DNA of 36,658 nucleotides from Brevinematales bacterium (GTDB taxonomy: Bacteria; Spirochaetota; Brevinematia; Brevinematales; GWF1-51-8): the NCBI GenBank assembly GCA_013177895.1, contig JABLXV010000059.1, forward strand, positions 1 to 36,658, given 5' to 3'. The translations under genes and the position numbers were made by a program. Below are positions 1 to 36,658 of this stretch, in pieces (within the stretch, counting starts at the first letter, position 1; every line of letters begins with the position of its first letter). The notes under the pieces are model-generated. The model had not been told where the DNA came from. It searched no databases and saw nothing but the letters and a program-made list of their open reading frames with translations.

Positions 1-62
1 TCGCCCCTTAGTACTCGGAGTACCAGTTCTCCCTTTCTTTTCGCGCTGTTTCTTTGGCTCAT
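1..62 (-). CDS. 5' end of a transposase-like HTH gene (IS3 orfA type), cut by the window edge
   Basis: An ATG at 62 is preceded at 7 bases by a perfect AAGGAG ribosome binding site (70-75, minus strand), and the frame stays open to the window edge. The 20 visible residues are basic and end in KGELVLRVLRG. That pattern resembles the first helix of HTH transposase subunits (IS3 orfA-like proteins often begin with a basic stretch followed by VLRLLRGE). The start and RBS are seen directly; the family call rests on this short stretch and is an inference. It lies directly downstream of the AT-rich gene ending at 88, in the same orientation. Confidence 0.5.
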   Translation of the reverse strand, partial: MSQRNSAKRKGELVLRVLRG

Positions 63-76
63 TTTTCGTCTCCTTC

Positions 77-95
77 TAAGCTATATTTTAGCTTA
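77..95. repeat. 7-bp perfect inverted repeat between two minus-strand genes
   Basis: TAAGCTA (77-83) and TAGCTTA (89-95) are perfect inverted copies around a 5-base loop. The element overlaps the stop codon of the gene ending at 88 and sits just upstream of the RBS of the edge gene. There is no T-run on the minus strand, so it is not a classical terminator. It could be a translational or transcriptional control hairpin, or a remnant of an IS end. Confidence 0.4.
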
Positions 96-759
96 AAAAG
101 TGCTCGCTTTCAACTGGGGCTATTATAGCTGTTAATGTATATTTTGAATAATTATATTCGTCAATCAACTTTAAAACCGTTTTATTAGGGTGGCTAGAAC
201 AATATTTTTTTAATCCTTCATACATATCTTTGGAGATTTTACAGAATTCAATATATTTTTCAGCCTGTCTTTCAGCAGGATTGTTCTGATAGTTACATTC
301 ATAACCTTTCGCTATCTCTTGATCCCATATCGGAAAGAAATGAGGCGCTAAAAGATGTAATGCCTTCGCTACAGCTACAGGACTCCTTTTTACCTTATCT
401 TTACCCTTTTCCTTTACGGTAATTTTTAAGACTTCGCGGAGATCATTGAATATTATTTTTATTTCATCTTTTTCTTGATCTATATCGAATGAATCGATTT
501 TTCTATTTCTGTAACCTTCTAACATCTTAAAATTCTTTTTAATATAATCTTCAAGATCGTTAAAGTTAAAAAAACCATATCTATAAAATGCCTGATTCCA
601 TGTTAATAACAGCGCCCCCAAACCATCCGCCATTTCTGCCGGCTTGTCCCAAAATTGTTCAATATAAAAAGTCGCCACTTTATACATCCCTTCTCTTGGT
701 TCATTTTCTTCATACTTTTTTATACCTTCTTCAAACTCCTTTTTCGTTGGAAATTCCAT
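88..759 (-). CDS. Hypothetical protein, AT-rich
   Basis: A 223-residue soluble protein with no signal peptide or membrane segment. I start it at 759, not at the upstream ATG (798), because a strong RBS (TAGGAGG) lies 7 bases before 759 and a good promoter lies further upstream. Visible features are an N-terminal acidic/basic helical region, a central stretch LLTWNQAFYRYGFF, and the segment ALHLLAPHFFPIWDQEIA, which looks like a conserved core. I do not recognise the family. Base composition is clearly more AT-rich than the 907-2867 genes beside it, and it sits next to a transposase-like gene, which suggests recent acquisition. No function is assigned. Confidence 0.75.
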   Translation of the reverse strand: MEFPTKKEFEEGIKKYEENEPREGMYKVATFYIEQFWDKPAEMADGLGALLLTWNQAFYRYGFFNFNDLEDYIKKNFKMLEGYRNRKIDSFDIDQEKDEIKIIFNDLREVLKITVKEKGKDKVKRSPVAVAKALHLLAPHFFPIWDQEIAKGYECNYQNNPAERQAEKYIEFCKISKDMYEGLKKYCSSHPNKTVLKLIDEYNYSKYTLTAIIAPVESEHFLS

Positions 760-831
760 AGAACTACCTCCTAAAAAATTCCGAATGTATTGAATCAAAT
801 TTCATCATTTCTCTATAAACGCTAACACATC

Positions 832-859
832 ATTATAGTACTATAACAGCATGTATCAA
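832..859 (-). promoter_or_regulatory. Sigma70-type promoter with overlapping 14-bp palindrome
   Basis: On the minus strand TTGATA (854-859) and a perfect TATAAT (832-837) are 16 bases apart, about 75 bases upstream of the start at 759. A perfect palindrome TTATAGTACTATAA (833-846) overlaps the -10 box and extends into the spacer, where a dimeric repressor could bind. The operator role is an inference. Confidence 0.6.
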
Positions 860-906
860 TTAAATATATGGATTATTTTTCGTTAAAATTGGTATCCTCA
901 TGAAAT

Positions 907-1725
907 TTACCCTTCCCGGACTTCCCCGCCCCACGCCAGATAGTTCGTCCTGACGAATTCCACGATGCGGTCATGCTCTTCCGCGCCGTTGCCCTGAATC
1001 TCCATCGGCGCGCTGAATTTGACATGGATCGGGGTGTTCCACCTGAACGGGCCGAAGTCCCGGATGACCTTGCCGTTCTGCCAGAAGTCGGTCTTGATCG
1101 CGACCGGCAATATCTTCGCGCCCGCGCGTTTCGCGAGCTTGATCCCCATACTGTTGAAATCCTTAGGTACGAATACGGTATGCCGTGTGCCCTCGGGGAA
1201 TATGATGATCGACCGCCCGGCGTGCAGGAGTTTCTCGCCCTCGGACATCACCCGTTGGAAATCGTCCCGGGGGTTCTGACGGGTCACGCCGATCGCGCCG
1301 ATCGCCCGCATAATCTCGCTGAAACCCTTCCGTTTCAGCAGACTCTCCTTGACGACATAGGTCACATCGTGGTAATAGTTGAAGAGGCACGGGAAAAGGA
1401 ACGTCTCGAGGGTGCTCATGTGGTTGCTGACGATGACGAACGGGCCTTTGTTGCCGCGGATGTGGTCGATACCCTCGATATGAAAGCGCCCCCCGCTGTT
1501 CTCGATTGCCCGCATGACGTCGTAAGCATGACGGGCGAACACGTACTTATCGAATTGGTTGCGCGCGGAAAGTTTGTCCCCTGTGCTGACGATACCGTAG
1601 ATATTAAAGAGGAAACCGATGCGCGCGCCGAAGAAGATGCGGTCGACGAGGTAACGCGGCGTATCCGTCGGGGTGTCGTAGGTGCCGCCGGGGAACGGGT
1701 ATTCGGTCAACGGGGGCATTTTCAT
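907..1725 (-). CDS. PlsC-type 1-acyl-glycerol-3-phosphate acyltransferase
   Basis: A 272-residue member of the lysophospholipid acyltransferase superfamily. The catalytic HX4E motif is seen as NHMSTLE (H102, E107), and the substrate-phosphate motif as FPEGTR (176-181). Family members transfer an acyl chain from acyl-ACP or acyl-CoA to a lyso-lipid at the inner membrane. The start overlaps the stop of the upstream glycosyltransferase by ATGA and has a GGAGG at about 8 bases, so the two are translationally coupled. The pairing suggests lipid or glycolipid assembly, but the acceptor cannot be read from sequence. The roughly 80 residues before the HX4E motif are longer than in minimal PlsC proteins. 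Confidence 0.9.
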   Translation of the reverse strand: MKMPPLTEYPFPGGTYDTPTDTPRYLVDRIFFGARIGFLFNIYGIVSTGDKLSARNQFDKYVFARHAYDVMRAIENSGGRFHIEGIDHIRGNKGPFVIVSNHMSTLETFLFPCLFNYYHDVTYVVKESLLKRKGFSEIMRAIGAIGVTRQNPRDDFQRVMSEGEKLLHAGRSIIIFPEGTRHTVFVPKDFNSMGIKLAKRAGAKILPVAIKTDFWQNGKVIRDFGPFRWNTPIHVKFSAPMEIQGNGAEEHDRIVEFVRTNYLAWGGEVREG

Positions 1726-2867
1726 AGTTCGCCCTCCAGCCGCCCCACCACGAACCGCGCGATATCGTCCGCGCCGGAAACAAGGTTCAGATTGACGATG
1801 TTCCGGCGGTAGGTTTTAAGTATATCGCTATTCATTATGTTATCCATGACAGGCCAGAACGTCTTCGCGTCCGGGGTATACCATCCCACTTTATTCTCCA
1901 CACAGTAATCGATATTCGGCTTTTCCGCCTGGTTCGCCCATGACGTAAAGATGAGCGGAGCCTTCATAAACAGCGCCTCGAACGTGGTGGACGCGCCCGC
2001 TTTCGCGATACACAGGTCGGACGCGGACAGGAGCTCGTTCATATTATTCACGAAACCCAGCGGTACGAGGTTGGTGTCGGACTTCTCCTCGCGCACCATC
2101 CGTTCGAGCTCGTCCTTGAGCGCGGCGTTCTTCCCGCATACGTTGAGGATATTGACCTTATAGCCCTTGCGGTACATCTCGCGGACATATCCCGCGATCA
2201 TCCCGATACCCTGCCCGCCTTCGCTGGTCAGGATCGTGATACGCGACGGGTCGAGGTTATACTGTTTCTGGATCTCAGCGCGGGTGTGCGCGAGGATCAG
2301 GAACTTATTATTTACCGGGAACGGGAATACCTTGATACGGTCGGGTTTGATGCCGCGCCGCATACATTTCGCCTTGGATTTTTCCGACGCGACGACGATA
2401 TTATCCGCGCGTTTCTCGCACCAGAACGAGTAGGCGTCGAACGGGTCGGTAATACAGCCGATGACCTTCGCCGGGAGTCTGAGCTTATCGCGCGCCATCG
2501 CCGCGACCGATAGGGAGTAGTAATGGCAGGAAAAGATCAGGTCGGGATTGTACGCCCTGACGAATTCGCGCCCCTTGCGGATGAAGCTGCCGAACCCGAT
2601 AGGCAGGACGAGATGTCCGACCGGGTGGGTGAGCTCCATCATCCGGTAAGTGATACGGGCGTAGGTATGGTTCTTGAGGCACGCGTCCCAGAAGCCCTTC
2701 ATCCGCTTATCGGCGGCGAGAGCCCCCGCCGCGACCGCGAAGTCCACGACGTCGATCTGGTACTTCCCGGGGAATAGTTCCTCGATGGAGTCCTTGACTG
2801 CGAGCGCGGGCATTTTATGCCCCGCTCCGGCCTCGAGAATCGGCATGAGTATCTTTTTCTTCGGCAT
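1722..2867 (-). CDS. GT28-family glycolipid glycosyltransferase (MGDG synthase/UgtP-like)
   Basis: 381 residues. The N-terminus carries the EAGAGHKMPA loop typical of MGDG synthase-like proteins (GT family 28, related to MurG). The C-terminal half holds AKAGASTTFEAL and the following APLIF...NQAEKPN segment, the nucleotide-sugar-binding region of this fold. Known relatives transfer glucose or galactose to diacylglycerol at the cytoplasmic face of the membrane. It has its own promoter and is followed, with a 4-base overlap, by a PlsC-type acyltransferase, which supports a role in membrane glycolipid formation. Donor sugar and processivity are unknown. The ATG at 2867 has an AAGGAC-like RBS. 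Confidence 0.85.
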   Translation of the reverse strand: MPKKKILMPILEAGAGHKMPALAVKDSIEELFPGKYQIDVVDFAVAAGALAADKRMKGFWDACLKNHTYARITYRMMELTHPVGHLVLPIGFGSFIRKGREFVRAYNPDLIFSCHYYSLSVAAMARDKLRLPAKVIGCITDPFDAYSFWCEKRADNIVVASEKSKAKCMRRGIKPDRIKVFPFPVNNKFLILAHTRAEIQKQYNLDPSRITILTSEGGQGIGMIAGYVREMYRKGYKVNILNVCGKNAALKDELERMVREEKSDTNLVPLGFVNNMNELLSASDLCIAKAGASTTFEALFMKAPLIFTSWANQAEKPNIDYCVENKVGWYTPDAKTFWPVMDNIMNSDILKTYRRNIVNLNLVSGADDIARFVVGRLEGEL

Positions 2868-2894
2868 AGATAGTCCTTAAATGTCAGTGCGTAT

Positions 2895-2923
2895 ATTTTA
2901 ACGGAAAGAGGGGAGAATGACAA
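2895..2923 (-). promoter_or_regulatory. Sigma70-type promoter of the glycosyltransferase-acyltransferase operon
   Basis: On the minus strand TTGTCA (2918-2923) and TAAAAT (2895-2900) are separated by 17 bases, each one base from consensus. The expected transcript start lies about 20 bases before the ATG at 2867. Confidence 0.6.
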
Positions 2924-2978
2924 GATTAAAATAATATCGAACGTGATTATTTGCACAGAATGTACTACAGATCTCGAT

Positions 2979-3839
2979 TTATATATTATCTGATTTGATG
3001 CTGATTTGTTTCAATATCGCCTGTAACCATTTATCATGATCAGGGTCATAGCCTTTTGTACCGAATGGTATCGGATAGAAAGGGGTACTTAAGAGTTCAT
3101 GTTCGGGTAGAATAACTTTATATCCATTATTTTCTAAAAGTGTTTTTACCATCACTATTTCTGCGGCAATGAACCATGCTCGGTTAAATTCTCCTGTTCC
3201 GTATGGGCGAATGATTGCCATATTTCGGAGATGATAATCACAGATCGAGCCTATTAATTCAGGTTCGATGGTTTCTTGATTTTCAATGCGGGATACTAAA
3301 CATTGGTAGATTTCTAGATCGATCGGTTTTGCATTTTTTATTCTTGAATAACCCGGTAAATCACCGAATTTTTCTAATAGGTATAGTAAAAATAAAGCAC
3401 AAGGTTGAGAGTGAACGAATTCTTCATCATTGCTGGAAAGGTATTCTAAAACAAAACGGCCTGTAATGAATTTCAAGATATTTTTTAAACCAAAGATATA
3501 GCAAAGAGCAATACTATGGCAATAACGGAGGGCTATGCCATACTCCCATAAACCGAATTTCTTTGCGTAAAACTGCCAATAAAGGACACGTTCGAGTTCC
3601 TGCCATGCATCGGGTTTGTTGGAAATAATTTTTGAATTGAAAATTTCATCCATGATATCGTAGGTTGTAATTCCTAAAAGAGCTATCATTTTTTCATTCA
3701 GTTGATTCTCTTTTAGACCGAATTCTGTATAAAAATGATACCGTTCTAGGAAATTCTTTTCAGGCCTTCCCTCTATGTAGTTTTTATAATACTTGGCGAG
3801 CTTTTCATTAACACGGCGGATAATTTCACTGTTCTTCAA
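2979..3839 (-). CDS. Hypothetical protein, AT-rich, downstream of a DUF433 gene
   Basis: 286 residues starting at a TTG (3839) preceded by AAGGGA. The gene begins 21 bases after the DUF433 gene ends, so they are probably co-transcribed. The protein is largely helical and rich in aromatic residues and Lys (for example WQELERVLYWQFYAKKFGLW). No signal peptide or clear membrane segment is visible, and I recognise no domain. Composition is much more AT-rich than the surrounding glycosyltransferase and nitroreductase genes, which suggests transfer. DUF433 proteins are commonly antitoxins, so this could be the partner protein, but the usual partner is a short PIN-like protein and this one is far larger. 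No function is assigned. Confidence 0.75.
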   Translation of the reverse strand: MKNSEIIRRVNEKLAKYYKNYIEGRPEKNFLERYHFYTEFGLKENQLNEKMIALLGITTYDIMDEIFNSKIISNKPDAWQELERVLYWQFYAKKFGLWEYGIALRYCHSIALCYIFGLKNILKFITGRFVLEYLSSNDEEFVHSQPCALFLLYLLEKFGDLPGYSRIKNAKPIDLEIYQCLVSRIENQETIEPELIGSICDYHLRNMAIIRPYGTGEFNRAWFIAAEIVMVKTLLENNGYKVILPEHELLSTPFYPIPFGTKGYDPDHDKWLQAILKQISIKSDNI

Positions 3840-3860
3840 GATAGTCCCTTAAGAAAGTAA

Positions 3861-4055
3861 TTACAGCTCCTTGATCCGTTTGACCTGTTCGATATCCTCA
3901 GGTTCCAGTTGCGGGTATGTCCTGAGCACATCGTGATGACTTGAACCGGTTGCAAGCATTTTTACTATTTCCTTGACCGAGATGTGAGTCTCCCTGATAG
4001 ACGGCAGACCCTTGCAGAATTCCGGCGATACCGTTATCCTGTCGAGCTTTTCCAT
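3861..4055 (-). CDS. DUF433 domain protein (VapB-like antitoxin candidate)
   Basis: 64 residues. The pattern ITVSPEFCKGLPSIRETHIS, then EIVKMLATGSSHHDVLRTYPQLEPEDI, is the DUF433 signature: a small winged-helix-like fold often found as the antitoxin of a PIN-type (DUF5615) toxin. A GGGGGA RBS precedes the ATG. The C-terminus after PEDI is short compared with typical members, which continue into an Ala-rich helix. No short PIN-like gene is adjacent. The next gene downstream is the unknown 286-residue protein, and the gene upstream is a nitroreductase, 24 bases away. Confidence 0.8.
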   Translation of the reverse strand: MEKLDRITVSPEFCKGLPSIRETHISVKEIVKMLATGSSHHDVLRTYPQLEPEDIEQVKRIKEL

Positions 4056-4079
4056 AAGTCCCCCTTTCTCAAAACCCCT

Positions 4080-4622
4080 TCACTTATCTAAATTGTAGTG
4101 CCTGATTTCGTCCAGTTTTTTTCGCGTCTTATCACGCTGTTTATCCAGCGGATACCCCATCGTGATGACCATATCGATCTTTTTCCCCTCGGAGATGTTC
4201 AATAGCTTATTGAGCGGCTTCTCGTTGAACCATCCCAGCATGCATGTCCCCAGGCCTTCCTCAGCGGCCTGAAGGCAGAAATGTTCCGCCGCGATACCGA
4301 TATCGATCAGGTTGTACGGGCGATTCTTGATAGCCCCGCCGACGCGCGCGGTCAGGTTCGACGGTTCGGTGACTACGACCACCATGACCGGCGCGGTGAG
4401 CGTAAAATGATTGAAATTGAGTATCACGCCGAATGTTTCGCTCGCGACCTTCTTCCGTAAATCCGGGTCGTCGATCACGATAAAGTACCACGGTTGGGAA
4501 TTGCACGCGGACGGCGCGATGCGCGCGGCCTCGAGACAACGCTCTATTTTTTCACGCTCTACCGGCGTATCCTTATATTTCCTGTTGCTCTGCCGGAATT
4601 TCGCCAATTCCATAAATGTCAT
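4080..4622 (-). CDS. Nitroreductase-family FMN oxidoreductase
   Basis: 180 residues, normal length for compact members of the family. FMN-phosphate contacts are suggested by FRQSNRKYKDTPV near the N-terminus, and the SACNSQPWYFIV segment is typical. The later GLGTCMLGWFNE matches the second conserved block. Family members reduce nitro groups, quinones or flavins with NAD(P)H in the cytoplasm; the substrate cannot be predicted. The ATG at 4622 is chosen because GGAG (4630-4633) lies 7 bases upstream. It appears to be the first gene of an operon with the DUF433 gene and the 286-residue unknown. Confidence 0.88.
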   Translation of the reverse strand: MTFMELAKFRQSNRKYKDTPVEREKIERCLEAARIAPSACNSQPWYFIVIDDPDLRKKVASETFGVILNFNHFTLTAPVMVVVVTEPSNLTARVGGAIKNRPYNLIDIGIAAEHFCLQAAEEGLGTCMLGWFNEKPLNKLLNISEGKKIDMVITMGYPLDKQRDKTRKKLDEIRHYNLDK

Positions 4623-4658
4623 TCATATTCTCCATTCGTTAATTATCTGCAATCAGGT

Positions 4659-4806
4659 TATCCCTCGACAGCACCTCGGCTTCGCTTCCCTCGCTGATAC
4701 TCGGGACAGGCGGTAAAAGGCTCGGGATGACTCCAACCCGTCACACTGAGCGTAGTCGAAGCATGAGCGCTTGCCCCGCGTTCCTCGCGGGGTGTCGAAG
4801 CATGAG
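4659..4806. repeat. Dispersed intergenic repeat, inverted relative to the copy at 11300-11460
   Basis: About 148 bases that fill most of the gene-free 4623-4948 gap. The reverse complement matches 11300-11460 over several long blocks: GCTCATGCTTCGAC, GAACGCGGGGCAAGCGCTC, CTACGCTCAGTGTGACGGG and the CCGAGCCTTTTACCG end. One short insertion distinguishes the copies. In translation it gives the LSVTGWSHPEP string often seen in spurious proteins from such repeats. No gene is supported inside it. The rest of the gap holds only the upstream region of the 4949 gene. Confidence 0.8.
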
Positions 4807-4948
4807 CCCAAATAAGCGGGAATCCCCTAACGGGTTCGCCAGCCTGCCGGGTATTACTGTACGTTATATTATCCCATGATTTACGGAAAAAAGAAAGAAA
4901 TTTTACTTTTATTCGCCCGTACCCGAAAATATATCCGCGGGGAAACGA

Positions 4949-5815
4949 ATGGAAAAATGCGGGTGTTGTTCTACGGAAATCGGCGGCGAACCGGGTAAAG
5001 TAAAAATCGGCGGGAAAACCTACTGCGGCGACTGCGCCAAGGTGTGCCGGAAGTGCGGCCGTGTGATGATAAACGGGAAGCACAAGTCCGAAAAAATACG
5101 CAATCTCGATTATTGCCCCGAATGTTACGCGAGTCTGCTTCACCCTGTCTGTGCGGGGTGCGGGAAATCGCTGACCGCGAAGCGCGCGTTTACCCATCTC
5201 CGTTCTTTCTATTGCCCCGTGTGCATTACCGCGCCCCTCTGTCCCTCCTGCGGCCGGCCGCATTCCGCCGATACGGACAAACGTTGCCCGAAGTGCGGGG
5301 ATATCCACGGGATTACCCCGAAGAAGGCGATGGGGATTTATCAACGGGTGGTGTCCAATATCCTTTTCCATTTCAATCTCCTCCTGCCGGGCGACGTGCC
5401 TATCCATCTTGTGCAGTTTTCCGGGCTCCAGAACTACGCGGGCGGGACAAACCTGCGGACGGCCGGATTATTCGTACCGTTGAAGAACGCCAACATACTC
5501 GGGAATATCTACATAGTACCGTACTACCCGGAGGAATATTTCGTGACCGTGCTGACCCATGAGCTGACGCACGCGTGGCAGTACCTCCATTGGAAGCGGA
5601 AGGATTATGAGAATATCGAGCTCCGGGAGGGGATGGCGATCTATATCGAGTACGAGTACGCCAAAATCTGCCACTATTACGCCGAGGTCGGCGCGATCGA
5701 TACGATGCTCGAGGTCAACCGCGACCTTCCGCATATCGCGGGATTCCGCCGTATACAGGAACTCTCGAAAACCCGTAAGCCCGAAGGCCTCCTCACATTC
5801 TTTCAGTCTATTTAG
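4949..5815 (+). CDS. Zinc-ribbon/LIM-like protein with DA1-like metallopeptidase domain
   Basis: 288 residues, no signal peptide. The first 120 residues contain at least seven CxxC knuckles (26/29, 33/36, 56/59, 68/71, 89/92, 98/101, 113/116), arranged like LIM-type or rubredoxin-like zinc modules. The C-terminal part carries HELTHAW (204-208 as HExxH) and a downstream REGMA with E227 as probable third zinc ligand. The order of LIM-like zinc fingers followed by HELTH and EGMA resembles plant DA1 peptidases and their bacterial relatives. It should be an intracellular zinc protease; the substrate is unknown. RBS is weak (GGGGAAACGA). It stands alone between a repeat and a convergent operon. Confidence 0.8.
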   Translation: MEKCGCCSTEIGGEPGKVKIGGKTYCGDCAKVCRKCGRVMINGKHKSEKIRNLDYCPECYASLLHPVCAGCGKSLTAKRAFTHLRSFYCPVCITAPLCPSCGRPHSADTDKRCPKCGDIHGITPKKAMGIYQRVVSNILFHFNLLLPGDVPIHLVQFSGLQNYAGGTNLRTAGLFVPLKNANILGNIYIVPYYPEEYFVTVLTHELTHAWQYLHWKRKDYENIELREGMAIYIEYEYAKICHYYAEVGAIDTMLEVNRDLPHIAGFRRIQELSKTRKPEGLLTFFQSI

Positions 5816-5837
5816 AAAAATAGTCACTGTCTATAAT

Positions 5838-5867
5838 AAAAAACCCGGATACCATAAAGTACCCGGG
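5838..5867 (-). terminator. Rho-independent terminator of the 9435-5897 operon
   Basis: CCGGG (5863-5867) and CCCGG (5844-5848), extended by GTA/TAC, form a hairpin around a 6-base loop. On the minus strand it is followed by six T (5838-5843). It lies 30 bases past the stop of the SH3 lipoprotein gene and may also stop the convergent gene ending at 5815. Confidence 0.85.
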
Positions 5868-5896
5868 CATATCGTGAGAATCCATTCTATCTGGAA

Positions 5897-6694
5897 TTAA
5901 GCTCCGCTGCCGACTGTGATGCTGACCTTATTACCGGGCATTTTTTTAATTTGGATAAACTCGATAGCGACATAGATATTGATAGCGGTTATCTCGCCCT
6001 TTTCTTTCAGGACGGTTACCGTGCAGAAAGAGCCGTCGTCGAACGTTTTATCGTAACTCTTCTGCGGAAATGTCACAGTCTTGAGCGCGGGCAGATTGAA
6101 TAATTTGAGGAATACGAATGCTTCCTGGACAGTCATTTCCGGGATAGTGACCGTATCGTCGCCGCCTTCAAAATATGCGTATTTTCTGATGATGATTCCC
6201 TTATCATAGAAGAAATTAACATCCAGTTGATACCCGTCGTCTTCTCCGGCAGGCTGAAAGCTGTTAGTGACTGTTTTCTTCAACGGCGCGAAGTTTTTGC
6301 TGAAATAATCGGCGAAACCGATACCGGGCTGGGGAACCGGCAGACGCCCCATAAAACCCTCGAAAACATATCCCTTATCCGCGCCGTATTTTACATATAC
6401 CCATTTACCCTTGAGGCCTTCATAAGTCATCGTCACCGGAGCGGACTTTTCCTCTAATATCTCCACCGCCGCGCCGTAAGGGATTTTCGTGAGCTTTTCG
6501 CCTTCAAGGCTGGGGGTTTTCCGCATATTGAGGCCGGACTGCGCGTAGATAAACAGCATCTTCGTACTACCCTGCGTCACTTGTTCCACTACGGAAGGCG
6601 CGGAATTGGTAGTCTTGTTCGCGCCGCCGCTATTACCGCATCCGATCACGGCTGCCGTAAGAAACAGCGCCGGTATTAAGGATAATTTCTTCAT
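5897..6694 (-). CDS. SH3-domain lipoprotein
   Basis: 265 residues. A signal peptide ends in AVIGC (lipobox, Cys19), so the protein is probably lipid-anchored in the cell envelope. Residues about 50-120 look like a bacterial SH3 domain: a SGLNMRKTPSLEGEKL start, a PYGAAVEILEE strand and GKWVYVKYGADKGYVFEGFM. These domains commonly bind cell-wall or protein ligands. The C-terminal 130 residues are of unknown fold. I start at 6694, not at the ATG 12 bases upstream, because GGAGGG lies 6 bases before it. Last gene of a three-gene operon closed by the terminator at 5838-5867. Confidence 0.85.
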   Translation of the reverse strand: MKKLSLIPALFLTAAVIGCGNSGGANKTTNSAPSVVEQVTQGSTKMLFIYAQSGLNMRKTPSLEGEKLTKIPYGAAVEILEEKSAPVTMTYEGLKGKWVYVKYGADKGYVFEGFMGRLPVPQPGIGFADYFSKNFAPLKKTVTNSFQPAGEDDGYQLDVNFFYDKGIIIRKYAYFEGGDDTVTIPEMTVQEAFVFLKLFNLPALKTVTFPQKSYDKTFDDGSFCTVTVLKEKGEITAINIYVAIEFIQIKKMPGNKVSITVGSGA

Positions 6695-6733
6695 AAATCC
6701 CTCCATGTATATCAGATTAAATAACTATCTCAA

Positions 6734-7735
6734 CTATTTTCCCCCGGGGAATAAATCATCCGTCTGCGCGAACAGGCCGAATATTCCTCCGGAATGCAGG
6801 AACAGGATATTCGATTTCTGCGCGAACCCGCCGTCCTTGATCATTTTTGCCATTCCCTGGAACGCCTTCCCGGTATAGACCGGATCGAGGAATATCCCCT
6901 CCATCCGCGCGATCCGCTTGATCAGCTCGACTCCTTCCGGCGTGGTTTTAGCGTACCCCGGCCCGACAAACCCGTCCACCATCTGGATGATATCCGCGTG
7001 ATGAGGGAGAGTGAGACGATGCTCGGCGATATAATCCCGCACCAGAGCGTCGATACGCTCGTGGAAATACTTCGCATCGAGCATGACATTAACGCCGTAT
7101 AGCCTGACTTTCCAGTCGATCAATTCCTTGAAGAGAATCAGCCCGCCGAGAGTTCCCCCTGTGCCCACCGCGCAGAACACGGCGTCGAACGAGGTATGCA
7201 TCTGCTTCTCCTGTTCGCGGATTTCGAGGCCTGCCGCGATATACCCGTTCAGCCCGACCGTATCCGTCCCGCCCATCGGCATCACATACGGCTTGTATCC
7301 CTTCGCGCGCATCGCTTCCGCGGTCTCTGCGATCAGCGCGCCGCTGTTATGGAAAAGGTCGTGATCGTCCACCCAGCGTATTTCCGCGCCGAGAAGCTGA
7401 TCGAGCAGGAGATTCCCCTGATAGCCCGCGCCGGGGTCGGTCCCGCCGAGTATCAGCACCGGATGCCATCCGACTCGCCGGCAAAGCACCGCCGCCGCAC
7501 GCGCGTGATTGGACTGGATACCCCCGCAGGTTATCATACAGTCCGCGCCCTCAGCCCGCGCTTTGAACAGATGGTATTCCAGCTTCCGTATCTTATTCCC
7601 GGAAAGCCCGGTTCCCGTCAGGTCGTCCCGTTTGACAAAGACATTGGTTCCGATCTCCTGACTGAAGCGGTCGAGACGTTGAATCGGAGTCGGAGCATGA
7701 AGAATAGCCTCTTTTTTCTTTAAAAAATCGAACAT
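6734..7735 (-). CDS. D-cysteine desulfhydrase / ACC deaminase family PLP enzyme
   Basis: 333 residues. The N-terminal VKRDDLTGTGLSGNKIRKLE segment carries the PLP-binding lysine (K48). CGGIQSNHARA is the conserved block that contacts the substrate carboxylate, and CAVGTGGTLGG is the glycine-rich phosphate-binding loop. Members cleave D-cysteine to pyruvate, H2S and ammonia, or open 1-aminocyclopropane-1-carboxylate; sequence alone does not separate these here. The start at 7735 is favoured over an upstream in-frame ATG at 7855, which would lie inside the WG-repeat gene, because GGGGGTGG precedes it. It follows that gene by 20 bases. Confidence 0.88.
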   Translation of the reverse strand: MFDFLKKKEAILHAPTPIQRLDRFSQEIGTNVFVKRDDLTGTGLSGNKIRKLEYHLFKARAEGADCMITCGGIQSNHARAAAVLCRRVGWHPVLILGGTDPGAGYQGNLLLDQLLGAEIRWVDDHDLFHNSGALIAETAEAMRAKGYKPYVMPMGGTDTVGLNGYIAAGLEIREQEKQMHTSFDAVFCAVGTGGTLGGLILFKELIDWKVRLYGVNVMLDAKYFHERIDALVRDYIAEHRLTLPHHADIIQMVDGFVGPGYAKTTPEGVELIKRIARMEGIFLDPVYTGKAFQGMAKMIKDGGFAQKSNILFLHSGGIFGLFAQTDDLFPGGK

Positions 7736-7755
7736 AGCGCCACCCCCTGAATTTT

Positions 7756-9435
7756 CTACGGTCCCTTGACCGGCGCGGCCAATCCTGTGAACGGATAGGC
7801 GTCGATATAAACCGGCGGGATAATAAACACTCCGTTGGTATCGATATAGCCCCATTTTCCTTCCGACTTCACGGGAGCGAGCCCACCCTTAAACGGGTAC
7901 GCTTCTTCATAGGCGAACGGAATCTTCAACTGGCCCGATTGATCCATATAACCGTACTTACCCTTACCTTTGACAGGCGCGAGCCCGCCGACACAGCTTC
8001 CGGCGTTCTCGAGGATCGGTTTCATTACGATCTGTCCTTTATTATCGATATACCCGTAACGGTTGGAGACTGCGAATACGGATAGCCCCTCCGACTGCGT
8101 GAACAGTTCGTCGAGCGAGGGTATAAGTACGATTACGCCGTTGGTACTCATCATCCCGTACAGTTCGTTACTCTGCACCACCGCGACTCCGCCCGAAAAC
8201 GGCAGGGCTTTATCGAAAAAGAATCCTCCCACCGGCAACCCGGACAGGGACAGGAATCCGTACATTCCGCCTTTCTTGACAATGGCGTGATGATTGAGGT
8301 ACGGATATGCCTCGGAATACTTGGGCGGTATCACGATATTCCCGTTCCGGTCGATATACCCGAATAAATCGCCGATCTGGATAACAGCCTTACCCTCGGA
8401 GAATTTACCTCCCTTGATGACCGTTAACTGCTGGATCGCCCATTGCGCGCAATGACGGATATCCGGGTCGGTATCCTGAAGGAGGGACGTCAGCGGGACG
8501 AGCGATAGGTCGCCGTCGATCAGGCTGAGCGCGCGTATCGCCATCAGGCGCACCTGCTTATCGGAGTCCTTGAATAACCCGCATAACACCGGAACCGAGT
8601 CGTCCGCGCGGATTTGTCCGAGCGCCCATGCGGATAAAAAACGTACCAGCGGGTCGGTATCGGTCAGGGCGGTCGTGAGCGCCCGTTCGCCGCCGGAGGT
8701 CTTGTACTCCCCGAGCGCCCATGCGGAGAGCTGCCGTTCGAATACGTCGGCGGACTTCATCAGCGCGATAATGCTCTTCAGGCTTTTATCCTTTCCTAAT
8801 AACGGGTTTCCTTTGACTGTCTGATGGACGCTCTCTATTTTCGCGAGGAGGGCGGTAAAGATTTCTTTCGGTTCCCTCGCGAGGTGATTCATGCTGAGAA
8901 TAATTTTACCGGTTTTATCGATATACCCGAAAACCATTTTTCCGCCGATATTGCCGAGAGTCTTTTCCGCGGGGAATCCCACCAGCGCCAATCCGTCCGA
9001 AAACCCGTCCGCGAAGAGGAAGAACGGTTTGACGAGGTAGTTTCCTTTTTTATCGATATACGCGTATTTCATGCCCTCTTTTATCACGGCAAATCCCTCG
9101 CGGAAGCCGTAGGCCTCGGTAAATAGTCCGGTAATCGCCACTTTCCCGGTCTTATCGATATATTGGATGCGGTTGGATAGTTCGACCGGCGCGAGGCCGT
9201 CGGAGAAGGACGCGGCCATACTGTACAGAGGCGGGACTATCAATAAGCCGTTTGAATCGATATAGCCGAATTTGTCTCCGGTACGGACGACCGCCATATT
9301 TTCGCTGAACGCCCACACCTCATCGAAACGGGGCGGTATCAGGTACTCGCCGGATTTATTGATGACGCCGTATTTCCCCCCTCCGCATGAAAGTATCAGA
9401 AGTGTGAACAGAACGAGAACGGTAAATTTTTTCAT
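7756..9435 (-). CDS. WG-repeat lipoprotein with inserted HEAT repeats
   Basis: 559 residues. The signal peptide ends in LLILSC, giving a lipid-anchored envelope protein. Residues about 20-180 and 345-559 are WG/KWG beta-repeats, seen as recurring units such as KYGVINKSGEYLIPP, KFGYIDSNGLLIVPP and KWGYIDTNGVFIIPP. Between them (about 190-345) lie four to five HEAT-like helical repeats with the RQLSAWALGE and RFLSAWALGQ pattern. WG repeats have no single known role; HEAT repeats are protein-binding scaffolds. The helical block splits the beta-repeat array in two, which looks like a domain insertion. First gene of the operon; RBS GGGGATTCTCA. Confidence 0.88.
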   Translation of the reverse strand: MKKFTVLVLFTLLILSCGGGKYGVINKSGEYLIPPRFDEVWAFSENMAVVRTGDKFGYIDSNGLLIVPPLYSMAASFSDGLAPVELSNRIQYIDKTGKVAITGLFTEAYGFREGFAVIKEGMKYAYIDKKGNYLVKPFFLFADGFSDGLALVGFPAEKTLGNIGGKMVFGYIDKTGKIILSMNHLAREPKEIFTALLAKIESVHQTVKGNPLLGKDKSLKSIIALMKSADVFERQLSAWALGEYKTSGGERALTTALTDTDPLVRFLSAWALGQIRADDSVPVLCGLFKDSDKQVRLMAIRALSLIDGDLSLVPLTSLLQDTDPDIRHCAQWAIQQLTVIKGGKFSEGKAVIQIGDLFGYIDRNGNIVIPPKYSEAYPYLNHHAIVKKGGMYGFLSLSGLPVGGFFFDKALPFSGGVAVVQSNELYGMMSTNGVIVLIPSLDELFTQSEGLSVFAVSNRYGYIDNKGQIVMKPILENAGSCVGGLAPVKGKGKYGYMDQSGQLKIPFAYEEAYPFKGGLAPVKSEGKWGYIDTNGVFIIPPVYIDAYPFTGLAAPVKGP

Positions 9436-9611
9436 TGAGAATCCCCGGGTTTTATCTAGACAATTATAACGGTTTTGATAAAAAAAGCCTAAAAATCAGC
9501 GGAATATCGTTGAAGTTCAGTATATATATTCGTTGGCGTAGAAACGGTGCGGGAGATTCGTATCGCCGGAAGAGAAGGGAACTTAATATGGCCTTGATGA
9601 CGAACTTATCA

Positions 9612-9751
9612 TGTCATTGCGATGCCGGGCTACAAAACTTATTGAAGCGCGGTAGAAGCAATCTGTTTTTATGCAAAATAACAATGAATAAAACAGACTG
9701 CTTCACCCCGCGTATCGAAAACATATTGCAACGCGGGGTATCGCAGTGACA
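9612..9751. repeat. Imperfect inverted-repeat element (REP/MITE-like)
   Basis: This is the main content of the gene-free 9436-9798 gap. The left end TGTCATTGCGATGCC matches the complement of the right end GGTATCGCAGTGACA with two differences. Inner arms GAAGCAATCTGTTTT and AAAACAGACTGCTTC also pair. The whole can fold into one long hairpin. The TGTCATTGCGA...GAAGCAATC motif is a familiar dispersed intergenic repeat in many bacterial genomes. No coding gene is supported in the gap. Confidence 0.75.
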
Positions 9752-9798
9752 GGAAATTAAAAATCCTTGTTTGTCAACACGCCCGGCCTGGCGGAAAA

Positions 9799-10197
9799 TC
9801 AGTAATCTAAATAGGACGTAAAGTTGAGGATATAGAATTTTTTCAGAGAGGTGTCGTAACGGAGGCGGATATCCATAATTTCGCGGTCTTTGCTCTTGAG
9901 AACGAGGTAATGAGTCGCGCTTCCGTCGCCCTGATCGTTATCTCCCTCATAGGCGTCCACCGTATAATCTTGCCAGAATTCTTGGCTATATTTGTAGAGT
10001 TCTGATATAATATTCGTATCGATTTCGACGAGAAGCGGAATGTTCTTGTTGGAAATCAATTCGGAGAGAGTGTTGGTAAACGACCCCTCGCAGAGAAAGA
10101 TGCCTAGATTTCTCGCCTTCTCCGTCAAATCTTCCGGCGACGAACAAGCCGCCGCGAAAGTAATCGAGATGATTGTTAGGAATATGAATTTTTTCAT
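9799..10197 (-). CDS. Small lipoprotein of unknown function
   Basis: 132 residues. The signal peptide ends in FAAAC, a good lipobox. The mature part is acidic with a C-terminal beta-rich stretch (THYLVLKSKDREIMDIRLRY). No family is recognised. The ATG has a GGGAG RBS, and a strong promoter lies directly upstream. It is divergent from the plus-strand cluster that begins at 10420. Confidence 0.8.
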   Translation of the reverse strand: MKKFIFLTIISITFAAACSSPEDLTEKARNLGIFLCEGSFTNTLSELISNKNIPLLVEIDTNIISELYKYSQEFWQDYTVDAYEGDNDQGDGSATHYLVLKSKDREIMDIRLRYDTSLKKFYILNFTSYLDY

Positions 10198-10220
10198 AGT
10201 TTCTCCCTAAGATGATTATC

Positions 10221-10249
10221 ATTTTACAATAGAATAAGTTTTTTTTCAA
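10221..10249 (-). promoter_or_regulatory. Sigma70-type promoter of the small lipoprotein gene
   Basis: On the minus strand TTGAAA (10244-10249) and TAAAAT (10221-10226) are 17 bases apart, with the predicted transcript starting about 15-20 bases before the ATG at 10197. Confidence 0.65.
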
Positions 10250-10289
10250 TCGGATGCCGTCGAAAATTAAAATTTTTTTTCGGAAGTAT

Positions 10290-10321
10290 TATATAATATA
10301 ATATAAAAATTATATTATATA
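10290..10321. repeat. 12-bp AT-only inverted repeat in the divergent intergenic region
   Basis: TATATAATATAA (10290-10301) and TTATATTATATA (10310-10321) are perfect inverted copies with an 8-base loop of T and A only. It lies between the divergent promoters of the 10197 and 10420 genes. It could be a cruciform or bend, or a binding site for an AT-specific nucleoid protein; this is inference. Confidence 0.55.
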
Positions 10322-10389
10322 TAGGCCGGAATTAACCTGAAAAATATTTCATATTAATTAAAACTTAACCTGATTCTGTTATGATTCCG

Positions 10390-10398
10390 TGTTATAAT
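10390..10398 (+). promoter_or_regulatory. Extended -10 promoter element for the 10420 gene
   Basis: TGTTATAAT is a perfect TATAAT hexamer preceded by TGN. No clear -35 box is seen at the right distance. It lies 22 bases before the TTG start at 10420, so the untranslated leader would be short. Confidence 0.45.
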
Positions 10399-10419
10399 AA
10401 ATTAACGGGGAGATGAGGG

Positions 10420-11208
10420 TTGATTTACAGACTGCTTTTTATTATCACGGTTTCCGTAGTACTCAGCGGATGTCAAGTGGAGGTAAGCAGTTATCTACCT
10501 AATACGGGAGATTTTTCCGCGATAGCGTCTATGCCCGCCGGGAGTACCAACCATAACCCCGCATTCAAAGGCCCCTACGTCAATATCACCAATATCAATT
10601 ACACCGACACTTTTCACGGTACGACCACTATCGCCGAACTCCGTTATATCATGGAATCGCAGGGCGATTTTGTAGGCGGGAATTACCAGATCAAAGGGGT
10701 AATCACAGGACTCTGTTCCTACGGCGGGGCATTCACCTCCTATCAGCTCTATGTGCAGGACTGTACCGGCGGGATTTACTTCTGGGTATCCGGCGGCGTT
10801 TCTGGCGTGACATCCACCTGCCTCGGGCAGGTGATTACATGCACGGTGACCGCCGCGCAATCGTATAAAGGCCTGAAAGAAGTATCCGCGGTGTCCGGGG
10901 TGAGTGTGACTCCTACGGGCGCGCCGTCCGCGATCTATGTCCAGGATCTCCGGAATCTGGCGGGTATCGAGGATGCGATAGTGATCCGCGCGACCGGGAC
11001 TGTCAAAGAAGTCAAGAAGGATTCGTCGGGCGTGCAGGTGGTCTATTTTAACGAGAGTATCCCGCCGTATTATTCCATCAACGGCGCTTACTCGCCCGGA
11101 GACCGTGTCACGATGATCGGGCCGTTATGGATGGGCAATCAGTTACTGATGATAGACGGATACGAAGCGTATGTCCATGTAGATACGACCTATACGTCGA
11201 TATGGTAG
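10420..11208 (+). CDS. Secreted lipoprotein with OB-fold-like beta domains
   Basis: 262 residues from a TTG start with GGGGAG 7 bases upstream; no ATG in this frame fits the signal peptide. The lipobox is VVLSGC. The mature protein has two beta-rich halves: GGNYQIKGVITGLC...SYQLYVQDCTGGIYFWV, then AIVIRATGTVKEV...GVQVVYFNES. Each resembles the nucleic-acid-binding OB folds found in secreted nucleases and DUF5689-like proteins. A role in binding nucleic acid at the cell surface is suggested by the neighbours, but it is an inference. It is the first gene of the plus-strand nuclease cluster and is separated from the next gene by a repeat. Confidence 0.7.
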   Translation: MIYRLLFIITVSVVLSGCQVEVSSYLPNTGDFSAIASMPAGSTNHNPAFKGPYVNITNINYTDTFHGTTTIAELRYIMESQGDFVGGNYQIKGVITGLCSYGGAFTSYQLYVQDCTGGIYFWVSGGVSGVTSTCLGQVITCTVTAAQSYKGLKEVSAVSGVSVTPTGAPSAIYVQDLRNLAGIEDAIVIRATGTVKEVKKDSSGVQVVYFNESIPPYYSINGAYSPGDRVTMIGPLWMGNQLLMIDGYEAYVHVDTTYTSIW

Positions 11209-11281
11209 ATAAGAGACCTCCCGGCCTACGCCGGAAGGCAAGCAAGTTACAGGTAGAAAGTGGAAATCCCGTTACGCAGTG

Positions 11282-11460
11282 AGGAACGCGGGGCAAGTGC
11301 TCATGCTTCGACACCCCGCTAGGAACGCGGGGCAAGCGCTCATGCTTCGACAAGCTCACACTTCGACTACGCTCAGTGTGACGGGGTGGAGTCACCCCGA
11401 GCCTGTCGAGGGGCACTCCGAGCCTTTTACCGAGCGAAGCCGAGGTGCAGTCGAGGAATA
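11282..11460. repeat. Dispersed intergenic repeat with a 32-bp tandem unit
   Basis: It fills the gap 11209-11508. A 32-base unit beginning AGGAACGCGGGGCAAG occurs twice (11282-11313 and 11321-11352) with one mismatch and a 39-base period. From 11300 onwards the sequence is the inverted counterpart of 4659-4806. No coding frame in it is credible. Confidence 0.8.
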
Positions 11461-11508
11461 TTCTATATTACGATATTTTCATGCTGAAATAAATCCAGGA
11501 GGAATATA

Positions 11509-13500
11509 ATGAGTAAAAAGGCGATTTTTGGTTCGTCTTTACTGGCGATACTCGCGCTGTTCGCGGCCGGATGTACTACCGAACCGGTCGATGGAAATAA
11601 TCCAGCGCAAGCCGGTCCTACTATTACGATAACCAGTCCCGCTGAGGGGTTTGTGAGCTCGGATACTAACGTGACCGTATCCGGTACTGCGTCCGACTCC
11701 GACGGAGTGATAGGGACCTACCTGAAAGTGGATAGCGGCGCATTTAAGAAAATCGGTACGACGTCGTTCAATACGAATCTTGTCTTAGCTCCGGGCGCGC
11801 ATGTCCTGAAGATCTACGCGTTCGACGGGCAGGCTAATTCGTCCGCGACTAATACCCGTAATATTACGGTATCGATCGCGGGTAGTGACTCTATCCCGCC
11901 TGTATTGACTGTTACCTCTCCCGCATCGGCATCGACGGTCTCAGGGACTTCCAACGTAACGCTTGCGGGCACGGTTTCCGACAACCTGAGCGGTGTCGAG
12001 GGCGTATACCTGAAAATCAACGCCGGCGCATTCGCTAAGTTCGCCGCTGGGGATTTCAGTACGAATTTGATTTTTGCTAACGGTACGACGAACACGTTGA
12101 AAATATACGCGATGGACGTATCGAACAATATTTCCGCGACCAATGAGTTCGAAGTAATTATCGCGGTCGGTTTCGTAGGCCCGAACTGGGACTTTGAAGC
12201 ATGGACGGGGAATTGGCCCGATAACTGGACGAACGCGTTGAACGGTATTACGGCGGTTGACTTTACCACAGTCGCAAAGAGCGCGCTGAACAATGGCTAC
12301 GGCGGTACCGGGTATGCTGTGAGCTTGAGCCAGTCTTCGGTAAATTATCCTATGCTGTGGAATAAAACGGAGATACCCGTTACGGCGGGCGATCAGGTGA
12401 TCGTGAAGTATTTCGCGAAGATGATTTCCGGTGCGCCGAGATGCACCACCTACATGGCGTTTTACAACGGTACCAATCAGACGGGCTTCATAAACAAGTA
12501 TTATGGTTCGACGTATATCCTTGACGGCTCATGGAAGGAAATCTATACCGTTACCACCATCGGTGCGGGAACCAACTATATGTATGCGGGCATCGAAGGC
12601 GCAAGCAGTAGTTATACCGGCGCCTTCCTCGCGGACGGTATGATCGCCGGAGTCATCAGCGATATTGACAGCGTTGCTCCTTCTATCGATAGCTGGACCA
12701 CGCCTGCCGATGCATCCACCCAACTGATCGGTTCCGTCGGGTTCGCCGGTACGGTGAGCGACGACGTAGCTGTTAAGTATGTTTATGCGTCTATCGGAAG
12801 CGTGACCAATATGGCAGTGCCTGCCAGTGGTGCGTTTACGGTAAACGTCAGCTATCTGACGACAGGAACGAATTTAGATATTTATCTCTGGGCGGAAGAT
12901 TTCGCGGGGCATGTTTCAACTCCTCTCAATCGTACAATAACGCTCACCAATATGGATACCAGCGGATTGCCGACTGAATTGTTCTTCTCGGGATATTTTG
13001 AGAGCGCGCCGGGTAGTCGTAAAGCGATTGTAATCTATAATCCTACTACGAATACGGTTAATCTTGATGCATATAAACTTCATAAAGGTGTAAATGGCGC
13101 CGCTTTCCCCGGAACAATTCTTTCTCTCTCGAATCGCTCTATTCCGTCAGGCGCAGTGTTTGCAATTGGGCATGGCGATGCGACTAACCATATACTGCTC
13201 AATCTCACTAACAGTACTTTCTGTAATTGGAACGGTAACGATATAGTGGGTCTCTCGAAGAATGGCGTGCTTATCGATACCGTCGGTTTATTCGGTGATG
13301 TTCAAGCGACAGGATGGGCTGTAGCCGGTGTTGCAAATGCGACGGTAGATCATGTTCTTATTAGGAAATATATGGTTACTATAGGGACGAACGATTGGGC
13401 TGTCGCCGCAGGTACGGATGCGGGTTCTTCTCAATGGCAGGTATACAGTATCAATGCGGATGAATGGAGACTGACCAATTTCTCCTGCGTTAAGCCGTAA
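11509..13500 (+). CDS. Ig-like and lamin-tail-domain surface lipoprotein
   Basis: 663 residues with lipobox FAAGC. Two bacterial Ig-like domains follow (about 37-125 and 130-215), each beginning with the TITITSPAEG or VLTVTSPASA type strand and containing a VSGTASD or LAGTVSD motif. A central beta-sandwich (about 225-385, FEAWTGNWPDNW...) looks carbohydrate-binding-module-like. A third Ig-like unit lies at about 390-480. The C-terminal 170 residues match the lamin-tail (LTD) pattern: ELFFSGYFESAPGSRKAIVI, then YNPTTNTVNLDAYKL and SGAVFAIGHG. No catalytic motif is visible, so it is probably an adhesin or binding component. RBS AGGAGGAA; a strong terminator follows. Confidence 0.8.
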   Translation: MSKKAIFGSSLLAILALFAAGCTTEPVDGNNPAQAGPTITITSPAEGFVSSDTNVTVSGTASDSDGVIGTYLKVDSGAFKKIGTTSFNTNLVLAPGAHVLKIYAFDGQANSSATNTRNITVSIAGSDSIPPVLTVTSPASASTVSGTSNVTLAGTVSDNLSGVEGVYLKINAGAFAKFAAGDFSTNLIFANGTTNTLKIYAMDVSNNISATNEFEVIIAVGFVGPNWDFEAWTGNWPDNWTNALNGITAVDFTTVAKSALNNGYGGTGYAVSLSQSSVNYPMLWNKTEIPVTAGDQVIVKYFAKMISGAPRCTTYMAFYNGTNQTGFINKYYGSTYILDGSWKEIYTVTTIGAGTNYMYAGIEGASSSYTGAFLADGMIAGVISDIDSVAPSIDSWTTPADASTQLIGSVGFAGTVSDDVAVKYVYASIGSVTNMAVPASGAFTVNVSYLTTGTNLDIYLWAEDFAGHVSTPLNRTITLTNMDTSGLPTELFFSGYFESAPGSRKAIVIYNPTTNTVNLDAYKLHKGVNGAAFPGTILSLSNRSIPSGAVFAIGHGDATNHILLNLTNSTFCNWNGNDIVGLSKNGVLIDTVGLFGDVQATGWAVAGVANATVDHVLIRKYMVTIGTNDWAVAAGTDAGSSQWQVYSINADEWRLTNFSCVKP

Positions 13501-13516
13501 GTAATGAATCTATTTC

Positions 13517-13557
13517 CCCCGTCCCGCGAAAGCGGGGCGGGGTTGTATTTATTTTTA
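13517..13557 (+). terminator. Rho-independent terminator
   Basis: CCCCGTCCCGC and GCGGGGCGGGG pair around a GAAA tetraloop with one G-T pair, followed by TTGTATTTATTTTTAT. It lies 17 bases after the stop of the 11509 gene and separates it from the next lipoprotein gene. Confidence 0.9.
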
Positions 13558-13582
13558 TAATTTTTTTATACCGGAGACCAAG

Positions 13583-14182
13583 ATGTTCAAGCGCCTTTTT
13601 TTTATTATATCCGTTTTATCGCTCTTACTCACACTCGGGTGCCTCGGGGAACCCGACGGCAAGCCGTACTCCGGGCTGACCGGCCTCATGGAGACCCGTT
13701 CCTCCCTCTATGTGGAGGAAGTGCACTGGGCGGGGAGTGTCGATAATACCGGCGCGAACTCCAACCTCGACGATGACTTTATCGAGGTGTGCAACGCTTA
13801 TTACGGGGTGGTCGATTATTCCGGGTGGATCATTATAGTCGAGGGGCAGAGCTATCTGCGGATTGTCCTGCCGCAGGGGGCTGTGCTCGATAAGGGCGAT
13901 ACGTTCACAATCGGCAATAACACCAACGGCGCGTTTACGCAATTCGATATGATAGTCCCCGAGCTGAAACTCCCAAGCACGGGGTTTGTAATCAATATAT
14001 ACGACGGCGGCGGGAAAAAATACGCCGATACCGCCGATTTCGGGGTCAATGAACCGATGCCGGTGCTGGACCCGCTCGCGGTAGGGAATTATCTGCCGGG
14101 TCAATCTCTCGAAGACACGGAAATCCGCGGTACGCCTGAAGGATTCATACGGCGGGGCGATGTCCAGCTATTACACGATTGA
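13583..14182 (+). CDS. Lamin-tail-domain lipoprotein, apparently frameshifted near its C-terminus
   Basis: 199 residues as it reads now. The lipobox is LTLGC. From about residue 42 the protein is a lamin-tail domain: YVEEVHWAGSVD, DDDFIEVCNAYYGVVDYSGW, LRIVLPQGAVLDKGDTFTIG. This matches, block by block, the LTD regions of the PLD proteins at 14318 and 20858. The frame ends 23 residues after EDTEIRG, before the W...TPG ending those proteins share. A matching tail lies in the +1 frame directly downstream (see 14155-14309). RBS CGGAGA. Confidence 0.8.
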   Translation: MFKRLFFIISVLSLLLTLGCLGEPDGKPYSGLTGLMETRSSLYVEEVHWAGSVDNTGANSNLDDDFIEVCNAYYGVVDYSGWIIIVEGQSYLRIVLPQGAVLDKGDTFTIGNNTNGAFTQFDMIVPELKLPSTGFVINIYDGGGKKYADTADFGVNEPMPVLDPLAVGNYLPGQSLEDTEIRGTPEGFIRRGDVQLLHD

Positions 14183-14309
14183 GAACTGGACGAGCTATAC
14201 GCTTTCCGCGCCGAACTCGATTGTCAGGGCTTCGTACAATCAGGCGGTGTTCTGCTCGCCCGGCCAGGTGACCGGCGGCGAGGGCCAGAGCGGCGGCGGC
14301 GAGGAGTAG
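14155..14309 (+). pseudogene. Out-of-frame C-terminal tail of the 13583 lamin-tail gene
   Basis: From the GGGG run at 14154-14157 the +1 frame is open to a TAG at 14307-14309, 8 bases before the next ATG. It encodes MSSYYTIENWTSYTLSAPNS, then FCSPGQV and a Gly-rich end. This fits the missing tail of the LTD protein, because its paralogues end in WTTC...TPGME and WNAA...TPGTD. Removing one G would join the frames as IRRAMSSYY. The cause could be a real frameshift, slippage in a G-run, or a sequencing error. Confidence 0.7.
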
Positions 14310-14317
14310 GGGGAAAT

Positions 14318-16075
14318 ATGCGGAAACTTTTACTTTTATTCATCCTGTCGATTCCATTTATTTCGTGCAATCTCGGCGAGCCGCCCGCGGGAAATTTCTG
14401 GGAAGGGCGAAAGGTTCAGGTGTATTTCACCGATCCTGGGTATAGCGCTAAAACCGGGGTGGATGAAAAGATACAGGATAAAATCAAGATGCTGATCGAT
14501 TCCGCGAAGGATTCGGTTGACCTCTGCATCATGGGGTTTTCGGAGCCTACCATCTTCAGCGCGATTTACAGCGCGTGGAAACGCGGCGTAACCGTCCGGT
14601 TTGTCGGCGACTTCGGGTATCTGGACACCGCCGAGTACCAGACCCTTGTCGCGCTCGGTATCCAATTCCGTGTCGGAAATAAAGATAAGATCATGCACGA
14701 TAAATATATTATCGTAGATAAACGTTATGTGGTCTGCGGTTCGGCGAATTTCACCGAGACGGGGATGTTCAGGAATAATAACAACGTGCTGTTTATCGAT
14801 TCCCCGCAGATGGCGGCGTACTATACAGGCGACTTCGAGACCATGCTTATCAAGGGGCTTTTCGGTACCGATAAGACCGACCATTTTTTCCCGGGGTTCA
14901 CGAATAACGTGTTTCATCTGACGAACGCCGATAACTCGGTGACCGCTATCTCAGCGCATTTTTCGCCGTATTACGGCGTCAACGCCTCGGAAACTACCCG
15001 TATGGACAAGATATTTTTAAACCTGATCGATACCGCGCGGGAACGGATTTATTTCGCGATTTACGCGTTCACACACGCCGATATCGCGAACAAGATGATT
15101 TCCGCCGCGAAGCTCAATAATGTCCTGGTGTACGGCGTGTTCGATAAAAGCTGGCATACCGGGAATAACGCGTCCACGCATCAGTTGTTTATCGACGAGA
15201 TCGGCAATACCCCGAATATTTTCGTGAAGTATGACGGGAATAACAATCATGTCATAGGAAATACGTTGAGCGGCGAAAAATGCCATAACAAGTTTATGGT
15301 AATCGATCCGGGCACTACCAACGGCGTCGTGCTGACGGGGTCGATGAATTTCTCGAAAGCCGCGGCTTATAACGGCAATGACGAGAATTACCTCATTATC
15401 CGCGACCCGTTTATCGTGAATATGTACGCGAAGAACTTCGAGCAGATGTACGCGATCGGCGCTCATCCTACTAAGGACCTTGGCGGCGACGCTATGCAGA
15501 ATATGCGCGAGGTTACAATCAGCGAGATTTGCTGGGGCGGCAGTATGGATTTTGACGGATACCGCAAGGCGGACGACCAGTTTATCGAAGTGAAGAATAA
15601 CACCTCGCATGCGATCAACATATCGGGATGGTTTCTCTCCGGGATTACGCTTGTCCAGAAGGGGCATTATTATGTCATGTACATTTTCCCGGAGGGCACT
15701 GTTCTTCCGCCCGGGGGATTCCATGTACTGACCTACTCGACCAATTACGGGTATACCAAGCTCCAGGGGGCGAACACGTTCGAGCACCTGTTTTTCTTTA
15801 ACTCCATCGATCATCCTTTTATCGAAATTTGGCTGAAGGACAAGAACGGGGCGATTGTCGATAAGGCGGGATATTTCAGCGCCGGGTCGCTCGCGCCTCT
15901 GCACGGGGATGTGCTCGATAACGGCACGCCGTCGGCATACGTGAAGTCGATGGTGCGTGTCGGGACGAACGACGGCACATTGATAGGAAACTGGACGACA
16001 TGCGCGGTCAATCTCGCGGTGACGATGAACCCGTTATATAGAATAAACACATATGCCACTCCGGGTATGGAATGA
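14318..16075 (+). CDS. Phospholipase D-superfamily nuclease lipoprotein with lamin-tail domain
   Basis: 585 residues, lipobox PFISC (Cys17). Two complete HxKx4D motifs are present: HDKYIIVD (H127, K129, D134) and HNKFMVID (H323, K325, D330), each followed by the GSANF / GSMNF block. This is the full active site of a PLD-superfamily enzyme (bacterial Nuc-like endonucleases or phospholipases). Residues from about 397 form a lamin-tail domain (REVTISEICWGGSMD...DDQFIEVKN). The anchored position and its neighbours favour a surface nuclease, but phospholipase activity cannot be excluded. The frame follows 8 bases after the frameshifted tail and runs into the next gene. Confidence 0.88.
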   Translation: MRKLLLLFILSIPFISCNLGEPPAGNFWEGRKVQVYFTDPGYSAKTGVDEKIQDKIKMLIDSAKDSVDLCIMGFSEPTIFSAIYSAWKRGVTVRFVGDFGYLDTAEYQTLVALGIQFRVGNKDKIMHDKYIIVDKRYVVCGSANFTETGMFRNNNNVLFIDSPQMAAYYTGDFETMLIKGLFGTDKTDHFFPGFTNNVFHLTNADNSVTAISAHFSPYYGVNASETTRMDKIFLNLIDTARERIYFAIYAFTHADIANKMISAAKLNNVLVYGVFDKSWHTGNNASTHQLFIDEIGNTPNIFVKYDGNNNHVIGNTLSGEKCHNKFMVIDPGTTNGVVLTGSMNFSKAAAYNGNDENYLIIRDPFIVNMYAKNFEQMYAIGAHPTKDLGGDAMQNMREVTISEICWGGSMDFDGYRKADDQFIEVKNNTSHAINISGWFLSGITLVQKGHYYVMYIFPEGTVLPPGGFHVLTYSTNYGYTKLQGANTFEHLFFFNSIDHPFIEIWLKDKNGAIVDKAGYFSAGSLAPLHGDVLDNGTPSAYVKSMVRVGTNDGTLIGNWTTCAVNLAVTMNPLYRINTYATPGME

Positions 16076-16083
16076 GGGTAGAA

Positions 16084-17571
16084 ATGACGCTAAAGTATTT
16101 ATTTGCTCTGTTTATCGCGGCTGCGTTAAATAATGCATGCGCGCCGAATGAACATCTTATTATATTGCATACGGCGGACACGCTGTCGCAGTTCTTTAAA
16201 AATGAAGCGAGCGGGCTTGGCGGTTCGGCGCGCCTCAAATCTTATATCGAAAGTATCCGCGCGGCTTGCCCGAATGTTCTGGTTCTCGATTCCGGCGGAA
16301 TCCTTCCCGGTTCGGTCTACGCGTCCATATTCAAGGGTAAAGTGAACATCGAGATGATGAACGCCATGGGTTACACCGCGCTTGCGCTGGGGCACCATGA
16401 ATTCGACTACGGTATGGATAACCTGTTCATGCTTGACGACATCGCGAATTTCCCGTTCTTATCGGTGAACGTGATGGAGAAGAACAAAACGCGGACGGAG
16501 TTTACCCCGTATATTATCACCAATATCGCGGGCGCGAGTATTGTGATAATCGGCCTGACCACACCCGACCAGAATCTTTTTAACCGCAAGGTGGCGGAGC
16601 AGATCGATCTTTTGCCGCCGGAGCAGATTCTGAGCGATATCCTGCGCGGGAAAAAACTTGCCGAGACTAACGATATTGTGATACTCCTGAGTTATCTGGG
16701 CTTCGAACGTAACCTCGTGCTCGCGGAAGCATTTCCTGAGATAGATATTATCCTCTCGGGCTACGGGGATACAACGACTGTGATGCCGTATGTTACCCCG
16801 TCGACCTATATCGTGCAGCCCGGCAAGAACGGGAATTATGTCGGTAAGATAGACCTGACTATTTCCGAAGGGAAAATTAACACATTTAAGTATAATCTGG
16901 TCGCGATGAATAAAAATATTCCGGAATCGCAATGGGTTCTGACCTATCTGAGCGATAAGACCGAGATAGTCGACCAGAAGATGATGGAAAAAATATGCGA
17001 TTCGATGATTACCCTCGACGCTACCACGATTCGGTCGTTCCCGGGGCCTATCGGGAATATGGTAGCGGATATTCTCGCTGATACCGCCAAGGCCGAAATC
17101 GCGGTAATCAACTCCGGCTCGATCCGCGCGTCGATTCCGATGGGTACGGTTCATATCGGCGATATTTACCAGTTATTCCCCTATGAGAATTATCTGGTCA
17201 AGGGGAAGCTGTCCGGTTCGACGCTCAAGCAGATTATCAAGAAGGGTATCGATAAACGCGGCAGCGGCGGATTCCTGTATTATTCGAAGGGATTGAACGT
17301 GACTGTCGGGACGAATAAAGAAGTCAGTATTCTATGGAACGGAGCGCCGCTTCAGGACGGAAAGGATTATTCTATTGCGACCGCCGATTTTCTATGGATG
17401 GGCGGCGACGGTTATGTGGAGTTCCTGAAATCGCAGGATATGACCAATACGGGTATGCTGATACGCGACGCTATCCTCAACTACCTGAAGAACGCGCAGA
17501 TCATTACCGAACAGATCGCGGATCCGATACCGAGGATTGTATTTTTAATTGGAAAAACAGCGGTTAAATAA
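16084..17571 (+). CDS. 5'-nucleotidase (UshA) family protein with degenerate metal site
   Basis: 495 residues; I prefer the ATG at 16084 (GAGGG 5 bases upstream) over 16072, whose ATGA overlaps the previous stop. The signal peptide ends near LNNAC, a poor lipobox. The calcineurin-like half aligns with the next gene, but key residues differ. HFNDTH is HTADTL here, QAGD is DSGG, GNHEFD is GHHEFD, ITHSG is LSYLG, and GGHSHT is SGYGDT. Five or six of the seven usual metal ligands are therefore changed. The C-terminal nucleotide-binding half (NSGSIRASIP, GFLYYSKGL, GGDGYVEF) is preserved. It is probably a non-catalytic nucleotide binder; activity with other metals cannot be ruled out. Confidence 0.82.
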   Translation: MTLKYLFALFIAAALNNACAPNEHLIILHTADTLSQFFKNEASGLGGSARLKSYIESIRAACPNVLVLDSGGILPGSVYASIFKGKVNIEMMNAMGYTALALGHHEFDYGMDNLFMLDDIANFPFLSVNVMEKNKTRTEFTPYIITNIAGASIVIIGLTTPDQNLFNRKVAEQIDLLPPEQILSDILRGKKLAETNDIVILLSYLGFERNLVLAEAFPEIDIILSGYGDTTTVMPYVTPSTYIVQPGKNGNYVGKIDLTISEGKINTFKYNLVAMNKNIPESQWVLTYLSDKTEIVDQKMMEKICDSMITLDATTIRSFPGPIGNMVADILADTAKAEIAVINSGSIRASIPMGTVHIGDIYQLFPYENYLVKGKLSGSTLKQIIKKGIDKRGSGGFLYYSKGLNVTVGTNKEVSILWNGAPLQDGKDYSIATADFLWMGGDGYVEFLKSQDMTNTGMLIRDAILNYLKNAQIITEQIADPIPRIVFLIGKTAVK

Positions 17572-17637
17572 GGGCGGTTTTAAAAACTATTAACATTGTT
17601 AACATTACTTATGATATATCTTTAAGATACGCCCAAT

Positions 17638-17700
17638 GGTCACTTCCTTGTCCTCTTTTCCTTTACAATCTGATTGAAAAGAGGGTTATTAGAAGTGACC
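17638..17700 (+). promoter_or_regulatory. Nested two-stem inverted repeat in the leader of the 5'-nucleotidase gene
   Basis: Outer arms GGTCACTTC (17638-17646) and GAAGTGACC (17692-17700) pair perfectly. Inner arms CCTCTTTTC (17652-17660) and GAAAAGAGG (17676-17684) pair perfectly inside them, with 5- and 7-base internal loops and a 15-base apical loop. The element ends 26 bases before the ATG at 17727. There is no T-run, so it is not a simple terminator. It may be a leader RNA structure or an mRNA processing site. Confidence 0.6.
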
Positions 17701-17726
17701 GTAAATAGATATTACCCGGAGGAAGT

Positions 17727-19217
17727 ATGAAAACCGTTCATGCGCTCAGACTCTTAGTCCTGATAATCGTCTTATTCGGCGCGTCCTGCGCGAAGACGGA
17801 AAAAATCGTCATCATGCATTTTAACGACACGCATTCCTATATGCTTCCTTATATCAACGCGAATAAAGAATCGCTCGGCGGCGCGGCGCGTCAGGTGACC
17901 ATTGTAAACACGTATCGCGTTAAATTCCCGGATATGCTCCTTGTCCAGGCGGGGGATACCCTTTCCGGTACTCTTTTCAGCTCGATATATAAAGGTACGA
18001 TGAATATCGAACTGATGAATAAAATGAAATTCGATATGATGACGATCGGCAACCATGAATTCGATTACGGTCTCAGCAATATTCTTGCGCTCAGGGCAAC
18101 GGCTCAGTTCCCGATGATGTCCGCCAATATCTTCGATAAAAAAACCGGCGAACGCATCTTCCTGCCGTATCTGATTAAAAATATCCACGGCGTAAAAATA
18201 GTATTCGTGGGGCTGACCACATCGAATGCCGGCGCGATCAATCAGGACGTGATCCAATCGATAAATATAATTCCGGAAGCGGAGACTCTCAAGGGTCTTC
18301 TTTCTACGCTGGAGCTGATGAAGACGAACGACCTCCTGATATGCATCACCCATAGCGGATTTACCCAGGATATGGAGCTTGCCGCGGCGGTACCCGGTAT
18401 CGATGTGATTATCGGAGGGCATTCGCATACCCCGATTTTTACTCCCGTGTATATCAGTAATACGATGATCCTACAGGCCGGGTATTACGGGCTTTATGCG
18501 GGGCTGCTGACACTGAATGTCGCGGACGGTAAAATTGCATCCAGCGAGTACGAACTGATTACTATTGACAGCAATATCGTAGAAGATAAAGATACCATAT
18601 CATATATTTCCAATAAAAACGCCGCGTTCAAGGCAATGATGGCGGAAAAGGTATGCGATTCCGATATTTACTTCGAACAGCAGGGAATCCGTGAAAACCA
18701 GCTTCCGCTCGGTAATTTTATCGCGGATATTATATGGCAGTCCACTCCCGGCGCGGATATGGCGATTGTCAACGCCGGCTCGATCCGTTACTATCTCCCC
18801 GACGGTGCGGTCACGTTGGGCGATATTACAGCGGTTTCCCCGTTCGATAACGAACTGTGTATCGTGAAGCTGCAGGGTAAGTATATCAAGGAGATTATGC
18901 TTGCCGGGGTGAAGAATCGCGGCGAAGGCGCGTTTCTGTACTATTCCAAAGGGGTGAAGATTGTCGCCGATAAGGCGAAGACCCCGGTGGTAACATTCAA
19001 AGGGAAACCCATCGACGATAAAAAGATTTATAAAGTCGCGGTCAGTGATTTTATGTCCAAGGGCGGAGATAATTATGTGCAGTTTACGAAAGGCGTGGAT
19101 ATTATCCATACCGGACTGAATTTCCGCGACCTGATCATCTCGTACCTGAAAAAGCTGAAAAAAATAACCGTTAAATCGATGGATATGACAAAACGTGTCA
19201 TACTCCCCGCGATATAG
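17727..19217 (+). CDS. 5'-nucleotidase (UshA/NTE) lipoprotein with intact active site
   Basis: 496 residues with lipobox LFGASC. The metallophosphatase half has all motifs: MHFNDTHSY, QAGDTLSG, GNHEFDYG, CITHSGF and GGHSHTP. The C-terminal half has the substrate-binding blocks NAGSIRYYLP, GAFLYYSKGV and GGDNYVQF. Family enzymes remove phosphate from extracellular nucleotides so that the nucleoside can be taken up. It is a paralogue of the preceding gene, from which it is separated by 155 bases holding the nested hairpin. RBS GGAGGAAGT. Place in the cluster: it would convert nuclease products to nucleosides outside the inner membrane. Confidence 0.92.
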   Translation: MKTVHALRLLVLIIVLFGASCAKTEKIVIMHFNDTHSYMLPYINANKESLGGAARQVTIVNTYRVKFPDMLLVQAGDTLSGTLFSSIYKGTMNIELMNKMKFDMMTIGNHEFDYGLSNILALRATAQFPMMSANIFDKKTGERIFLPYLIKNIHGVKIVFVGLTTSNAGAINQDVIQSINIIPEAETLKGLLSTLELMKTNDLLICITHSGFTQDMELAAAVPGIDVIIGGHSHTPIFTPVYISNTMILQAGYYGLYAGLLTLNVADGKIASSEYELITIDSNIVEDKDTISYISNKNAAFKAMMAEKVCDSDIYFEQQGIRENQLPLGNFIADIIWQSTPGADMAIVNAGSIRYYLPDGAVTLGDITAVSPFDNELCIVKLQGKYIKEIMLAGVKNRGEGAFLYYSKGVKIVADKAKTPVVTFKGKPIDDKKIYKVAVSDFMSKGGDNYVQFTKGVDIIHTGLNFRDLIISYLKKLKKITVKSMDMTKRVILPAI

Positions 19218-19233
19218 AAAAGGAGACCCTATT

Positions 19234-20847
19234 ATGAAATTATCCGCATTATTTATTATCACAGCGGCGTTATGCCTGACCGGTACCTATGTTTCCGCGC
19301 AGGAAGGCGAGACGCCGAAGGAAATCAAGACGGGTTCGACCAACGCGTCCGCGCTGAAATCGTTGACATTCACCGCGTACCTGCGGAATAACTTTTACTT
19401 CTTCGTCAACGGCGACCTGAAGAATACGGACAGTTCGAGTTATGCGACTGTCGAGTATTCCGACGATGCGGCTTTTATCGGGTTTTCCGAGATAGGGGTT
19501 TCCGCGAAGGCGGAGATTCTCGACTATATCACGCTCGCGGTTGACGTATCCCGCCCGGGGTACTGGGGTAACGACTCCATGACGACCGGCTCGACGTACA
19601 ACGCGTTCTATCTCTGGACGCTGTACAGTAAATTCGACCTCGCGAAGGCGGCGCTGAATCTCCCGTCGATAGGGCTCGATGTGACAGTCGGGCGGTTGCA
19701 GGTCGCGATTATCGATACGGACGACCATAATAACTATGTTCTCGACGATACCCTCGACGCATTCCGGGTGGATTTCCTCGCGAAGGATGCCGGGATCGGC
19801 GCGAGTGTTTTCGTCGATTTCTTCTCGCTCAATTCGCCTGTCGACGATATATATTCTCTCAAATCTCCCCGCCATGATTACACGGTGCCTTACTTCGACG
19901 GGGACGTCAATATTTTCAAAATGGGGATTATGCCGTACTGGAAGATGACCGGCGCGGCGGACGATTTTATCAGGACTCTCCTCGCCAGTCCGTACTTCCT
20001 TTTCGCGCGCGTGGGCGCTACGGGGGACGGGACTTACGATATGGGCGGCTACGAAATATCGAAGGTCGGCACCGAGGGGAATTATGCCGATAACGACTGG
20101 CTGATGATCGCGGGGCTGGACGTCCTGTTCGATACGAAGGTGGTCTCGGTGCTCTTCGAGGGCGCTTACTCGTTCGGTATCGACCGGAAAAGTACCGATA
20201 AGCCGAATGTCGATATATCCGGGCTTCTCCTGCACGGTTCCATAATAGTGCCGTTCAAGGAGATGGGTTTGGATTGGTTCAAATTTATCGCGGATGTGGT
20301 CTACACAAGCGGCGCGTCCACGGATAAGTACGGGAATTACCTGAATTACGGGTTTGTCTCCATGAAGGGCGACAAGATCGGGGGATATATCTATAATAAG
20401 TACTACGGGGTCTACCCGTCGGCATACGTCAACTACTCCGGCATCGATTTCGATCCGATAGTGGCGAAGCATAAAGCCCCGATATTCTCCGCGTCGGCAA
20501 AACTCGCAATCGAGAACCTCGACCTGTCCGGCAATGCACCCGGCAAACAGGGGTTGAACGCCGGCGTCGAGGGATGGTTCTATATGGATACGAGTACGAC
20601 CTCGATGGATACGAATATGGCGCTTCCGCCCGACGTATACGACCAGATACGCCTCGGCCGTCTCATGGGAATTGAAATCGACTGGTCGGTGTCTTATGTG
20701 TTCAGTCAGGGTGTGTTCGAGATCGGGTTCGAGGGCGGCCTTTTCCTCCCCGGCGCGTTCTACGCGTACTACAGCAGTCTGAAAGACGCCCCGTTCGGGA
20801 ACCAGCCCGCGTTCGGGTGCGATTTGTTTACCGAGCTGGAGTTTTGA
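19234..20847 (+). CDS. Putative outer-membrane beta-barrel protein
   Basis: 537 residues starting at 19234 (AAAGGAGA upstream); an earlier in-frame ATG at 19195 lies inside the previous gene. The type I signal peptide ends in YVSA before QEG, with no lipobox Cys. The mature protein shows alternating hydrophobic/polar strands with many aromatic residues (LTFTAYLRNNFYFFVNG, LDWFKFIADVVYT). It ends in Phe (FTELEF), as is usual for outer-membrane barrels. It follows the 5'-nucleotidase by 16 bases. A pore for nucleotides or oligonucleotides is a reasonable guess from context, not from homology. Confidence 0.7.
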   Translation: MKLSALFIITAALCLTGTYVSAQEGETPKEIKTGSTNASALKSLTFTAYLRNNFYFFVNGDLKNTDSSSYATVEYSDDAAFIGFSEIGVSAKAEILDYITLAVDVSRPGYWGNDSMTTGSTYNAFYLWTLYSKFDLAKAALNLPSIGLDVTVGRLQVAIIDTDDHNNYVLDDTLDAFRVDFLAKDAGIGASVFVDFFSLNSPVDDIYSLKSPRHDYTVPYFDGDVNIFKMGIMPYWKMTGAADDFIRTLLASPYFLFARVGATGDGTYDMGGYEISKVGTEGNYADNDWLMIAGLDVLFDTKVVSVLFEGAYSFGIDRKSTDKPNVDISGLLLHGSIIVPFKEMGLDWFKFIADVVYTSGASTDKYGNYLNYGFVSMKGDKIGGYIYNKYYGVYPSAYVNYSGIDFDPIVAKHKAPIFSASAKLAIENLDLSGNAPGKQGLNAGVEGWFYMDTSTTSMDTNMALPPDVYDQIRLGRLMGIEIDWSVSYVFSQGVFEIGFEGGLFLPGAFYAYYSSLKDAPFGNQPAFGCDLFTELEF

Positions 20848-20857
20848 GAGGGAACGG

Positions 20858-22423
20858 ATGAATTTATCGATAATACGCAAACTTTTATTACCGGCGGCGA
20901 TGGGCTTCGGATTGATACTGAGCGGCTGCGCGGAACCGCCTGCGAACGGGGGATACGATACGCTCGAGTTTATCCCGTCTAGCGGGAGACTGACGCTCGC
21001 GACCGCTATCGGTTCGGCGACTAACGCGATCTATGTAGCGGTCAGGGATATGAACGACGCGGGGATTATCGCCGCGCTCGAGGCCGCCGCGTCGAAGCAG
21101 GTGACTGTCAAGCTGCTGGTTGACGCCGATTATAAGGCGGGGCTGACCGGCATCTCGCCGTCGGTATCGACCAATTTCGGCAACACCTACGGCAATATGG
21201 ACGACAACTTCTTTATTATCGACGGGATGATTTACCTGCTGTCATCGGCCGATATCGCGTCGGATAAGTTCGTGATGTTCAAGATGACCGACCGCGATAT
21301 GCTCTACAGCTTCGAGAGCGAGTTCAACCAGATGTTTCGCGACGGGCGTTTCGCATACGGGAGCGACAGCTACGAGAAGAAACTCCCGCTTAATCAGGTA
21401 CAGGGATATTATATTAACGATAACTGGGTCGAGCTGTATTTCCAGCCGACCGACAGCATACTTGCGCATATCCGCGCGAGGCTCGGCCAGACATACGAAT
21501 CGATTCAGGGTAATCTGCGCGACCTCGACCAATCGGGGCTTGCGCTCATGCTGAACGACGTGATGAACTCGTGCCCCGGATGCAGGCTCGATTTCGCTCC
21601 GGGCGCGATTACGAAGCTGTCGAACTACGCGTATCTGCTGACTAACGGCGGGCGCGTCCTCGATACGTCGTTCGACTTCAACATGATATTCGTCGATATT
21701 GACACGGATTACCGCACCCTGATATTTACCACATTCGACCTGATGGACGATGCCGCGATACTCCGAAACGACGGAACGTGCGTCATCATCTCCGGGCCGG
21801 CCGTGAAGGATATTTACAACGCGGTCGCGGTGAAGACTTCCGGCGCGGGGGTATCGAATGTCACGATCGCGCCGCCGGTGTATAAGTCGCCGGTCGTGCT
21901 TCACGATGTTGTGTTCAGCGAGATATTATGGAAGGGAATTAAGCTGAGCGGCGCCGATCTCGATTACGGGCCGTGCTTTATCGAGTTGAAAAATGTGACC
22001 GCGCAGTCCGTCAATATCGGGGGCTTCCGCGTCATTATCACCAATTACAACGTGCAGACCGAGCCGAATATATTCACAATCCCATACGGGACGGTATTGG
22101 AACCCGGCGGGCATTACACGATCGCGTCGAGCACGAAGGTATTCTCGGTGTATGATTTCTACTGGCAGTGGATATTTATCAATCACACCGGGTTTACGAT
22201 GGTACTGCAGGACGGGATGGCGAATAATATCGACCGCGCCGCCGACGTCCTTATCGCGCCGTCGAGCTATAACGGCGGGCAGGGTATCCCGATGGTACGC
22301 GACCTGACATTGCCTGTCGGAGACGGCGCGCTGACGACCGAATGGAACGCCGCGGTGACGATGAAGAATTATTATCCGACCTATGCCGCCTATGGAAACC
22401 TCGGTACGCCGGGAACGGATTGA
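20858..22423 (+). CDS. Degenerate phospholipase D-like lipoprotein with lamin-tail domain
   Basis: 521 residues, lipobox ILSGC (Cys24). The fold parallels the 14318 protein, but both HxKx4D sites are changed. The first reads DDNFFIID (D115, N117, D122) and the second DFNMIFVD (D273, N275, D280). His to Asp and Lys to Asn occur identically in both halves. The segment after the first motif (LLSSADI) still aligns with CGSANF. From about 348 it is a lamin-tail domain (LHDVVFSEILWKG...CFIELKNVTAQSVNIGGF), ending GTPGTD. It probably lacks PLD chemistry and may bind substrate, or the changed site may do something else. It follows the barrel gene by 10 bases, with RBS GAGAGGG. Confidence 0.82.
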   Translation: MNLSIIRKLLLPAAMGFGLILSGCAEPPANGGYDTLEFIPSSGRLTLATAIGSATNAIYVAVRDMNDAGIIAALEAAASKQVTVKLLVDADYKAGLTGISPSVSTNFGNTYGNMDDNFFIIDGMIYLLSSADIASDKFVMFKMTDRDMLYSFESEFNQMFRDGRFAYGSDSYEKKLPLNQVQGYYINDNWVELYFQPTDSILAHIRARLGQTYESIQGNLRDLDQSGLALMLNDVMNSCPGCRLDFAPGAITKLSNYAYLLTNGGRVLDTSFDFNMIFVDIDTDYRTLIFTTFDLMDDAAILRNDGTCVIISGPAVKDIYNAVAVKTSGAGVSNVTIAPPVYKSPVVLHDVVFSEILWKGIKLSGADLDYGPCFIELKNVTAQSVNIGGFRVIITNYNVQTEPNIFTIPYGTVLEPGGHYTIASSTKVFSVYDFYWQWIFINHTGFTMVLQDGMANNIDRAADVLIAPSSYNGGQGIPMVRDLTLPVGDGALTTEWNAAVTMKNYYPTYAAYGNLGTPGTD

Positions 22424-22437
22424 TAACGGAGGAGATT

Positions 22438-24117
22438 TTGAAATATTTCATAGCGGCAACATTAACAATAATACTTTCCCTTGCGTGCACCAATCTTTCG
22501 GATTTATCGCCCGCATCCGGCGGGAGCGGTAATTACGCGGTCGCTATCCTCAATCCGTCGTTCGACAGCACGAATGCCCTGCCGCTTAGTATTGAAGGCG
22601 TGAAGGGTTCCGATATCAAGAGCCTTGTCGTGATGGGGGGGAAGACCCCGAAGATTGCCGGGCTCGCGGGCAATATATGGAGCGTACAGTACCTTGCCGA
22701 CGAAGTCTATCCCGGGCAGAACGTATTCTCCGTCTACGGGAAAGACCTTACCGGGAAAACCGCGACTATCGCTTACCTGACTATCATTATCGGGGATTAC
22801 CGCGATATCACGCCGCCCGCCGTGGCGGTGGATTACCCGACCGAGGGGCAGACCGTCGATACCACGAATATTATTATATCCGGGACAGCCTCCGACCCCG
22901 CGCCGAATTCCACCGGAGTGAAAGAAGTCTATGTCGCTATCGACTGCCTCGCGTGCTTCACGCTCGCGTCCGGTACGACGAACTGGACATGCGCGAAGAC
23001 CCTCCCTACCAATAACGCCCCGCACGGGGTTTATTACTACGCGGTGGATAACGCCGGGAACTACAGCCATACCAATTCGTTCACATTCACCTATAATCAG
23101 GTCGCGAGCGTCGACAATCCGCCGACGGTCAGTATTACCGCGCCTACAAACGGTTCGTATATCACGTCGAATCCCGTAAATATCGCGGGTACGGCGGCGG
23201 ACGATAACGGTGTGGCGTCGGTGGAGATTTCCGTTAACGGCGGGGCGTATTCCAACGCCGCCGGGACGGTCTCATGGAGCAAGCCGCTGAATTTCGCGAA
23301 CGGGACATATTATGTTATCGTGAGGTCGAAGGACACGGCGGCGCAGTACAGCTCGCAGAAGCAGATAACGTTCACGATCAATACGAACGCCCCTACCGGG
23401 TACTACAGCGGGATCAACCCCGGATCGACTACGTTGAAGGCCGACCTGCATAACCTGATATACAGCCATAGCGAGCAAACCTATACCTATCTTTGGACGG
23501 CGTTCCAGACCACCGATAAGAAGGCGAACGGAAAGGTTTGGGACATGTATTCCGATATACCGGGCGGTACGCCCCCGTATGAATACACGTTCGGGAGCGA
23601 CCAGTGCGGGACATACTCCGGCGAGGGTAGCTGTTATAACCGCGAGCACTCGTGGCCGAAAAGCTGGTTCAACGACCTGACGCCGATGTACTCCGACTTG
23701 TTCCACCTGTATCCGACCGACGGGTATGTGAACGGTAAGCGCAGCAATTATGCGTTCGGTGAGGTCGGCAGTACGAGCTGGACGTCCCTGAACGGGTCGA
23801 AACTCGGCATATGTAACTGGCCGGGGTTCTCCGGGACGGCATTCGAACCTATCGATGAATATAAAGGAGATTTCGCCCGGTCATATTTCTATATGTGCGT
23901 CTGTTACTACGGGGAGGATTCGGGATGGAGCGCTTCGGATATGACCTATCATGCGACACTCCTCCCGTGGGCGGAAGCCATGCTGCGGACATGGAGCGCG
24001 CAGGACCCTGTCAGCCAGAAGGAGATCGACCGGAACGACGCGGTGTACGCTATTCAGGGCAACCGCAACCCGTTTATCGATCATCCCGAATGGGTTCAGT
24101 TAATCATGGATTTCTAA
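22438..24117 (+). CDS. Endonuclease I-family lipoprotein with three Ig-like domains
   Basis: 559 residues from a TTG at 22438 (GGAGGAG just upstream); the longer frame would overlap the previous gene. The lipobox is LSLAC (Cys17). Three Ig-like domains occupy about 28-115, 120-215 and 220-312. The C-terminal 235 residues are endonuclease I: DLHNLIY, then NREHSWPKSWF with the catalytic His region, DLFHLYPTDGYVNGKRSN, and NRNPFIDHPEW near the end. Related enzymes cut DNA or RNA non-specifically outside the cell. The Ig domains may present the enzyme on the surface. It is 14 bases after the PLD-like gene. Confidence 0.9.
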   Translation: MKYFIAATLTIILSLACTNLSDLSPASGGSGNYAVAILNPSFDSTNALPLSIEGVKGSDIKSLVVMGGKTPKIAGLAGNIWSVQYLADEVYPGQNVFSVYGKDLTGKTATIAYLTIIIGDYRDITPPAVAVDYPTEGQTVDTTNIIISGTASDPAPNSTGVKEVYVAIDCLACFTLASGTTNWTCAKTLPTNNAPHGVYYYAVDNAGNYSHTNSFTFTYNQVASVDNPPTVSITAPTNGSYITSNPVNIAGTAADDNGVASVEISVNGGAYSNAAGTVSWSKPLNFANGTYYVIVRSKDTAAQYSSQKQITFTINTNAPTGYYSGINPGSTTLKADLHNLIYSHSEQTYTYLWTAFQTTDKKANGKVWDMYSDIPGGTPPYEYTFGSDQCGTYSGEGSCYNREHSWPKSWFNDLTPMYSDLFHLYPTDGYVNGKRSNYAFGEVGSTSWTSLNGSKLGICNWPGFSGTAFEPIDEYKGDFARSYFYMCVCYYGEDSGWSASDMTYHATLLPWAEAMLRTWSAQDPVSQKEIDRNDAVYAIQGNRNPFIDHPEWVQLIMDF

Positions 24118-24130
24118 AGGAAGTATCTTT

Positions 24131-25594
24131 ATGCCGAAACGGCGCATTATATACCCGCTCTTATTTATTTTACTGATTGCGTCATTATATTCATGCACAA
24201 ACCTGCGCGACCTCGCGGGTACTGCCGGCGCGCCGCAGTATACCAATATCATCATCATAACACCGTCGATGGGCGAGGTGGTCATGCGCCCGGTGACAAT
24301 CGAGGGAGTATCCGGCGGCGATATCAAGTCGATAGTCGTGATCGGGGGCTACAACCCTAAAATAGTCGACCTTCTGCCGGACGGTTCGTGGAGCACGACG
24401 CTCGAGGTCTATGAAATCGACGATGGGATACATCTCCTGCGGTTTATCGGGAAGGGCGCGGACGGGGCTAACCTGAACGAGGTTAGACTTCTCCTGAATA
24501 TCGAGGTGGGGGTTTCCGGGACGAACCTGCCGGTAGTGACTGTCGACGAACCGCCTGTTGACGGTAAAATTTACACCACGAATAAAATATCCATCTACGG
24601 CGCCGCCGGGGACGCCGCCGGGCTGGAAGGGGTTTATTTCTCGCTGAACGGTACGGTCTACGGCAAGACCGCCGGGATTGTATATGGCGCGCTCACGGGG
24701 GATTGGTCGACCAACCTGACGCTTACCAACGGGAGTTATATCGCGTATGTGAAGGCGAAGAACACCCTCGGGGTGGAGAGCATGGTCACGCAGGTCAATT
24801 TCACGGTCAGCAGTAATTTTAATCCGTCCGACCCGTATTTCTTTTATTACTCGTCCGCCTACGGGAAGACGGGGCTTGCGCTCAAAAACGCGTTGCACGA
24901 TATCATCGACCAGCACACTGTTTTTCCCTACACCAGTTATACTACGGATGTCTGGGATGCGCTGAGAGTATTGGACGAAGACCCTGGCAACCCGGATAAT
25001 GTGCTGACGATCTATGCGCATCAATCGATCGCGAAAAATAAACAGAGTACCGGGACGGAAGACCGGTGGACAGTGTGGGAGCGCGAGCACACATGGCCGA
25101 ATACCTACGGTTATAATGATGAAACGGACTGGCCGCCTTATACGGACTTGTTCGCCCTCCGTCCGGCAATCGGCGGGGTAAACCTCGACCGTCTGGACGA
25201 CCCGTTCGATAACGGCGGAACAGCGAAGGCCGGAACCGGAAATTATATCTACCTGACGAACGGTATCGTGCCGCCCAGCCTGAAAGAAGTGAATGTCAAT
25301 GTCACATGGGAAGTGCCGGACGATGTCAAGGGCGATATCGCGCGGGCGATGTTCTATATGGCGGTGCGTTACGCGGGGAATCTCCCCAACGAGCCCAACT
25401 TGGAATTGATCGATTCGATCATGCTCACCAATGGCCTGCCTTTTATGGGTAAACTTTCTACCCTGATCCAATGGCATCTCGCCGACCCGACTAATGCGGC
25501 TGAAATGCTTCGGAACGACCTGATCTATTTTTACTACCAGCATAACCGGAATCCGTTCATCGACCACCCCGAATGGGTGACGAATATCTGGTAA
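24131..25594 (+). CDS. Endonuclease I-family lipoprotein with Ig-like domains (second copy)
   Basis: 487 residues, lipobox SLYSC (Cys22). The N-terminal domain is clearly related to that of the previous protein (VTIEGVSGGDIKSIVVIGG against LSIEGVKGSDIKSLVVMGG). A second Ig-like domain follows. The endonuclease I domain (about 235-487) has WEREHTWPNTYGY, DLFALRPAIGGVN and HNRNPFIDHPEW. It differs from the first copy in the second block (LRPAIGG against LYPTDGY), so the pair belongs to two subgroups rather than a recent duplication. RBS AAGGAAG. Probably a surface-anchored nuclease. Confidence 0.9.
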   Translation: MPKRRIIYPLLFILLIASLYSCTNLRDLAGTAGAPQYTNIIIITPSMGEVVMRPVTIEGVSGGDIKSIVVIGGYNPKIVDLLPDGSWSTTLEVYEIDDGIHLLRFIGKGADGANLNEVRLLLNIEVGVSGTNLPVVTVDEPPVDGKIYTTNKISIYGAAGDAAGLEGVYFSLNGTVYGKTAGIVYGALTGDWSTNLTLTNGSYIAYVKAKNTLGVESMVTQVNFTVSSNFNPSDPYFFYYSSAYGKTGLALKNALHDIIDQHTVFPYTSYTTDVWDALRVLDEDPGNPDNVLTIYAHQSIAKNKQSTGTEDRWTVWEREHTWPNTYGYNDETDWPPYTDLFALRPAIGGVNLDRLDDPFDNGGTAKAGTGNYIYLTNGIVPPSLKEVNVNVTWEVPDDVKGDIARAMFYMAVRYAGNLPNEPNLELIDSIMLTNGLPFMGKLSTLIQWHLADPTNAAEMLRNDLIYFYYQHNRNPFIDHPEWVTNIW

Positions 25595-25619
25595 AAATTC
25601 CCGTCAAACAACATTTCTA

Positions 25620-25647
25620 TTGAAAGTTTTATCCCTTCTTTTATAAT
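25620..25647 (+). promoter_or_regulatory. Sigma70-type promoter of the nucleoside transporter operon
   Basis: TTGAAA (25620-25625) and a perfect TATAAT (25642-25647) are 16 bases apart. The transcript would start about 54 bases before the transporter ATG at 25708, allowing the transporter-kinase-PhzF block to be expressed independently of the nuclease genes. Confidence 0.7.
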
Positions 25648-25707
25648 GATTCACGGTCGCTTATGATATAGTTGTTGATAAGCCCTGATAAAAATTCGGA
25701 GGGAAAT

Positions 25708-28008
25708 ATGAAAAGAATAATCTCGCTGGTAGTTTTCAGCGTCATGATCCTCGCGGGGAACGGTTACCCGCAGAGTAAGACGGATACGGCGATCAAAGCG
25801 CCGGAAGTGGTATTCCCCAAGGAAAATGCCGAGATAGCGGGGAATTCCCTGACTGTATCCGGCGAATATATTCATGTGAAAGATAAACCCGCGTTGAAGG
25901 GAATTTTTGCGGCGATAGATAAAAGCGCCGATATGAAGCCGGTGAGCGGCGCGGGGAAGTGGAAAATCACGTTCGACGGGCTTTCCGCCGGGAAACATGT
26001 CCTGACGGTGTACGCCGAGGATATTACGGGCGCGCTCTCCGATAAGAAGGAGATGGTTATCACCATCAACCCGTCACAAGCGGATAAAACCGCCCCCACG
26101 GTGAAATTCACCCTCGAGGGCACGAACGTCCGCATCCCGTACGATACGTTTATGCTGTCCGGTACGGCGGACGACGGGCTTCTCGATACGAGCGGGGTCA
26201 AGGAAGTCAGGTACGCGGTCGATAACGGCGAATGGAAGACAGCGGGCGGCGCGGCGGTGTGGGAATTCAAGCTGGAGGGGTTGTCGAACGGGGAGCATGC
26301 GATCAGCGTGAAGGCTATCGACGGGGCGGGAAACGAAGGCGCCCCGACAGTCCTGAAGGTGCGGATCGACGTACCGCTGGCATGGTACCGTATCCTCAGC
26401 GTCGGCGGTATGCTCGTCCTATTGGGTATTGCGTTCCTGATGTCCAATAACCGCAAGGCGATCAAGCTGAAAACGGTCTTATGGGGTATCGCGCTCCAAC
26501 TTCTCTTCGCGATCATTATCCTCGGCGACGGAATCCTGTCGTTTATCGGGATGTTTATATTTACGTTTATGATACTTTTCTATATATTTGAAAAGGACAT
26601 GAAGAACATTAAAATGAACCCGGTTCTTTTCGCACTCATCATACTCCTGGGCGGAGCCGCCGCCGTAGTGGGATTCTATTTCGTGGAAAAAATCGGCAAT
26701 CTCCACATTGCTACTTATTTACTGCTTGCGGTACTGGTATTTTATATCGTAATGCTGCTCGCGAAAAAGGGCGAATGGGCGCGAAACGCGTTTGTCGGGG
26801 TGGTGATACTCGCAGTCGCGGTGCTTTGGGCGCGCGGGATATCCGGCCAGCAGTTGATGGCGTTTCTGTCGGATAAAGTTTCCGGGTTCCTTTCGCTGAC
26901 GTGGAAGGGCACGGAGTTCCTGCTCGGCAGTCAGGTCATCGAAATCATGCGCCAGAATAATATCTACGTGTTCATCGTGAGCGTCATCCCGACCATCATC
27001 TTCTTCTCGGCGTTCATGTCGATGCTGTACTACCTCGGTATCATACAGGTCGTGATCTCCGCGATGGGGAAATTTATGATGTGGAATATGGGGACGAGCG
27101 GCGCGGAAACCTTATCGTGCTCCGCGAATATCTTCGTCGGCCAGACCGAAGCCCCGTTCCTGATAAAGCCGTTCCTGGCGGATATGACCAAGTCCGAGCT
27201 GAACGCGGTGATGATCGGGGGATTTGCCACTATCGCGGGAGGAGTGCTCGCGGCATATATCGGGCTGGGGGTTCCGGCACAGCACCTGATCGCGGCGAGC
27301 GTGATGTCGGCGCCGGCGGCGCTCGTGATGGCGAAGATCATCCATCCTGAGACCGAGACATCGAGGACGGCGGGCGACGCGGAAATGCCCGACATTAAAG
27401 TCGGCGATAATGTGGTGGAGGCGATCGCCGCAGGTACTACCGACGGTCTGAAGCTTGCGGCTAATGTCGCCGCAATGCTCCTGTCGTTCATCGCGATACT
27501 GGCGTTCCTGGACGTCCTTCTCGGGTGGGGCGACAAATTAATCGACGGGATGATACTAGGAGGGAAGCTCGGCCCCGACGGCGGACATGCGGGAATATTC
27601 CCGATGAGCATGAAGGAACTGTTCGGGTTCGTGTTCCGTCCGCTCGCGTTCGTCATGGGCGTCCCGTGGGACGATTCCGCCGCAGTCGGCAATATGCTGG
27701 GGCTGAAGATCAGTATAAACGAATTTATCGCATATATTACATTAGGCGACCATATCGCGGCGAACAATATGCTAGCGGCGGGCACGCTGAAAACCGGGGC
27801 GATGGTCATATCGCAGAAAGCGGTCATAATATCGACCTACGCGTTCTGCGGGTTCGCGAATTTCAGTTCGATCGGTATCCAGATCGGCGGTATCAGCGCG
27901 TTGTCGCCGGAACGCCGTTCCGACCTCGCGTCGCTCGGGCTCAAAGCGATGATAGGCGGAGCGCTCGCGTCATGGATGACCGCGACTATCGCGGGAATGC
28001 TGTTATAG
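25708..28008 (+). CDS. NupC-type concentrative nucleoside transporter with N-terminal Ig-like domains
   Basis: 766 residues; the start at 25708 is set by GGAGGG 6 bases upstream. An N-terminal signal-like segment is followed by two Ig-like domains (about 30-120 and 128-222), the second with FMLSGTADD and EHAISVKAIDGAGNEG. The membrane part starts at about 226. It carries the CNT signature GTSGAETLSCSANIFVGQTE (462-481) and the later CGFANFSSIGIQ. CNT proteins import nucleosides with sodium or protons. Typical bacterial NupC is about 400 residues. Here the extra length is the Ig pair and additional membrane helices around 280-380. The Ig pair should face the periplasm. Confidence 0.9.
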   Translation: MKRIISLVVFSVMILAGNGYPQSKTDTAIKAPEVVFPKENAEIAGNSLTVSGEYIHVKDKPALKGIFAAIDKSADMKPVSGAGKWKITFDGLSAGKHVLTVYAEDITGALSDKKEMVITINPSQADKTAPTVKFTLEGTNVRIPYDTFMLSGTADDGLLDTSGVKEVRYAVDNGEWKTAGGAAVWEFKLEGLSNGEHAISVKAIDGAGNEGAPTVLKVRIDVPLAWYRILSVGGMLVLLGIAFLMSNNRKAIKLKTVLWGIALQLLFAIIILGDGILSFIGMFIFTFMILFYIFEKDMKNIKMNPVLFALIILLGGAAAVVGFYFVEKIGNLHIATYLLLAVLVFYIVMLLAKKGEWARNAFVGVVILAVAVLWARGISGQQLMAFLSDKVSGFLSLTWKGTEFLLGSQVIEIMRQNNIYVFIVSVIPTIIFFSAFMSMLYYLGIIQVVISAMGKFMMWNMGTSGAETLSCSANIFVGQTEAPFLIKPFLADMTKSELNAVMIGGFATIAGGVLAAYIGLGVPAQHLIAASVMSAPAALVMAKIIHPETETSRTAGDAEMPDIKVGDNVVEAIAAGTTDGLKLAANVAAMLLSFIAILAFLDVLLGWGDKLIDGMILGGKLGPDGGHAGIFPMSMKELFGFVFRPLAFVMGVPWDDSAAVGNMLGLKISINEFIAYITLGDHIAANNMLAAGTLKTGAMVISQKAVIISTYAFCGFANFSSIGIQIGGISALSPERRSDLASLGLKAMIGGALASWMTATIAGMLL

Positions 28009-28020
28009 CGCGGGGGTAAA

Positions 28021-28656
28021 GTGAAAGACCCTATCATTATCGGGATAGCAGGCGGTTCCGCGTCGGGAAAGACCACGCTCGCGGACAGGATTATCGCCGA
28101 GATTACGTCGGATATCGTCCTGATCCGGCACGATAACTATTACAAACGGCAGGACCATATACCGCTCGCGGATCGGCCCAAGGTGAATTACGATCACCCC
28201 TCCGCGTTCGATACCGATCTCCTGATCGCCGACCTGAAACGGCTCTGCGACGGGCGTTCGGTCGAAGTCCCGGTCTATTCCTACATCGAGCATAACCGCA
28301 CCGATCAGGCGGTTCCGGTGCGCCCCGCGCGCGTCATCATAGTCGAGGGGATTCTGGTGCTGGAAAATCCGCAGATGTCGGAAATGATGGATATTAAGGT
28401 ATTCGTGGACGCGGACGCCGACCTCCGGCTGATACGGAAAATCAAGCGCGACGTGATCGAACGGAAACGTACCCTCGAATCGGTGATCGCGCAGTACGAG
28501 AATTTCAGTAAGCCGATGCACGAGCAGTTTATTGAGCCTACCAAGAAGAAGGCGGATATCATTATTCCCAACGGGGGATATAATGAGGTGGGGATCGGGA
28601 TGCTGATCGATAAAATCCGGGCGATTATCGCCGAAAAACAGAGGAGTCTCCCGTGA
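28021..28656 (+). CDS. udk: Uridine kinase
   Basis: 211 residues from a GTG (28021) with GGGGG upstream. The P-loop is GGSASGKTT (11-19). RHDNYYK, the NYDHPSAFDTDLL nucleoside-binding segment and RPARVIIVEGILVL are diagnostic of uridine/cytidine kinase. It phosphorylates uridine and cytidine to monophosphates in the cytoplasm. It lies 12 bases after the nucleoside transporter, so imported pyrimidine nucleosides would be trapped at once. The length is normal. Confidence 0.92.
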   Translation: MKDPIIIGIAGGSASGKTTLADRIIAEITSDIVLIRHDNYYKRQDHIPLADRPKVNYDHPSAFDTDLLIADLKRLCDGRSVEVPVYSYIEHNRTDQAVPVRPARVIIVEGILVLENPQMSEMMDIKVFVDADADLRLIRKIKRDVIERKRTLESVIAQYENFSKPMHEQFIEPTKKKADIIIPNGGYNEVGIGMLIDKIRAIIAEKQRSLP

Positions 28657-29519
28657 AGGCGAAATACTATATAGTGGACGTTTTTGCCGAAGAGAAGGGC
28701 GGCGGTAACCAGCTTGCGGTGGTGTTCCCCAAGCACGAATTGTCCGATGAGGAAATGCAGGCGATTGCGCTGGAGTTTCATTTTTCGGAGACCACGTTCG
28801 TGACCGGAATGACGGGCGATGCGTATACGGCGCGGATTTTTACCCCCGCCGTGGAAGTCCCGTTCGCGGGGCATCCCACTCTAGGTACGGCGGCTGTTAT
28901 CGCGCGCGAGTACGGGCTGGATAAACAGAAGCCGGTAAAACTATCCCTGAAGATCGGGATTATACCCGTGACCATGCCCGCCGATGACGGTGTTTTATGG
29001 ATGAAGCAGAATCAGCCTGAATTCGGGGCGCGTTACGATATCAAGACGATTGCCGAAAAATTCGGCATGTATATGAACGATTTCCATCACGATTATCCGC
29101 CGGCTGTGGTATCGACCGGCATCCCGTTTTTAATGATTCCTCTCGGCGGCGCGGACGCATTGAAAAACTCTCAGGCCGTATTCTCGAAAGGGAGCGGAAT
29201 TATGCCCGAAGATATGAAACATTCATTCTATTGCTTCCTTCCGCCGGAACGCCCGCACGGGGGAACCGCGACCGCGAGGCTTTTCGCGCCCCGCTTCGGG
29301 GTATCGGAGGATCCGGCCACCGGAAGCGCTGCGGGATGTCTGGGGGCGTACCTGACCCAATACGGGCCGGATAAGACGATCGATATAAGAATTAACCAGG
29401 GCGCGGAAGTAAACCGTCCGTCCGTGCTCTATGTGAAGACGACGAAAACGGGCGATAAATTTGAAATTCTGGTGGGCGGTAAGGTGGTGTTTTTTTCCGA
29501 GGGGCATGTCCTGAGTTAA
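28653..29519 (+). CDS. PhzF-family isomerase/epimerase-like protein
   Basis: 288 residues, starting at a GTG whose GTGA overlaps the uridine kinase stop; AGGAG precedes it. The family active-site Glu is seen in HFSETTFV (E46). The FTPAVEVPFAGHPTLGTA block and DPATGSAAGCLGAYL are typical of the DapF-like PhzF fold. PhzF itself acts in phenazine synthesis, but most homologues have unknown substrates, and no phenazine genes are near. Coupling to udk suggests co-regulation rather than a known shared pathway. Confidence 0.9.
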   Translation: MKAKYYIVDVFAEEKGGGNQLAVVFPKHELSDEEMQAIALEFHFSETTFVTGMTGDAYTARIFTPAVEVPFAGHPTLGTAAVIAREYGLDKQKPVKLSLKIGIIPVTMPADDGVLWMKQNQPEFGARYDIKTIAEKFGMYMNDFHHDYPPAVVSTGIPFLMIPLGGADALKNSQAVFSKGSGIMPEDMKHSFYCFLPPERPHGGTATARLFAPRFGVSEDPATGSAAGCLGAYLTQYGPDKTIDIRINQGAEVNRPSVLYVKTTKTGDKFEILVGGKVVFFSEGHVLS

Positions 29520-29538
29520 CCGAAGGGCATATCGTGAA

Positions 29539-30780
29539 TTAGTCGATGATGGCTTCCCCGAGTTTCTCGATCAGTTCCCATGTTTCACTGGAAATTTCTT
29601 CGTCGAACTCGATGGCGATATAGAACTTGATCCGGCTTTCGTCCTGGTTGATACGCACGACCTTCCCCGACAATTCGAGGTTATTGACATTCTCCGCTCC
29701 GAGCTTATCCATAATAAATCCGAACGCCTGTTCCTTGATGTCCTCCGCGATAGTGCCGTGGCACTCCAGCAGAACTCCGCCGTTACTGATATTCGATATC
29801 CGCGCGCTGATTTTCACCAACTGCGGCGTATTCATAAACTTCAGTAACTGGTTCTGCTTCAGGCGGAAACGCGGGTGCTTGCGGTGCTCGTTACCGTTAC
29901 GGTTCTTATTATGTAAATCCTGCTCGAGACGGTCGTAAATCGTATCCTTGCCGAGGAACTTCGAACGGTACAACGCTTTATCGGCGATATCGATTAATGA
30001 AGTATAGTCGGTGGCGTCGAACGGATAGGTGGCGATCCCGGCGGAGAAGGTGATCACCGCGGAAGGATTCGCTATATTATCGGCGGAGAATTCCCTATGG
30101 ATTCTCTCCTTGAGACGCTCGGCGATTGCGCGCGCGCCGATACGCCCGGTCTGCGGAAGCAGTATCGCGAATTCGTCTCCGCCGAAACGGGAAACGATAT
30201 CTTCACCGCGTACCTGTTCCCTCAGGAGATCGCTGAAACGGATCAGTACTTCGTCGCCGTACAAATGGCCTTCGGTATCGTTAATGACCTTAAAGTTATC
30301 GAGGTCGAGCAGAATAATAGAAAATTTCTGCTGGTAACGGTCGGCGCGGATAATTTCCTTCTGGACAAATTCCTTGAAGAAGCGGGGATTGTAGAGCCGG
30401 GTCTTCGGGTCTTCCTTGCTATAGGTATAGATTTTCTCGAAAAGCCCGTACTCGATGAAAATAGGGTTCTTCAGGATGTGCGCGACATTCATAAAGTAGT
30501 CCAGCGCCGCGATTCGGATATCGATTTTTCTATGCTCGAGGGAGATATCTTTACGATGGGCGAGGATTTTATAGAAATGATTCTTCGATTCTTCGTTATC
30601 GAACTCAAGATTGGTTAGGAAACTGATGATAAATTTATAGAACCACGGCGGTAAATTTTCATCGCTGAAAGAATCCCGCACCTGTTCTTCATTTTCATCA
30701 AGATTCGAGAGAAAATCCGCGATGAAGGTATTGATAATACTATCGCGTTCCGGTACGTCTTCCAACGTCTCAAAATCCAT
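29539..30780 (-). CDS. GGDEF diguanylate cyclase with C-terminal PilZ domain
   Basis: 413 residues from the ATG at 30780 (GGGG upstream; an ATG at 30792 is also possible). The N-terminal 130 residues are helical and of unknown type, with no membrane segment. The GGDEF domain follows (about 135-300) with an intact FGGDEFA and the RGED inhibition site five residues before it. The C-terminal PilZ domain shows RKHPR (RxxxR) and NISNGG (the D/NxSxxG motif). It should make cyclic di-GMP and bind it, linking synthesis and sensing in one soluble protein. It is convergent with the PhzF gene. Confidence 0.9.
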   Translation of the reverse strand: MDFETLEDVPERDSIINTFIADFLSNLDENEEQVRDSFSDENLPPWFYKFIISFLTNLEFDNEESKNHFYKILAHRKDISLEHRKIDIRIAALDYFMNVAHILKNPIFIEYGLFEKIYTYSKEDPKTRLYNPRFFKEFVQKEIIRADRYQQKFSIILLDLDNFKVINDTEGHLYGDEVLIRFSDLLREQVRGEDIVSRFGGDEFAILLPQTGRIGARAIAERLKERIHREFSADNIANPSAVITFSAGIATYPFDATDYTSLIDIADKALYRSKFLGKDTIYDRLEQDLHNKNRNGNEHRKHPRFRLKQNQLLKFMNTPQLVKISARISNISNGGVLLECHGTIAEDIKEQAFGFIMDKLGAENVNNLELSGKVVRINQDESRIKFYIAIEFDEEISSETWELIEKLGEAIID

Positions 30781-30813
30781 AAAGCCCCGCATTCTTCACA
30801 AATTTCACGATAT

Positions 30814-30842
30814 AATATAGACCCGATTGATAAATAAGTCAA
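30814..30842 (-). promoter_or_regulatory. Sigma70-type promoter of the GGDEF-PilZ gene
   Basis: On the minus strand TTGACT (30837-30842) and TATATT (30814-30819) are 17 bases apart, 34 bases upstream of the ATG at 30780. It lies in the intergenic region shared with the divergent gene at 30927. Confidence 0.6.
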
Positions 30843-30926
30843 AAAATAATGGAAAATGATTCGGTTTGGTATTATAATTAGATTAATGGGATAATCGTAT
30901 TAGTTCATTTGAACAAAGGGGGAACT

Positions 30927-32072
30927 ATGAAAAAATTATTTCCGTATAGCGTTATTTTTCTACTGCTATTTGCCGTCAGTGTTCCGTTTTTCGGCCAATT
31001 CGGTAAAAAGGATAAAACCCCGCCGGAATCCCCGAGCATTCAACAGGGCGGGGATTGGTCGCATTTCGATTGCGTCATCGCCCCGTCCCTATCGACCGCG
31101 TTTGTCCTGTTCGGTTTCTTCGAGGGCAGTCTCGGCATCAACAGTTACTGGGAGCGGATGGTCAGCAAGGGCGCCGCGATTGTTCCGGTGTACTTCGTGA
31201 ACCCCTTGGACGGGCTGGGGCTGACGCTCGGTTTCGGCGGTCTGGTCGGGTTGGAACGCCTGATGGACTCCGAGACGAACTTCGGGATGCTCAACGATTT
31301 CGCGTACACGTGGCTGATGGAGGGGACGATGTACGCCGCGTATCTGGGGTATGTCAACTCCCGTATCCATGCCGCACCCGGGATTTACCAGAACGACTGG
31401 CGGAAGGGGTTGACCGATTTCGAGGGGGATGAGTTTATCGCGCTTCCCGACGCCGTTTTCGAAAAGGAGTGGAGGCCGTATAGCTTCGGCGAGCTCTTTA
31501 CCGCGCCTCTCGACGGGAATCATTATAACGATCTGGCGATGCTGATCCTGCCGTTCGCTGGTGTGATCGGACCGCTTATCATGTATCCCGCCGATAAGGC
31601 GATCTGGAACACCGGCAAGACCTACATCGGGAACTGGGAAACTCCCGCGATAGCGTCTATCCCGATCATGCTGCTGTTCTTCTACCTCGAGTCGACTATT
31701 ATCGCCGTATCGGAGGAGTCGATCTTCCGGGGATTCCTTTACGAAGATATCGCCGCGAGTTCGGGGCATGTCAACGCGAAAATCTTCGACTGCATCGCGT
31801 TCCCGGCGATACATATCCCGCAGGAGATAGAGATGGGGTATAACGGCGGCCAGATCGCGCTCGATTTCCTGCGGCGCGCGGTGCTGACATTCTACCTCGA
31901 TTTCCTCTACGACCGGGGCGGGCTGACCCATACGGTCACCGCGCATATGCTGATCGACTTCTCGCAGATGTTCACCCTATGGCTCATGCGAGGGGGGGCG
32001 CCGCAGAGCAGCGTATCCGACCTGATCGGGACGATTATGCCGCTGGAGTTCGCGGTACGGCTGGCGTTCTAG
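30927..32072 (+). CDS. CPBP-family intramembrane metalloprotease-like protein
   Basis: 381 residues; the ATG at 30927 follows GGGGGAA. A signal-like first helix is followed by several membrane segments. The CPBP/Abi motifs are in order: EESIFRG (263-269, the EExxxR site), a His in FPAIHIPQE (H296) and HMLID (H340, D344). Family members are integral membrane proteases (Rce1-like), often of unknown substrate. The long N-terminal half (about 200 residues before the motifs), with a mature segment rich in Pro and charge, is unusual. The gene stands alone, divergent from the cyclic di-GMP gene. Confidence 0.8.
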   Translation: MKKLFPYSVIFLLLFAVSVPFFGQFGKKDKTPPESPSIQQGGDWSHFDCVIAPSLSTAFVLFGFFEGSLGINSYWERMVSKGAAIVPVYFVNPLDGLGLTLGFGGLVGLERLMDSETNFGMLNDFAYTWLMEGTMYAAYLGYVNSRIHAAPGIYQNDWRKGLTDFEGDEFIALPDAVFEKEWRPYSFGELFTAPLDGNHYNDLAMLILPFAGVIGPLIMYPADKAIWNTGKTYIGNWETPAIASIPIMLLFFYLESTIIAVSEESIFRGFLYEDIAASSGHVNAKIFDCIAFPAIHIPQEIEMGYNGGQIALDFLRRAVLTFYLDFLYDRGGLTHTVTAHMLIDFSQMFTLWLMRGGAPQSSVSDLIGTIMPLEFAVRLAF

Positions 32073-32097
32073 TATTCGATCATTGCGGGGCGGAGCC

Positions 32098-32146
32098 GAA
32101 GCAATCAGTTATGCAGTATGAATTTTAGCATGATAACTACCGCTTC
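32098..32146. repeat. Short imperfect inverted-repeat remnant
   Basis: GAAGCAATCAGTTAT (32098-32112) and GATAACTACCGCTTC (32132-32146) pair imperfectly. The flanks (CATTGCGGGG before, TCATCCCGAGC after) carry words also seen in the elements at 9612 and 11282. It looks like a decayed copy of those elements in the 219-base gap before 32292. Confidence 0.5.
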
Positions 32147-32291
32147 ATCCCGAGCCAGTCGAGGGACGGAGTAATTACACTCAGCCTCAATATTTACATT
32201 ATTCCAATCATAACTGCTTTCCGCTACCTATTCTTAGGTAAAGTAGATAGCGTTTTTCAAGGGTTCGGGTTATAATATTGCAGAGGTGAAT

Positions 32292-33278
32292 ATGATCGAC
32301 GAGGGAGATTCGCGGAAGCGCAGGGGATGGATGATGCTGGGTATCGGGCTGGCGATCCTCGGAATCCTGATCGTTCCCGCGTTGATACCGGTCAGTCCTC
32401 TCGAGGGAATCCTCCCCGTATCGAAGCTCGCCGACCCCGACAGCCGTTTCACGAATATCGGCGGGGTGACGCTTCATTATAAAATAATGGGAAAGGGCGA
32501 GCCGGTATTTTTCCTGCTCCACGGGTTCGGGGCGAGCCTGTACTCATGGAAACGGGTGATGCCCGAACTCGCGAAGCTCGGAACCGTTGTCGCCTACGAC
32601 CGTCTCGGATTCGGGCTGACTGTGCGGCTTCTGCCGGGCGGGTGGACGAATGAGAATCCCTACTCGATGCCCGCGCAGGTGAAGGCCGCCGCGGGGCTTC
32701 TGGACGCGCTCGGGGTCGGGAAAGCGGTATGGGTGGGTCATTCCGCGGGCGGAGTAGTCGCGGTCGAGGCGGCCGCGGCGTATCCCGATAAGGTGCAGGC
32801 GCTGATCCTCGAGGATTCCCCTCTGCTTGGGGGCGTCCCTAAGATGGCGCAATTCCTGTACTCTATCCCGTCGGTCGACCATTTCGGCCCGGTATTCCTG
32901 CGGGGTATCCGCGAATGGGGGATGGACGTCCTCTTGAGCGCATGGCACGATACCAATAAAATCACCGGGGAAGACGTCGAACTCTACCTGAAGCCCCTGA
33001 GTATGAGTAACTGGGACATCGGGTTGTGGGAGTTCACGAAAGCCGCGTCTCAGGGCGATACGAAGGAAAAATTTAAGAAGATAACCGTCCCGGTACTGGT
33101 CATAACGGGCGACGACGATAAAATTGTCCCCGCCGGCGATACTGTCTCGCTGACCAACCTGATACCCGGCGCAAGGCTGGCGGTTATCCATGAATGCGGG
33201 CATATCCCCCATGAGGAACAGCCCGTCGAGTTCATGGACGCGGTCAAAGGATTTATCGATAAAATGAAAGGGGAGTGA
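32292..33278 (+). CDS. Membrane-anchored alpha/beta hydrolase
   Basis: 328 residues. One N-terminal membrane helix (about 13-35) anchors the protein. The catalytic triad is visible: S151 in the GHSAGG nucleophile elbow, D274 or D275 in TGDDDKIVP, and H304 in ECGHIPHEE. The oxyanion loop HGFGASLYSW is also present. Members hydrolyse esters, epoxides or amides; the substrate is unknown. I prefer the ATG at 32292 (GAGGTG upstream) over a GTG six bases earlier. The next gene begins 1 base after its stop. Confidence 0.88.
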   Translation: MIDEGDSRKRRGWMMLGIGLAILGILIVPALIPVSPLEGILPVSKLADPDSRFTNIGGVTLHYKIMGKGEPVFFLLHGFGASLYSWKRVMPELAKLGTVVAYDRLGFGLTVRLLPGGWTNENPYSMPAQVKAAAGLLDALGVGKAVWVGHSAGGVVAVEAAAAYPDKVQALILEDSPLLGGVPKMAQFLYSIPSVDHFGPVFLRGIREWGMDVLLSAWHDTNKITGEDVELYLKPLSMSNWDIGLWEFTKAASQGDTKEKFKKITVPVLVITGDDDKIVPAGDTVSLTNLIPGARLAVIHECGHIPHEEQPVEFMDAVKGFIDKMKGE

Positions 33279-33279
33279 T

Positions 33280-34341
33280 ATGAAGAAATATGTGTTTCCG
33301 CTGATATTTATCTTTGTTTCATGCGCCGGGAATACGGTGAAGCTGACGACGCAGGAGGAGAAGCAGGTACAAAAAGTGCTTGCCTCGAAGCCGCATATGC
33401 TGTCGTCCTATTCCACCGACGCGCTGTCGAAACCGTTGTACCAGAGAATTTTAACCGCGCCGGATTTCCTGGTCAAGTACCTGATCGAATTCGATAATAT
33501 GCCCGGCTATAAGCCCTATGCGCCGACCGCGAAACAGCTTGCCGAAATCAGCAATAATATAGAGATGCTCCCGCCTTATGTGAAAAAGGTCATGCAGGAG
33601 CGGCTTCTCGGATTTTATTTCATCGATACCTTTCTCGGGAGCGGGATGGCCGATTTCTGTGTCGACGGTCAGGGGGAAATATACTTCTTTATCTTTTTCA
33701 ACCCCGAAATCCTGAATCATTCCTTTTCGGAATGGGTGACGATGAAGGATATCACCTGTTTTATCCCGGATGTCGTGGCCGAAATGAAAACGCTCGACGG
33801 TAAAAACAAAGCCTACTCCGCGAATAGTATCGAGATTGCCGTCAGCGGAAATTACACCGGATTTTTCTACACCCTTCTGCACGAGGGCACTCACGGGGTC
33901 GACTATGTCAAGAACATCACCCCGTATATCGAGGAGATTTTCAGGAGCATCAGTATTTTCTTCAATAAACCCGTCAAGGATGCGTCCGTTTTTACGAAAA
34001 ACGTATGGGACGGCATCAAATCTCCCGTGCCGGAATATAAATTTCCGCTTCGGAAGTCGATTACCGTGTTCGGGTGGGGTGGCGGCCCGAAGATACCGAT
34101 GAAGGACGCCCCGGAGGTCTATCAGTCGCTCGCCGGGACGCCGTTTGTCACTCTCTACGGGGCGACCTCATGGGCGGAGGATTTAGCGGAGTTCGTCACC
34201 TACTATCACATGACGCAGAAACTCGGACAGACCTATACGATAACCGTCAAATCCAACGGGAAGGCGGTATTTTCCTATTCGCCGATGACCAACGATATGG
34301 TCAAGGCTCGGTTCGCTTCGGTACAATTATTTTATCAATAG
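33280..34341 (+). CDS. HExxH metallopeptidase-like lipoprotein
   Basis: 353 residues with lipobox FVSC (Cys15). LLHEGTHGVDYV contains HExxH (201-205), and a downstream SWAEDLAEFVTYY (E300 or E304) offers a third zinc ligand, so the protein resembles a gluzincin-type peptidase. I do not recognise the exact family. It probably acts at the cell envelope. Translation is coupled to the hydrolase upstream (stop and start nearly touch; RBS GGGGAG), and the small membrane protein gene follows 8 bases later. Confidence 0.75.
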   Translation: MKKYVFPLIFIFVSCAGNTVKLTTQEEKQVQKVLASKPHMLSSYSTDALSKPLYQRILTAPDFLVKYLIEFDNMPGYKPYAPTAKQLAEISNNIEMLPPYVKKVMQERLLGFYFIDTFLGSGMADFCVDGQGEIYFFIFFNPEILNHSFSEWVTMKDITCFIPDVVAEMKTLDGKNKAYSANSIEIAVSGNYTGFFYTLLHEGTHGVDYVKNITPYIEEIFRSISIFFNKPVKDASVFTKNVWDGIKSPVPEYKFPLRKSITVFGWGGGPKIPMKDAPEVYQSLAGTPFVTLYGATSWAEDLAEFVTYYHMTQKLGQTYTITVKSNGKAVFSYSPMTNDMVKARFASVQLFYQ

Positions 34342-34349
34342 GAGACACT

Positions 34350-34751
34350 ATGGCCTTACGTTCGGGCGGCTGGGAAGCCCCGTGGATCACTAAAAGCGCC
34401 CGCAGGATACGGAATACATTCTATATCACGATGTTTTCCCTGCTCGGCGTGTATTTTGTTATCCGTCACCTCCTGCAATTAAAGATCGACGGGATATATT
34501 TTCTCGTGATATTTTTTTCGCTGTACGGCGGTGGGTTAGCGATTACGATTTCGCTCGAGCGGAAAGTGAAACGCGCGACACGGGTAAAGAAGGCGGAGGA
34601 GTATATTGCGACGCACCCGGAGTTAGACCCGGCGAAAAGGGACGGACTGATAAACGGGATGGAGGTCGACGGCATGAGCTCCGAGGAACGCGAGATCGCG
34701 ACGGGGCTGATCCAGTATGATAACCCTCCCGCCGACGATACCGGGAATTAG
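34350..34751 (+). CDS. Small membrane protein of unknown function
   Basis: 133 residues from the ATG at 34350 with GGAGA 5 bases upstream; the longer frame to 34074 runs inside the previous gene. Two membrane helices (about 24-44 and 47-68) are followed by a charged cytoplasmic tail rich in Glu and Lys. No family is recognised. It is the last gene of the hydrolase/peptidase operon and overlaps the convergent MBL gene by 4 bases (34748-34751). Confidence 0.75.
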   Translation: MALRSGGWEAPWITKSARRIRNTFYITMFSLLGVYFVIRHLLQLKIDGIYFLVIFFSLYGGGLAITISLERKVKRATRVKKAEEYIATHPELDPAKRDGLINGMEVDGMSSEEREIATGLIQYDNPPADDTGN

Positions 34752-35593
34752 AACCGGTAGAACGTCCACTGCTGGACTAAGCCGGCGAATCCGTATTCCT
34801 TCACCGTATTCTCGTAGCTCGGCCAGTTATCCCCGTAGTGCACGAGGAACATCTTTGCCTTGATTTCCGGGGGTAACGTGTTCAGTTCGTCGATAGACGC
34901 GTGAACGCCGCCGGTGAAAAATTGGCAATCGTGGAATATCGCCTCAAGGTGGAACATCGCATCGAATTGAAGGATGAGTTCCGGGTCGAAACGGGAGTCG
35001 CTGGTAAAAAGGATACGTTCGTCGATTATCGCGCCGCAGCTCCAGAAAGACGTATGCCAGTCCATCGAATGTTCGGGGATATGCATGGTACGCGGCGCTT
35101 TGAGGTCGATTTCGCCGATAATCGCGTTCCATGTCTCGCGCGGGTAATCCTTCATATATACCGGGCGGATAATATTCCAGAAGTCGGGGAATTCCAGATA
35201 ATGCCCGAACGATTCCTCGCTGTATGCGCACCCGCCCTGGAGGGACTTTTCCCAGAGTATCTTCTGGTACTCTTCGTTGATGACCACATTCGGCTTCTTC
35301 ATCGCGACATACCGCCCCATCAGCATCACTTCCTCCAGACCGCCGATATGGTCGGCGTGGGAATGCGTAATCAGGAAGTTCTGTATATCGGTGACTTTTA
35401 ATCCGAGCTCATAGATAGCCTGACTGGAACGGGTGCCGAAATCGATCATCAGATGGTCGTTCCCTTTTATAATTATCGGGTTGGTCTGGTAGTGCTTTTT
35501 CGAGAACGCGCTGCCGACTCCGATAAAGAATATTGAGAGATGCCCGTCGTTTGTCAACGGGAGCTTGGTTCCTTCGAATTTTTCAATTTTCAT
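34748..35593 (-). CDS. Metallo-beta-lactamase-fold hydrolase (RNase Z/phosphodiesterase-like), copy 2
   Basis: 281 residues. The metal-binding motif is THSHADHIGGLEE (HxHxDH, 77-82), followed by later ligands in RTMHIPEHS, FTSDSRFD and FHDCQFFTGGVHAS. This is the RNase Z/class II phosphodiesterase branch of the fold. The substrate is unknown. It is a paralogue of the gene just upstream; its ATG overlaps that gene's stop (ATGA), so the two are coupled and may form a heteromer. Confidence 0.85.
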   Translation of the reverse strand: MKIEKFEGTKLPLTNDGHLSIFFIGVGSAFSKKHYQTNPIIIKGNDHLMIDFGTRSSQAIYELGLKVTDIQNFLITHSHADHIGGLEEVMLMGRYVAMKKPNVVINEEYQKILWEKSLQGGCAYSEESFGHYLEFPDFWNIIRPVYMKDYPRETWNAIIGEIDLKAPRTMHIPEHSMDWHTSFWSCGAIIDERILFTSDSRFDPELILQFDAMFHLEAIFHDCQFFTGGVHASIDELNTLPPEIKAKMFLVHYGDNWPSYENTVKEYGFAGLVQQWTFYRF

Positions 35594-36453
35594 TTCTTTT
35601 CCTTCTTATCTAACGTGTAGTACGTGTGCGGCAAACCGAACCCGGCAAAGCCGTTCTCGATTACCTTACCCTCGAAATTCCGCCAGTTGTCCGAATAATG
35701 CACGAGATACATCTTCTTCTTCGTCCCGGCGGGGAGCTGCGAAAGCTGGTCGAATGAGGCGTGCACTCCGCCGGTGAAAAATTGGCAGTCCTGAAATATA
35801 GCCTCTATCGGGAGTTTGGACGTATATTCCTCGAACATCGGCGGATCGAAACGGGTATCCGCGGGATAAAAGATGCGGTCGTCGATAATAATACCCGTGC
35901 TCCAGAACGAATCCTTCCAACTTGTCGAACTGTCCGGGAAGTGCATTGTCCGCATGATTTTCACATTGATCGAGCCGACATTCGCCTCGTAGGTGTCCCG
36001 CGAGAAATCCTTTACCGGTTTCGGGTCGATCACATTGAAGAAATCGTCGAATTCGAGATATTTCCCGTCGTGGCGTTCGCCGAACCCGCATCCCCCTTTG
36101 AGGGAGAAATCCCAGAGGATATCCCGGTACTCCGGGGTGATGACGAGCGTGGGTTTGCGCTTATTGACGTAACGCCCGAAGAGCGCGACCTGCTCCAACC
36201 CGCCGATATGGTCGGCATGGGAATGCGTGATAAAAATATTCTCTATCTGGCCGATATTTACCCCGAGTTGGTATAACGCGTTGGGGCACGTGCTCCCGCA
36301 GTCGATCAGGAGATGGTCGTTCCCCTTGATGACCAGCAGGCAGGTCTGGGCGTTCTCGCGCGCAAACGCGCTCCCTACGCCTATGAAAAAAATCGTCAAT
36401 TCACCGGAATTTTTTAGCGACAATGTCCCCTTGAAACGTCGTTGAATCCGCAT
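35590..36453 (-). CDS. Metallo-beta-lactamase-fold hydrolase (RNase Z/phosphodiesterase-like), copy 1
   Basis: 287 residues from 36453 (AAGAGG upstream); the longer frame adds 20 residues without a good RBS. THSHADHIGGLEQ occupies the same positions (77-82) as in its paralogue, and the later blocks RTMHFPDSS, YPADTRFD and FQDCQFFTGGVHAS also match. Differences cluster in the insert near residues 115-170 (GGCGFGERHDGKYLEF against GGCAYSEESFGHYLEF), which may tune the substrate. The two copies align without gaps for the first 90 residues, so duplication is clear. Confidence 0.85.
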   Translation of the reverse strand: MRIQRRFKGTLSLKNSGELTIFFIGVGSAFARENAQTCLLVIKGNDHLLIDCGSTCPNALYQLGVNIGQIENIFITHSHADHIGGLEQVALFGRYVNKRKPTLVITPEYRDILWDFSLKGGCGFGERHDGKYLEFDDFFNVIDPKPVKDFSRDTYEANVGSINVKIMRTMHFPDSSTSWKDSFWSTGIIIDDRIFYPADTRFDPPMFEEYTSKLPIEAIFQDCQFFTGGVHASFDQLSQLPAGTKKKMYLVHYSDNWRNFEGKVIENGFAGFGLPHTYYTLDKKEKK

Positions 36454-36531
36454 TACAGCCTCTTGAGTATTTCTCACTAGTTTTTCGGAAACCAGCATGT
36501 GGAAGTGAAACAATAGAAACCAAAACTATAT

Positions 36532-36658
36532 GGTTCTTTCGCAAATTAAGTGGGTAAGTAAGCTGAATTGATTCTTGAAAAGTCCATTTTACCCGTCAGC
36601 AAATACGCGATAATTTTAAAGTTCTTCTGTGACGAATAACCCCTTGCACGCGCTTTCG
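36532..36658 (-). mobile_element. Candidate right end of an insertion sequence (ISL3-like), cut by the window edge
   Basis: GGTTCTTTCGC at 36532 follows the transposase-like 3' end by 14 bases and could be the start of the element's terminal repeat, since many ISL3 elements end in GGTTCTT or GGCTCTT. The other end lies outside the window, so the boundary is inferred. If correct, the element lies about 79 bases upstream of the MBL operon start. Confidence 0.4.
36546..36658 (-). CDS. 3' end of a transposase-like gene
   Basis: The minus-strand frame entering at the window edge is open for 36 codons to a TAA at 36546-36548. It ends ARGYSSQKNFKIIAYLLTGK, then MDFSRINSAYLPT. The ARGYxSxxNF...I.YLxxGK pattern with a terminal LPT resembles the C-termini of ISL3-type DDE transposases. 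The rest of the gene is outside the window. The family call is from memory of the pattern. Confidence 0.5.
   Translation of the reverse strand, partial: KARARGYSSQKNFKIIAYLLTGKMDFSRINSAYLPT

Follow-up and report, generated by a model that had tools for sequence, protein, structure and literature searches.

Enzymes of the HKD phospholipase D (PLD) type carry the motif HxKx4D in both halves of the fold, and its lysine holds the phosphate. The histidine of the motif acts as the nucleophile (PMC6008594). A profile of the HKD-less proteins considered here finds its best PDB sequence matches in NucT of Helicobacter pylori (6ehi, E 5.8e-12) and then Nuc of Salmonella (1byr, 2.4e-8), which are comparable in their outer-membrane setting and nucleic-acid salvage context; for NucT, purine salvage is named in the title of an earlier study (Liechti and Goldberg 2013, cited in PMC13328217). 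The protein of this study differs from both in lacking the HKD motif in both halves, in carrying the two halves in one chain and in the addition of a probable lamin tail domain (LTD).

An altered HKD motif is also found in the poxvirus F13 protein, and F13-type proteins share the PLD fold with our protein, whose structural model matches them in Foldseek, but are viral. We know of no PLD5 or F13-type protein with asparagine at both former lysine positions. PLD5, which is eukaryotic, is similar in having a missing or altered HKD motif within a two-half PLD fold (PMC6008594). The best-studied pseudo-PLDs are the FAM83 proteins of vertebrates with their SACK1 domain (DUF1669), which have one degenerate motif in which the histidine is usually lost and the lysine is kept or replaced by arginine (PMC6008594). 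They resemble the present lineage in the PLD fold, the degenerate motif, the retained aspartate and their non-catalytic character, whereas the present lineage consists of bacterial lipoproteins and has asparagine for both lysines; its match to SACK1 is marginal (E 6.5e-4, in one of twelve members).

In SusD-type systems a non-catalytic binding lipoprotein is encoded beside an outer-membrane channel and degradative enzymes. The gene arrangement of the present locus is alike by analogy, although SusD-type surface lipoproteins have an unrelated fold and the barrel of the locus is, on a weak model, closer to AlgE and porins than to SusC. A further parallel is provided by loci for the degradation of extracellular DNA in Izemoplasmatales and in Shewanella (ExeM), which according to excerpts of the two reports share secreted nucleases, LTDs, nucleotidases and nucleoside uptake (PMC8289736, PMC6085458). 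In these excerpts, DNA-foraging Izemoplasmatales possess secreted nucleases, nucleotidases and LTD proteins (PMC8289736) and the LTD of the extracellular nuclease ExeM aids nuclease activity but is not essential for it (PMC6085458); the same excerpts differ from our locus in describing no pseudo-PLD (PMC8289736, PMC6085458). A search of the open literature, outside which most subscription papers lie, found no description of a spirochaete pseudo-PLD, of the asparagine pair or of such a protein in a bacterial operon.

The HKD-less lipoprotein and its two altered sites

The window, the whole stretch of 36,658 nucleotides that was analysed, is one contig of the 3.6 Mb genome of a Brevinematales bacterium. 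It encodes a pseudo-PLD lipoprotein of 521 residues (20858..22423, + strand) that consists of a lipobox-type N-terminus (LILSGC), an HKD-less two-half PLD-like region (residues ~45-320) and a probable C-terminal LTD (residues 350-460). A first, sequence-only reading of this DNA had set DDNFFIID and DFNMIFVD in this protein against HDKYIIVD and HNKFMVID in the paralogue at 14318..16075 (+ strand), an LTD-containing, NucT/Nuc-like protein and presumed nuclease, and these motifs are exactly as it read them. Site 1, DDNFFIID, occupies 21200..21223 (+ strand, residues 115-122) and site 2, DFNMIFVD, 21674..21697 (+ strand, residues 273-280), each in place of HxKx4D. In three alignments (MAFFT of six HKD-less and seven HKD proteins, MAFFT of 42 sequences and a profile-profile comparison of the two groups) DDN is aligned with HDK and DFN with HNK at equal spacing to the final aspartate. 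The HKD-less and HKD profiles match over 314 columns (hhalign, E 1.4e-19; 2.8e-15 with a narrower sequence set), so that homology extends over both halves, beyond the first half that Pfam detects, and the window protein belongs to the two-half PLD fold.

Individual domain models are less sensitive to this relationship. The score of the window protein against PLDc_2 (PF13091) is 19.9 bits and thus below the 27-bit cut-off, and the same model matches weakly in eight of twelve members of the lineage; the LTD (PF00932) scores 31.9 bits (E 1.9e-7), just below its cut-off of 34.3. No NCBIfam model matches the protein, which falls short of the NucT equivalog cut-off, and Pfam finds no SACK1 (FAM83) domain in it. 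By these membership tests it is placed outside the FAM83, NucT and catalytic PLD families. An AF2 model built from eight sequences has a pLDDT of 61.8 and a pTM of 0.45 with low confidence in the second half, and its Foldseek match to PLD reaches E 2e-11 over 359 columns but with a TM of ~0.2 and unreliable domain placement.

A conserved pseudo-PLD lineage in Spirochaetota

Homologues were counted in a set of 37 distinct HKD-less sequences from eight Spirochaetota families, 35 of them readable at site 2, and none of the 37 carries HxKx4D at either site. The former lysine position holds asparagine in 33 of 37 sequences at site 1 (threonine in two, aspartate and histidine in one each) and in 29 of 35 at site 2 (serine and glutamine in three each), while the final aspartate is kept in 37/37 and 34/35. 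The former histidine position is scattered, with Y in 11, E in 8, R in 8, D in 5, S in 2 and one each of Q, F and K at site 1, and G in 20, P in 6, S in 5, D in 3 and W in one at site 2. After lineage weighting the two asparagines reach conservation values of 0.97 and 0.96 and rank 7 and 8 among 283 columns; the former histidine positions rank 94 and 186. The family rule read from these sequences is xxNx4D in both halves. A homologue alignment, which the first reading had named as the check on its paired D and N, therefore bears out the asparagine and the final aspartate but not the residue at the histidine position. Two distant members illustrate the range: the sites read SANFVVID and WFNIMVSS in G014, which belongs to the same class, and QSNFAIID and SCNIIIID in G025, which comes from a different Spirochaetota family.

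The wider sample comprised 393 genomes from the larger phylum, some of them incomplete. A phylum search with a narrow profile (A1) seemingly gave only six HKD-less members, because distant members scored no better with it than HKD-PLDs do. Further members were found among the neighbours of homologues of the outer-membrane barrel described below, in families f20 (eight genomes) and f32, and a broad profile (A5) built from twelve diverse members of the lineage added others in f9, f35 and f45 and second copies in f20. Very long pseudo-PLDs of ~800-1765 residues with several LTD and Ig-like domains are encoded at L132:3964-7785, L131:3716-9010, L142:5266-8763 and L145:5288-9949; in f20 genomes such long proteins occur on top of the short form.

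A tree of 16 HKD-less and 26 HKD-bearing proteins, calculated with the motif columns excluded, divides the two groups by a single branch (support 100/99); several HKD-less members, G014 and G025 among them, have long branches and the inner order is less certain. Proteins that score higher with A5 than with the HKD profile all lack the motif and all others possess it, a classification that is slightly circular since the motif columns are included, which the tree avoids. With xxNx4D at both sites, no HKD motif and a place on the HKD-less side of the branch, the window protein is a member of this lineage. An origin by recent duplication of the neighbouring PLD gene is rejected, as the HKD-less proteins group with one another in the tree.

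Orthologues within the genus are 78% (G001), 83% (G002) and 67% (G003) identical to the window protein; in G002, site 2 and some of the LTD are hidden by masked base runs (L043/L035), and this sequence was not counted at site 2. Between the window and G002, the pair on which the selection figure rests since dS is near saturation in other pairs, the pseudo-PLD gene has a dN of 0.050 and a dS of 0.492 (dN/dS ~0.1) and the gene of its HKD twin a dN of 0.037 and a dS of 0.512. The pseudo-PLD gene is thus constrained almost as strongly as that of the HKD enzyme.

The first reading had argued against random decay as the source of the double change, and purifying selection in the genus together with Lys-to-Asn and the retained aspartate at both sites across eight families agree with it. 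Its reason, that matching changes are unlikely by chance, gains strength from the deep conservation of Lys-to-Asn in homologues but has less force in one sequence; there the match is only mildly unlikely, His-to-Asp and Lys-to-Asn each requiring a single base change, and the case therefore depends on the homologues. Taken at the level of sequence, these data support the view that the window protein is a maintained pseudoenzyme.

Operon and outer-membrane barrel

Genes from 10420 to 29519 all run in the same direction with mostly short gaps. The series begins with a DUF5689-like lipoprotein (10420..11208, + strand), which has an orthologue in G003, followed by an Ig-like plus LTD protein (11509..13500, + strand), a small LTD lipoprotein (13583..14182, + strand), the HKD-PLD with LTD, two 5'-nucleotidase paralogues, the outer-membrane barrel protein (OMP) and the pseudo-PLD; two endonuclease I-like proteins, a NupC transporter, a uridine kinase and PhzF come after it. 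An LTD protein accompanies the OMP, pseudo-PLD and PLD genes in the cluster lineages examined.

The first nucleotidase paralogue (16072..17571, + strand) has lost its metal-site residues, whose identity we take from UshA, and retains the nucleotide-binding C-terminal domain. It reads DTL for DTH, GG for GD, GHH for GNH and GYGD for GHSH, with SYL as a further replacement. Where the four genomes of the genus are readable (the G002 copy is in two fragments), all lack these metal ligands, and the gene is under constraint (dN 0.109, dS 1.63 against G001). The second paralogue (17727..19217, + strand) keeps intact metal-site motifs (NDTH, GD, GNHE, HSG and GHSH). The presence of two dead enzymes in the operon, a nucleotidase and a nuclease, would fit a pair of enzyme-derived binding proteins.

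Downstream of the pseudo-PLD lies an endonuclease I-type lipoprotein (22342..24117, + strand, 8.9e-81). With the listed ATG, which adds the segment 22342-22440, the gene overlaps the 3' end of the pseudo-PLD gene; a position close to 22441, in front of the lipoprotein signal, is the more likely start. The second, divergent endonuclease I-like protein (24131..25594, + strand, 1.5e-32) retains EREH-WPN but is altered around VN-DR. A general pairing of each hydrolase in the operon with a dead twin holds for the PLD and the 5'-nucleotidase but is not shown for endonuclease I. The NupC-type nucleoside transporter (25672..28008, + strand; TIGR00804, 6.7e-115) is 778 residues long, with an extra N-terminal Ig-like/OmpL47-type part before the usual 400-residue transporter, and the uridine kinase (28021..28656, + strand) has an NCBIfam match above the cut-off. 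The company of a NucT-like PLD, endonuclease I, 5'-nucleotidase and a nucleoside transporter and kinase points to a predicted role in extracellular nucleic-acid scavenging.

The LA_2168-like OMP (19195..20847, + strand) lies directly upstream of the pseudo-PLD with a gap of ~10 bases. It matches NF047476 at 2e-7, below the cut-off, and its model, which is weak (pLDDT 49.1), consists nearly throughout of long beta strands; Foldseek matches of this low-confidence model are AlgE (2.1e-5), MOMP and OmpT. In the 393-genome sample all 30 genomes with a pseudo-PLD have the OMP, as compared with 5 of the other 363, and of the 81 genomes in which any PLD match occurs 47 lack the OMP. A Fisher test of the co-occurrence (p 4e-40) takes no account of shared ancestry and has descriptive value. 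The genes for OMP, LTD protein, pseudo-PLD and HKD-PLD are linked in families f1, f5, f13, f20 and f32 in varying order, namely OMP-pseudo-LTD-PLD in f5, PLD-OMP-pseudo-LTD in f13, OMP-LTD-pseudo-PLD in f20 (with endonuclease I nearby in most) and, in f32, a pseudo-PLD with LTD followed by LTD, OMP and PLD. The linkage therefore outlasts rearrangement. The OMP and pseudo-PLD matches of f9 and f35 are on separate contigs, and G008, an 86% complete genome, has the OMP and an HKD-PLD without a pseudo-PLD. A second OMP homologue stands apart from any PLD gene at L120 and L129 (G067 and G061, f20). Given the strict link between them, the dead protein may work at the barrel, and the recurrent linkage to OMP, LTD and HKD-PLD genes suits the structural-partner role that the first reading had offered as one of its options.

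Possible roles of the pseudo-PLD

Since both histidine and lysine are gone, hydrolysis by the HKD mechanism is excluded by the sequence, and the options that remain would be binding or docking. The reading that we favour, with a probability of about one half, is that the pseudo-PLD belongs, as a subunit without catalytic function, to an outer-membrane module that handles extracellular nucleic acid, where it holds or hands over substrate or docks a nuclease at the barrel. It is a lipoprotein with a two-half PLD fold and kinship to NucT/Nuc-type nucleases, and it has lost both histidines and both lysines, the latter mostly replaced by asparagine. The HKD-bearing PLD and endonuclease I would cut DNA or RNA, the pseudo-PLD would hold or pass the poly- or oligonucleotide at the barrel, or dock the nuclease there, the 5'-nucleotidase would strip the phosphate, NupC would take up the nucleoside and uridine kinase would trap it after import. 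In this scheme we infer the surface location, the barrel contact, the nucleic-acid binding and the order of the pathway. The lost lysines are the would-be phosphate holders. Without them the former pocket may be unable to bind nucleic acid, and a docking role fits equally. A more ambitious version appears unlikely at present: across Spirochaetota a porin-like channel would have as its obligate partner a member of one family of pseudo-nuclease lipoproteins, which would serve as its nucleic-acid receptor or gate in a SusC/SusD-like arrangement derived from a dead nuclease.

A purely scaffolding protein, whose dead PLD fold would contact other proteins (the barrel, the HKD-PLD or LTD proteins) but no substrate, much as the pseudo-PLD domains of FAM83 contact CK1 kinases, is the best of the alternatives, if a doubtful one. 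Both phosphate-binding lysines are lost in the whole lineage and the pseudo-PLD co-occurs tightly with the barrel, as such a protein might; FAM83 proteins require the aspartate of their degenerate motif to bind partners (PMC6008594), and the same aspartate is the best kept here. The conserved asparagine at both old lysine positions hints instead that the pocket itself still matters. The length and the several LTD and Ig-like domains of some relatives could also suit a surface protein of unrelated role, in adhesion or envelope structure, that has nuclease genes as neighbours by chance, but chance is an improbable account of the recurrent linkage to HKD-PLD, LTD and OMP genes, joined in several lineages by endonuclease I or 5'-nucleotidase.

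The first reading had also raised a metal-dependent DxNx4D site, and a new enzyme or metal site formed by the paired aspartate and asparagine residues now appears highly improbable. Every readable sequence of the genus has aspartate at both former histidine positions (site 2 of G002 being masked), but aspartate at both sites is confined to this genus: of the five site-1 aspartates, four belong to it and the fifth is in G207 (DLNLCVGD), whose site 2 starts with G. Outside the genus mostly Y, E, R, S, Q, F or K is found at site 1 and G, P, S or W at site 2, no carboxylate pair is constant besides the aspartate of the HKD motif, and G003, of the same genus as the window, has DxD (DSD) at site 1. 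A DxNx4D metal site in both halves is therefore rejected as the function of the family and would at most be a genus-level feature. Simple decay of a copy of the neighbouring PLD gene, for which the lost catalytic residues might speak, is ruled out by the dN/dS of ~0.1 and the deep conservation, and the homologues have open frames without stops and form an old lineage of their own.

Pseudo-PLDs are known mainly from animals, as FAM83 and PLD5, and the proteins described here form a bacterial family, one that has no Pfam or NCBIfam model of its own and is marked by a shared Lys-to-Asn signature at both sites and by its strict co-occurrence with a single barrel. If the pseudo-PLD serves a machine for nucleic-acid uptake as its binding or docking component, as in the reading favoured above, this would account for the retention of a dead nuclease next to a live one, and, if true, it would offer a concrete route to testing how spirochaetes consume extracellular DNA or RNA.
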